From Jaapia argillacea MUCL 33604 (Eukaryota; Basidiomycota; Agaricomycetes; Jaapiales; Jaapiaceae), in the NCBI GenBank assembly GCA_000697665.1, contig KL197729.1, positions 91,375 to 155,374 on the forward strand: a stretch of DNA of 64,000 nt, read 5' to 3'. Positions 1-64,000 of this stretch are shown here, in pieces. The position numbers and the translations under genes are program-made. The notes under the pieces are model-generated. The model searched no databases, was not told the DNA's origin, and was given only the letters and a program-made list of their open reading frames with translations. The stretch's first letter is position 1; each line of letters begins with the position of its first letter.

Positions 1-830
1 TTGTGATTGGGATGGGATGTGTTTGGGAAGCTGGGGCAGACCTCAAGAGGGATTTGTAACACGACGTCGGACGTGGAGTGTTGGACATGCACCGAGTATA
101 TGCACCCTCCAAGATCGAACTTGCAGCCGCAGCACCTGCCCGACATCCGAACTCATCCGAACCGACCACCAGCCACTACACCATCTCTCTGACACGATCC
201 TTCTCGAGCTATTAGGGTGGAGAGCTTGAGAGTACTTGCGCAACGAGTCGAAGGTCATGATGGGATGTACAAGTTCCGCGAAATGCACTCTTGGGTTGCG
301 AACGAGTCGCGTCGGCCAATCGAGTAGTTTCCAAGTTGGGAGTGCGATGATTGCGTTGACAGTGGGTGGATCTGTGAGGGTACCGTTCCCCGATGTTAGG
401 GTGGTCAAGCTCGCGCGTTGATTGGTCGGCGACATTCGCACAGCCACAGCGGTATCTTTTGACGGCAGCGTCTCCGAGGCCTCTCTCAACCTTCCTTCTC
501 TCGCTCCACTAGCACTACGCTTATTCAAATCTCAAAAGCTGGCGTAGTCTACCAATTTCTACACTCTTTTCTCCCCGTAGTCCTCTCTATCACACATCCC
601 ACGAGAGGTATCTCGGACTCTCCGAGGTACTAATAGAGACTGCACCTGTATGGACGGAAGAATCAGCCAAGGAACAGCGGTCGGTTCGTCACTCTCTTTT
701 TATACCATCTTTCCTCTCATTTTCCCTTGCTCCTTTCCAGCAACGACACTCGACAATCGAATCTCCTTCCTCTCTACCTCGCACGTCAGCCAGAATGCCG
801 TCTTCGTGAGGTGGCTCTGGCCTTAATCAT
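1..830 (-). repeat. Inverted copy of repeat blocks P-Q-R
   Basis: Read on the minus strand, this stretch follows the same order as the plus strand from about 5290 to 6240. It includes the segment ending in the Q block (Ala-Asn-His/Gln-Arg-Val-Ser-Leu reading frame) and the start of the R block with its CCCAGCTCCCCAAACAC-like text. Gene A therefore sits between two inverted copies of the repeat, about 4.5 kb apart. Similarity is clear by eye but diverged, with many substitutions and small indels. The long minus ORF at 43-528 is part of the repeat and is not called as a gene. Confidence 0.7.
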
Positions 831-1728
831 AAAGCGAGCTTCAAGTTGATTTATGGAGAAGTAATCGCGAGGGATCGCGTCGATTTTCACGGGCTGACTT
901 TGATTAAGTCAAGGTCTGTCGTTTTGCTTTAATCGTTTTGTCACAATCGGTTTCCCTTCGCGTCACTTATGGCGGCCATTCTTTCAATCCCGTTTATTCT
1001 ACGTATTCGTCACAACCCTTTTCCTTTCCGTTTCGACCTGGGATACTGCCTGTAACCTGTCCATATGCCTACTCTATGCCTTCGGATCTGCGGGCTGTGT
1101 CCTTGTTTTCGATGTGGAGTGCAATTCAGGACCAGAAGACGCCTCGTCCGATTACCGAGTAGTCTCGGTATCACTGACGCATTGCTCGCGAGGCATGGCA
1201 TAAGTAGTCTTTGTGGGCCGGGCCCTAAGATCTCTTTAACCTTGTCCTCGTTAAATGGACGGCATTGCCATCTTACAGATGATATCCGTCTTGGTTCTCT
1301 CTCCATGACCGGTGTACGGCGAGGGAATGCACACAGCTGCGGTTCTGCGGCAGAGTCGCCCGGCCCGGGAATTCCCACGCAGTCTCTTCCCACTTGAATT
1401 GAGTACGTTCATCCTTGTCATGCTGATCAGCCAGTCTCCCGCCGTCCAAACGACTATATCTGTCCGGCCACTACACCGTCGTCCAAATATCACCACCCCG
1501 CCTCCAGCTCCACAGCAGTATTTCACACGTCGTCCAGCACCATCGTGCATCCACTTTCGCGATTGGATGCTATGATTGAACTCTGTCATCTTGGAATGGC
1601 TGAGCCTGACAACAAGCTGTGCTACCGTTCAACATAATAGACCGAACACTTCGTCTCTTCACAACCAGCGACTTCCCGAGTCATTCCACTACCTATCGTT
1701 CTTTTCCCTCCAAGAACACGTATCCAAC
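831..1728. other. Intergenic region upstream of gene A
   Basis: I see no gene here. The last ~150 bases before gene A (from about 1580) resemble the region upstream of gene B on the opposite strand near 40750-40880, including a shared CTTGGAATGGCTGA segment. The promoter-proximal sequence was therefore duplicated with the gene. Small ORFs at 938-1397 have no recognisable features. Confidence 0.5.
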
Positions 1729-3562
1729 ATGTTAACCCCGGTAAATTGTTCCCGCCTTGGATTCTGTGATAAAATTAACCGCTGCCTGAGAGAATAGGAA
1801 TACGCAATCACTCGACCTTACCCCTGGCGTCATTTTGGACCCATATTCTTCGTTGCGTCGTGCATCGTGTTCGTCTTGCTCACGTTACTTAACGGTTAGC
1901 CGTGACCGATACTACTACCCTCCTCCTACACCTAAAGCAATCCTATTTAGCTGCGGTTGCCGGTTATGAGACTGTAACAGTAGCTCGAAGCGACAAGAAT
2001 GTTACGCAGCAGATGTGGTGGACTCCCGTCACCCCTCGAGCTCTTCGCGCAAAGACAACGTGTGACAGCTACCTCTTAAATGTTGGCGACACCTTTACAA
2101 CGAATGCCAGTCTGTTTCAATGGACTCTCCTTGACGCATCTGTGAGTAATCTACGCTGTCGGCGGAATAAATGTGTCCCAAGATTCAGATTTAGTCCTAT
2201 GAGGGTGCACATATACCGGAGGCTGGATTTCAATACTCTGCAGAACCCATGGCCTTCTGTAGCCCATCGAGCCAAGTCTCGAACGTCGATGTGGACATAA
2301 ACGTTGCAACCGTGGCGACTTGGGTGAGTCATCGTAAGGCTAGGACCATGGGTATCAGCAGTTCACTGTCTTACAGACATATTTTATGTGCGACACCACA
2401 AGCGGTGTTCTTTTTCAGATTCAGGGAACATGGCAATGGAGCATCGTCCAGTCTGGTATAGAAAACGTCAACGTCCCGGAGATCTCGACGATATATCTAC
2501 CCCTTCATGATGTTCTCTCTCGCTTGGCTCAAGACCTCTTCGAGGCATTGCTAGCTCCGGCTCCTCCCGGAAATGAAGGATTGGTCCGCCTTAGTGTACA
2601 GGGTACGCCTGTCCCACCTCAATCCGCACGGGAACCACTGGACGTCAATTTTACTGGAGGCCCGGTCTCCTGGACTAATGGTTCCTCCTCATATGATGCC
2701 GGCCTGGGCTACACGACACCCGCACTCCGAAACTTCCTAAAGGCCTCGATGGCCGCAGCCGAGATCGACTTGGGGATCTACAACGAAAACTCGTTATACT
2801 TCGACATGGAGATGTTCAATGCCACGATTGAGCCGAATCCACTGCTCACCGGCTCACACTTTATGCCAGTTCCAGGCGAAGATGATCTAAATTATCCGTA
2901 TTTTGTATTCAGCAGCATAGCGAACAACCTCAGCGGTGCCCAAATCTTGAGGATGTACCCAGCCTCCTCTCAAAATGAACTATACATTCCCATCGATCGC
3001 GATCTTCAAAACCCTGCTATCATCGAAGTATCGTACTTGTGCCACGACCTGCAGATCAAGTCACCACTCGCCTTCGCCTCATCGGTATTTGTGGGCGTGA
3101 GTGGTCTTCTGGTCATACATCTTGCATCTGAGAGCTTGATTTTTGTTTCCTGCAGACTGTATCGATGTTTATGGCATTCAGGGCTTTCGTGGTGCTCATC
3201 GCTACCCTTCTTGCCAAACGACATTCGGAAAAATGTTAGATTTTTTGTGCTTTTCTGTCCTTGACTTCAGGGCTGAATACGTTACGATCCTCTCAGCCAA
3301 TTATTGTGAAGGATCTCTCGCCTTGGAGGAAGGTAGATCTCTACCCGAGGGTCGCGAAATGCATACGGTTTTTCCCTCCATTGGGGTTCCTGAGAACGAC
3401 GTGGTATTGGAGCCGCAGCGATCGGAACCCACGCTCTCCGTCCAACCCATGACCAGTCACCGCTCCAAGGACGATGGATTGGCGGTTTATGATACTGAGA
3501 ACGATTCTCAATTGTCATCGGAACTCAGTACGCTGCTTGGGAAAAACCCCGAAGAGACGTAA
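1729..3562 (+). CDS. Orphan membrane protein with large ectodomain (gene A, paralogue of gene B)
   Basis: I do not recognise the family. The model has seven exons: 1729-1740, 1798-1894, 1951-2141, 2195-2323, 2377-3096, 3156-3234 and 3297-3562. They join in frame to 497 codons plus stop, and every junction is GT-AG. The same structure is found in gene B, which supports the start and the junctions. A short N-terminal tail is followed by a hydrophobic segment at about residues 18-36. A region of ~345 residues with several N-glycosylation motifs (NVT, NAS, NFT, NGS, NAT, NLS) follows, then a second hydrophobic helix at about 384-404 and a ~95-residue hydrophilic tail rich in Ser and Asp. The likely topology is two-pass with an exposed middle domain. 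Relative to gene B it lacks about 20 residues in the ectodomain near 2605-2640, without loss of frame. Confidence 0.7.
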
Positions 3563-5194
3563 GTCCGTTCCTCATAACACAGGAGCCTATGGTTACTAAG
3601 GTTCCACTTTGAACAGTTAATTCGTGGCTTTCGACGAAATGGGCTCGACTGAGATGGTTGTACGCCGAGGAGGGATAGGTTGGAAGGAGGCCAGCTTCGT
3701 GAAAGAGAGAACTGCCTTTGGTTTGGTGTGATAAGTGGGTTTCGAGCTGTCACTCTCATCCCTCCCTGTATAGTAGACTCGACGGAACCCCAACAGATTG
3801 ATCGTTAGTTTTACCAAGTCGAGTAAGATCGATGGCTGATTGGCAACTGCGACCTCAGGCTTTACATGACCGAAAACGATTCTCAATCAGCCGAGTCGTC
3901 GGAACTAGTGGGCTGTTTGGGATGACTCCTGAGGAGAAGTATGTCGTCTCTTCATAACTCTAGCAGGATCGTCAAGTTCAGTTGGGTACTTCGTCGATTT
4001 GCCCATGGTGTCAAGAAAATAGATTCGACGAGCATGGTTGGAGAGCTGAACTCGCGAGTTGTTACTCTCGGTCGAAACTCGGGGTGTGGCAGCTCGGAAT
4101 GGTCTGAATCTCCAAGCTGCTGGTTATTTGAACTGCTTTCTGCGATGACGCCAGAAATGTGGCCATGTTACGATCTGGGAGATATTGTTACTATAAGTAT
4201 ATCTTGACGTTCCCCCACCGACAGAGTAGGGACATGATAAGTGCTCACGATTATCCCCTCTCAACGCCGTTCCCTCTCCAATTCTAGACAGACCCCGCCC
4301 GACTCGAGATCTAGGTTTGAGAATCGTATCGTAGATATAAGTTCCTCGACAGTTCATCCCAACAATTTCCCCTCGTCGCAGGACCGGAAAATGGATGGGA
4401 TAGCCCGAGGATGGTCACCGAGGATCCTTCAAGTTCACTGGGAGCGTTCCTCCTTCTGAACACTATTCGCTTCGTCACACTCATCGTATTTTCGGAATCC
4501 CCCCGTCGCTTTCGAACACCCGCCTGAATGTCAGTTATATGAAATGAAGGGAGGGATGAAAATGCGCAAAGCAGGAATAGAGACCTTGGGAACGGAGAAT
4601 GACTTTTTGGCCGCAGTACGGGACGAAACAACCCCTTCAAGTCCAGTTGAGGGAAAGGCAAGGAAGATAACGGGGTGTGTTTGGTAGCAGAAGGTAGGAG
4701 GTACGAGCACTCTGGAACCTTCTCGCGGGTTTTGGCCTGAGAGGTAGGATAGCATGGACCAAGGGAGATTGAGGATTATATAGGGAGGGATACAGTAGTA
4801 TAGCCCGGCATCGCGGGTCCGGTGGGATAGTGTGGGGAGAGTGTTCGCCAAGCCCAAGTGGGAGCGGGGACGATATGTGGGTGAGTAGATGGTTGGGTTG
4901 AGATGCGGATGAGAGGAACAGGTGTGATGAGACCGATTGTGAGGGACGTCTGAACTAAGAACAGAATGAAGATTCGTCCAAGAGTATATGAGAAGTTATG
5001 CATTCTCTTCAATCCGATATCAAACGTACTACAATGAAGGTGTCATTCTTCACAAAGGAAGATAGGGTCATGGAATGATAAGCTACGTTCAATGTCGAAG
5101 AACTCAAGGTGAGGACATGATGAGCAAATCGAAAGGGAAGCATAAACGAGATTGAAAAGAATAAGAGAGAGAAGGGAAGGTCGACGATCATAAG
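3563..5194. other. Intergenic region with an echo of the gene A tail
   Basis: No intact gene is visible. At about 3866-3945 a stretch resembles the last exon of gene A (the segment encoding Glu-Asn-Asp-Ser-Gln before the stop, followed by the same kind of ending). It looks like a small duplicated fragment of the 3' end. The rest, to 5194, holds only short ORFs with no recognisable features. Confidence 0.45.
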
Positions 5195-5796
5195 ACGATT
5201 AAGAAGAAACGACAGACCTTGACTCAGTCAACTCAGCCCATGAACGTCCCCACGATCGCTCGCCATTGGTTCTTCCTAAGGCAAGCTCTCCTCTGATCAA
5301 GGCCATCTCTTCCTTACGAAGATGGCATTCTGACGTGCAGAATAGGGAGGAAGGAGATCCGATTGTCGAGTTTCGTGCTGGAGAGGTATACGAGGATAGG
5401 GAGTGCAAAATGATAGGAAAGATGGCATGAAAAAGAGTGGGACGAACGTGTGTGAACCGGCGACTGCAGTACCTTGACCCCTTCTTCCGTCGGGACAGGT
5501 GCAGTCTCTACCTCGGAGAGTCAGAGATGCCCCTGGTACCTGAGGTCTAAATTTCAAGGTTGGGGTCGGTGGGTTAACGTTTTAACGTTGGACGTGTAAT
5601 GGAGAGAACTAGGGTGAGAGCAAAAGTGTAGAGATTGGGAGACGACGCTAGGGTTTGAAGATGCGTAGTGGAGCGAGTGAAGGAAGGTCGAGAGAGGTCG
5701 AGGTTTCGAGCGACTGCCAGGCCCCGGAGCCGTCGAGGATGTCGATGAGGAACCGAGGAGAGATTGAGAGACTCAGATGCTCGATGACATACTGCT

Positions 5797-6057
5797 GTGG
5801 CTGTGCGCAAGATGCTGGGGACAGCCAATCAACGCGTGAGTTTGATCTCCCCAACGTCGCGAAACGCAGATCCGCCCACCGCCAACGCAATCACCCCACT
5901 GCCAAACTGGAAACTACTCGATTGGCCGACGCGATTTTTTCGGAACCCCAACAATACATTTCATAGAACCCCTACAACCATCTCAAATTCTCTGGCCTTC
6001 GAATTGTCCACTCTCAACTCCCTCCAACCTAAATCGCTCGAGAATGATCGTCTTTGA
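5797..6057 (+). repeat. Q block: dispersed sequence with conserved reading frame
   Basis: This sequence recurs at 36070-36330 (+), in inverted form within 1-530, and in shortened form near 9340, 22425 and 32165. In three copies the same frame stays open. It shares the pattern NHRVSL or NQRVSL, then PTSRN, then ADPPT-NAITPLP-W-DWPTR. I do not know the protein. It may be a fragment of a repeated gene or simply a repeat that happens to be open. Confidence 0.45.
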
Positions 6058-6060
6058 GAG

Positions 6061-7200
6061 ATGGTGTGCTGCTGCTGGGTTCGGATGTCGGGAGGGTGCT
6101 GGGGTTGCAAGTTCTATCTTGGAGGGTGCGCATACTGGGTCCATGTCCATCGCTTGACCTCCGTCGTCGTCTACCAAGTCCCTCGACCTCGTGAGGTGCC
6201 CCAGCTCCCCAAACACCTCCCATCCCAAACTCAACATCATGTCGAACAACCCTACCTTCTCTCACCCTCTCATCGCAAACTCAAATCACACCTCCCATTC
6301 TCAAGTCTATGCGCCACACCCATTCACCACGATGCATACAACCCCTCCTCAACTCTACCCACGTCCAATGGCATATAGCTTGTCCTTTCACATCCGATGA
6401 GCACATGGTTCTCGTGGGTTGAGTGGTTGGGTGGTTGGGTGGTTGGGTGTGAGGTCGACCTTCTTGGTAAGTTGCGTTTATTCCTACTCGAAGCGAGTGG
6501 TGCCTGGTCCCTTTCCCAGCTTACTTTCGCCCGTATACAGGCCACCATCGATACCCACTCAAGCCGACTGCATCTCGTGGAAACGCAGTCAATCTCCTCA
6601 CGCACCGGCACCGTTCTCTTTTCAACCCCTCTAACTTTCTGGTTCGGCCTCCCTCGACCTGCCGAAGCCGTCCTTAGGGTTCAGAAAGATCGAGCTAGAG
6701 AGAGGATCTATTGGCTTGTGGTGGGAGAAGGCGTTGGGCGGTTGTTGTGGTTGCGATCTGGATGCTGAGTATCTGTTCTGGAACCTGGCCGGCTTGGTGG
6801 ATGCAGAAAGCCCTCATATCAAATCGCTCATGAGCTGTGCCCCAGTTCTCCGGCTAGGGAGCGTCCCCAAACACGACCCATTCGAGATCGACCGACCCTA
6901 CCTTCCCTCCCCGCTCCTCTCATCATCACCCCCAACCTTCCGCCTACTATCGCATTACCCCTCCTCAACTATTTGTCGTTCAGCCGACGTCTATCTACCT
7001 CCGCATTGTTGGTTTTTCACATCGCCTGAGCGTGAGTTGGTTGGGTTGGGTATGAAGGCGACTCACACCCTAGGTAAGTTGCTTCCATCCTTTCTCGTAG
7101 CTCATACATTTCCCCACCTCTTTTTCGACCCTGTCAAATAGTGCCCTCCATTCATCGATCCCCGATATTCATTAGGATTTGGGTGCCGCTCACCTATTAA
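6061..7200 (+). repeat. R block with internal tandem sub-repeats
   Basis: Two sub-repeats of ~300 bases lie in tandem (about 6195-6480 and 6835-7090). Each runs from a GCCCCAG start through a C/T-rich stretch and a TTTTTCACATC-like or CTTTCACATC segment, then a GGTTGGGT tract ending in a GGTAAGTTGC splice-donor-like site. The block also occurs at 22440-23470, at 36100-37090 and inverted in 1-240. Short Pro/His/Thr-rich ORFs occur in it (for example 6191-6400), but I could not build a convincing spliced gene. Confidence 0.5.
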
Positions 7201-8600
7201 TCAAGTTCTACACCATTATGAGCAACCAGTCACTTTCCGATCAACCAACCAACCAACCGTCTGTCGATCCAAACTCTAATATCCCCCTCACATACCCATA
7301 CCTTAGGCCCTTGCTTATCGTGTCAGTACCATACCCACCGACGTTATAAGCAAAAAATGTTGGCGTTCGGCGACATTCTTTGGGTCTTTGGGGACGGATG
7401 GGTTTTCTCTGTGTGTTGTAGCGGATAGCGATCAATCGCCGAGGGTTAGCTTGGTACTTATGAAGGGGAAATACGAGTCGACGTACGGATTATCGACGTA
7501 TATCGATTGATCCAGTAAGTACCATTCCATCGCCTATCGAAAGACAGCCCGGGTCTTTTGTTGTCTTTTTGAGTCCTCAATCGATGAGGGGAAAGCAAAA
7601 ATGGTTCGTTCGTCGTTCACTCCTCAGTTTTTACTTCTCTCCATCATCCATCTGGATAATTTTTTCAGGTGTTGATATCTCTTATCAGGTCCTCGCTTTC
7701 AGTCGTCTTGGAGTGTATGGTACCCAAGTGGGTGTTTCGTATCCCGCTTCGTGTCGCTTGAACAAAATACCAACGTCAAACTTGGAATGAAGACAGCCAG
7801 TAACTCACTCGCCGTTCTCAATGGAATAGCACTGCTGGGAAGTCCTCATCTCAGTAGACGAAGATTTCTCAGAGGTGATTTTCTTTTCGAACGGCGAAAT
7901 AGATGAGTCGGCGTGTGCGATTCGTATTTTTTATGCCTGATCCTGTTTATTTTCGTTTTGTTTTGTGGGCCATCTCTTTACTCCTTTTAGGTTCTCAACC
8001 CCCCGTCGAAGATCTAAAGGCTCACAACCCGCATCACTACCCAGCCCAACTCAACGATTCATCCCCTCCTCAACATAAAATTCACCTCTTACCTTGCGCC
8101 ATCGCTTACCTCTAGATGCAGCTGCGATGGGGTCAAAAGCCCAACATACCGCTCAAGGACTCCCTCCCCCCTCGTTGAACGCCGGCATCGGCGTGTACGG
8201 TATGACCCTCCCTCCTTACTATCTGATTGCTGAACTGAAGACGTCCCATCCCAAAAGTGCAAACCATCTCATCGGTAGTTCGCCTTCCACATGCGGAGCC
8301 TGCTCCTTCGATGTTGCGATACTATTATCACGTCTAGTGTCCCCGCGGCTATCCTCATAATGAATTTTTTTGGTATCTCAGTAGAGGGTCCTCTGGGTCC
8401 TCTGGGATGACGACCTGTTCGACGATGACGGGCAATAAGTCTTGGTACGCGCCAACCGTTGTGCGAGTTCTGGTGTTTATCTTAGGTTTAGTACACTTTC
8501 TAGTCGGCAGAGCACTTGTCCTTGTGAAGATAATAGTTATGGCAGTTTAATTTTCATTGGGTGCACCACTGTTAAGCGTATTTGAATTTCTTCTGTTGAG
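7201..8600 (+). other. S block and start of T block, no gene called
   Basis: The region is repeated at 30208-31440 and, in part, at 37090-38030. A CCAACCAACCAACC tetranucleotide run lies near 7240. Several intron-like GT...CTTTTAG stretches are present, for example before 7990. The reading frames are not preserved between copies well enough to call a gene. Confidence 0.4.
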
Positions 8601-8689
8601 ATCCTTGCGACTCATAGTACCTTCCGGTAAGTTCTCGCCTTCTACTATCTTCCCCGCCTCTCACCCCATCTTCAAACTAGTCCTCAACC

Positions 8690-9085
8690 CCATTGACTAG
8701 CACTCATCCAACTACCACGATAACATCCTCTGATTCAGCTTTTTCTTCATCTCAGTCTTCTTCCTCGTCATCGACCGGTTCTAGCAGTCACCGCGTCTAC
8801 CAAGTCCACACTTTAACTCAAACAAGATGCAAAAGCCGCGGGGAAGAAGTACTTGGTACCGCTGCAGACAATTCGGAGCTCAATGATACGACCAATGCGG
8901 AAATTCTGTATGATAATACCGAGTCTGGGCAGCTCACGTATTTCCATGGTCGCCCTTTCCAAACTCATGGTCTAGGATGCTACCGAACCCACACAAGGAG
9001 CCTTTACCTTGGCCAAACTGTGATGCCATCGCTGAATGACGCTGAATGGATGAGTCCACGTATTCTTCTCCCCGTACTTTCATGA
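8690..9085 (+). CDS. Ser-rich candidate exon T (partial, uncharacterised)
   Basis: The open frame begins after an intron-like segment (GTAAGTTCTC at about 8630 to a GACTAG acceptor at 8690-8699) and runs 130 codons to a stop at 9085. The N-terminal third is a Ser/Thr-rich tract. The rest is ordinary mixed sequence ending in WMSPRILLPVLS. The paralogous sequence at about 31527-31913 encodes the same residues with mostly conservative changes, apart from one inserted base. That suggests the frame was once coding. Upstream exons are uncertain, as is the true start. I do not recognise the product. Confidence 0.4.
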   Translation, partial: PLTSTHPTTTITSSDSAFSSSQSSSSSSTGSSSHRVYQVHTLTQTRCKSRGEEVLGTAADNSELNDTTNAEILYDNTESGQLTYFHGRPFQTHGLGCYRTHTRSLYLGQTVMPSLNDAEWMSPRILLPVLS

Positions 9086-10430
9086 CCGTTCCTGCTTTCC
9101 CTTCGTAGTTCGTTTGGTTTCGTTTGGTGACTCATCCCATGGCGCCATCCCTTTTTTGTGGTTTTGCTACTGCATTTGACGTTCTGAACTTATCAGGCTC
9201 CCCTTCGCAATACAAGTCAGGTAAGTTGAAGACATTCGTGGATGCCTTCTGATTTTGTCTCGGACCGTTATGACCTCTGACGAGCATGACTTTCGTGATC
9301 TCTTACCAGGATGGACTAGCTGGCTCCTACGCTGTAGGCGACAGCCAATCACCGTGTCAGCTTGGACACCCACTCGATTGACGCGACTCGTTCGCGGCAT
9401 CAAGAGTGCACATCTCGTGGAAACGCAGTCAGTCTCCTCACGCACCTAACCGTTCTCTTGTAAACCCCTCTAACTTTCAAGTTAGGCCTCCATCAGACTG
9501 CCAAAACCGTCATTAGGTTCAGAAAGATCGAGCTCGAGAGACGGCGTATTGGCTTGGAGTCCTGTATTGATTTGCCAATCCACATCATATTCAAAAATTC
9601 ATGAGAATTTATTGTTCAAGTATAACTACTTTATGAACGCGGAGAGACGAGATCGAAAGTGAGCAAGAATTACCTGCGAAGATCAGAGATATCTGCGGTG
9701 ATCACACCGTTGGTGGTAACTGACCGATAATTATGGCGGGAGGTTTTTCCTGATGCAGTGGCATGTTTGGCCGTTGCTCTGGTTGTAATCTGTGGGTACT
9801 CACAACGGTCGGCGTGGATGCCAGTGGTGTACTGCCAGTGGTGAGTGGACTCGTGGTGTTCTCTACTGACTCACTTGTGATGTCGGGAGAGGCGGTGTGA
9901 AAGTATTAGTGGTTTGAATACCGACTCGACCGAGAGAAATGAGTACAAGATATGGGTTATTTATATTAGCTACGTGACCGATTCGGAGCAGCAGCGCAGA
10001 TAAAGGAAAGAACATATAAAGAACTGCACAGGAGGGGTAGTACATGAATCTCGAGGTAATTATGTCAAGTAGGAATCATGAAAAGAGTAAACGGATCTCG
10101 GGAGGTACAAAGATTGGATAGAGTGGCTTCTTATGCGTGTTAATGAGTGAAGATGTGACATGGGTGTCATGGTTGCTACCCTTGGTACCCTTAGCTTAAG
10201 CGCGATGCGATTGATTGGGTGGACTGTGATCAAGAGGGCCTCGCAGTTCTAGCAGAGGTCATCATCCTGGCAACCCAGGCACATCGACTGAAAATTGGAA
10301 TAAGTTTGAAGGATAAGACGAGGAAGTCAAGGAACAAACAATTTATGGGGCTTTAGCTCTCCATCCGAGGAACGTCGAGGAACTCCACGACCCCCAGCCT
10401 AAATGTAAACGCGAATTTGGTTAGTGATAT
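9086..10430. other. T/U blocks and ZZ-finger remnant downstream of gene V
   Basis: The region is collinear with 31914-33236 in unit 2. A shortened Q-like segment lies at about 9340-9450. On the minus strand between about 10150 and 10270 lies the ZZ-type zinc-finger exon of gene V, here disabled by a TAG codon at 10249-10251 within the Cys-rich motif. No other gene is apparent. Confidence 0.5.
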
Positions 10431-11129
10431 TCACAGCACTTGGAAACAATCAGAATTCCGTACCAGATCATCAACGCCAAACGTGACACACCCGGAGGGA
10501 ACGAAGTGTTCTACAGCTGGAGCCAAGATACTGGCTCCTGTATAGACTCCGATCGCATGAGCAGCAGAGAGATTATCCGTCGCACTAGGTGCAACAAAGG
10601 GATGGCCTTGTATAAACCCATCACCAGTTCCGGATATTGCTTGACCGAGCGCAGAGACACTGGAAGTGCCCACTGAGTTTCCTTGGACCCCCTCGGTTAG
10701 AAGCTGATGAGTGCCGGTGCTTGACGCAGCACTGACAGCTTCGATACCGCCATGAAGATAAGCGGTGTCAACACCGCCTCCAACGAGCAAACTGAGAGCC
10801 CCAAAGACCATAGGCACTACAGTATCTTGGATACAGTGTTCAGGGCTGCTGTGTCCCCGACGAGACCACTCTTGCTCGAGGACCTGAAGTTTTTGACTGG
10901 CAACGCTGAGCTTGCGATTCCCATACACAACCGAGGCGGCTACGCTAAGACCGTGAGTGACGACGGCGGCGGCGGCGGCTCCCGCACCAAGACTCATGGA
11001 TGAGGATGTCTCTTGGCACCGCTTCTTGTAGATGCTAGCGAGAATCTCCTCGTCAGACCGTTGACGAATTTGCTTGCGGTATTCGTCAGCGTCGAATTGA
11101 AGAAGCTGAGACGCAGTGGGCATGTTCAA
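10431..11129 (-). pseudogene. Gene V: Gly/Ala-rich protein, ZZ-finger exon lost (paralogue of V')
   Basis: The first exon is open for 232 codons. It has a hydrophilic start (residues 1-45), an Ala/Gly-rich segment, a Leu/Gln-rich segment around EWSRRGH, then long Ala/Ser/Gly-rich stretches that could be membrane-associated. The paralogue V' at 33241-33956 has the same design, with a five-residue VAVVG segment that is missing here. By comparison with V', the exon should splice on to a second exon of 52 bases and then to a ZZ-type zinc finger. In this copy the second donor reads AT instead of GT at 10346, and the finger contains a stop. The N-terminal part might still be expressed as a short protein ending near 10431. 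The function is unknown. Confidence 0.55.
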
Positions 11130-12333
11130 GCGACGACGATTGTTTCGTAAAAAATGGAGGATGAGAAAGGATGTTCAGAGGGGCCGTTCTGCCAGTGGGG
11201 TGTCGGAGGAGCGGCTCAGATGAGGCTTATATCCCAGAGGCCAAAGCACAGCAGTTGTATCAAAGGCGATACCTTGGTGCAAACAACAAACACCAATTGG
11301 AAGCAATCAAACTGTTTCCACAATTGTTGGGCGTCACAGCGGGGCCTGGGGTGTTGCCAGACATCAGGAGACAAGATCGGCGGAAGAAGCACGATAAGCG
11401 GCTTTTGTGTGCGAGTTGCAAGTCTACCGTTAGTGTTTGTCGATAAACGGAAGGGAATACATAGCTTGAGTTGCGCTCTCCCTGGCAGGGGAAATTTGAA
11501 AGTTGGAGGCGTGCAGTGACTCGTGGCATGTGATGCCGAGAGGCCAAACATATCCTTTTCGCTGAGCCAGAGCTCTGGATCCCGGGCCTGTCCTTACCAG
11601 TCTAACAAGACGTCCTCGCTACAGTGACTTGTGAAATTATACTGGATATAGCGCCGGTCTCGTGCATGCTATGGTCAGGCAGGACGTTGTTAACTCTACG
11701 CCGGTGGCGTGGTCACGGTTGCGAAGGGAATGTGGCGATTGTACTCAAAGCTGAAGGGCAGTGAGCGTTGATAATGGCAGATAATTCTCCCAGGGAGAAA
11801 CGAGGGCAGCACAGACTTGGGCCGACTTGTGGCTAGCTCTGGGGCGACAGAAAGACACCGAATGATAAGAATGAATTGAGTCTGAGAGAGCAAGTGATAT
11901 GAGACGCCAAGACAATGGCAAGACCGAGGATATTGGACGGGCCACAGACCATACAACAACCCAGATAATGATTATGTGACAGGTTGCCAAGGACGGCCAA
12001 TCAACGGTGCTGCAGCAGAGTTGAGCTTATTGTGATCCCTCCAGCGTCTATCAACCGTCTTCCGTCTCATCAACTAACTACATCCGTCAACAATGTTCGA
12101 TTCGGGCCAGAGGGTTTGGGTTTGGGGTGTTGCTGAGCTGTTAGGGTTGATCCATCTTTGAGGGAGCATGTGGAAGTTTGGACCAATCCTGGGTACTAAA
12201 TTGTACACGAGGTCTGCCTCAGTTCCTCCAAACACGTCCCATCGAAATCACAACATTAGTATTTCGTCGAACGACCCTACTTCCTCCCCTCACCCATATT
12301 CTCATAACCACTCAATTGCACTTTGTAACTTCC
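11130..12333. other. W block, upstream of gene V
   Basis: The region is collinear with 33957-35187. Overlapping ORFs on both strands (about 11154-11519 and 11216-11551) are preserved in both copies, but neither strand looks clearly coding. This is probably the promoter and upstream region of gene V. The block ends at the CACTA-type insertion point. Confidence 0.45.
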
Positions 12334-12384
12334 CACTACGGGAAGTAATAGCATTTATTTTGAGTGTCATCGTCACTCCTTCTC

Positions 12385-12600
12385 GTAAAAAAAGTGCTAT
12401 GTACACTGGTTCGGACAACACGCAAAAAGAGTGCCTCTACGAAAACAGCCCAAGGCACTGAGAAAAAAGTTTCAGAGCGGAAAAAGTGCTTAGGCCACTG
12501 GCAACAAAAGTGCCCATGGCACGCATCAACGAGTCGGTTATTTGGAGTGCGCCAGACACTCAAAAGCCCAAGAGTGGCAACTTTCTCGACAAATGGAGAT
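12385..12600. repeat. Left subterminal repeat array of the CACTA element
   Basis: Short motifs of the type AAGTGC, GAGTGCC and their reverse GGCACT recur about ten times in ~200 bases, in both orientations. Such arrays bind the transposase in known CACTA elements. That role here is inferred. Confidence 0.6.
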
Positions 12601-14312
12601 GATTTAGGGTACAAAGGTAGGTGAGCACCAGCACAGCAAACAGATGATCGCGACGGTTCCACGTCAGCCACACGAATGAGAGAAATAGGACTGCAGAGAT
12701 CAAAGCATACGGGGGACGGGGCAGCAGGGACCATAGACAACATCCAGGAGGATTGATTGAAACGAATGTCACGGGGCATGTAGAAAGCTTGAGACCAGGA
12801 CAAATAGGAGGAAAACCATGAGCATTGGGAAGTTTGGACAAGGATCGTCGAATGAGTTGGGCGATAGTATAACTACTTGATCGAGAGCGGGGTGGCAGTG
12901 TTGGAAGATGGGTTGGAGTCGAGGGGTGAGCGTTGGAAAGTTGGGTCTGCATGAAGTTCGTCGAGAGAGTTGGACGATAGTAAGGCTACTTGATCGAGAG
13001 CGAGGTAGCGGTGTTGCGAGTGTGGGTTGTCATATCTTGTAGTCAAGTAGCTAAATACAATGGTATGAGAGTGCTCCAGACTAAAGCAACAACAAGGAAA
13101 AACTCACGTTTCGGCTGCTGCAGTGAGTACTAGTTGGGTCACCTGTATTCGCGATCTGGAACGTGATTCGATGAGTGGTTTGAAGTAGTCAAAGGGAACC
13201 TTGATACGGTGCACCAGTTGATCTTTCCCGTCTCCGAAACCTTTCTTCTTCTTGGCGCTGGTGCTGGCTTTGGTTTCGGTTCCTTCTTTGTTGGGGCGAC
13301 AGGTGATGAAAATTTGTCAGCAAGGTGATATTACCGTGATAAACAGATGTCGGGAAGGTCAAGACAGACATACCTTTGGGAAATCAGCAAGGGACGCCTC
13401 CTTGACATTAGATTTTGAAATGTCCCTGGATTTCTGGAAGGTAAATTGGTTAGCTGAGAACGGTCGTGGGATGGGATTTCAGTAACCTACTCCGTAGCCA
13501 CGGTAGCATCGACGGAGTCTCGGATCAAGTATGCATGAGCGAACATATTGCTGACATTTGGAATCATTGGTGAGCCCCTGGTTTCTTCTGTCCTAGACCC
13601 CTATGGGATGGAGGGATTGGGAAATCTTGTCATTCTTGAGCCTACAGGTTAGTAGCACAACAAATTTCACATACCGATATAGACCCAACCATCGCCTCCT
13701 CATGACAATTGTTCCTGCTGTGCGGCCAGCTTGTTCTGAATCTGAGGGTTTCTTGAGGGTTTCCTGGATCACAGCTTCGACAGCCATTGCTCTGCCGTAA
13801 GGCACCCTGGGAGGCTGGGAGTGTCATGCCTATAGCCCTATTTCCATGAGATGAGATAAAGTTAGTGTGGTGCATGTATGTAAATACAAGATATATGTGC
13901 ATATATGCATTGATATATCTGTTGACACATCTATCCACCATGACAAGGCAGAGAGTACGTACCCGTAGCTGGTTGGATCAGTCAGCATCGTCAGTCCGAT
14001 CCATCACATCTTGTGGGTAGTAATTGGAAGTTCTTTTTTCGTGAGCGTTTTAGTGGTAGCTTTGATACATTTATCCTCACCACATACAGAGTTTGAAGGT
14101 TCTGATGTCAGCATAGTAGAATTGGGATGTGATGCACTGATGGCCAGGATGGCCATCAAACGAGTTTCCGAGAAGAAGACCTTGAGGGGGATGACTTGGA
14201 TGGGTAGCTATGAGGCATGCAGACGTTATGGTGTATGGTGTCAGTGCTGCTAATCTAACAGTTCCTTTGAACGCTGCCATCCATCCCCATCCCGTGGTCC
14301 CAGGGCTGGGTC
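12600..14312 (-). other. CACTA interior with possible degenerate exons
   Basis: On the minus strand between about 13800 and 13100, short open segments are separated by intron-like stretches with GT and AG ends. Examples are segments encoding SNMFAHAYLIRDSVDATVA (about 13495-13560), SRDISKSNVKEASLADFPK (about 13375-13437) and KDQLVHRIKVPFDYFKPLI (about 13170-13230). They look like remains of a spliced gene. I do not recognise the protein and cannot say whether it belongs to the transposon or is captured host sequence. An AT-rich stretch lies near 13870-13930. Confidence 0.35.
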
Positions 14313-15439
14313 TAGTGATGTTGAGGGCCTGGCTCAGCTCAATACCTGGGGCTTGGGCTTGGCTTTGGCAGGCTCAGGCTTCACAAATCCCAAGCCTGAG
14401 CCTCAGGCCCCAAAGAGGGCTTGGTCAGGCCAGGCTCAGGCCCAAGCCCAGGCTTGTATGAGATAATGGTGAAAAACTTTGATAGATTCGTCTTGGTGAG
14501 GGTACGGAAGATACAAATGTTGAGAGACTCGCAGAGAGTCGAAGGGGACAGGATTGTTGAGGGGAGAGGAATGACCAAAATGAAGATGTGATTTGAGTCA
14601 CGAGATCTGGGTGTTGGCAAGGTCGACGGACGACGGTGGAAGCTGTGATCGCCTCGATAAGTGGGTCAGATTTGAAAGAGGTTATCACTTCGAGACAAAG
14701 ACAAACCACTCACCTGAGTCACCTCTTGTCTGTCACCGATAGCTCTGAGGCCCTCGTCCATCTTATACACCACAATTACGGCCTCGCACAAGCTCACAGT
14801 TGTTTTTGTTGGCTCGCTAGTGATTTGAAGTGAAGTGTCGGGGGCGGCGTGAGCACTGCGATGCACCTGATGGATGAATAAAAGTAAGGGTTTACAGAAA
14901 TCCAATCACCGACTTGGAGCGTACCATTCACTTCTGGTCCTATCTCTTAAGCAAAAAAGTTACCTGCGGTTGGATCATCATCACAGGTGACGACAATAAT
15001 CCCGATTGTATCACCCCCTTCGGTTCAAAAGTTCCTGGCCATGTTGGACTGCAGGACCATGACAATAAGTTGACCTCCAAAGCAGGAAAGTGGATAATGG
15101 GTCCCCACCTGTCCCCGCAGTATGATACCGAGGACGTTTGCGACTTGTCACTGTGACATGGCATCACAAACACACCCTCTCCCTATCCAACTTTTGTGCT
15201 GCTTGGGTTCTATGTCCTGCTCATTGAAAACTGAGTACCAGAGTCCACTGGCAGCACCAAATATCTCTCCACTATCCCATCATACAAAGCCTGGGCTCAA
15301 GCCTGAGGCTCAGGCTTTCCACCAACCAAGCCTGAGCCCAAGCTCTATGCAGGCCTCTTATTGGGTCGGGCTTGGCCCAGCTTTTGAGGGTCGGGCTTGG
15401 CTCGGCTTTGGGCTTCAAGCTGAGCCCTCAACATCACTA
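14313..15439. mobile_element. Non-autonomous hAT-type element, 1127 bp
   Basis: Both ends carry the same inverted repeat, TAGTGATGTTGAGGGC. The flanking octamers are GCTGGGTC on the left and GTTGGGTC on the right, an 8-bp target duplication with one C/T difference. Eight-base duplications are diagnostic of hAT elements. Next to each end is a subterminal region dense in CCTGAGCC, AGGCTCAGG and GGGCTTGG motifs in both orientations. No transposase frame is present, so movement would need an enzyme in trans. It lies within the CACTA-type element and is therefore younger than that insertion. Confidence 0.8.
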
Positions 15440-17217
15440 GTTGGGTCCACACTCTTGGGACAGTGGCAGAGTTGGAACAGGGTTGAAGGACGTACATACC
15501 ATGGCCACAGTGGAAGCCAAAGCTAAGAGCTGACCTCCTCCTACTTGTAGATTCGTTGACGAGTCACAGTGGCAATTGAATGTGCAGGCGGTTTTCTGGA
15601 GAGGCGTGTGAATTTGGACTTGCATGAGTTTGCATTGCATCGACGCATCTGTGGTGCAGCTATTGATATTCATTTGGGGTTTGAACTCAATTTAAACTCA
15701 GTCTGCTCCTCCCCACAACATTGTCGTTGTCGTTGTCCAACTTGTCGCTGCACACCCCATCATTGCTGCCTGAAAATAACTTCTCATCCTTGTCAAAGTG
15801 TTGTGGAGAGTCTCATTTGTGTACCCATCACAAAAAAACTGGCCCTGCTCTTATTGCTCATAATTAAGACTCACACACTAACCCAAGGTTTGAAGGAACA
15901 CTCATTGCTCATGCCAATGAGAATGTCATCCAGATAGGCACAAAATTCTTGTAAGACAATGTTCCTGTCGCACCAGATAGTTGGGCTTAAAGCAATGCGC
16001 ATATAGCCTGCTTTGATGGAGGCACCACCTTCTTATGATGTTTTTGTGAGTCGTTCGTGCACTTGCTAACTTAACCTGGTTTGTCATGCTCAACAAAATT
16101 CCACTCAGCCTGGGCACTTGTGCTACAATGTCCCACTTGCTGCCCCTCACCCACCCATTACCCCTTCAACCATCATGTACACACTCCTTACACTACCCTG
16201 GTCACGACCTACACGCTCTCGCCACCCAATGCACTACCCACGCACCCACCCTATATGCACTTCCGTAACCCCACTGCTCCCCATGAACTGCCGCTAACCC
16301 ACACCCCATGGCTACCCTACCTGCGACCAATGCTTCATAAGTTGTTGCACCAGCAAATTTGCCACCCTCACCTGCAACCAAATTTGACCCTCTGGCATCC
16401 GGTGCCAATGTCAAAGCGATCATGAGTTTCCTTCAAGTAAACGTTGTCATCACGCAAGGTGGGTTGTATTTCAATGTCATCGACCCTTGAAATTTATTAT
16501 TGTCACCACAGGTTACTGAGACTTTTCGGACCACTCCCAGCCCAGCATACAATCACAAATACGGATCTATTGGCGCCCCACCCCAGGCCCAAATAGTGCA
16601 CAACCATGAGTGAGACGTGAGTGAGGCCCAACCGAAGAATAGCAGCAGTGAACCATGGGCCAGGGGTCCTATAGACATACAGGTCACTTGAGCTCCCGAC
16701 GAGAAGGTCGTCACCCCCTCCCCGTTATGTGTGCCCTCCTGTTATACACCATATGCCGCACGCTACCCCCATGCTATATGCTACTACCACCCCACTCACC
16801 ACCACGGCCTCCATACGCTCCCCTCTGTGCCTCACGCAACCACCCTACTCATTCCTGTTCTGTCTACATCTACCCTCCACGCTTCACGCCACCCTACACA
16901 CTCTGAAATGCCAAAACTCCCACAAGGGATGAAGCTGGCATTGTGATGTACAGCATCGACAACAACAACGCCCACAATGATGCTGAGGTAAAGGCAACCA
17001 GCTGTCCGAATGAAGTATAGCATTCCCACCACAGTTGGAGGATATCACATGTGGTATCTGCAAACCATGGTGGTAATACTATGCTGTGCTTTGCTATGAC
17101 CGTCCCTAGGCCCCTCACCCTGACTCAACTGCCATCTGTGATTGTGACTTGTTTTCCCTGTCATGTGAGGTCACCCCTTCTCAGATCGTCTCCTGCTGGC
17201 ATGTGATGCTTACCAAA
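15440..17217 (+). other. CACTA interior, degenerate Pro-rich sequence
   Basis: The stretch from about 16080 to 16930 is C-rich and reads as Pro/Thr/His-rich in several frames. Pieces look like old exons on the plus strand: one encoding FDPLASGANVKAIMSFLQ before a GTAAAC donor at about 16437, with an upstream TAA stop in the same frame, and one encoding EAGIVMYSIDNNNAHNDAE before a GTAAAG donor at about 16988. The hAT element at 17218 interrupts it. I do not recognise the gene. Confidence 0.35.
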
Positions 17218-20200
17218 TAGTGTTGCTGTGGTCCGGTTTTGTTCAGTTCAGTGGTGATTTTTTTGAACACAGAACCTGACCCCATATTCGGTTCATGTCT
17301 TAACTAGAACCTTGAATAGAACATCTGTGAACCCGTTCAATAGGTCCAGTTCAAGTTCAGAACATGTTTGGACAGGTTCGAGGTGCACAAACATATATCA
17401 GCAGTAGTAGATTAATTCACACCTCATCAGTGTTTGGTAGCCCTAAGTACTTGAGAATATCGGTAGCCTGATGTGGTGCAGATACTCAGCCATTGCAGTA
17501 TGTGCTTTTGAGGAGCTGCAGAGCCTCAAAGACATCTGGAAGAAGATGATTATGCCGTGCTGCACCCGTGATACCCCCACTCGAGAATGCTTGCTCTGCT
17601 GCAACTGATGAGCCAGGAATTGCAAGGTAGTCCTGTGCCATCCAGGATAGAATAGGGTAGGTCAATATATGATGCTAGTAGCAGAAGCATTGAGCTCGAC
17701 AAAAAAGGATGGAAGGTGATACAACACATACCCCCCACCATCGAACCACCTCGCCATCATCAAGGTCTTCGAGGGGAGCTTCAAGGTATGACTTCAATTC
17801 CTGATAAGGATCCTGGTTTGCAAGGCTAGCAGCTTGATGAGCCTGGACAGCTGATCTCATCCAAGAACTTCCATAACACCCTGCTGTAGGTCTTGCAGTA
17901 GATGGTAAGGGTCTGCAGCCATCTGGAACACATGAACACAAGGAACCGGCGAGGCAGATGACAACTCACCAGATGTTGCAGTATTGACCTCTGCATTGCT
18001 GTGAGCAACAAGGTACTTATTGAACTTGGAACAATAATGTCAGACAACAGCAGGAAACGATCAAAGGATACTTACTCGAGACTCGAGACTTTTCTTCCCA
18101 GCTTCCACCCATTTGGCATCCCACTTATCTACAAAATAGGCCATCTTGATGCTGGGATTCAGCATTTCAAAATCTCATTGTTAGCCAAACCAGGACAATC
18201 GTGAAGTCCAGATGTCGCACCAAGACATATAAAATATGCATCAGAGTTGTCAGTTTTACGATACCACTTCCCTAGATTATCAAGTCCAGCTTGGAGTGAG
18301 GGTTTGATGGTCAAAAACTTGCTTGCCCTTGAGAACCGCTCCCAAGTCTCTTGAAGTAGCTCAAGAACGGGGATGGCCTGCCATAGGGTAGGGTGAGACG
18401 CTGACGAGAATGTTTGATGTGCATTTGAAGGTTCCTAATATCTGGAACATCAGTTGATATTCAGACTTTGAGTTGAAATAGAGACTTACTTGGAGAACTT
18501 CGTGCATGAGTTCCAACTTCTTCCAGTCATCAGAAGAGAGGTGAAAATCATAATATGTTTTCGCTGTGAGGTCCAGGACTTCGTCTGCTGAGTTGGCAAG
18601 TCTTGTAAATTGGTCAACACCCTGAATCCCGTCAGTAACCTCAAAAGCTGTATGCAAACAGGCATACCTTCCGCAACAGAAGGATTCATTCAAGAAACTT
18701 GAATAGAGAGGCCCACTGTGTGTGCACCCATAACAAGAGCTGTAAAACAGGTATGTCAAGATCTTTGCATGTCTTGCGAAAGTATGCTTGGGCCTGAGGA
18801 GATTTCCAGATCTATGGAGATTACAGTTAGTTAACAAAGCAATGACTTCATGTGATGCATGTACCTGGCTAACAAGAGTGAGAGCTTTACCAACAACATC
18901 ACCAACTTCATAATCGTCAGCACCATCATCATTATCAACAGCATCTGTGAGGCCAGCGAGGTACTTGTTCAGTTCGTCGAGGTTGAGGCTTTCACCTCCG
19001 TCACTAGTCCGTGCTTGAGCAAAGGCTGTCTGAATCTTCTTGATCATGGTCTTCTTCATAGTCGGTGAGATATCCTTGATAAAATGCTTGGCACCCAGGT
19101 GAATGGCATGCTCAAGGCACCTATGAAAATAATGCCATAAGTTATGAAAAGCATGAGATCGAACCTCAACAAACTCACATGATTCATCTCTCCTTAGGAT
19201 CCCACCTCTGTTTCATTGGGTCTAATGTTCCCCCAAATGCTCTCACAGCTGTATTGTTGTTAGTTGCATTGTCAGCCATGATCCAACCGACCTTGAGACA
19301 AAGTCAGAATGAGCCAATGCGAGAATGATGTTATATTACCTTTCCTTCGATGCTGTACTCCTTAACTGTCTTTGTAAGGTATGTTGCAATATTCACACCA
19401 CTGTGATTACCCTCGAGATGGGTGAAGGCGAGTTGTTCATTCTTTAGGTCCCACTTGTGAGGCTTGTCCAGAGGAGCATCAATGTATTGGGCATTGATTG
19501 CGATGAACAGGACACCTTCGTTTGTCCAACAATTCCTGTCAAGAGATATCTCTGAAGGAATAGACTGGTAACCAGGGTTGAAAGTCAGGATCAAAGTAGC
19601 GACAAAAGACAAAAGTACTTACCACTAGATGTTCCTTCACTTTGGACTTGACTTCTTCAGCTTGGCAAATGACCTCGCTGCGGATCTTTGTGCAGTGCGG
19701 GATGTCCTTGTTGCTCAACGCCAGACGGACAAACTTGAGGAGCCGTTGAAACAGGCCCTTATCAACAAGCTGAAAAGCCTATAGTTCAAAAGAGAATGAG
19801 ATCTAATCAAGGCATGCAAGAGTGGCTACTGACCTCATCTTTGCACACAACAAATTCAATGATGTGATCTAACAGTCCTTCCTTTGTGTATTGCAGGGCT
19901 CTGGGAACGAGAACACCATCTAGTGTTGACTGAGCCCTGAGACAAAACAATATATTAGTCAATACCTAAGGGACCAGCTATCTGCACGTACAAGGTTCCC
20001 TTCTCTTTGCCACCTGGGATGGCCTGCCAGTTCATTGTAATTCTGGCCTCCCGACATTTGTCCCAATAAATGGGGAAATGATCATTTGGGTTTCTAGTGT
20101 GAAAGAGTGTTGAGTATCTAGCTGAAGAGCTCTGAATGAAACTTACCAAACAATATGGGTACACAACGTCGTAACGTTTCCCAGAAAGAAACTTTTGTTA

Positions 20201-21449
20201 TCGGAATATCCTGCATCTCTGAAGGTGTCCATACCTCAGCAAGGAGGATAGAGTGTGGAAACAAAAGGGAGAACATACTTGCATACACTACACCGCCAAC
20301 CTTCCTCCAGGATATTCGTGTCAGGGTTGGTCCACTTCTCGCATGTAAAAATGACCTTCACATCAGCTGTGTGCCCACTGTTTCATGTGGGAACGCCAGT
20401 CTGTTGAAGCTGAGACATGTTAGTGGGATAGAATACAAGAAAATTGTGTGATACGTACTGCCGCACGATCACCATCGAGTATGGCCTTGAGTTGCTCATA
20501 CTCTTTGTCTCCATTGGCTGCATCCTTCACATGGGATCCATTGCCATCACCTCTGTTGTGCGCTGTATGGTCAGTGATTGCTGTGGAGGTTGTTGGCGTG
20601 CTCTCGGTATTGTCTTGATCCTCCAAGTCCGAGTTGTGGATGGTTGCTGGAGCTGCACGTCATTTTGCTGGGACAGGGTTGTCGTTGTTGTTCTCCACAG
20701 CCTGCTTGTTTGTTGTTGTATGTGGAGATGACTTCTGGGGTTTGGCGTTGTTGTTGGGGTCAGCGATATGAAGAGAGGGTCGTGTCCTTTGTCCAGAGTG
20801 CCGAGAGCCAGCGGCTTTGTTGGCAGGGGTTTTTCCAAGAAGCGATAGGGCGTTTAGAGACTCTGAGACTGAGGAACTTTGTGAGAGTACTTTGGATGGC
20901 CCTGAGATTGGGGTGTCATCATCAGTGTCATTGTAAAAGACAATTTGAGAGGCAGGGAGCAATTGGCCATCAGGTCCCACAGCACAGCCAGCCATGACTC
21001 TGAGAGATACCAGTGTAGAAAAGGGGGAATATTGGAGCCATTTTATACATTGAGGAGAGTGTTGTCGCCAGTCTGCTGGGCAGTCCAAGAACACAACAGT
21101 GAGATGACAGCCTTTGCACTGCTGGCAAGAAGATCATCACTAAATGCCCACTTGGTTGGTAACTTTATCCTTAATTGGGTGATTCTCTGGATAACACTTA
21201 TTCTAACTCAGAACAATAAGACTCCACATCCCGAAGGCTGGTGAAGGCACTCTGAAATGTCATTTCTGGATGGGTTCATGGGGTTCAAATGGGTTCTGAA
21301 CCCATTCAGGAGACCCAACCTTCTGCTGGACCAAGAACAGGACCATGTGTTCGGTCTGGTGATCTACTGGAACTGTGGACTGGACATATGGTCCTGTTTG
21401 GGTTCAGAACATGTTCAAAGTGGTTCAGAACTGAACCACGGCAACACTA
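17218..21449 (-). mobile_element. hAT-family DNA transposon, 4232 bp
   Basis: The left end reads TAGTGTTGCTGTGGTC and the right end, inverted, reads TAGTGTTGCCGTGGTT. The flanking octamers TTACCAAA and TTACCACA form an 8-bp target duplication with one mismatch. Subterminal regions on both sides are rich in GTTCAGAAC and GGTTC motifs. The transposase gene lies inside on the minus strand. Terminal repeats, octamer duplication and transposase together make the family assignment firm. The element sits inside the CACTA-type element. Confidence 0.88.
17486..20995 (-). pseudogene. hAT transposase, multi-exon, damaged
   Basis: Exons on the minus strand give the order expected for hAT transposases of the RICESLEEPER/BED type. 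After an Asn/Asp/Ser-rich N-terminus (about 20995-20460) comes a BED-like zinc finger (Cys-x2-Cys near 20290, GNVTTLCTHI near 20155). Next comes a Thr-Leu-Asp-Gly segment with an EFVVCKDE motif (about 19830-19930) and the RNase-H-like core with HSGVNIATYL (about 19331-19560) and MADNATNN (about 19280). The C-terminal hATC dimerisation region contains WMAQDYLAIPGSSVAAEQAF and ends at 17486. Two lesions are visible: an in-frame TGA at 20660-20662, and Asn where the first catalytic Asp (Asp-x-Trp) is expected near 19540. The protein was probably nuclear and is now likely inactive. Confidence 0.75.
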
Positions 21450-22332
21450 TTACCACATGGCATGCAGGACCCTCAATACCTGGAAGGGTCGAAATTCAGG
21501 ATGGGGTCTTAATCTTCATCTTGAAAATCGGGCCTTCCTATGTACGCACATTAATGTCACTTGAGTTTCCTCAAGTGAAACAGGTCTGTTCATCCTTATT
21601 CCTCACATGACTCTTGCTCAACAGTTTCCATATTTCATCCCTGTCTCAACAAAGTTGAATCATATTGTGCTGGATCTCACTGGAAGCAAGACTCCACTCA
21701 AGTTCGGCCATGTCTTTATAATTGTCTTCAGAGCCCAAGGTTTGAACTCCTCCAGATATTGAGCCCTAACCTAACCACCTCAAAACTCTCAGGTTCAGTT
21801 ATCTGTCGCCTGTGGCCTTCCTCCCAACACTCCCAATATAGCAGGGTTCCCCTCCCCCACTCAGTGATAGGATTTGCTTGGGTGAAAACAGACGGCGTCG
21901 TATGGCCCATGTATTGGACCCATTGTACTTGCAAATAGAGTGTTTTCTTCAATATAATTGACTGCCTAATCCGCTGAGAGAACAAGTGCCAGATGCTATT
22001 CATGAGGAGTGCTGATGACACTTCAAAATGAGCCCCGGACACTACTCATTTCGAGTGCTCAGGACACTACAAAGGAGTACCATAGTTGTTCCTTTTAGAG
22101 GGACGCCTTTGCTCAAAAACAGTGCCCTCCCCTCAAAAAGAAGTGCCATCTGCTCTGGATGTTAAATAGCAATCATGTCCGGTCCAGAGCACACAGCACT
22201 CATCATAAAAGTGTCCAAGGCACTTGTTGTACAAGTGCTATGGGCACTCGTGGGTGCTCCTTTTGAGAGTGGTGGACACTGGTTTTGCCAAGCTTCCATC
22301 ACTCTTTTTCAGTGGACTTACTTCCCATAGTG
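21450..22332. other. CACTA interior, right part, with subterminal array
   Basis: The first 150 bases contain an open plus-strand frame (to about 21610) that may continue the degenerate gene cut by the hAT element. From about 21990 to 22290 there is a dense array of AAGTGCC, GGCACT and GAGTGCT motifs, mirroring the array at the left end. Nothing else is recognisable. Confidence 0.5.
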
Positions 22333-23552
22333 TTTCCAGCTTCCACATGTCACACAGGCACCTGTTGAGGATGTCAATGAGCAATGAGAATGCTCACGGC
22401 TGTGGCTGTACAAATGGCTGCAGGCGACAGCCAATCACCGCATCAGCTTGGCCACCCCAAGTTCCATCTTGGAGGGTGCATATACTGACTCCAAATCCAT
22501 TGCTTGATCTCCAACATCATGTACCAAATCCCTCTTGAGGTGTGCTCCAGCTCCCCATACACCTCCCAACCTAATATTAATCCAGCATTGTGTCGAACAA
22601 CCCCATCTTCTCCACCCTCTTCTCATCGTCACTCACCTTACACCTCTCAGTCTCAAGTCTATGCACCATACCCCTTCACAATGCTACACAATCCCTCCTC
22701 AATTCTACCAACGCCCACTGGCATATAGCTGGTCCTTTCACATACTGAGCACATGATTTTTGTGAGCTGGGCGGTTGGATGGCTAGGTCTGAGATCGAAC
22801 TTCAAGGTAAGCTAATGTCATCCTTACTCGTAGTGAGTGGCAGCTGATACATTTCGTGAAACTGCAGCCAATCTACTCACGCACCAGCACTGTTCTCTTG
22901 TCAACCCCTCTAACTTTCAAGTTAGACCTCCATCAAACTGCCAAAACCGTCCTTAGGGTTCAGAAAGATCAAGCTAGAGAGACAGTGTATTGGCTTGTGG
23001 TGGGGGAAGATGTTGGGTGGCTGTTGTGGTTGCGATTTGGATGGTGGTTATCCATTCTGGAATGTGGCAGCTTGGTGGATGCAGAGGTCTCCTATCAAAT
23101 CACTCATCATGTGTGCCCCAGTTCTCCAGCCAGAGAGCATCCCCAAATACGACCCATCCCAGATCGACTGACCCTACCTTCTCTCCCTGCTCCTCTCATC
23201 ATCACCCCAACCTTGCACCTACTATCACATTACCCCTTCTCAACTATTATTGTTCAGCCAACGTCTATCAACATCCACATTGTTGGTTTTTCACATCGCC
23301 TGAGCACACAGTTGGGTGGTTGGGTATGTTTGACTCATATCCTAGGTAAGCCGCTTTATCCCCTCTTGTCTTGTGCTTTTCCCACCTCATTTTCAACACG
23401 CTCTAGTTGTGCCCTTCATTCATCGATCCCCAATATTCAGTAGGATTTGAGTGCCACTCAGCTCTAGGTCGTCATGATCAACCAGTCACTTTCTGACTAA
23501 CCTACCTACCTACCAACCAACCAACCGTCTGTCCATCCAAAGAGTGTTGATA

Positions 23553-23739
23553 TTGGGATAGCCCCAGCTGGCCCTAGAGCTAGAGTCAAGATGAGATGAT
23601 GATGATTGTCCTGTCACTAATACACTCGTGTCCTATCCTATCCTATATGCTGACTAAGCCTCCCCAAAGGGGGAAATGACCCCTGTATCCTTCCTTATCC
23701 CTCGCATTCTCAGTCTAAGGTGCAGTGTCCACTACTGCA
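23553..23739 (-). repeat. LTR (downstream copy in element orientation)
   Basis: This 187-bp repeat starts with TGCAGTAG in element orientation and ends in CTATCCCAA. It is identical to 30021-30207 except for six transitions. It contains TCCTATCCTATCCTAT on the plus strand. Four extra bases seem to be inserted just beyond the end, where the partner reads directly into the primer-binding site. Confidence 0.85.
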
Positions 23740-23751
23740 TGTGCCCCCTTC
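23740..23751 (-). other. Polypurine tract candidate
   Basis: In element orientation the bases just before the downstream LTR read GAAGGGGGCACA. This is the expected position and composition for the plus-strand primer of an LTR retrotransposon. Confidence 0.6.
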
Positions 23752-23852
23752 GAATTAAGCGATGTCCTTGTCGCTGAGATGATCTCGCTGCAAAGAACTT
23801 TTCCCCTTCCGCTTCCAGAAACTCACTCACTTTCCCAATCCCTTTCTGTTCC

Positions 23853-25475
23853 TCATCCACCACAACCGTCCTCCTCCTCTTCCTCCTCCTGCCTCTTCTT
23901 CCTCTGGCTTTCCTTATCCCCCATATCTTCCTCTTCCTCCATATCTTCCTCTTCCTCCATATCTTCCTCTTCCTCTTCCTTCCACTCTTCCTGCATCTTC
24001 TGCTCCAGGTCCCTCTGCACCTCCACAAGATTTGTACCCTCCCTGGGTATGAATTCCCTGAGCCACCGCACATTGAATTCCCTGTTCAAGGGGACTCCGT
24101 TGAGAGTCTCAAGTCGATACGAGTTTGTTAGCTGCTCTGTGACCCTTCTCAGCACAGACCACTTCAGGAGAAGTTTATGCTTGGTCTTGAAGGTGTAATC
24201 CAGATCACTATGGTAGACTTGAACTAGTTGGCCTTTGGTGAAGATGACTTCCCCCTTGCTCAAATTTAGCACCTTCCTATCAAACCTCACTTTGTGTTTG
24301 ACAGCATGCATGATGGCAGCCTTGTAACTGTCAAGCCTTTGTTGAGCCACATACACCATCTGCACACTAACATTGGCTGGCTTCAAGACCGAAGTACTGT
24401 CCTTGATGGGAGTTGGTGGTGTGTTGATTACTAAACCCAATAGCAGCTCCTTTGGTGAGAACTTTAGTGCTGGGAGTATGCAAGAGTTAAGGATGCGGAC
24501 TGCCTCGTCCAGATGATCAGGCCAGTTCTTTGGGAGACTCTGCCAACTTTGTTCAGTGTCCGAGTCTTCACTGACATTTGGTGCGCAAAGTCGTTTCAGG
24601 ACGTGCAACAAAAGTTTGTTCGCACCTTCGCAGAGACCATTGATCCATGGCAAATAGGCTGTGATTATGTGGTGTGTTGTGTTCCACTGCTTACAGAAAG
24701 CACAAACTTCCTCATTATTGAAATGCTTTCCACCATTGGTCATGAACGTTTCCGAGGCAATGAATGGGTGGAATATTTGAGAGAGACCATTGACTGTGGT
24801 CTTGCCACTTCCTGCAGTCTTGTATTTGAAGGCCCATAAATTTTGGGAGTAGCAGTCGAGGTAGACACCAAGCGTATCATAACCACCTTTGCCAACTGGG
24901 AGTGAGAGGTAATCGCCAACAAGCAGCTGAAATGCATGGCGCCGTGTGATCGGATTTAGCAATGCATGGAGGTGAGTTCCACTGAAGCTCTTGCACTTCG
25001 GACAGTCTTTGATACCTGCCATGATTGATTCGTCTAGACGGGGGCTGTGAATCCTATCGATGAGCGCCATTTTGATTGTGTCGCAGTGCCAGTGCCCCCC
25101 TTCCAAGTGCTGCTTCCTTGCCAGTTCTACTGCCTCTGCCTTCATAACACACTCTGTCCGCAAGCATGCTCTCATACCCGTTCCCCCATTCACCCTCCAT
25201 AACCTTCCTTCCTCAATCATATACTGGGAGGCCCTGTGCTGTGCACAACGTTGCTCCCATGCATCCTTCCCTTGGTCAAGTTGTGCCAATGCCTCAATGA
25301 CCTCGATGAACAGCGGCTCCTTCTCAAACCTCACCCACAGCGCACTCACCTCTGATGACGCCTCCATGTAAAATACATCATGCACCAGTCCCGACTCTGC
25401 CTCCCAGTCTTCACAAACATCCCATTCACTACCATCACCTGTGATCCTTGGTATCCCCTCCCACATTTGGCTCAA
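23853..25475 (-). pseudogene. Integrase region of the Ty3/gypsy polyprotein
   Basis: The region is open for 540 codons. The N-terminal zinc-binding module is visible as His...His...Cys-Pro-Lys-Cys (about 25110-24985). The catalytic core shows the first Asp in LVGDYLSLP (near 24910) and the Glu in WINGLCEG (near 24640). The second catalytic position, expected Asp-Gly-Gly, reads Asn-Gly-Gly (codon 24735-24737). That change alone should abolish strand transfer. A GPY/F-like C-terminal segment (near 24130-24230) is followed by an unusual acidic tail in which an EEEEDM-type unit is repeated three times (about 23930-24000). Confidence 0.85.
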
Positions 25476-27356
25476 ACCATCTGCAACTACATTGATCCGA
25501 CCTGGGACATGACAAACATCAATGATCTGGTGGGCTAAAATTCCGTCCTGCCATCAGGCATGTGCAGCATTAAGCTTATTGTTCAATAGTATATCTCAAA
25601 GTGCTTGGCAGTCGGTCTTGATCTCAATGGGAAAACCCCATATAATTCCTGAGAATTTGTCAAGCGCAAATTTGAGGGCTACGAATTCCAGCAGGAACAG
25701 CTTGTATTTCTCTTCAGCTCGAGAGGTTCATTTTGAGGCAAATGCGATGGGGTATAATTTCTCGACCGTGCATCCGTTGGGTAAGGTGATTGTAGATCTT
25801 TGTGCTAGAACACCAGCAAAGCCTTCCTTACACCCATCTGTTGTGACAATAAAAGGAGTACCATCCCATTTAGGTCCTCTGAGCACAGGTTCTGATGTGA
25901 GTGCCACTTTGAGTCCTAAAAAGGCCTCGGTGTGTTGTCTCATCCATAAATCACCCAGTTTGTGTGATTGCATAACTCATTGGTAGGTTGCCTTTGAAAA
26001 CTTCAATAGAAGATCAACAGCTCTAATGAGGTCATGAAGGGGTCCTTCTATTTTGGAATACCCCTTGATGAGGTTGCAGAAATGCCCTGTGATGCCGAGG
26101 AATGAGCAAAGATTAAGTGCGTCCTGAGGTTGCCTCCGATCAATGATAGCAGTGAGCTTTGCTAGATCAGGTGTGACTCCTTCAGGTCCAACAGTTGCAC
26201 CTGCAAAAATCCCCTCGGTAACAAAGAACTCTGATTTTGTTGCCGAAAGACACAGTCCCCTCTCCCAAACTCGAGTCAGAATCAACCTGAGTTTCGACAT
26301 CATCTCCTCAAACTCATCAGCAGCAGCTTCTCCATCGTCAACAAAGAGTTTGAGAATGTCTTGAGAGAGTAAATTGTGGAGGTGTATTGCCGTCATGTGC
26401 GCAAAAGTCAATGGGGTGCCAGTGAGGCCAAAAGGCATTTTGGCATACCAGAAATAACCTCGACCCTCAACATAGAACACAGTATATGGTCGAGCGGCTT
26501 CATCAACAGTAACGGCATAGAAACCAGATGCAAAATCGAACAACAAGACCCAGCGGTGACCACCCAGGCATTGTTGCTTTGTGCAAATGTCTCCTTGCAG
26601 CATTGGGGCAATCTCTGTGACTTCATTGATCTTGCCATAGTTCTGGCAGATCCTCCATTTTGGTTCCAACTTCTGGGCTTTGGGCTCTGTTATGATATCC
26701 AGCTGAGGTGGTAAGTCAAAATGAGGTTCAAGTCCATTTTCTACGCATTGGTCATTGATTCGATGCTGTAATTCCTCCAGAGATAGCCCGTTGCCTTCAT
26801 GAGCCTTCTGCGCTAATGTTGTTGGTGAGACACATTTCACTTGGCTGGGTTTGCATGCTTCGATAACCCCAGCAGCTAACATCTTGTCAATCTTCTTGTT
26901 CAGGTACTGCCGCTGCAGTGGTGTTAGCAGGTGCTGGTGGACACGCCGGCTGAATGATGCATTATCTGGGATGTCCAGCTTGTGGACCGCACCTTCCACA
27001 CTGGTAACTTCACTGACTGATAAGGTGAAGCAATCCGCGTGCTCCCGAAGAAGCTCCACAACTTGGCCAAATTGCTCTGTTGATAGATCGGACCCAATCG
27101 TGATAGCTTCCAGCATGGCTTCAATCCAACGGGGATTGAAAGGGTCTGTCTTCCTTGTGTAGATATTGCTATCTGATGTCAGCCCTTTGACAGGTACCTC
27201 CTCACCGTCATCCGAAAAATTGGTGTTTTTGTCATGCGTGATGTAGCAGATAGGCGCTTCAGTCTGTATGTCTGTCTCCATGATATCAGCAGTGGTTACA
27301 ACCGTGGTATCGCCAGCTGGTAAAACTTCCCTCAAGGGGAGTTTGACACTCCCCAC
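25476..27356 (-). pseudogene. Reverse transcriptase and RNase H of the Ty3/gypsy polyprotein
   Basis: The reverse transcriptase motifs are complete: LLFDFASGFYAV for the first catalytic Asp, YAKMPFGLTGTP, and LKLFVDDGEA for the Asp pair (near 26330). The tether and RNase H segment follow (PFIVTTDGCKEGFAGVLAQ near 25810, then TDCQAL near 25600). In-frame TGA codons stand at 25977, 25728, 25596 and 25554 (lowest coordinate of each). The frame is otherwise continuous with protease upstream and integrase downstream. The element once encoded a single polyprotein and can no longer do so. Confidence 0.88.
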
Positions 27357-28320
27357 TTTGCATCCTTGCTTTTCAATTCCTTCAGATCCATTTGTACTTC
27401 TTTCAATCTCCCTTTGTTCTCACCTCGTGGTACTTCACCATTGCCTCCTTCTCACATCACGTCCTCCTGTGATTAGTGCCTTGTTCCTGGTTCTTGTAAT
27501 GATGTTCGGTATAACCAATGCTATTTGGGCTTTTGAGGTGTTAGATGGCTCTAAAGTATCCAGTAAATGGTTGTGGTCAACTCGCCTCGAGGGGGTTGCA
27601 TCAACCCCCCTCAAAATCTCTCACTTTTCGACATCCATCACAAGGGTAGCTCCATCCTTAGGCATTGCATCGCGTTGATGATTTCGGCTCTTCAGAACAG
27701 CCGTACACTTGTCGCCTTTCACGGTAATCTCATCGGCTGCGTAGTCATGGACTGCCCGAAACTTCTGCAAGAGAGGTTTACCAAACAGGAATGACCATCC
27801 TGCACCCTTGAACACCTCAAACTCTCCCCTCACGCACACACCTTCCAACTCAACCTCTCCTTCCCACTTCGTGATCGCCGAAACAACTGTCCCATCAGCC
27901 ATCCTGAGGTGCCTTGTGGAAGGTGACCAGTTTCCGAGTCTGTGCTTCACTTTATGAAAGACTGTTTCACACATTGCCACCACCATAGCTCCGTCGTCGA
28001 ATAGTGCATTCACCCTCACGACTTCTCCATGTAACCCCTTAAGCAGAACCCTATGAATGAAGGGTATGCCGGCTGAATCTCTCGCTTTCCGTCTCACAAT
28101 GCTCTCAAGATCCAAAGAATACACGCCAACGACGTTGATTGGATAAGTTTTCACTGATACATCAGGAACGAACGATTGTTCTACCAGTTCTGCGGGGTAA
28201 GATTGTATGTCCCTAGACAGCACCTCCACATGCCCAGGGACCTCTGAATCCATATCCTCAAACAAAACTAGGGCCATCTGGCTACTCTCTATGCCAACGG
28301 CCCTTCCCCTTTTCCCTGAT
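27357..28320 (-). pseudogene. Aspartic protease region of the Ty3/gypsy polyprotein
   Basis: The frame is open from 28277 to 27621 after a KRGRAVGIESSQ lead-in. The active-site segment reads VNALFDDGAMVVAM, where Asp-Asp-Gly stands in the place of the usual Asp-Ser/Thr-Gly. A second conserved stretch reads FLFGKPLLQKFRAVHDY. TGA codons at 27621, 27435 and 27420 separate it from the reverse transcriptase, all in the same frame. Confidence 0.8.
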
Positions 28321-29981
28321 CGAGGCCCCCCTCGTAATAGTTGTTGTATTCGTCATACTCTTCGAAACCGGGCAATATGAGATTCACCCACACTGCGTTA
28401 CAATGAATGGCTCCTAAATTGTGTCCACAGATCCAACGCCAAGCAGACTCCTTGCCATTCAGCCAGAGCTTGCAGGGAGCGAGACAGTTGTTTGAGGGAT
28501 GCGTGGGTCGCACAGCGATAGCACTCACCAGTGCATACACCTGCCATTCCTGAGCAGAGCAGGTACGGCTTGGCGTGATCAACACGAGTATATTGGCCAT
28601 ACTGACGTGCCCATTCCCTCTTCTGCACCTCGTAAGCAGCAAGTCCGGCTTCAGTGTCAGGGTGGTGAGGGAGCTCATCTAGTCAGGTGCAGAGGACTGC
28701 TTTTTCTGCTTCGGTGGGCTCAGCAGGGTAAGTAGGGGGACCTTGGGTGGTTCAGCGTAATGCAGGCACAGGGCCTGTTGCTTGACGATACAGGGTTATC
28801 TGTGAGATGTTAGGTCGTCTGACAAGATTGTTGGTTAGACGAGATGGGGGGGTTGGGGAGCTCAGGGGATTGAGGGATGTTTGTGCAAGTCTGGTACAGA
28901 TCGTAGCAGTGGGTGACTCGAGAAGTTTGAGGCGCTCTTCCATCAGCTTCACCCTATCCATCTCTCCCTTGATTCTCACTGCTCCGTCCTTGATGTATTT
29001 GATCTCCACATCTTTCACAGCTTGGGTGAAGACAGTCCAGTCGGCCTGGGTCGAGGAAACCTTATCTTTGATAAGGTCAGGTAGATCTCGCCATACAGCT
29101 GCTATGCAGGTCTTGTCTCCACTGATGTTCCCTCCAACCGCAAGTTTCAACACCTTGTCAGCCCACACAATGTGGCTCCAAACCTCCACCCCCGCTACCT
29201 CAACCTTCTTCCCCAAGTCTTCCTTTTTCAACTTTAACACCATCAAGTCCTCGATGTATTCCTCCTCCCCTTTGACAACGGCTTTGACTTCGGGCCATCT
29301 ACACAAGAACGCAGCTTCCAATGTTGTCCACGATACCAAGTCTGTGGCGGGGAGCGCCTTATACCATTGGTTAGCCACACTCGGTGCGTACAGGAAGTGC
29401 TTGAAGACAGACAATCGTTTGGCGTCATCATACTCCATCATGCAGCGGAAGAACGCGCAGATGAAGTTTTTGCTGCTTTCCAGCGAATCGTCGTCGCCCT
29501 TGAAAGGCTCTGGTGTAATGGGAGCCATGTGGGCTCGTCTCGTCTGCAACTGGCTGTGTGGAACGTGGGCCGGTTGTGGAAGTGCAAGTACGATTGCTGG
29601 GATTGGGGCTGACGATGTTGGGGGTGATGACTGGTCGAAAAGGGCGTCGAGGTCGAATGTATCTGGAGTGAGTTCTCGAGATGATAGTGCCGGGGACGTT
29701 GAGAGTGACGAAACGCTCGATGGAGGAAGTGATGATAAGGGGGTTGATAATGTTGTTGAACTCGGGGTGCGAGCCGTAAATCGACCTAGCGCGTTACGGT
29801 TACTGTACCTTCCTCTCGACGTTTCCGTGGCCAGCTTGACTGATGAGCGAGGTGATGGGGTGTTCCTTAGACGTATCGCTGGATAACCAAAGACTAAAGA
29901 CCGGGCGCTTGTAGACCTAAGACGTGTAGACCCAAGACGTGGAGACCTAAGACGTGTAAAGACTGATGAAGCTAGATTCAA
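28289..29981 (-). pseudogene. Gag region of the Ty3/gypsy polyprotein
   Basis: The first 409 codons (29981-28752) contain an Arg/Ser-rich N-terminus, an acidic linker, a retrotransposon Gag core (around FFRCMMEYDDAKRLSVFKHF) and a coiled segment near the end. Two in-frame TGA codons follow at 28752 and 28683. A CCHC zinc knuckle is then split: CYRCATH lies in the main frame and HPSNNC one base over (about 28500-28540). The frame shifts back near 28320, before the protease. So there are two nonsense changes and two compensating frameshifts. Confidence 0.8.
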
Positions 29982-30000
29982 GGCTGTGGATCACGCAAGA

Positions 30001-30018
30001 ATACCACTCTCTTCACCA
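30001..30018 (-). other. Primer-binding site candidate
   Basis: In element orientation the bases right after the upstream LTR read TGGTGAAGAGAGTGGTAT. A start in TGG next to the LTR is expected for pairing with a tRNA 3' end. I cannot name the tRNA. Confidence 0.5.
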
Positions 30019-30020
30019 CG

Positions 30021-30207
30021 TTGGGATAGCCCCAGCTGACCCTAGAGCTAGAGTCGAGATGAGATGATGATGATTGTCCTGTCGCTAATACACTCGTGTC
30101 CTATCCTATCCTATATGCTGACTAAGCCTCCCCGAAGGGGGAAATGACCCCTGTATCCTTCCTTATCCCTCGCATTCTCAGCCTAAGGTGCAGTATCCAC
30201 TACTGCA
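30021..30207 (-). repeat. LTR (upstream copy in element orientation)
   Basis: This is the partner of 23553-23739, the same length with six transitions. Beyond it, the host S block resumes at ACGTTCGGCGA, which aligns with about 7372 in unit 1. Confidence 0.85.
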
Positions 30208-31526
30208 ACGTTCGGCGAGATTTGTTGGGTCTTTCGGGACGGATGGGTTTTCTGTGTGTTGTAGCGGATAGCGATCAGTCGCCGAGAGTTAGCTTGGTAC
30301 CCACGAAGGGGAAATACGAGCCGACGTATAGACTACCGACGCACACCGATTAATCGAGTAAGCACCATTCCATCGCCTATTGAAGGATAGCCGGGGTGTT
30401 TTGTTGTCTTTTTTGAGTCCTCGATCGATGAGGGGAAAGCAAAAATGGTTCGTTCATCGTTCACTCCTCAGTTTTTACTTCTCTCCATCATCCGTCTGGC
30501 TAATTTTCACGTGTTGATATCTCTTATTAGGTCCTCCCTTTCAGTCGTCTTGGAGTGTGTGGTACTCAAGTGAGTGTTTCGTATCCCGCTTCACGTCGCT
30601 TGAACAAAATACCAACGTCAAACGTGGAATGAAGACAGCCAGTAACTCACTCGCTGTTCTCAATGGAATAGCACTGCTGGGAAATCAATGTCTCAGTAGA
30701 TGAAGATTTCTCAGAGGTGGTTTTCTTTTTGAACGGCGAAATAGATGAGTCGGTGTGTGTGATTCGTATTTTGTGCCTGATCCTTGTTTATTTTCGTTTC
30801 GTTTCGTGGCCATCTCTTCACTCCTTTTAGGTTCTCAACCCCCCTTCGAAGATCTAAAGGCTCACAACCCGCATCACTACCCAGCCCAACTTAACGATTC
30901 ATCCCTCCTACAACATAAAATTCACCTCTTACCGTGCGCCATCGGTTACCTCTAGATGCAGCTGCGATGGAGTCGAAGGCCCAACGTACCGCCCATGGAC
31001 TCCCTCCCTCGTAACGCCGACACCGGCGTGTACGCTATGATTTTCCCTCGTTCCCCTTTCGATTGCTAAGCTAAAGACGTCCCAAACCAAAAGCGTAAAC
31101 CATCTCATCGGGTAGTCCACCTTCGACCCGCGGACCCTGCTCCTTCGATGTTGTGATACTGTTATCACGTCTAGTGTTCCCGCGGCTGTCCTCATAATGA
31201 GTTTTTTTGGTATTTCAGTAGGGGGTCCTATGGGTCCTCTGGGATGACGACCTGTTCGACGATGACGGGTCAATAAGTCTTGGTACGTGTCAACTGTTGT
31301 GCGAGTGCTGGTGTTTATCTCGCTCCACACTTTATAGACGGAGGAGCGCCGTCTGTTGTGAAGATAATAGTTATGGTAGTTTAATTTTCATTGGGTGCAC
31401 CACCTGTAGGCGCTGAATTTCTTCTGTTGAGATCCTTGCGACTCACAGTACCTCCCGGTAAGTTCTCGCCTTCTACTATCGTCCCCACATCTCGCCTGAT
31501 CTTCAAACTAGTCCTCAACCCCATTG
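30208..31526 (+). other. S and T blocks of unit 2, no gene called
   Basis: The stretch is collinear with 7373-8690 and contains the same intron-like segments. Frames are broken relative to unit 1. No gene is supported. Confidence 0.45.
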
Positions 31527-31913
31527 ACTAGCACTCATCCAACTACCACGATCACATCCTCTGATTCAGCTCCTTCTTCAGCTCCTTCTTCCTCGTCATC
31601 GACCGGTTCTAGCAGTCACCACGTCTACGGAGTCCACACTTTAACTCAAACAAGATGCGAAAGCCGCGGGGAAGAACTACTTTAGTACCGCTGTAGACGA
31701 TTCGGAGATCAGTGATACGACCAATGCGGCAATTCTGTATGATAATACCGAGTTTGGGCAGCTCACGTATCTCCATGTTCGCCCTTTCCAAAACCATGCT
31801 CTAGGATGCTACCGAACCCACACAAGGAGCCTTTACCTTGGCCAAACTGTGATATCGTCGCCAAATGACACTGAATGGATGAGTCCACGTATTCTTCTCT
31901 CCGTACTTTCATG
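31527..31913 (+). pseudogene. Ser-rich exon T', frameshifted copy
   Basis: The copy is homologous to 8690-9085. The Ser-rich start and the second part (ending WMSPRILLSVLS) are both recognisable, but an extra base around 31681 (CTTTAG versus CTTGG) changes the frame and introduces a stop. After the shift the residues again match the unit 1 copy closely. Confidence 0.45.
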
Positions 31914-32769
31914 ACCGTTCCTGCTTTCCCTTCGTAGTTCGTTTGGTTTCGTTTGGTGACTCATCCCATGGCGCCATCCCTTTTTTGGTGGTTTTGCTAC
32001 TTCATTTGACGTTCTAATCTTATCAGGCTCCCCTTCGCAACACAAGTCAGGTAAGTTGAAGAAATTCGTGGATGCCTTTTGATCTTGTCTCGGACCGTTA
32101 TGACCTCCGACTAGCATGACTTTCGTGATCTCTTACCAGGATGGACTAGCTGGCTCCTACTCTGCAGGCGACAGCCAATCACCGCGTCAGCTTGTACACC
32201 CACTCGATTGACGCGACTCGTTCGCAGCATCAAGAGTGCACATCTCGTGGAAACGCAGTCAGTCTACTCACGCACCTAACCGTTCTCTTGTAAACCCCTC
32301 TAACTTTCAAGTTAGGCCTCCATCAAACTGTCGAAACCGTCCTTAGGGTTCAGAAATATCGAGCTCGAGAGACGGCGTATTGGCTTGGAGTCCTGTGTTG
32401 ATTTGCCAATCCACATCATATTCAAAAATTCACGAGAATTTATTGTTCAAGTATAACTGCTTTATGAACCCGGGGAGACGAGATCGAAGGTGAGCAAGAA
32501 TTACCTGCGATGATCAGAGATATCTGCGGTGATCACCCCGTTAGTGGTAACTGACCGATAATTATGGCGGGAGGTTTTTCCTGATGTGGCATGTTTGGCT
32601 TTTGCTCTGGGCCCTCACAACGGTCGGCGTGGATGCCAGTGGTCAGTGGACTGGTGGTGTTTTCTACTGACTCACTGTGATGTCGGGAGAGGCGGTGTGA
32701 AAGTATTAGTGGTTTGAATACCGACTCGACCAAGGGAAATGAGTACAAGATATGGGTTATTTATACTAT
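31914..32769. other. T/U blocks of unit 2
   Basis: The stretch is collinear with 9086-10010, including a shortened Q-like segment near 32165-32275. I see no gene of its own. Confidence 0.45.
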
Positions 32770-33956
32770 CTACGTGACCGATTCGGAGCAGCAGAGCAGA
32801 TAAAGGAAAGAACATAAAAAGAACTGCACAGGATGAGTAGTACTGGTACATGAATCTCGAGGTAATAATGTCAAGTAGGAATCATGAAAAGAGTAAACAG
32901 ATCTCGGGAGGTACAAAGATTGGATAGAGCGGCTTCTTATGCGTGTTACTGAGTGAAGATGTGACATGGGTGCCATGGTTGCTACCCTTGGTAGCCTTAG
33001 CTTAAGCGCGATGTGATTGACTGGGTGGACTGTGATCAAGAGGGCCTCGCAGTTCTGGCAGAGGTCATAATCCGGGCAATCCAGGCACATCAACAGAAAA
33101 TTGGAATAAGTATGAAGGATAAGACGAGGAAGTCAAGGAACAAACCATTTACGGGGCTTTGGCTCTCCATCCGAGGAACGTTGAGGAACTCCACGACCCC
33201 CAGCCTAAAGGTAAACGCGAGTTTGGTTAGTGATATTCACCACACTTGGGAACAATGAGAATTCCGTACCAGATCGTCAACGCCAAACGTGGCCCACCCG
33301 GACGAAACGACGTGTTCTGCAGCTGGAGCCAAGATACTGGCTCCCGCATAGACTCCGACCGCATGAGCAGCGGAGAGATTATCCGCCACTCTAGGTGCCA
33401 GTGCAACAAAGGGATGGCCTCCGACTACAGCCACGCCTTGTATAAACCCATCAACAGTTCCGGATATTGTTTGACCGAGCGCAGAGACACTGGAAGAGCC
33501 TACTGAGCTTGCTGGGACCCCCTCGCTTAGAAGCTGATGAGCGCCGGTGCTCGACGCAGCGCTGACAGCTTCGATACCACCATGAAGATAAGCGGCATCA
33601 ACACCGGCTCCAACGCCCAAACTGAGAGCCCCGAAGACCATAGGGACTACAGTATCTTTGATACGGTGTTTAGGGCTGCTGTGTCCCCGACGAGACCACT
33701 CTTGCTCGAGGATCTGAAGTTTTTGATTGGCAACGCTGAGCCTGCGAGTCCCATACACAACCGAGGCGGCTGCGCTAACACCGTGAGTGATGGCGGCGGC
33801 GGCGGCTCCCGCGCCAAGACCCATGGATGAGGATGTCTCTTGGCACCGCTTCTTGTAGATGTTAGCGAGAATCTCCTGGTCAGATCGTTGACGAATTTGC
33901 TTGCGGTATTCGTCACCGTCGAATTGAATAAGCTGAGACACGGTAGGCATGTTCAA
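32770..33956 (-). CDS. Gene V': Gly/Ala-rich protein with C-terminal ZZ-type finger
   Basis: The model has three exons: 33956-33241, 33204-33153 and 33093-32770, giving about 363 residues. The N-terminal 239 residues resemble gene V: a hydrophilic start, an Ala-rich segment, Gln/Glu-rich middle, then Ala/Ser/Gly-rich hydrophobic stretches. The last exon encodes the second half of a ZZ zinc finger, CLDCPDYDLCQNCEAL followed by a His-rich VHPVNHIALKL segment. ZZ fingers usually bind peptides or modified N-termini. The first Cys pair of a full ZZ domain is not evident. The second intron has a normal GTAAAT donor, but its acceptor reads TG rather than AG at 33094-33095. Splicing there is doubtful, and the finger may not be attached. 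The function is unknown. Confidence 0.5.
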
Positions 33957-35210
33957 GCGACGACGATTGTTTCGTAAAAAATGGAGGATGAGAAAGGATG
34001 TTCAGAGGGGCCGTTCTGGGGTGTCGGAGGAGCGGCTCAGATGAGGTTTATATCCCAGAGGCCAAAGCACAGCAGTTGTATCAAAGGCGATACCTTGGTG
34101 CAAACAACAAACTCCAATTGGAAGCAATCAAACTGTTTCCACAATTGTTGGGCGTCGCAGCGGGGCCCGGGGTGTTGCCAGACATCAGGAGACAAGATGG
34201 AGTTTATCGGCGGAAGAAGCACGATAAGCGGCTTTTGTGTGCGAGTTGCAAGTCTACCGTTAGTGTTTGTCGATAAACGGAAGGGAATACTTAGCTTGAG
34301 TTGCGCGCTCCCTGGCAGGGGAAATTTGAAAGTTGGAGGCGTGCAGTGACTCGTGGCATGTGATGCCGAGAGGTCAAACATATCCTTTTCGCTGAGCCAG
34401 AGCTCTGGATCCCGGGCCTGTCCTTACCAGTCTGACAAGACATCCTCGCTACACTTCAGCAATGGGTTTGTGAAATTTTACTGGATATAGCGCCGGTCTC
34501 GTGCATGCTATGGCCAGGCAGGACATTGTTACCTCTACGCCGGTGGCGTGGTCACGGTTGCGAAGGGAATGTGGCGATTGTAATCAAAGCTGAAGGACAG
34601 TGAGCGTTGATGATGGCAGAGAATTCTCCCAGGGAGAAACGAGGGCGGCACAGACTTGGGCCGACTTGTGGCTAGCTCTGGGGAGACAGAAAGACACCGA
34701 ATGATAAGAATGAATTGAGTCTGAGAGAGCAAGTGATATGAGACGCCAAGACCATCAGCACGCTGTAGACAAAGGACACAATGGCAAGACCGAGGATATT
34801 GGACGGGTCACAGACCATACAACAGCCCAGATAATGATTATGTGACAGGTTGTCAAGGACGGCCAATCAACGGTGCTGCAGCAAAGTTGAGCTTATTGTG
34901 ACCCCTCCAGCGTCTATCAACCGTCTTCCGTCTCATCAACTAACTACATCCGTCAACAATGTTCGATTCGGGCGAGAGGGTTTGGGTTTGGGGCGTTGCT
35001 GAGCTGTTAGGGTTGATCCATCTTTGAGGGAGCATGTGGAAGTTTGGACGTCCAATCCTGGGTACTAAATTGTACACGAGGTCTGCCTCAGGTTCCTCCA
35101 AACATGTCCCATCGAAATCACAACATTAGTATTTCGTCGAACGACCCTACATCCTCCGCCCACTCAATTGCACTTCGTAACTTCCCAGCTTCCGCGCGTC
35201 ACACCGGCTA
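33957..35210. other. W block of unit 2 with the empty CACTA site
   Basis: The stretch is collinear with 11130-12333. At about 35181-35190 the sequence reads through the point where the CACTA-type element sits in unit 1. No gene is called. A 42-base segment (about 34752-34793) is present here and absent from unit 1. Confidence 0.5.
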
Positions 35211-35324
35211 CACGGCCCGTTTTCAACTGCTCCTATTCAGTGTACAAGTCTCCTCAGCCATCTGCTTATCAGTGTCCATGTAATCGGTCGCTTCACCTGC
35301 TGTGAGCATTCGTTTCTATACCAC

Positions 35325-35485
35325 TTTCGCGCTATGAGCTGGGAGTGAGAAGGAGGTGAGCCTCGCGATGCTGAGAGGAAGTGAGTAAAATGAAATTTTT
35401 GTTCGACGCATTCGTATAAACTAAGTTGGTTTGGTGAATTGTTGACGAATCCTAACGTCATGGTCGTTCCACAGTAAGCCATGGA
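35325..35485 (-). pseudogene. Fragment of a gene C/D-family copy
   Basis: On the minus strand this stretch matches gene C at about 47760-47905: the end of exon 2 (MAYC...TTMTLGF), the intron and the start of exon 3. The rest of the gene is absent. It is a broken-off piece between unit 2 and unit 3. Confidence 0.65.
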
Positions 35486-35496
35486 TCACAAAAAAC

Positions 35497-38030
35497 GATT
35501 AGGGAGAAACGACAGACCACGATGCAGTCAACTCAGCCCATGAATGTCCCCACGATCGCTCGCCATTGGTTCTCCTACAAGGCAAGCTCTCCTCGGATTA
35601 AGGCAAACTCCTCGTTACGAGGACGGCATCCTGACTGGAAGAATGGGGAGGAAGGAGATTCAATTGTCGACTGTCGTGCTGGAGAGGTATACGAGGATAG
35701 GAAGGGCAAAATGAGAGGAAGGATGGCATGAAAAAGAGTGTGACGAAGGTGGGAGAACCGGCGAGCGCAGCTCCTTGGCTGCTTCTTCCGTGGGGACAGG
35801 AGCTGTCTTTACCTCGGAGAGTCAGAGATGCCCCTAATGCCTAAGATCTAACTTTCAAGGTTGGTCGGTGGGTTAACGTTGGATGTGAAATGGAGAGAAC
35901 TAGGGTGAGAGCAAGAGTGTAGACGACACTAAGGTTTGAAGAAGCGTAGTGGAACGAGAGAATGTTGAGAGAAGTCGAGTGACAGTGAGGGTTCGGACTC
36001 GTCGTCGAGGATGTCGATGAGCAACCGAGGAGAGAGTTAGCACCAAGAGATGCTCGATAAGGAACCGCTGTGGCTGTGCGAATGCTCCAGGCGACAGCCA
36101 ATCACCGCGTCAGCTTAGCCGCCCCAACATCGCGAAATGGCTCGCTCGCGGATCCGCCCACCACCAACGCAATCACCCCACTACCAACATGGACACCATT
36201 CGATTGGCCGACGCGACTCGTCCGCAACCCCAAGAGTGCATTTCGTGGAACCCGTACATCCCATCTCAAACCCTCTGGCCTCCTCAACTTTATCAACGCC
36301 CACTGGCATACAGCTGGTCCTTTCACATCCCATGTATATGAGTGCGTTGCTCTCGTGAGCTGGGCGGTTGGATGGCTAGGTGCACGTGTGAGGTCGACCT
36401 TCTAGGTACGCTCATGTCATCCTTAACAGTGGCGAGTGGCGACTGATATATTTCGTGGAAACCGCAGCCAATCTACTCACGCACCAGCACCGTTTTCTTG
36501 TCAACCCCTCTAACCTTCAAGTTAGCCCCCCCGAAACCTGCCGAAACCGTCCCCAGGGTTCAGAAGGACCGAGTTAGAGAGGGATGGTGTGTTGGCTCAT
36601 TGTGGGAGAAGGCGTTGGTGGTTTTTGTGGTTGTAAGTGCGATTTGGATGTTGGCCATTTGTTCTCGATTGTGGCCGACTTTGGGCGTAGGACGCCCTCG
36701 TATCAATCGCTCATCAGGTGTGCCCCAGTTCTCCAGGTATCCTGCCCAAATACCACCCATCCCAATCCCAATATCAGGTCAACCGCCCTCCTTCTCTTCA
36801 CCCTCCTCTCATCATCACTCCCAACCTCCTGCTAAATCTCACATTACCACTCCTCAACTCTCATCGTTCAGCCGACGTCTATCAACCTCCCCTTAGTTGG
36901 TTTTTTCATATCGCCCGAGCACGCGGTTGGGTGGTTGGGTATGAATTCGACTCACATCCCAAGTAAGCCGCTTGATCCTTTCTCGTCTCGTGCTTTTCCC
37001 ATCTCATTTTCAACACGCTCTAGTTGTTTCGTCTATGCATCGATTCCCGATGTTCATCAGTTTGGCGTGCCGCTCCCATCTTAATTGGGGTTCTACATCG
37101 TCATATCAAATTGATTATCCATTCTTACTCCCCAACCAACCAATCGTCAATCCGCCTCGCGCACCCCACATTGGATATTACACCTTAGGCCGAGGTGGTT
37201 CACCTTGCTTATCGTGGCGGTCCAGTACCTACCGACGTTACAAAGATGGAGTCTTGTCGTTCAGAGACTCCCATTACTAAACGAGTGGGATCTTTGGGGA
37301 TGGGCTGATTTTCTTTGCCCATGGTAGCGGATAGTGATTCAAGATAGGATTGGTCACTGAGGGGTTGGTTTAGGATTTTGAAGGGGAAATGTGAGTGTCG
37401 AACGAGTCGATTTCGTACGTCGTATCTATTCCTCCTTGTCAATCGCTTTATATTATTGCTGGTTCTGGATTTGTTACCCTCTGGTACCTATTGGGGTATG
37501 GCGATTGATCAAGCATTCTATCGCCTACCTTCTGAAAGAAATTTGTCGTGCAGGAGCGCTTTCTTGTCCTTCTGGGTCCCAAATCGATACGGGGAAAGCA
37601 GAAGTGGTTCGTTTTGTCCTTCACTCTTAGTTCCTCTCCATCTCCGTCTGGACTTTTTTTCGTATGTTGATATCTCACATTGGATCCTCGCTTTCGGTCT
37701 GGAGTACGTGGTACCCAAGTCGGTGTCCACATCCCGCCTGTTGACGCTCAAACAGAATACCAACGTCAAACGTGAAAGCAGCCAGCGAAGACTCGTCGCC
37801 CTCAATAGAATAGAACCAGTCGGAAATCTTCGTCTCGGTAGACCAAGGTTCCTCAGAGGTGGTTTTCTTTTTAAAGGCGACGGAGTGGTAGTCACGGGGC
37901 TACGCAGCTGAGCTGGTATTTTTGTAATTTGTATCTTTTTGTGGCCGTTCCTGCTACCTTTTTCTTTCGTATCGCTTCGCGGCCTTCTCTTCGCTCCTTT
38001 CGGGCGATTCAACCCCCCTTGGAAGTCGAG
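35497..38030 (+). repeat. Segmental repeat unit 3 (partial: P, Q, R, S)
   Basis: The stretch matches 5195-7990 in order and orientation, starting with CAGTCAACTCAGCCCATGAA. It ends in the early T block near a TTCAACCCCCCTTGGAAG segment (compare 30835). The V, W and most T sequences are missing. Long ORFs on both strands at 37378-38162 overlap each other and match no known protein, so I do not call them. Confidence 0.7.
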
Positions 38031-38818
38031 CAAGGCGTGATGGGTGACCATCCATCCCTTTACATTGATACCCGCTTCACTCCCTGACATATATCCGATG
38101 TTGTACCTATGAAGGGGAACGCAAGCGTCGAATGAATCACCTTCCGTCTGTCTTTGGTCCATCCTTCAAGTTATCAACAATTCATCTGCTCACTTTTACA
38201 TATCCAGAATCTGCTGCCCACTAATCATCACCGTTAGTCGGGTATCATTCCATGGCACCGTGCGACAAGTAGAGTGTCGATGTGGAACGCTACCTTGTCT
38301 TGTCGGTACCGAACCGGTATTGGGAGAGCAGAAGTCATTCGTCATTGTGCATACTATTGGTCCTGCTTTTCTTCAACATCATCGTCCGAACCTGATACGT
38401 CGTTCGCTCACTGGGATGTTTCCGATATTGCCAGTTTCCTGGGTTTCGATCGAGGGGGACACGTGGGGAGTAGGAGATGACGATGTGATCTTTCCTCCGA
38501 CTGTGTGGAACCTTGATATATCAGTGACGTCCACAAGCCATAGCAAACAACTCTAACATATCTCACAGCACGAGGGTACTCAGGTCGACTAAATAAGGTC
38601 CATCTAGAACGGCTCTGGCATGAGGCCGTATCATCGGCCACGATAATCCCCCTCCTATAGCCCCTACCAAAAAGCGGCCCAATACCGAACTTCAAGATTC
38701 AAACTATTCCGCCCCGACCGCTCGATCACCTCGAATGCTATCGTGACTCAACGCCTTCCCACCATAATAAGTAGCTCAATTACAAGGGCTCCTTCTGTGT
38801 CTCGAACGAGGAGCAGAC
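38031..38818. other. Spacer between unit 3 and gene B
   Basis: A GAAGGGGAA...GTCGAA segment near 38110 echoes the S block. No gene is recognisable. Confidence 0.4.
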
Positions 38819-40746
38819 TCACTTCTCCCCGGGAGTTATCCCAAGTAGCGTACTAAGTTCCGACGATGATTGAGAATTATCCTCGGTATCGTAAACCGCC
38901 GATCCATCATCCTTCAAGAGTAGGCTGGTCGCAGGCTGGACTGAGAGTGTGACTTCTGATCCGTTTCTGCGGTGGAAAGGTCGCATCTCCAGTACGGCAT
39001 TGCCAGAGCCAACCTCGATCAAAGGACCCGCCGCTTTGATATGATCTCCGTGGACTCTCGACAGACCCTCCTCCAAGTGGACTGCCGCTTCACAATAATT
39101 GGCTAAGAGGATGGTAACGACTTCAGCCTTATGAATGATAGAAACGGAACACGAAAATTCTACCTTTGTCCGAATGTCGTTTAGCAAGGATTGTGGCGAT
39201 GAGCAGCACGAAAGACCTGAATGCCATGAACATCGAGATGGTCTGCAGGTTTGAAACGGGTTAAGCCCTATCAAAGATGTTTGACCAGAGGACAACTTAC
39301 GCCCACAAATACCGATGAGATGAAGGCGAGTGGTGACTTCATCCGTAGATCGTGGCACAAGTATGATACATTGATGATAGCGGGGAGCTGGACATCGCGA
39401 TTAAGCGGGATGGCTTGCGGTATGGGAGGAGGGGTTGGGTACATCCTCAAAATTTGGGCATTGCTGAGGTTTGTCGCGGTGCTGCTCATTACGAAATACA
39501 GGCGACGCATATCAGCATCGTCTGGAGATGGAATAAAGTGTGAGGGGGCGAGTAAGGGATTTGGCTCGATCGTGGCATTAAATATCTCCATGTCGAAGTA
39601 TAACGAGTTTTCTTTGTAGATTCCCAAGTCGATCTCGGCTGCGGCTATCAAAGCCTTCAGAAAGTTTCGGAATGCGGGTTCCGTGTTTCCGAGGCCAACG
39701 TCGTTAAGTTTATATGAGGAGGAACCATTGGTCCAAGAGACCTCGCGTCCGGTGAAGGCGACATTGAGCGGCTCTCGCGCACATTGAAGTTCGTCTTCTC
39801 GGGTAGGATCAAAAAGGACTGTCCTGTTGGGATCTTGGAAAGATGGGCAGTAAGGCCATCCATCTACGGCTAGGCGAACTAGTCCTTCAATACCGGGAGG
39901 GGGAGGGGTTAGGAATGCCTCTAGAAGGTCTTGAGCTAAGCGAGAGAGGACATCGTAGATGGGTTGTGACACCGCCGAGGGAGTGCCGAATATCCTAGCT
40001 TCAGCCACATCCTGGGAGATATGCCATTGCCATTCTCCCATAATCTCGAAACCCAAACCATTCATAGTGTTGCAACTAAATACTGTCTGTACGACAGTTA
40101 AGCCTTAATACTCGGTCCCTAGGCTCAAGATAACTCACCCAAGTCGTCACAGTTGCGATGCTGATGTCCACTTCGATAACAAGACGTTCATCCCAGCCTG
40201 AGGAGTCACAAGACAAAGGTGCTGCAAAGTATTGAAATCCAGAATCAGGTACAGGGTTGGTTCCGTCGCTATTTTCACTATGCTGAGTTTGACCCATGAG
40301 ATATGAATCAACTCACGGAGAGTCTAGCCACTCACAAAAACACTAATCACACTCCATTGAAACATGCTGTTATTTGTGGTAAAGGTGGCACCCATGTTTA
40401 ATAGGTAGCTGTCACATGTCGTCGTTTCCCGAAGAGCTCGAGGGATGAGGGGTGTCCACCACATCCATTGCGTAGCGTTCTTGTCACTTCGAGCAACCGT
40501 AACCGTCTCGTAACCGGCAACCGCGGCTAGAATGCAATCGCTTTAGCTCCAGAAAAAGGATACTAATATAGATCAAGGCATACCGTTGAGCAACGTGAGC
40601 ACGATGAGCACGATACATGACGCAACGAAGAATATGGGTCCGAAACGACGCCAAGGGTAAGACCGAGTGATTGCATAGTCCTACTCAGGCAACGATTACT
40701 CTTAACGACAGAAATAGAAGTAGGAATCGTTTACAGGCGCCAACAT
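38819..40746 (-). CDS. Orphan membrane protein with large ectodomain (gene B, paralogue of gene A)
   Basis: The exon pattern is the same as in gene A: a four-codon first exon starting at 40746, a transmembrane exon, the Tyr-Glu-Thr-Val-Thr-Val exon, a short Cys-containing exon, a long exon (about 40085-39300), and a final part ending at 38819. Together they make about 530 residues. Hydrophobic segments near residue 18-36 and again after the ectodomain (a TISMFMAFRSFVLLIATI stretch near 39200-39255) suggest two-pass topology. N-glycosylation motifs (NAT, NNS, NRT, NGS, NLS) lie in the middle region. It keeps a segment with Cys residues (WPYCPSF...ELQCARE) that gene A has lost. It is probably the more complete paralogue. 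The function is unknown. Confidence 0.7.
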
Positions 40747-41469
40747 GTCAGAGATGCGTTCTTGGACAGTGAACAGAACGATAGTCCGTGCAACGACTTG
40801 GGGAATCACTGATCATGAACTTGCTATCCGTTATATCAGGATGTTGTGCCAAGCAAGTCAAGAAGCTTGTTAGGTTCAGCCATTCCAAGAAGAGACTCCA
40901 ATTGTTCGAGGACGTGCGGGAGAGAGCCGAGCGGCATATGACTTCCACGAGGCATTTCTGCCTCCTTTCAACCAAGGCACTCCGCATTTCGCGCGATTCT
41001 TGTAATGCTCTGGGTATGGGCAAGGCACGGGGGTTCATCATCGGCGAGATCCACACCCGGAAGAACAGTTCGGGACGAATTGAACGATACGTTGGAAGAG
41101 CGGAGAATAAGTAGACCAATCAATGATGTTCAGTGTACGGCTAGTTCAAGGACGATACTTAAAAGAGAGCTAAGATACGACGACTGTTCATGGCCGTGTC
41201 CAGGTGAAATGGATGGATGGACTCAGTACCGGTGTTGACCAAGTGCCGACCAGCAATGGTTGTGGGAATGTTGATTTCTTTTCCCTTCGCAGCCCTTCAG
41301 CTTCAGCCTTATCCACCGTCCATTCTTAGCCTCTCCTGAGCTAAGGCTGTCCACATGGACTCATGCATCAACCGGAACTCCTTACTCTCCTTACCACTAT
41401 CGTTTGCTCCAGCGACTGTCGGGGCCCCCATCCCACTCTGAATCGGAAACGACAGGCAACAGGTTCGGC
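40747..41469. other. Region between gene B and pseudogene F
   Basis: The first ~130 bases resemble the sequence upstream of gene A. The part at about 41085-41220 (GGAAGAGCGGAGAATAA... CGACTGTTCATGGCCGTG) recurs at about 43735-43860 ahead of gene G. I see no gene. Confidence 0.45.
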
Positions 41470-42729
41470 ATGAGTTCCCAGTTGTGCCCTTCGTCTGGGA
41501 CTTTGGCGGCCCGGGATTGGCATAGGATTGTCATAACCTTATCGTTGCTGCTGCAGATCGAAACTTGCGGTGAGTTCAACCCGTCGTGATGGTTCATCGA
41601 CTCGCAACTCACGATTTTCCCTATCCACCTCCAGTCGATTACGCACATGTTTGCGTATCCACTGGCAAGACACGATTCGTCAAGCCTATCCTTTTCCTAT
41701 CTGCAAACAGTGTGGTATACAGCGCTACCAACTTTCTTTCAATCCATTTTCGATCAGATCGACCTCAGGTCGATCCATTCGAGTAAGTCACAAGCCATGA
41801 GGGTCCCAACCCTCTTCGCACTCGTATCCGTGCTGACGTTGTCATTATGGTGCAGCTTTGTTGTCGTATTCTCCTTGCACGCTCTATGCTGGGCCACGCA
41901 CTTGTAGTTCTCCCACTCAGTCGACTTTCTCCTGATCGGCAAAGGAGGAACATATTCGTGGCACTCGTCTTCATAATCCTCTTATTCACGTCCACCCTCG
42001 CCCTCTTGATCGACACACCAATCTCAGACCCGATGACCTATTGTCTTTGCTTCATAGGTCTGGGCGTCTTTCGTCCTTTTGTCTGGTCACAGATTGTGAT
42101 CCGTCGGAACGGTTACTTGTTCTTGGTCGGCGTGGCGAGTGTGTTTATGGGTGGAGCATTGGGATATTCTTGGAAGGCGACTTCTCTTCTAGCAAGAGGC
42201 GATGAGAGTGTCACTTTGGATGATGAAGGGAAAGCTCCTCGAAGTATTGCTGGGAGTCCAATCGGAGAGGGGACGGGGGGAGCCGACGAGGGTGGGAAGG
42301 CATCAATGGAACTTGCTGGCTTGACCTTCCTTCAACTCATCTCCCATCCTGCCGCTAGTCTCAATCGCCAAAGCGCAGCACTCATTGCTCACAAGATGAG
42401 GTTTATCGTTCACCTAACCACCCACTTGGCATCGGTGTATGTTTGGTGCTTGTTGTTAGTATCTGGTGAGGGTTGGTGGGGATGCAATGGCCGACCACGG
42501 AACTGGGTGGGAATCATAAACCAGGTTCGTTCGCAACCATCTGTGGAGGGAGGTCCTCGTATTGACACTTGGGTCAATGTCATAACAATAGATGGGTCTC
42601 GCCAGATATGCGTTCAAGAATTTCATGAAAATCATCGGGATGTTCAGAAAACCGAGTGGGCTTGGCGCTTCTTCCTCTCCTCCTAAACGCACGGGCATTG
42701 ACCCTGTCGGGGAGCTCGGACCGCATTGA
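41470..42729 (+). pseudogene. Gene F: broken paralogue of the G membrane protein
   Basis: It has the same exon layout as gene G: a first exon starting MSSQLCP, a second encoding FVKPILFLSANSVVYSATN, a long third exon with four hydrophobic helices, and a short last exon. Two defects are visible. One base is missing in GGGCCAC near 41893 (gene G reads GGGCCCAC), which shifts the frame into a TAG a few codons later. The last exon ends early at a TGA at 42727-42729, where gene G continues for about 30 more residues. The helices after the frameshift remain open, so decay seems recent. Confidence 0.65.
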
Positions 42730-43029
42730 CGAGTTGCATACGACAGGGGTGTTTGACCTTACGGGAGCGTCTCCTGTGTACAAAGGAAAGCTTCGGCAGA
42801 AATCCCCACAGGTGGAATACGGTGGTCCCAGAGGTGATGAGAGGGGTGCGTTCAACAGAGTTATAGAAAGGACGTTGGAGTTCTCCGGATAGTTCCCTTT
42901 CCGCAAGCGATTTTCATTGTACAGTTTGCCGTTTACAATACTAGAATAATGGTTACAAGTAATCAGAGAGCTGGGGCCAATGCCGAATATCAAGAAAAGT
43001 CAAGCAAACCAAGCAATCCACTTCGACAC
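42730..43029. other. Short spacer after pseudogene F
   Basis: The stretch holds the frame-shifted continuation of the F last exon (similar to 45480-45595 in G) and a TACAATACTAGAATAATGG segment that recurs after G at 45660. Nothing else is seen. Confidence 0.45.
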
Positions 43030-43690
43030 ATTTACACTGTCGTTTGTCGCAACCGTCATCCTCAGACCTCCCCCTCCCGTGTCCCATCTCCGAAACCTGA
43101 AAACGGCGGAGCCAACAGCAAATGCGAACGAGTTTGCGCCCGCTCCGCAGAGGAACGGTCCTCCTGATCCTGGTCCTTCTGGGATGGGGGTTGCGTTAGC
43201 CTAGACTGTGTGTTGTAGGAGGTGAAGAAGCACCTTGTTGGGTCGCAGGAGCAACTTCTGCTGAGTCGATGGGATACGACATTAACTTGAGGAACATGTA
43301 ATGTGATGGATGGTTCTGCAGATTCAGAATGCCCTGCCTGAGGTGGAAGATCGACTACCTGCCATGGCGCCTGCACCCGCACCAGCTTGCCCAGTCGTCG
43401 CATCACCATTCGCAACTCCCGAACCCACACCAACTTGACCAATCACATCGCCATTCTCCAGATCGTCAGTCCTCGACTCCCGCCGCAAATAACTCGTCTT
43501 CCCTACATTCTTCCTCTCCCCTCCCTCCCTCTCCTCATCCCCCCATCTTCATACCACTCAATCCACTACTCCATCACAAAACTCAAATGGGCTAGAAGCG
43601 CCATCCTCCCATTCTCCAATACCCTGAAGGGTCTGAAATCAAAGAATTTAAATAACCGTTGAGGGATGAGCATGACAAAACTTACTATCT
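43030..43690 (-). pseudogene. Gene C': eroded copy of the C/D family
   Basis: On the minus strand, FRPFRVLENGRMALLAHLS at about 43600-43655 matches the sixth membrane segment of gene C. A Gly/Glu/Arg-rich loop follows with several stops, and the Gly-rich C-terminal part (GGPFLCGAGANSFAFAVG in a shifted frame near 43110-43160) can still be recognised. The N-terminal exons are missing. Confidence 0.6.
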
Positions 43691-44261
43691 GCAACATCAG
43701 AACGTCCGACGTCGTGAGCAAGTGACGAAGTTTGTTAATTGAGGACAGTACGCTGGGAGAGCGGAGAATAAATAAATCGACGACGTTTGCACAGTTGGTT
43801 AGGCTAAGGGCGGCAGGAGAGAGGGAGTCAAGATACCGCGACTGTTCATGGCCATGTTCAGAATCGAATTCAAGTTGGAGACGATCAAGCTTGCTGCACT
43901 TCGAGTACTTATGTAATACTGGCAACTTTCCACCACCGACCTTCATCAGCCTTCATCCTCTCCAACTCGTGTCCAGTCCTTCGCCACGGATGATTGGCTG
44001 ATGAATGGGTTTCCTACGATGCGAGCGCAGTGGATTTATGCCATTTCGTGACTACCCAGTTGCGAGATGTATTTATAGGTGACGGCCCACCTATCGCAGG
44101 TTCGCCCTTATCCGCCTGTGCAAACAGCGGCAAAGGCTGTCCATCTGGGCTTAAACATCGAGGGGAGCTCTTTACTCTCTCCTTACCACCGTTATGCAGG
44201 CCCACGAGTGCTGGAGCTCCCATCCCAATCCGCAACAGCAACGACGGGCAAAGAGTTCAGC
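43691..44261. other. Upstream region of gene G
   Basis: The stretch contains the repeat shared with 41085-41220 and the presumed promoter of gene G. No gene is recognised. Confidence 0.4.
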
Positions 44262-45595
44262 ATGAGTTCCCAGTCGTGTCCACCTTATCCATCTGGAGTG
44301 TCGGAGGATTGGCCTAGGACCGTCATGTCCTTTTCCTTGACGATGCAAATCGGAATTTGTGGTGAGCTTTCCCCGTCCTTACGGTTCATCGGCTCGCAAC
44401 TGACCATCCTTCCCACCTTCTTCCAGTCGCTTATGCCCATTATTGTGTATCCAACGCGCGATTCGTCAAGCTTTTCCTCCTTCTATCTGCGAACAGTGTG
44501 ATATACTGCGCTACAAACCTCTCTTCAATCCATTCTCGATCGCTGGCAGATCGACCTCAGGTGGACCTATTCGAGTGAGTCACCAGCCATGACTGTCCAG
44601 CTCTCTTCGGTTCGTATCCTTTTCATGTCTTCATTATGACGCAGCTTTTTTGTCGTATTCTACTTGCATACTCTATGTTGGGCCCACACATACGTGGTTC
44701 TCCCACTCAGTGGACTTTCTCCGAATCAGCAAAGGAGGATCACATTCGCGACCCTCGTCTTCATCATCCCCTTATTTGCGTCCACCCTCTCCCTCTTGAC
44801 CGACACACCAATCTCGATGACTTACTGCGGTTGCTTCATGGGTATGGGCATGTTTCGTCCTTTGGTCTGGTCGCCACTTGTGACAGGTTGGGCCGTTTAC
44901 TTCTTGTTCGACGCCGCGATTGTGCTTGTGGTTGGAGCGTTGAGCTACTCTTGGAACATGGCCCCTCTTCTGGCAGAGGATCCCGAAAATGACACGCTCA
45001 ACGATGAAGAAGAGGTTCCTCGCGGTATTGTTGGGAGTTCAACCGGAGGGGGAATTGCCGAGGATGGGAAGATGCCAATGGAAGCCAAATCTACTGACTT
45101 GACCATCCCCAACATCTCCTCCAGTCGTGCTACTACTCTCACTCGCCAGCGCAGAGCACTCTATGCACGCAAGATGACGTTTATTCTTCGCCTAACCGTC
45201 CACTTGGTATCGCTTTATATTTGGTGCTTGTTGCTAGTATCCGGTGCGGGTTGGTGGAAAGAATGCAAAAGCCAAAAGAAGTGGGTGGGGTATATGAGCC
45301 TGGTTCGTCCGCGTCCACTTGTTCGATGGTCCTCGTATTGATTATTGGTCGATATCATCACGAATAGATCAGTGTCGCCAGACCTACCTTCTGGCATTTC
45401 ATGGAAATCGTCGGGATGTTTCGAGAGCCGAGCCAGCTGGATGTTTCTCCCTCTCCTCAACATACCAGGATTGAAGCTGTTGAGGAGCCCGAGATGATCG
45501 CAAACCGCATGCGACAGGAGAGCTTGAGCTTACGGGAGCGTTTTCTACGCACACATGGCGGGGTTTCGACGGAAATCCTGGCCACTGAAGGGTAA
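44262..45595 (+). CDS. Gene G: orphan seven-helix membrane protein
   Basis: The model has four exons: 44262-44361, 44427-44574, 44645-45302 and 45368-45595, 377 residues, all GT-AG and in phase. Hydrophobic helices follow each other from the first exon (TVMSFSLTMQIGI), through KLFLLLSANSVIYCATNL, FVVFYLHTLCWAH, FATLVFIIPLFASTLSLL, TYCGCFMGMGMFRPLVW and FLFDAAIVLVVGALSYSW. A variable acidic loop (about residues 190-250) comes next, then FILRLTVHLVSLYIWCLLL. About seven helices and a hydrophilic C-terminus with a GMFREPS segment can be seen. Family and function are not recognised. Gene F upstream is its damaged tandem copy. Confidence 0.7.
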
Positions 45596-45787
45596 AGAGA
45601 TGGTGATGGGGTTCTCCGGGCAGCTCCCTCTCCGCAAGTGTTTTCCAGTGTACAATTACATTTTACAATACTAGAGTAATCGCTACAAGTAATCGGAAAG
45701 CTCCAGCAGAAGAAAATCATCAAGAAAATCAAGCAATTCAAGCAACCCATACAGATACAATGATCTTAATCAAGAACTCGTCAAAGG

Positions 45788-48141
45788 TCATCTAGGCACC
45801 TGCTGAATCCCATGAGAATCCAACTCCGCCTCTTCCGGCCCATACAACTCATCCTCGTCGTCATCGTCGTCACTGTCCACTTCGTACACCTCGTAGCCGT
45901 CACCATCACCCTCGGGCCTCCCATGCCCCATCTCCGAAACTTCTTCAATAACAGCGCCCGTCGCAAACATAGTAGTAGTACCAGCAGCGTTCGTGGTACC
46001 AGTAGCAGCGCCCGAGAACGGAGCACCACCGAAAGCAAACGCGAACGGGTTAGCGCCCGCTCCGCCGAAGAATGGACCTCCTGCTCCTGCTCCTGCTCCT
46101 CCGCTGGCTGCTGTTGGACGTCGTCGATGAGGTCGAGGACCTCCGAAGGGTGCGGAGCTGGGTTGACTGGCGCCTGTTCCAGTGCCGATACCTGCTGCAC
46201 CAGTTTTTCGGTTCCGCACTCGGACTTTCTTGTGTTTACGTTTCCGTTCTCCGAGACCGTGCTCTTTAAATGCGCTGATCGTGCTCGTCAAAGGTAGGAT
46301 TACCAAGAACACCGGCAGAATCTAAGTGGACATTGTCATTATTTGCCGCGAACGGAGATACGGAGTGGACAATTTAACACGTACCTGACCAAAACCCCAA
46401 CTCTTATCAGCAGGCTGAGGATGATTATACTCCCTCAACAACTCCGTATTCAAAATCGCCAAAAGCGAAACGACCGAGATCAAAAAGATATTAACGATCA
46501 ACCGGCCACTCAGATCGACTTGGTAAGGCAGATCCGCCGGTATCCTGGCTCCGACACCAAAGGGTGATGCTGCCGTGGGGTCAATCCCAGCTCCCCCTGG
46601 ACGAAAAGCGCCACCTCCGAAATCTGGATTGGAGGCGCCAGCTTCCTTGTCGAAAGAGATGGTGCTTTCGTTGGCGGTGGAGTCTTGGAAGGAGAGACGC
46701 GTGGAGTAGGGGTTCGGATTGAAAAGCGTTAATTCTAGATGATCGGGGGAGGAACGCGAGGAGTGTAGAGATGCTGGTCTTGGTATTGGCGTTGTCGCTG
46801 GTATCGGTGCCGATGCCGGGATTGACGTTGGAGGCGATGGTGGCGGGTTGGAGGCTTGCTGAGGAGGCGATGGTTGGGAGGGAACGGTTGGTGAATTCTG
46901 GGGTATAGGTTGATTCGATGGTACAGCATTGGGAGGAGATGATGATTGAGCCGTCGTCGATGCACCATTATCCTGGGGTGATTGCGACACTGCCTGGGGT
47001 TGAGTGGGTGCAGTCGGAGGAACTGATGCTGGGTCGATGGGATCTGCATCGGATGCGACGTGAACTTGAGAACCGTCTGGTGGGACGGATGGTTCGGCGT
47101 GCTGGGGTGGAGCACCTGAATTTGCCTGCGCAGCCGAATGGTCCAATCCGGTGGTAGGCTGTCCGTCCCCAGCAGCGGCTTGACTACCCGTGTCACCTGC
47201 ACCCCCATCAGGTTGACCAGTCGTAGCATCGCCATTCCTAACTCCTCCACTCGCACCAGCATCACCATTCGCATCACCATTCGCGGCTCCTCCCTTCTCC
47301 CCACCCTCCCCAGACCCAGCAGCGTTCACACCCCCTTTCATCTCCTTCGACTTCTCACCCTTCCTCTTCCTCCTCCTCCCCTTCTCCTCATCCCCATTCC
47401 ACTCCCTAGCAGCCTTCATAAAAATCCCAATCCCATGTCTATAATCACTAACCAACATCAACGTATACCCCACAGTCACACAACTCAACAACACCAAAAA
47501 CGCCGTCCTTCCGTTCTCCAATACCTTAAAAGGTCGAAAGATCACAAAGTTTAGGTAGCCGTTGCATGGAGGGTTTGAACCGAATGATGGTGCGAGAGTT
47601 AGGACTACGAATGCGCAGGCGAAGACTAGGTAGGATTGGAGGATCGCTAGGAGTTTGACTACGCGGGAACCTTTCTTCAGTCGGTTATAGGCTGGCATCG
47701 TGAAAAAGATGGCCGTCCATGACGGGGTTAAGAGGTATACCACCACTAGCGCGCTACGAATTGGGGGTAGGGAGGAGATGAGCGCGATGCTGAGAGGAAG
47801 TGGGTAAAATGGGATTTGTTTCAACGTACTCGTATAAACTAAGTTGGTTTGGTGAATTGCCGGCGAATCCTAAGGTCATGGTCGTTACACAATAAGCCAT
47901 GTTGGTAGCGACGAGAGTCGTAAGCGCATTAGTGATTTCATCTGATGATGATGAACGAGCAGATTGTAAAGCTTTCCGAGCCCAAAAGCGAACAAGTTTA
48001 GTAGTCGGCATGAACGAACCACTGAAAGACGAACTCACCAAGTAGGAAAGCCTGAGCATAGAACGAAATTCGTACCCCAATCCCGCTAACATCAGGATTG
48101 GGCATAGGGCCTAACGAACAATCCGTAGAGTTGGAACTCAT
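45788..48141 (-). CDS. Gene C: orphan multi-pass membrane protein with long disordered loop
   Basis: The model has four exons: 48141-48039, 47971-47891, 47838-46385 and 46321-45788, which add up to 723 residues in phase. The start MSSNSTDC and the following NPDVSGIGVRISFYAQAFL are shared with gene D. About six hydrophobic helices occupy residues 20-230, including LLAILQSYLVFACAFVVLTL and TAFLVLLSCVTVGYTLMLV. A low-complexity loop of ~270 residues follows: first Lys/Arg-rich, then Gly/Ala/Asn-rich, then Pro/Gln/Ser-rich. Two more helices follow (VNIFLISVVSLLAILNTELL and ILPVFLVILPLTS), then a Gly-rich tail ending in an acidic EVDSDDDDDEDEL-type stretch. It forms the left arm of an inverted repeat with gene D. 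I do not recognise the function. Confidence 0.75.
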
Positions 48142-48560
48142 CGTCTAGAATCAGTCGACAGAGGCACCAGAGAGGGGAAGGTATACGTGGAGGGTATATA
48201 TCATGAGAAAGAAAGGTCGAGCATCACCGCCTTGTCTTATAGACTGTTTGGATGAGCGCTTGAAAGAAGAAGGACCAAATAAAGTTCTGCAGAGCAGCCA
48301 CACAGCCAAAGACAAAGCTTCCCACCACCTCCGATGGCACATCGTTGTGTGCAAACAGCTGCAGTGGCAATGCACTGCCAAACCATCATCATGGCCTTTC
48401 GGACTCAAAAATAGCTTTGTTGATCACGATACAGCGATAGTTCCCAAACCCAAAAGTCACTTTCAACGACTGGTGGATTAGACACTGGAGAGAGGGAGAG
48501 AGCTGTGTAGGAGGTATACTACTACAATATCAGGACCAGAAACGAACGTATGAACGTGCA
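45788..48560 (-). repeat. Left arm of the inverted repeat around lunapark
   Basis: Gene C plus ~400 bases of its upstream sequence is repeated in opposite orientation at 50470-52941 (gene D). The upstream parts share AAGACAAGGCGG, CATGATATATACCC and GATTCTAGACGATGAGTTCC. The spacer is about 1.9 kb and holds the lunapark gene. Confidence 0.75.
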
Positions 48561-48770
48561 TATAGAACGACGGATTGTCCACTAGGTACTCCCACCAAAC
48601 CACATAAACCAACGATCGACAACGGAATCAAAAATGAACACACCAATCGGGACATATTACACAGCCATCCCTCCCAAAACCCACCTGCACCGCTTTCATC
48701 CCACACTCTCCCCGCTCAGCGCTCAACCCTCAGAACTCAGCATCCCAAGCAAAGAAGAGATAAGGAGGAA

Positions 48771-50212
48771 CTATGAATCAACCTCCATCATAGCTCCCTC
48801 TCCCTCACCCTCGCCGTCAACTCGATACCCCTTAACCGCCCCATTCCCCTCCTTCCCATTCTCCTTCACAGGCGGCGGCGAAGGACTAAGCGAAGGAGCC
48901 TTCTTCACCTCGGGTGTCGCAGCAAGAGGCGAAGAACCCGATCTTGGAGAAGGCGAAGTGGATAAGTTCCTGTTCGTTTTGCGAGAACGTCGTGACGGGT
49001 TGAAATGTCCACATTTCGGGCATACGTATTCTAGAATGAAAGTGACGTTAGGATGAGAGTTGCGCACTAATCAAATCGAGACCAAATGGAAAGACTCACC
49101 AACATCTTCGTAACTCTCCTCCTTAACCAATCCATTATGCCCAAAACACCTCTCACATATCAGCGCATACCTACTGGCAGGCGAACTAAAACTAGCTTCT
49201 TCATCTCCTAACAACGCATCCGCTAATTTGTCGAACCATTGTTTGCGAGGCGGTGGTGTTGGGAAGTTCGGTGCTGGGGGGCGGTGGAGAGAAGGTGGGA
49301 GTGTGAGATCGGGAAGGATGGGGGCGTAAGAAGGACGTACGGGAAAAGTTGTTCTGTAATGCTCGCTGCGCAGGTGTTTGAGGCGGAGGAGGTTGGAGTA
49401 GACCTTGCTGCTGCTGTAATGGCTGTTGTTGAGGCGCCAATGGACGAGGAGCCATAGGTGTCGAAGGCGCTTGTGGACCAGGCGTCCCTCCAACATTCCG
49501 TTTCCGCAAAGGCGTACCAGGACCAGGAGACGAAGATGTAGACGAAGAAACGTCATCGTATCGTTCGATCAAGTTCCGAGTCGTATAATAGTTTGTCTTC
49601 TTCTTGATCTCTTCGACTTTGTCGCGTTGTTGTTTGCGAAGGACCTTCAGGGTCTTTTCTGTTTGTAATGACGATGAAAGGGAATGGATTATAAGAGGTC
49701 AGCATGATGGCGATCGGAGAGGAATGGAGTAGATGGAATGGAACGAACCTTCGGCGTCTCCTTTACGAGTATACCAAATCTGCACAATCCTCCTCATAAA
49801 CAAGATCCTAACCAACCGACATATCAGACCCACACCCATCAAACCAAGCAAAACTACTCACACAATAGGCCCAGCAAAGATAGGTATTCCCCAAACAACC
49901 TTCTCAACCTGCCTACTCCTCGCACTCCCACCGGCACTGGTAACAGGCAACAAGCCTACATACCACAAGCTGACATACGCTGCCCATATAGCAATAGCAT
50001 AGAGGGTAAACAAGAGAGTGGTCCGACGTTCTCTCAGTCTAATCTCTGACAGGCGTGTCTCGCGTTTTTGGATGCCGGATGCGAGGGAGGAGAGGACTTG
50101 TTCGTAGTCTTCTGGTTCAGACTGGCGCAGGTAGCAAGTTGTGAGTGGCGGAGGGAAAGGTGAGAGGAAGGGAGTGGAGTACCTTTCTGAACCAGCGAGT
50201 TAGGAATGACAT
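48771..50212 (-). CDS. Lunapark-type ER junction protein
   Basis: The model has five exons: 50212-50183, 50121-49749, 49658-49341, 49273-49100 and 49030-48771, 384 residues in phase. The order is that of the lunapark family: a short MSFLTRWF start, EDYEQVLSSLASGIQKRETR, and two adjacent hydrophobic helices (near residues 45-110) that insert into the ER membrane as a hairpin. A coiled-coil-like KVEEIKKKTNYY segment and a Pro/Gln-rich linker follow. Next comes ADALLGDEEAS and a zinc ribbon with two Cys-x2-Cys pairs (ICERCFGHNG and YVCPKCGHFN). In yeast and animals lunapark stabilises three-way junctions of the ER network. The start is supported by family resemblance. It is the one clearly conserved gene between the C and D arms. 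Confidence 0.93.
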
Positions 50213-50469
50213 GGCGGGAGGAGGTGAGGCTGTTGCTTGCCAGGCCCACTTGGACAGCGCGACAGATTTGGTGGCAGGTGGCTGTGCTGTCACGTCACCA
50301 ACAGCACGTGAAGTCCGCGTAGTCTCCCACTCGTGGACCGTACGGACCTCGTTCCAACTCCCAACCCATTTCTCCAGAGACTGTGATGCTGCCCGATGGC
50401 GATACCAAGTATTCAGAACACTTCACCGCGCCTACAATATACCTCGTACACAGCCCTCTAATCTACCAG

Positions 50470-52941
50470 TCGTTGAAAGTGACTTTTGGACTTGGAAAAC
50501 TATCGCTTTGTTTCCGATTCCTCAGATGCTATCATCGAAAGGGGTTTGGTGCATCGCCACTGCTTACGCTTCAACGACGACAAGCGTGGTTGGCAAGCCT
50601 TTATACTTTGGCTGTGTAACTGCTCTTTCTTTGGCTCCCCTTCTGTGTTCAAGCGCCCATCCAAAAGACAAGGCGGGGAAGCTTGGACCTTTCTCTGTCA
50701 TGATATATACCCGCACGTATGCCTTCCCTCTGTGGTGCCTCTGTCTACTTTGGACGTGGATCTGTAGAAGATACCAATTTGGTTCGAAATACGTTGGCGC
50801 TATCGCACTCGGGATACACTGGACATCGTTACATCCGCGATACACCCGGCACGGCACACTCGGGATACGTCTTCGCGCAATTTCAGTGGACCTAGTCGAT
50901 GATTCTAGACGATGAGTTCCAACTCCTCGGATTGTTCATCATTCCCTACGCCCAACCCTGATGTCAGCGGGATTGGTGTACGAATCTCCTTCTATGCTCA
51001 AGCTTTCCTACTTGGTGAGTTCGACTCTCACCACTACGGTTCGTTCATACCAGCTAAACATGTTCACTTTTGGGGGGAAAGCCTTAGTATCTGCTCGTTC
51101 GTCATCTCCAGATGAGATCACTAATGCACTCACCACACTCATCGCTACAAACATGGCTTATTGTGTAACAACCATGACCTTAGGATTCGCCAACGGTTCA
51201 CAAAACCAACTTAGTTTATATGAGTGTGTTGAAACTAATCTCATTTTACCCGCTTCCTCTCATCGTCTCCCTCACCCCTTCACTCCTAATTCGTAGCGCG
51301 CTAGTGGTATTATACCTCTTAATCCCTTCATCGACAGCCATTTTCTTCACAATGCCAACATATAACCGCCTCAAGAAAGGTTCCCGCCTAGTCAAACTCC
51401 TCGCCGTCCTCCAATCCTACCTCGTCTTCACCTGCTCATTCGTAGTCCTAACCCTCGCACCTACATTCGGCTCAAACTCTCCATGCAACGATCATCACAA
51501 CTTTGTCATCTTTCGACCTTTTAGGGTATTGCACAATGGTCGAACGGCGTTTTTGGTGTTGTTGAGTTGTGTGATTGTGGGGTATACGGCGATGTTGGTT
51601 AGTGATTGTGGACATCGGATTGGGATTTTTATGAAGGCTGCTAGGGCGGGTAAGTGGGGTGTGGAGGGGGATGAGGAGAAGGGGAGGAGGAGGCGGAATA
51701 AGAAGGGTGGGAAGTTGGGGGAGATGAAACCGGGTGCGGCGACTGCTGGTTCTGGGGAGGGTGGGGATACGGGAGGAGCTGCGGATGGTGATGGGATTGG
51801 TCTTGCGAGTGAAGGGGTTGGGAGTGGTGATGCTACGACTGGTTCAGTTGGTGGGGAAGCAGGTGACACGGGTAGTCAAGCCACTGCTGGAGACGGACAG
51901 ACGACAACGACCATTCCCTCCCAACCATCGCCTCTTCAGCAAGCCTCCAACCCACCCCCATCGCCTCCAACGCCAATCCCAATACTAGTATCTCCAAACT
52001 CCTCGCGCTCCTCGCCGGGTCATCTAGAATTAACGCTCTTCAACTCGAACTCGTACTCCCCGCGTGTCTCCTTCGAGGACTCCACCGCCAACCAAAGCAC
52101 CATATCTCTTGACAAGGAAACTAGCACCTCCGATCCAGGTTTTGGAGACGGCGCTTATCAGCCGAGGCGAGCTGGGATTGACCCTATGTCAGGATCCTTT
52201 GTCGCTGGAGGCAAGGTACCGGTGGACTCGCCTTACCAAGTCAATGTTAGTGGGAGGTTGATCGTTAACATCTTTTTGATCACGATGGTGTCGCTTTTGG
52301 CGATTGTGAATACGGAGTTGTTGAGGAAGTATAATCATCCTCAGCCTGCTGATAAGAGTTGGGGTTTTGGTCAGGTACGTGTTTCAATTGTCCACTCCGT
52401 TCGCGATAAATCGTGACTTGAAATGTCTGCTTAGATTCTCCCGGTGTTCTTGGTAATCCTACCTTTGACGAGCGCGTATAGCGCGTTCAAAGAACACGGT
52501 CTGGGTGTACGAAAGCGAAAAGAAAGGAAAATTTTAGTGCGGACCCGGAAATCTGGTGCGGCGGGGACTGGCATGGGTAAAGGCGCCAACCATCTCAACT
52601 CAGCAACACTCCTCGGAGCTCCTCCACTTCATCTACGACCTCCAACGACCGGCGGGGGAGCAGAAGCAGGAGGGTCATTCTTCGGCGGAGCGGGTGCAAA
52701 TCCATCCACACTTGCATTTGGCGGCGCTCCGTTCTCGGGTACTGCTACTGGAACCACGAACGCTGCCGGTACTATTACTATGTTTGTGACTGGCGCTGTT
52801 ATTGAGGAAGTTTCGGAGATGGGGCTTGGGAGGCCCAAGGGTGATGATTACGAGTACGAGGTGTACGAAGTGGACAGTGACGACGACGAGGAGTTGTCTG
52901 GGCCGGAAGAGGCGGAGTTGAATTCTCATGGGATTCAGTAA
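50470..52941 (+). repeat. Right arm of the inverted repeat around lunapark
   Basis: This is the mirror of 45788-48560. It contains ~130 extra bases just upstream of the gene D start and lacks ~270 bases in the loop region relative to gene C. Confidence 0.75.
50912..52941 (+). CDS. Gene D: orphan multi-pass membrane protein, shorter paralogue of gene C
   Basis: The model has four exons: 50912-51014, 51082-51162, 51215-52374 and 52435-52941, 616 residues in phase. Exon borders match gene C one for one. The second intron has a GTGTAA donor and a CTTAG acceptor in both copies. The helices are conserved. The disordered loop is about 90 residues shorter because a Pro/Gln/Ser-rich section is missing after TAGDGQ. 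The acidic C-terminus ends in HGIQ, where gene C has four more residues. The family is unknown. Confidence 0.75.
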
Positions 52942-53331
52942 TTGTCTAGATGACCTGCGATGAGTTCTTGATTATGCTCAGTGCATCTGTGTGGGTTGCT
53001 GCTTGACTTTTCTTGATGACTTTGGCTTTCTCATCACTATTCGGATAGAGTAAAATGTAAATATTTTGTTGATAAACTAGATTCGTGGTCTTTGAGCGGA
53101 CGAGGGAGGCACCCAGGACGAGCGTTTAACAGGGGAGAAAAGTACACAGACGGTTGAATATAAGCGTAGGGTCGCTCGGGTTACTGGTAGGGTGCAATTT
53201 CGACTGAACAAGTTTAAGGACTCATCGGCGGTGGAATCGTCAATAACATATCTCTTCAACTCAGCCTCCATCTAAGCGCCCCAACTCGTACCGATCATAC
53301 CTCGCCCAACTGGGTCGTCCACTTCACCCGT
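52942..53331. other. Spacer between genes D and H
   Basis: Downstream sequence of D and of H meets here. A 53200-53331 segment resembles 60150-60260 after gene I. Nothing else is recognisable. Confidence 0.4.
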
Positions 53332-54743
53332 TCACCTGTGCTCCAACACCAGGGGACCATCCTCCTTTTCCACAGGCCCCATTTCCAATTCTGCACGATA
53401 TATCCCATGCTCCTCGTGGGGAGTGTGGTTGAGAACGTCAACACCGTGTTGGTTGAGCGATACTGGACCCTTTCCAAGAGAATCAACACTAGCTGAACGA
53501 GTCCTACGCCCAGAGTGTCCGAGATGGTGCGTTAGGGCTCGAACCCAAGTGAGGTTCCAGAACCAACCGGGGAGTCGAGGGAGGAAGGTCAGGAACGATA
53601 TGAATGGCGGTACAGCGACAGAGACGGCCAATATCTTTGATGGGAGGGACATTCGACGCATGATCAAGCGCGATAGGAGAGATAGGCATACCTGGCCAAA
53701 AGTGGCTTGAGAATTGACACCATCGTTAATCTGAAGTTGGGCGCCATACTCGAGAGTGACGATCCAATAGGTGAAGGGGAATACCACCACAGTGACGAAG
53801 TGGACGAAATGATAGTTGTCGCAAACTTTTCGCCTGTTGGAAATGTACTATCAGGTTTGGCCTGCGAATCATATCAGGATCCGCCGCTCACCACATCTGC
53901 CAGATAGGGAACATTCCGTGGTCTTTCCATATATCCTTTCGCCTCAGAATGATACAGGTGATCCAAACCACCAACAGAACGACCCATGGGATAAGGCCAA
54001 TCAACCCCCATCTCACTGAAAATGCGAAGGGTAATATGGGCGTCACGAACATGAAGATGAGGAGGGCTTGGGCGTAATCCAACGAATCGCATGCAACTTG
54101 GCTTAAGGATCCGCGATTCGCGGTGATGGATAGGTAGATGAAGATCCCAATCCAGAACGGGATCATCAAAAGGACGAGGAGACGATTGATCCACCACCGC
54201 GGTTTATCTTTCTTGAAAACCTCGTTCATCCGTGTATCCAGCCCGCATAGGGAATGAAGAGCGTAAATAACCAGTGCGATTGATAACGGAGGACCAGTTG
54301 TTATCAGTGCGTAGGTTCCGTGGAAACGAGTGAGGGAGTGGTCGGCGATTGAGATGCAGGTGGTAATGAAGAGGGAGTAAACCGACAATATCTGTGCGTA
54401 GAAAGTCATTGCCACGTCGTCGGGTGAGTGCAGAATTACGAGGGCAAGGCAGACGTTCGTCACGTAAGCTGTTATGTGGGAGATCAGCCCCACAACTACC
54501 ACAAAAAGTGACAGATAGCGCACTCGATACGCGTACATACAAGCCGGCCACATCAGTGTTTGGACAATATCCGAATTCGCAAGAATCCTGAGGAGGGTTG
54601 AGGCAGTAATATTGAAGATAACTGGCCTGAGAGGAAGAAATGTTGAGAAAATTCAACATATCCATCGTGGCGGGGCATGGCTCGTTGGTATCCCAGCATG
54701 TAGGGAGAGGAGGGTATAGTGTGCCGTTGATGGTGCCGTTCAT
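53332..54743 (-). CDS. Gene H: orphan eight-helix membrane protein (paralogue of gene I)
   Basis: The model has four exons: 54743-54524, 54468-53892, 53833-53692 and 53634-53332, 413 residues in phase. A short Cys-rich N-terminal domain (CWDTNEPCPA, YYCLNPPQDSC, GYCPN, with NGT/NIS glycosylation motifs) precedes about eight helices. These include TNVCLALVILHS, ILSVYSLFITTCISIA, LSIALVIYALHSL, RLLVLLMIPFWIGIFIYL, LIFMFVTPILPFAFSV, WVVLLVVWITCIILR, VHFVTVVVFPFTYWIVTL and SVAVPPFISFLTFLPRLPGW. The tail is hydrophilic. The first intron uses a GTGCGC donor where gene I has the canonical GTGAGT. A frame change at the end costs about ten C-terminal residues present in gene I. An extracellular Cys-rich head on a helix bundle is receptor-like, but the function is unknown. 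Confidence 0.72.
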
Positions 54744-56400
54744 TGCAGTGGAACGCCAGACGGGAATGGGGTTGGTTATTGACTGCGAGCCTGAGAAGCT
54801 ACTATTAGTACGAACGAGGTCTCTTGACTTGGGCGAAATTAGCTCGTAGGAGCGCCCAGGGCGATGGGGTCGATAAAGTTGGTCACAGAGACCATCCAAC
54901 GTGGATGCAACGGCTTATGAAGCCGATATCGCATGAACACCGCCCCCAACAGTTCAGCTACTCCATTCCTAGAAAGATGTCTGTTTTCATCGAAAGGTAT
55001 AACCCTGTACACCCGGTTTGTAAAAAAAGGTACTTACAGTCAGTGGGCAACTCGAACGCTACGAGTCACCACGTCGATAACGAAAGCGCAGTGGGGAATA
55101 TACACGTACCTCAATAGCGCTCGGCCAATCAGCGCACTGCCCAGAATCCCATTCAACTAGAAACATCTCGTTCGGCGGTCGTTACTATTGATAAAGAACA
55201 AGAATTCTGTACAAGCATCAAATGCAAGCGAACATCCGATGAGCATGGACATACTAGAGCTAGAAATAGCTCAAGCGCTTAGCGCTCAGGATTTCGACCT
55301 CTATGCTTCTCACCAATACGAACCCTATTCTAAGAGAGCCCGACGGCACTTGGTTCTATGGGATGGATTTGATTGATCGATTGATTGTTCGGTAGGTTGA
55401 GTCGACTAGGACTTCTTCAAGTTCTTATAGAGTGCGAGGTCCAAAGCCGGGGGTAAGGAATGCGGGAATCCGAGCGCGGTGAAACCGCGACGGAGGGTGC
55501 AAGGCCCCATAAAGCAAGGAAGAGTTGTGGGTGATTAGTCGGTTGATTCACCCGGTGTATTGATTGGTTAATCACTGGTCATCATCATGATGGAACGACG
55601 TACTCTCATTGCCTCCCCCGCGCTCCTCGGATGAGAACTTGCCGGTACGGATGCTGAGATAAGATGGCCAATACTTGATAGAGAGAGGGAGGATGGATCG
55701 GCCACGCCGAGTATCTTGACATCGAGAAAAGAAATACGGCGACCGAGCGCGCCCTGGATAGCACCATGTTTCGGACATGTTAATCATCATTGCGAGGGGT
55801 GATGGTTCGATGTAAGGCAGAGATCGAATGAGGGGGATATCAACTTGGACTCTGTGGTTTTACGAACTAACTGGACAGTGAGAAAAGTCGTCCTTGAAAT
55901 CGAAGCATCAAAAAAACTAAAGAATGGTGAACTCACACACGCAGTCACTCCTCCTGAGCTGTTTCGAATGTGGACATTTACTACGCCAATCGTTGGCCAT
56001 ACCGGAGCTCGAGAACCAGAGAATGGAGGCCATTGGGCCGACAATACGGTGTGACTCCATCGCGGTGGCCTCTCGCTGCGGCTCCATCATCCTGTGGCCA
56101 TTCGTCAGGCGCTCGTCATCATCGAGGGTGCGCAGTCTTTGCAAGGCCTTACCGGCGTCAACGACGGTAGACCTTCCCAACGTCAAACCCGGCGAGTGTC
56201 GGGTGCATATAGGATCATACTAGAATCGGAAATATCTTGCAGGACGAGTAGAAGCGTCGCGGGAGAAGGAAGGACTGGAGGGTGGATTAGTTGCATCGAT
56301 ACTCGCCCACAAGAAAGAACATACGAAGCTTCCTCGACAAAAGCAACAGTCATCCGATCCCGATCTCTAAATGCATCCTTAACTCGAAGCTCCCAAACCG
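54744..56400. repeat. Repeated block upstream of gene H
   Basis: The stretch matches 61691-62900 upstream of gene I over most of its length. The part at about 55040-55380 also matches 63280-63640. Shared landmarks are CTCGTAGGAGCGC, TTCCTAGAAA, CGTACCTCA, and AATAGCTCAAGCGCT or AATAGCTCAGGCGC. A possible short first exon with MFLVEWDSGQ (about 55117-55173) is open here but broken in the other two copies. No gene is called. Confidence 0.5.
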
Positions 56401-57536
56401 TTGCAGTAGGGGATTCTGCACCCTAGGTTGCGCATGCGAGGCAGATATAGGGTGTATAGGGGTCGTTTCCCTGTTCGGTTTGGCTTAGTCAGCATTCAGG
56501 AAGGATGGCACCCAAGTGTATTCGTAGACAGGACCACTATCTTCTTCTGGCGACTCGAGCTCTAGGGTCATCTCTCCCTATCCCACCGTCTAGCCGCCTG
56601 TGTGATGGGCTTGGTTCATTCCTCAGGGCGGCATCTTGGGCTCGCGAGCGATTGCTTCGACTGGGAGTCCGTGAAGATTGAGAGGAGCGATGGATGTGCA
56701 ATACTTCTACGACGGGAATCATTCTCGAATAGCAGGAAAGAAACCCCTGGCATTCAAAAAAATCCCCAACTGTGCACAGAAGTCGGCACTGAAGCCGAAC
56801 CCCGGAGGTTGCGGAAAGTGCACCGCTGTAAAATGGGTTTGAAGTCGATGTCGTCCCCCCGACGAGTTCGAGGTGAGAAAGGTTGGACATCTGTAAGAGA
56901 GCGTCGTTGAACAGCCGGCAGAAGGATCCAAGCCGGGCTCGGTCGACTCGGGGAGAGAATGACTCTCAGCCTTTCGAAATGCATATCGCCAGGTATCGTA
57001 GACAAACTGACCAACTTCGACCTGGTCAAACGGGATGCGATGGTTGCTCTAGTGCGGCCTCAGGGCTACAAAGGATGGAAGAGGAACGTCGATGAGCGAT
57101 GGGTGTTTGCATGGAAGTGAGGACTATCGAGTCGCTGGCTAGCAGGGAGTTCCGATAACCTCCGAGTCCGAGCCTTACCAAAAGCCTTGCATCAGCCCAA
57201 TATGTTCCACGATTATCAGAACTCCTGGCCATCCACTTACCCGTCCCTTACGATACTACTGACTCTAAAGCATCCTCTCGATATATCATCCAACAACCAT
57301 CCAATGCACAGTGAACAAGCCACGCAAGTCAGCTTTCCCGTTATGGTATATCACCTTCCAAAAAAGGAAATAACCTCGGTGGCTGTCTGACCAACGCTGA
57401 CATTTCCCCTTGTCATTGACTTCGGTGGCTGATGTGAGAAGTATGACCCATCTTTCTTCCATATCTTTGCTATGTTTGCTATAAAGCCTCATCCAACTCC
57501 CAGTCCAATCTCAACAACCCATCCACAACCACCGCA
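56401..57536 (-). pseudogene. F-box/LRR-like gene remnant
   Basis: On the minus strand at about 56930-56720, three frames each give part of a protein typical of fungal F-box-associated Leu-rich segments: ALLQMSNLSHLELVGG, then FKPILQRCTFRNLRG, then FGFSADFCAQLGIFL. Reading them together needs two frameshifts within ~150 bases. Sequence on either side shows no clear continuation, and the assignment is tentative. The last ~150 bases before 57537 are presumably the promoter of the dehydrogenase-like gene. Confidence 0.35.
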
Positions 57537-58612
57537 ATGCCTGCCCTCGCCGTAGCCAAAGCAGCTAACACCGCAACCCTTGCCTCCTTCCCCCCCTCCT
57601 TCACACCCACCGCCCTCTTCCTCGGCGGAACCTCAGGAATTGGCCAAGCAATGGCCGAATCATTCGCTCATCACACGAAAGGCAACTCTCGTATCATCAT
57701 CGTCGGTCGCAACCGTTCAGCAGCCGAATCCACTATCGCTGCTTTCCCAAAACCTTCGGGTGGGGGGGACGAGACGGAACATGAATTTGTGGAATGTGAT
57801 GCGACGTTTATGGATAATGTACATGCCACTACGAAAGAGTTGTTGGGGAGGCTGACGAAGCTGAACTATCTTGTCCTCTCGCCCGGGTTCTTGACTCTCA
57901 AAGGCAGGGACGAAACGTCCGAAGGTATGCCCCAGACCTCCTGTCTCCCTCTCCATCACTCACTCACTCGCCCTAATTTAGGCATCGACAAGAAACTCGC
58001 ACTCAACTATTACGCTCGCTGGGCATTCATCTACGACCTCCTCCCCCTCCTCCAAAAGACCAAACAAAGCGGCGAAGACGTCAGCGTGATAACCATCATG
58101 GCCGCCGGTCAAGGTGGTGAGATCGATTGGAATGATCTTGGTTTGAAGAAAGGTTATGGTTTAGCATCCGCCGCTACAGGCGTCGTGACCTATACCGACT
58201 ACATGCTCGAAGTTCGTCCTCCTTCCCTCCCTCTCATCGAAGCAAACCTAACCTAACATCGCTTCACCAGTCTTTCTCCAAACAAAACCCAACAATCCCT
58301 TTCGTACATACCTTCCCAGGTCTGGTCCGTACCCCAATAACAGCAAACGTAACCGGTCTCCCAGGCCCCATCAATTTCATACTCAACACCTTACTATACC
58401 CATTCCAAGCATCGCCACAAGATTGTGCGGAATGGATGTTGTATGCTATGTGGCAGGGGAGTGAAGCGGGAGGAGGGGCTTGGAGGAGGGGTCCGAGAGG
58501 TGATGAGCTTGGGAGACCGAGTTTTATTGAGGAGGGTGGAGGAGAGAAGGGGGTTAAGCTGTGGGAGCATACGGTGAGGGAGACTAGGAGTGTTCCGGTG
58601 CAGCCATCGTGA
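57537..58612 (+). CDS. Short-chain dehydrogenase/reductase-like protein
   Basis: The model has three exons: 57537-57924, 57982-58211 and 58271-58612, 319 residues in phase, GT-AG. The Rossmann fold is clear: LFLGGTSGIGQAMAESFA is the nucleotide-binding loop, VGRN follows the second strand, ECDA the third, and NYLVLSPG stands where the family has Asn-Asn-Ala-Gly. The usual catalytic Tyr-x3-Lys is not seen. The region after ITIMAAGQGG reads GYGLASAATGVVTYTDYMLE with no matching Lys, so the chemistry may differ or be lost. Later, PFVHTFPGLVRTPI matches the conserved proline-glycine segment after the active site. It is probably cytosolic. The substrate is unknown. It has no copy in the window, unlike its neighbours. 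Confidence 0.8.
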
Positions 58613-60259
58613 GGAGGTTGATAGTCGGACCGGTGTCATGTAATGGATTTGTCCCTTTTATCTTCCCTTGTATCGTAGCTTGTGTATCATAGATTTTGTG
58701 TATCGTGCTACTAGATCTCGTGTATCTTACGTCTCTGCTCGTTTCTATATCAATAGTTAATGGTAGGACGTTCTTTGTACTTGTCCCTTATGATCTTAAC
58801 ACCAAAATTGAATTAGTAAGCCAGTTGGTGACCAAGTCCGTCAGCGTGCTACCGAAATACCCGAGCCATGTTTCTCGTTGCAGGGAATAGGAGGCCAAAT
58901 CATCGGATCTAGATGACAAGTATACTGTCACCGGCCTAGAACTCGGTCACCTTAGCATATTTTCTCAATATCTACCTCAATCCCACTCTGAATCACTAGT
59001 GGTCTTTTCTAGCATGTAGAATACCTTCGTACTCGTGAATGAGAACCATTGAAGCAATTATATCATGGTCTGAAATCGTCCTACAAATATTTTCGGAGGA
59101 CGAGTTCAACATGTGTTGTGACCGGGAACTCGGTCACTAGTCACAATGAGAGGGGGGAGAGTCGGACGGGGCCGTTTGGGCTCAAGGAGGACGGTAATGA
59201 ATCCCATAAACATAATATAGATACATGGAAGAAGTATCTTGTGGTGATTCGAAACTACCAGGGTAATGAAATGAGTGGCCGAGATGGGATATCAGTGCTC
59301 GGAAGGGTAAGGTGGCAAGATGGAGCATGCTGAGCAACAAAAATGGGTGCCAACGCCATGGGAATGGTATTATTGTGGGCCCAGGATGCCACGGAGTCAC
59401 TGAATACCTGAATTGGGTTGGTGGACTTGCAAGGGAACCAGATCTTCATTCGGGNGTGGGGAAGAGGGGGTATCAGCACTTCCGCAGTGTCTAGCGCGCC
59501 TACACATCTACGACGACGAGAAAAATCTATAAAAAACTGGATCAGACACAAAAAGGTCGGGAGAATGACATACTGTAAACCAGACGACAGTACTGCGCGA
59601 GTGGAATCCCTCATCCCCCATCCCGACTTGACCCTCTGAAATCGGAGATTTCAGGTATCATCATAGTCCAACGCTTGTAGATCAGAACCTTTTGACGGGA
59701 TTGGAGATTTTTGAGAGATTCAGGTAGCTTAGATCCAAATGAGCACGCCAGAAGTTGAACTGAGCAAAACGAAATAGTGTTGGGGGCATAAGAGGTAGCG
59801 CGAAAGGAAGGGGTGGTGTTGCGCGTGAGAAATGGACTGCTTTCGTGATTTTGCACTCTCGGCCAGCTGATTTCTCCTTCAATATTGGGTGGATTTGCTC
59901 CAAAATTGGACTACAGTGTGTCAGGAACATCTATTCTACCATGGTAGCAGAAAAAACCGTCTACGAAGCATGTAAAGGCGTTGAGAGCCAAGGTGACCGA
60001 GTTCCGGGTGTGACCGAGTTCCTGAACCTTAACAGTATCCCCACTCTCGAAGGCTTATGATGCTCGGATTGCGAAGACAGTAAACCCGGTCTCGACAAGC
60101 TGGGACTACTAGTGTCATATCGGGGGGAAGACTATGTAGCATATCAAGGGAAATCAAAGGTCCAAAGGTAAATCGGCTGAACAAGTATGACCATCAACAG
60201 CGGAGCCCAGAACTCCCAGCGCCGTGCATCTATCTAAATATCTCAACTCATACCGGTGA
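58613..60259. other. Gene-poor spacer with repeated GTGACCGAGTT motifs
   Basis: I see no supported gene. The 11-mer GTGACCGAGTT, or its reverse AACTCGGTCAC, occurs at 58940-58950, 59127-59137, 59993-60003 and 60010-60020. The outer copies are in opposite orientation and extend as imperfect inverted repeats of ~28 bases (AAGGTGACCGAGTTC...). One undetermined base (N) is present near 59455. Confidence 0.5.
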
Positions 60260-61690
60260 TCAAGCCCCGCTCAACTGGGTCGTCCCATTCACCACTCCCG
60301 TTATCGTCAACGGAGCGTATTCCTTCGTTTCCACGGGCCCCAATTCCAATTGAGGCTCCTCGTGGGGAGAGTGAATCGGAAGGCCAACGCCCTGTTGGTT
60401 GAGTGACTCTGGATCCTTTCCGAGAGAATTTACACTAGATGAACGGGTCGTGCGTTCAGACTCTCCGAGGCGGCACGTCAGCGCTCGAACCCAAGTAAGG
60501 TTCCAGAACCAACCGGGCAGTCGGGGAAGCAAGGTCAGGAACGATAGGAATGGTGGGATAGCGACCGTGACGGCCAAGATCTTTGACGGGAGCGACATTA
60601 GAGGTAAGCTCGGGCACTATCATGGTGATAGACGTACCTGGCCAAAAGTGGCTTGAGAATTGACGCCATCCTCCATCTGAAGAGCTGCGCCAAGCTCGAG
60701 GGTGGCGATCCAGTAACTGAAGGGGAATACCACCACAGTGGCGAAGTGAACAAATGGATAATTGTCGCACACAGCCCGCCTGGTAATTATGGGAATGTCA
60801 GGTTTGGCCGAGCGATTATACCACAATAAGCCACTCACCACATCCGCCAGACAGGGAGCTTGCTGTTGCCCGACCATATCCATTTTCGACGCAAAATGAT
60901 ACAGATGACCCAAACCACCAACAGAACAAGCAATGGGGTAAGGCCAATTAACCCCGCTTTCACTGAGAATGCGAAGGGTAAAATTGGCGTCACGAACATG
61001 AAGATCAGAAGGACTTGGGCGTATTCCGTTTTGTCGCACGCGACTTGGCTCAAGGATCCTCGTTTTGCGACGACGGGTAGAAAAATCATGATCGCGATCC
61101 AACATGGGACCATGAATAGGACGAGGAGACGATTGATCAACCACCGTTCTTTCCCTTTCTCGAAAACCTCTTTCATCCGCGTATCCTGTCGGGATAGCGA
61201 TAGAAGAGCGTAAATAACCAGCGCAATTGATAACGGCGAACCAATTGTTATCAGTGCGTAGGTTCCGTGGAAGCGAGTGAGGGATTGGTTGGCGATCGAG
61301 ATGCAGGTGGTAATGAAGAGGGAATAAACCGACAGTATTTGTGCGTAGAAAGTCGTTCTCACGTCGGAGGGTGAGTGCAGGATTACGAGTGCAAGGCAGA
61401 CATTCGTCACATAAGCTGTGATGTGGGAGATCGGCCCACAGCTACCACGAAAAAATTAAAGATAACTCACTCGCTACGCGCACATACAAGCCGGCCACAT
61501 CAGGGTTTGGACAGTATTGTAAAAATTCGCAGGAATCCTTAGGGGGGTTGAGGCAGTAATATTGAAGATAACTGGCTTGAGAGGAAATGTTGAGAAAATT
61601 CAACATATCCATCGTGGCGGGGCATGGCTCGTTGGTATTCCAACATGGAGGGAGAGGAGGGTAGAGTGGGCCATTGGTAGTGATGTTCAT
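60260..61690 (-). CDS. Gene I: orphan eight-helix membrane protein (paralogue of gene H)
   Basis: The model has four exons: 61690-61471, 61415-60839, 60779-60638 and 60580-60260, 419 residues in phase. The exon lengths of the first three are the same as in gene H (220, 577 and 142). The Cys-rich N-terminal domain reads CWNTNEPCPA, YYCLNPPKDSC and YCPNPDVAG. The eight helices are conserved, with most changes conservative. Its C-terminus continues to NGTTQLSGA, where gene H stops early. The canonical splice donors suggest it is the better preserved copy. The function is unknown. Confidence 0.75.
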
Positions 61691-62900
61691 TGCAGTGGAA
61701 CGCCAGACGGGAACGGGGTTGAGTGTTGAGTGAGAGCCTGAAAGGTGAGTATAAATACTGACGGATCCTTCTTGACTTGTGCGAAATCAACTCGTAGGAG
61801 CGCTCAGGGCCGATGGGGTGTATAAGGTTGGTCGCAGAGACCATGCAACGTTGGTGAATGAAATGCTCGCCAAGGTACGGCTTGTGAAGCCGATATCGCA
61901 TGGACACCGCCCCCAACAGTTCAGATACTTCATCCTAGGTCTCTCTTCTCTCGAAATGTACACCTGCGCATCCCATGGGTGAACCAAGTACGGTCAGTGG
62001 ACGACCCGGACACAACAAATCACCGCGGCAATAACGAAAGCGCAACGAGGAATACACACGTACCTCAACGGCGCTGAGCTAATCAGCGCAACGCTCGGAA
62101 TCCCACTCAACTAGAAACATCACGCTTCGTGGACGCTACTATTGAGATTACGCAGTGCGGAGCGAGAATCCTTGACGAGCATCAAAGGAAGTGAACATCC
62201 ATTGTGTATGCGGCATCCTGGAACCAGAAATAGCTCAGGCGCTCATCGCTCGGCCTCTGTGCTATTCCAAGAAAGCGCTGCGGTTTGATTGATTGAGTGA
62301 CTCTCAATGAACTTGAGGTCCAAAGCCAATGGTTATGAATGCGGGGAGGCTGCGAGCGCGGTGAAACTGCGACGAATTGTGAAGCGCTCTTTAGCTCCAT
62401 GAAGATTTGTGGGTGAGTGGTCATTTGACTGGACGGCAGTGTATTGATTGGTTGATCGATTGTCATCTGTGTGATGACACGACGTACCCTCAGTGCCTCT
62501 ACCGAACCCCTTGGATGTGATCCGCCGGTGTGAAGGTCGAGATCAACTCTGGCACGGCCACGTCTCGTCGCCTTTCCATAATACTGGGGCCATGCTTTAG
62601 GCGCTCGTCATCATTTAGGGTGCGCGAATTTGGCGAGAACCCTTTATGAGCGTCAAAGCGTAAGTAGAAATCTGGTGGTTATGGGGCCAGACTGGGACTG
62701 GAAATATCTCGTAGCAGCAGTAGAAGCGTCTCGGGAGAAAGTAAACTGGCTAGAGAGTGGTAAGTTGGATAGATACTCATCCACAAGGAAGGACATACCA
62801 AGCTGCCTCGACAAAAGGTAGACACTATCCGACCCCGATCCCCGAAACCCCCAAATGACTGATCATCGTCGTGATGGCACGGCACACACCCCAACACCAT
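61691..62900. repeat. Repeated block upstream of gene I
   Basis: The block is homologous to 54744-56400 with more deletions. It keeps the CTCGTAGGAGCGCTC, GTACGTG and GGTGAAACTGCGACG landmarks, as well as the CGTCTCGGGAGAAAG segment near 62730. The possible short first exon seen upstream of H has a TAG here. No gene is called. Confidence 0.5.
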
Positions 62901-63159
62901 GTATTACAGTGTGATTGCGAACGTCCAAGTAGGCTCGCCGATATCCGATAAGGGAGTAGATGAGCGGTGGTAAGATTCGAGTCAAAATCTAGCGGGGAAA
63001 CGATGTTTTGTGTAGGCGTTGAGAGACGGTCGTCAGTCTCTTGGAATCGAAGGAGGGGCTCGTCGGTTGCATGCGAAAATTATACGGGAGGATATCGTCT
63101 CGGGTGAGGGGATTTCATGAACTGGATGGTCGGTCTTTTGACTCTGATGCAATCAAACA
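62901..63159. other. Spacer
   Basis: I see nothing recognisable. Confidence 0.3.
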
Positions 63160-63660
63160 AAGTAACGGAAAACACTCACACACTCGATTTGGGGGCACTT
63201 CATGGATACCACCCCAACACTTCGATACTCCATTCCTAGAAACATGTCTGTCTTCTCTGGAAATGCACAACCCTGTGCATCTTGTTTGTGAACCAAGTAC
63301 GGTCAATGGACGACTCGGACACTACAAGTCACCGCGTCAATAACGAAAGCACAGAGAGGGACATACACGTACCTCAGCGACGCGGAGCTAATCAGCGCAC
63401 AGCCTGGAATCCCACTCAAAACATCTCGTTCGGGGGTCATTACTATTGAGATTACGCAGTGAGGAGGAGGAATCCTGTACGAGCGCCAAACACACGATGG
63501 GTATGTGACATCATGAAGGCGGAAATAGCTCAGGCGCGCAGGAAGTCGACCTCCACCTGTATCCTCGTCACGAACACCGATTCTATTCCAAGGAAGCCCA
63601 TGAATGAGAGTATCTGCATCAGCAAAACTACAAATCACTTACACAACTTGTGAGTCTTGG
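63160..63660. repeat. Orphan third copy of the H/I upstream block
   Basis: It matches about 54940-55380 and 61900-62290 (TTCCTAGAAACATGTCT, CACCGCGTCAATAACGAAAGC, AATAGCTCAGGCGC). No H/I coding sequence follows on the minus strand below 63160, so the block has lost its gene or was copied alone. Confidence 0.55.
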
Positions 63661-64000
63661 ATAGGTTGTCGACTTAGGCAAGTTGCTCCCAAGTCAGACC
63701 AAGTTCACCATCGCAGGCCAAGTTCAGAAAGCGAAGTTAAGCCCAAGTATTCAAGTTCCAGTCGAAAAAGTCAAGTAAGACATTCTTGCAACTGCACAAG
63801 CCTACACAATGAGCATGGGATTTACGACTGAATTTGGGAGTTGCATGTGGGATGGTACAAAAGGGTGCATAGCAAAGGAAGCATTATGAAAAAATGGAGA
63901 CATCCAAATAAACCGGCCCAGTGCGAGCTGTTGAGATAAGAGTTGAATGGTTAGGGGGATTGATGTTCGAACTCTCAGCTGGCATACTTACCATCTTTGA
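63661..64000. other. End of window, nothing recognised
   Basis: Several short AAGTTC/CAAGTC-containing stretches lie between 63670 and 63780. No gene is supported. Confidence 0.3.

Follow-up and report, generated by a model that had tools for sequence, protein, structure and literature searches.

The 9,999-bp element at 12334..22332 of the window, a stretch of 64,000 nucleotides of Jaapia argillacea DNA (C21:91375-155374), appears from its sequence to be a CACTA (EnSpm)-type DNA transposon, an assignment on which its ends, the Tnp2 domain of a relative and its subterminal repeats agree. Its 10 kb is made up of a copy of about 4.6 kb, in which no Tnp2 domain was detected, and of two hAT elements; subtracting both hATs and keeping one copy of each of their target duplications leaves 4624 bp. 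It is very probable that this element, presumably moved in trans, inserted at a TTCC site after the adjacent host region had been duplicated, and that the two hATs inserted into it, probably thereafter. Behind this reading stand the matching ends, the target duplications, three empty sites, and a Tnp2 domain that is detected in a relative on contig C38 and not in the window copy.

The left terminal inverted repeat (CACTACGGGAAGTAA, 12334..12348, plus strand) and the right one (CACTATGGGAAGTAA, 22318..22332, read on the minus strand) are 15 bp long and match at 14 positions, and the boundaries that the first-pass annotation had drawn at 12334 and 22332 proved correct to the base. The two ends start with CACTAC and CACTAT, as is characteristic of CACTA-type elements. 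Because the same C/T mismatch separates both ends of the C38 copy, the imperfect match is not private decay of the window copy. CACTG is found at one end in four of seven two-ended copies in this genome, and our search gave no match to a plant-like CACTA end pattern.

We searched the genome (43.7 Mb in 95 contigs) for these ends, permitting C or T at the mismatch position and at most one mismatch. This returned 20 places, 14 exact and six with one mismatch, and a reversed-pattern control returned eight. A count of 20 elements was considered and rejected. Thirteen of the places are ends of the seven two-ended copies (the fourteenth end, the right end of the C26 copy, has two mismatches and lies outside the 20), and two, on C2 and C66, show no homology to either the window copy or the C38 copy. 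Another three are left ends (C1:197521, C4 and C8) in partly masked stretches in which the right end was not found; the place on C60 is the right end of an element cut off by the contig edge, and that on C10 is a right end with only about 440 bases of homology. The two-ended copies are the window copy, that on C38 (9761 bp) and five shorter ones, 2988 to 3424 bp in length (two on C1 and one each on C9, C15 and C26). All seven have the same ends, partly by construction, as the copies were found by those ends.

A homology search with the last 220 bases of the element gave 11 right ends, including the window's, of which nine reach the last base. In the remaining two, both on C1, homology extends up to TTACTTCCC and the final ATAGTG does not follow as such. 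Judged by their sequence, these two ends appear to be damaged and not to mark a second boundary. The first-pass annotation had held that its boundaries would fall if other genomic copies ended at different bases; all seven two-ended copies and nine of the 11 right ends found by homology end alike, and the two altered ends on C1 do not.

By their ends, the window and C38 copies group together (92% over the 5' 105 bases and 91% over the 3' 220), and C60 and C10 join them on 3'-end similarity alone, at 90% each; a second group comprises the 3-kb copies. Of these, the C9 copy has an interior that aligns collinearly with C1:64489-70332, with the family right end then near C1:71559-71769. On the strength of this copy, one of two unmasked 3-kb copies, the second group looks like a set of internal-deletion forms of a longer second-subfamily element near C1:64.5-71.8 kb. 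Capture of host genes by the copies of about 3 kb was also considered, and was rejected on the ordered mapping of the C9 interior onto that stretch of C1.

Tnp2 (PF02992, Transposase_21), the domain expected of an EnSpm element, was found at C38:172863-173270 (E 3.5e-14). The genome-wide search gave 13 places, 12 of them above the cut-off, and no match in C21:103708-113706, the extent of the window copy. Neither the lack of a detected Tnp2 domain in this copy nor the 4-bp length of its target duplication had been part of the first-pass annotation. The C38 gene region consists of three open stretches in one frame: the first, of 374 amino acids, carries PF02992, the second has no Pfam match, and the third matches DUF4218 below its cut-off. 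Compared with the C38 copy, the window copy is 70% identical over the 5' 1.5 kb, 84% over 15445-17218 and 86% over the last 0.9 kb, with short islands between. Two C38 blocks are absent from the window copy, one of about 1.5 kb and one of about 3.4 kb, and the second holds the Tnp2 region. These blocks were probably deleted from the window copy rather than gained in C38. The window copy would have lost its transposase by this internal deletion, and may have been mobilised in trans by Tnp2 transposase from a relative, for example the C38 copy.

Repeats of the AGTGCC/GGCACT type occupy the left and right subterminal regions (12349..12633 and 21933..22317), with five occurrences of AGTGC[CT] in the first 300 bases of the element and nine in the last 400. 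Counted on either strand, these 14 occurrences in the terminal 700 bases compare with a mean of 0.60 and a maximum of 4 in 1000 mononucleotide shuffles. The terminal 700 bases hold 10 to 14 in all seven copies, which are related and not independent, and the highest shuffle gave 3 to 5. Interior densities are 0.31 to 0.89 per 700 bases in the four copies with readable interiors; the three largely masked copies offer 59 to 205 interior bases, and their values of 0, 4.1 and 6.8 are uninformative. AGTGCC also came first in an unbiased ranking of 6-mers by their frequency in ends versus interiors. Subterminal short repeats in either orientation are a trait of plant CACTA elements.

Two hAT-type elements lie inside the CACTA element, as had been noted from the first reading, and the ends of both are exact. 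The larger (17218..21449, 4232 bp) has the ends TAGTGTTGC...GCAACACTA, with an inverted repeat of 26 bases at 85%, and carries on the minus strand the hAT C-terminal dimerisation domain PF05699 (17504..17665; E 1.1e-10, 41.6 bits, above the cut-off). It is flanked by an 8-bp target duplication, TTACCAAA (17210..17217) and TTACCACA (21450..21457), which matches at seven of eight positions. The C38 copy holds TTACCACA once, and this is the empty site of the larger hAT. An open frame of 283 amino acids at 18361-19212 gave no hAT match, and only two weak matches, below the cut-off, to unrelated families.

The smaller element (14313..15439, 1127 bp) has identical 16-bp inverted ends, TAGTGATGTTGAGGGC (16 of 16 bases), and lies between the 8-bp copies GCTGGGTC (14305..14312) and GTTGGGTC (15440..15447), which also match at seven of eight positions; C38 holds this site once, as GTCGAGTC. 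Both inner elements thus resemble the hAT superfamily in their 8-bp duplications and short inverted ends, and the larger does so in its PF05699 domain as well, whereas no transposase was detected in the smaller. A genome search with the smaller element and its flanks returned 41 stretches, including the element itself and the two C38 empty-site flanks. Sixteen of these begin at 14312-14314 and 15 end at 15437-15446 (seven exactly at 15439), and the closest relative, on C37, is 95% identical. On C35 and C45, an end of this type is separated by about 240-300 bp from PF05699 matches, and on C23 such a match is flanked by both ends. Because its ends are common to places with this domain, the smaller element can be provisionally tied to hAT.

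As C38 is an empty site for both hATs, these must have entered once the window copy and the C38 copy had diverged. The simpler reading is that they would have inserted after the CACTA element had landed at its present position. Both could instead have been inside the CACTA element already, the composite then moving as one unit: entry after the C38 split may precede landing, and each hAT duplication carries one change, as does that of the CACTA element. We consider such a composite move unlikely. The left junction of the larger hAT is common to no other place found in the genome search, and in the search with the smaller one, matches that cross a junction by more than 10 bases are confined to the C38 empty-site flanks. 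This absence of further copies with the searched junctions fits insertion in place and is no proof of it; as an objection to a composite move it is weak, as the donor may have left no copy.

The left flank of the CACTA element is the occupied copy of a duplicated unit (7364..12333, plus strand), and the unoccupied copy lies at 30209..35187 on the same strand, the alignment running two bases past the junction 35185/35186. The aligned units are identical in 4571 of 4890 columns (93.5%), with 169 gap columns; BLAST identity, with gaps counted, is 90.9%. Identity per block of 500 columns starts at about 90% at the end away from the insertion and climbs to 96% and 98% in the blocks closest to it, the exceptions being one dip to 91% and a value of 92% in the final 39 columns. 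A genome search located the final 234 bases of the left flank at two places, both of them in the window (88% identity there).

The empty site consists of a single TTCC (35182..35185), followed by CAGCTTCC from 35186. The first-pass annotation had placed an unoccupied paralogous site near 35185 and had proposed aligning the joined flanks of the element with this region. When one 4-bp copy is removed, the joined flanks align continuously across 35185/35186, without a gap or an extra base at the junction, which confirms the site; a gap of 18 bases lies 26 bases to the left. To the right of the junction, 19 of 24 bases match ungapped, compared with 16 at the next-best plus-strand position in the window (binomial p about 4e-8). 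Homology on this side spans 21-24 bases and is followed by about 850 bp (35220-36064) without a counterpart beside the element. Farther on, 22396-22460 matches 36064-36127 over 65 bases, but this lends the empty site only weak support because part of the match is also present at two further positions of the window.

That the duplication preceded the CACTA insertion is well supported by the single TTCC, and a date for the insertion after the split of the two unit lineages is supported as well. In the order of events that had been read from the sequence (segmental duplication, then the CACTA element, then the hATs), the first step therefore stands; the last is unproven, as C38 dates the hATs only to after its own split. 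The same picture as in the duplication-first order would arise if the duplication were the younger event, produced when an occupied homologue exchanged unequally with an empty one, with the second unit coming from the empty allele. Conversion or exchange could also underlie the uneven identity of the units (96-98% in the two 500-column blocks closest to the insertion, against about 90% farthest from it). However, a mismatch of 6.5% over the unit is large for an allelic difference, although not impossible in some fungi, and we regard such an exchange as improbable, more so than a composite move. It is scarcely credible that the CACTA insertion predates the duplication and that the element was later excised from the second unit: CACTA elements do move by excision, but excision usually leaves part of the target duplication, and the 35185 site, with one TTCC and no base gained or lost relative to the joined flanks, would require perfect restoration and does not look like the excision footprint that the first-pass annotation had allowed for.

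In the preferred order, with the duplication first, the CACTA insertion itself would have duplicated its target. The left copy of this duplication is TTCC (12330..12333) and the right copy is TTTC (22333..22336), with one change; taken alone, the window copy fits a length of 4 bp at three of four positions or of 5 bp at four of five. Perfect 4-bp duplications flank all six other two-ended copies (GATT, CAGA, TACA, GAGG, TCAG and TGTT), and lengths of 2, 3, 5, 6 and 8 bp fit none of them. Because these six match at all four bases and the empty site is reproduced without a change in length, 4 bp is the preferred length for the window copy as well, and since the empty site reads TTCC, the change in the window sits on the right. 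The short target duplication claimed earlier is thus present and is best read as 4 bp.

In published accounts, target duplications of 3 bp are given for plant CACTA elements (PMC8978399), for EnSpm families of rust fungi (PMC12730594) and for CNIRT6, a fungal CACTA element of Cryptococcus neoformans with a CACTG end motif (PMC12810828). CACTA/EnSpm elements such as CNIRT6 resemble the family described here in their CACT-type ends, Tnp2 in a coding relative, transposase-less copies and subterminal repeats; CNIRT6 differs in its 3 bp and CACTG motif, against 4 bp here and a window copy without a detected Tnp2 domain. The wider CMCT clade is described as having duplications of 2 to 5 bp, a range that includes the 4 bp found here, and CA..TG ends in most cases, which are also alike (PMC12730594). 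PlavakaA (TGT..ACA ends, 2 bp) and PlavakaB (CATCA..TGATG ends, 2 or 3 bp) are unlike the window element in their ends. SmTRC1-type animal relatives of CACTA share the Transposase_21 domain, but the published account gives SmTRC1 ends that start with CCC and 2-bp direct repeats in seven of 14 copies, unlike the window family (PMC1636069).

The 3-bp duplication usual for CACTA/EnSpm elements is thus not what we find, all six other two-ended copies having 4 bp; since the other features tested agree with the superfamily, we read the 4 bp as variation within it. We would file the window family in this known superfamily, with a duplication that departs from the usual 3 bp. A 4-bp CACTA/EnSpm duplication was not found in print among open-licence full texts, and this silence is weak evidence of absence. 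Among the matches listed, the phrase "4 bp" duplication was met for piggyBac, and the texts that mention both EnSpm and 4 bp deal with matters other than EnSpm duplications. A tentative possibility, which we would not favor, is that the family stands for a fungal EnSpm lineage in which the transposase cuts with a fixed 4-bp stagger, intermediate between the 3-bp habit of CACTA and the 4-bp habit of Chapaev. The target duplication of Chapaev elements is 4 bp.

Together, these observations are consistent with a history in which a cut-and-paste CACTA/EnSpm element without detectable Tnp2 would have entered TTCC where one of two tandem host-region copies ends, after these had separated, making a 4-bp target duplication. 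Two unrelated hATs would then have inserted with 8-bp duplications to bring the whole to 9999 bp; a transposase domain is present in the 4.2-kb hAT and was not detected in the 1.1-kb one. Several features weigh against this history: the duplications are imperfect (three of four bases for the CACTA element, or four of five if read as 5 bp, and seven of eight for each hAT), homology to the right of the empty site is short, two of 11 right ends are altered, and 4 bp is unlike the usual 3 bp.

The whole case is ordinary transposon biology, mildly surprising only in that the target duplication is consistently 4 bp long. What is otherwise routine transposon annotation establishes, for an EnSpm-type family, where the ends lie and that the target duplication measures 4 bp. 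The three nested, base-exact empty sites in one assembled genome allow part of the insertion history to be read without recourse to a second strain. If the transposase of this lineage does make a fixed 4-bp cut, duplication length would not cleanly separate the CACTA and Chapaev superfamilies.

Self-comparison of the window showed that the whole of it (1-64000) is an array of diverged paralogous blocks, arranged both in tandem and inverted. Examples include 5189-5998 with 35489-36281, the inverted pair 45713-48159 with 50895-53023, and 53409-55287 with 60355-62251. The duplicated unit that received the CACTA element in one of its copies holds a pair of paralogous open frames on the minus strand, one per copy: 10431-11174 (247 aa) in the occupied copy and 33237-34001 (254 aa) in the unoccupied copy, unit 2. 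The 247-aa frame, the only one of the pair that was scanned, had no Pfam match at E 0.1.

An LTR retrotransposon on the minus strand (23553-30207) sits where unit 2 begins. It has Pfam profile matches to reverse transcriptase (PF00078, above the cut-off) and integrase (PF00665, slightly under it) and a pair of short LTRs of 187 bp each. As read from the sequence, its gene order looks Ty3-type. The two LTRs differ at 6 of 187 positions, all of them transitions, and no clear target duplication was found around the element.

To the right of the CACTA element, comparison of 22337-22460 with 35188-36127 revealed approximately 850 bp without a counterpart, beginning about 24 bases from the element's right end; this could be a deletion adjoining the insertion. 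Elsewhere in the genome, two right ends of the same family, at C1:71500-71830 and C1:16760-17090, do not finish in the usual ATAGTG, and carry instead GTGATC and ACATGG, respectively, after TTACTTCCC. Several copies of the family, or the sequence next to them, are partly masked as N.

Alignment of the two copies of the unit (7364-12333 and 30209-35187) revealed uneven identity: blocks of 500 columns range from roughly 90% up to 98%, with values that rise in general nearer the CACTA insertion. This pattern suggests conversion or exchange between the two units.
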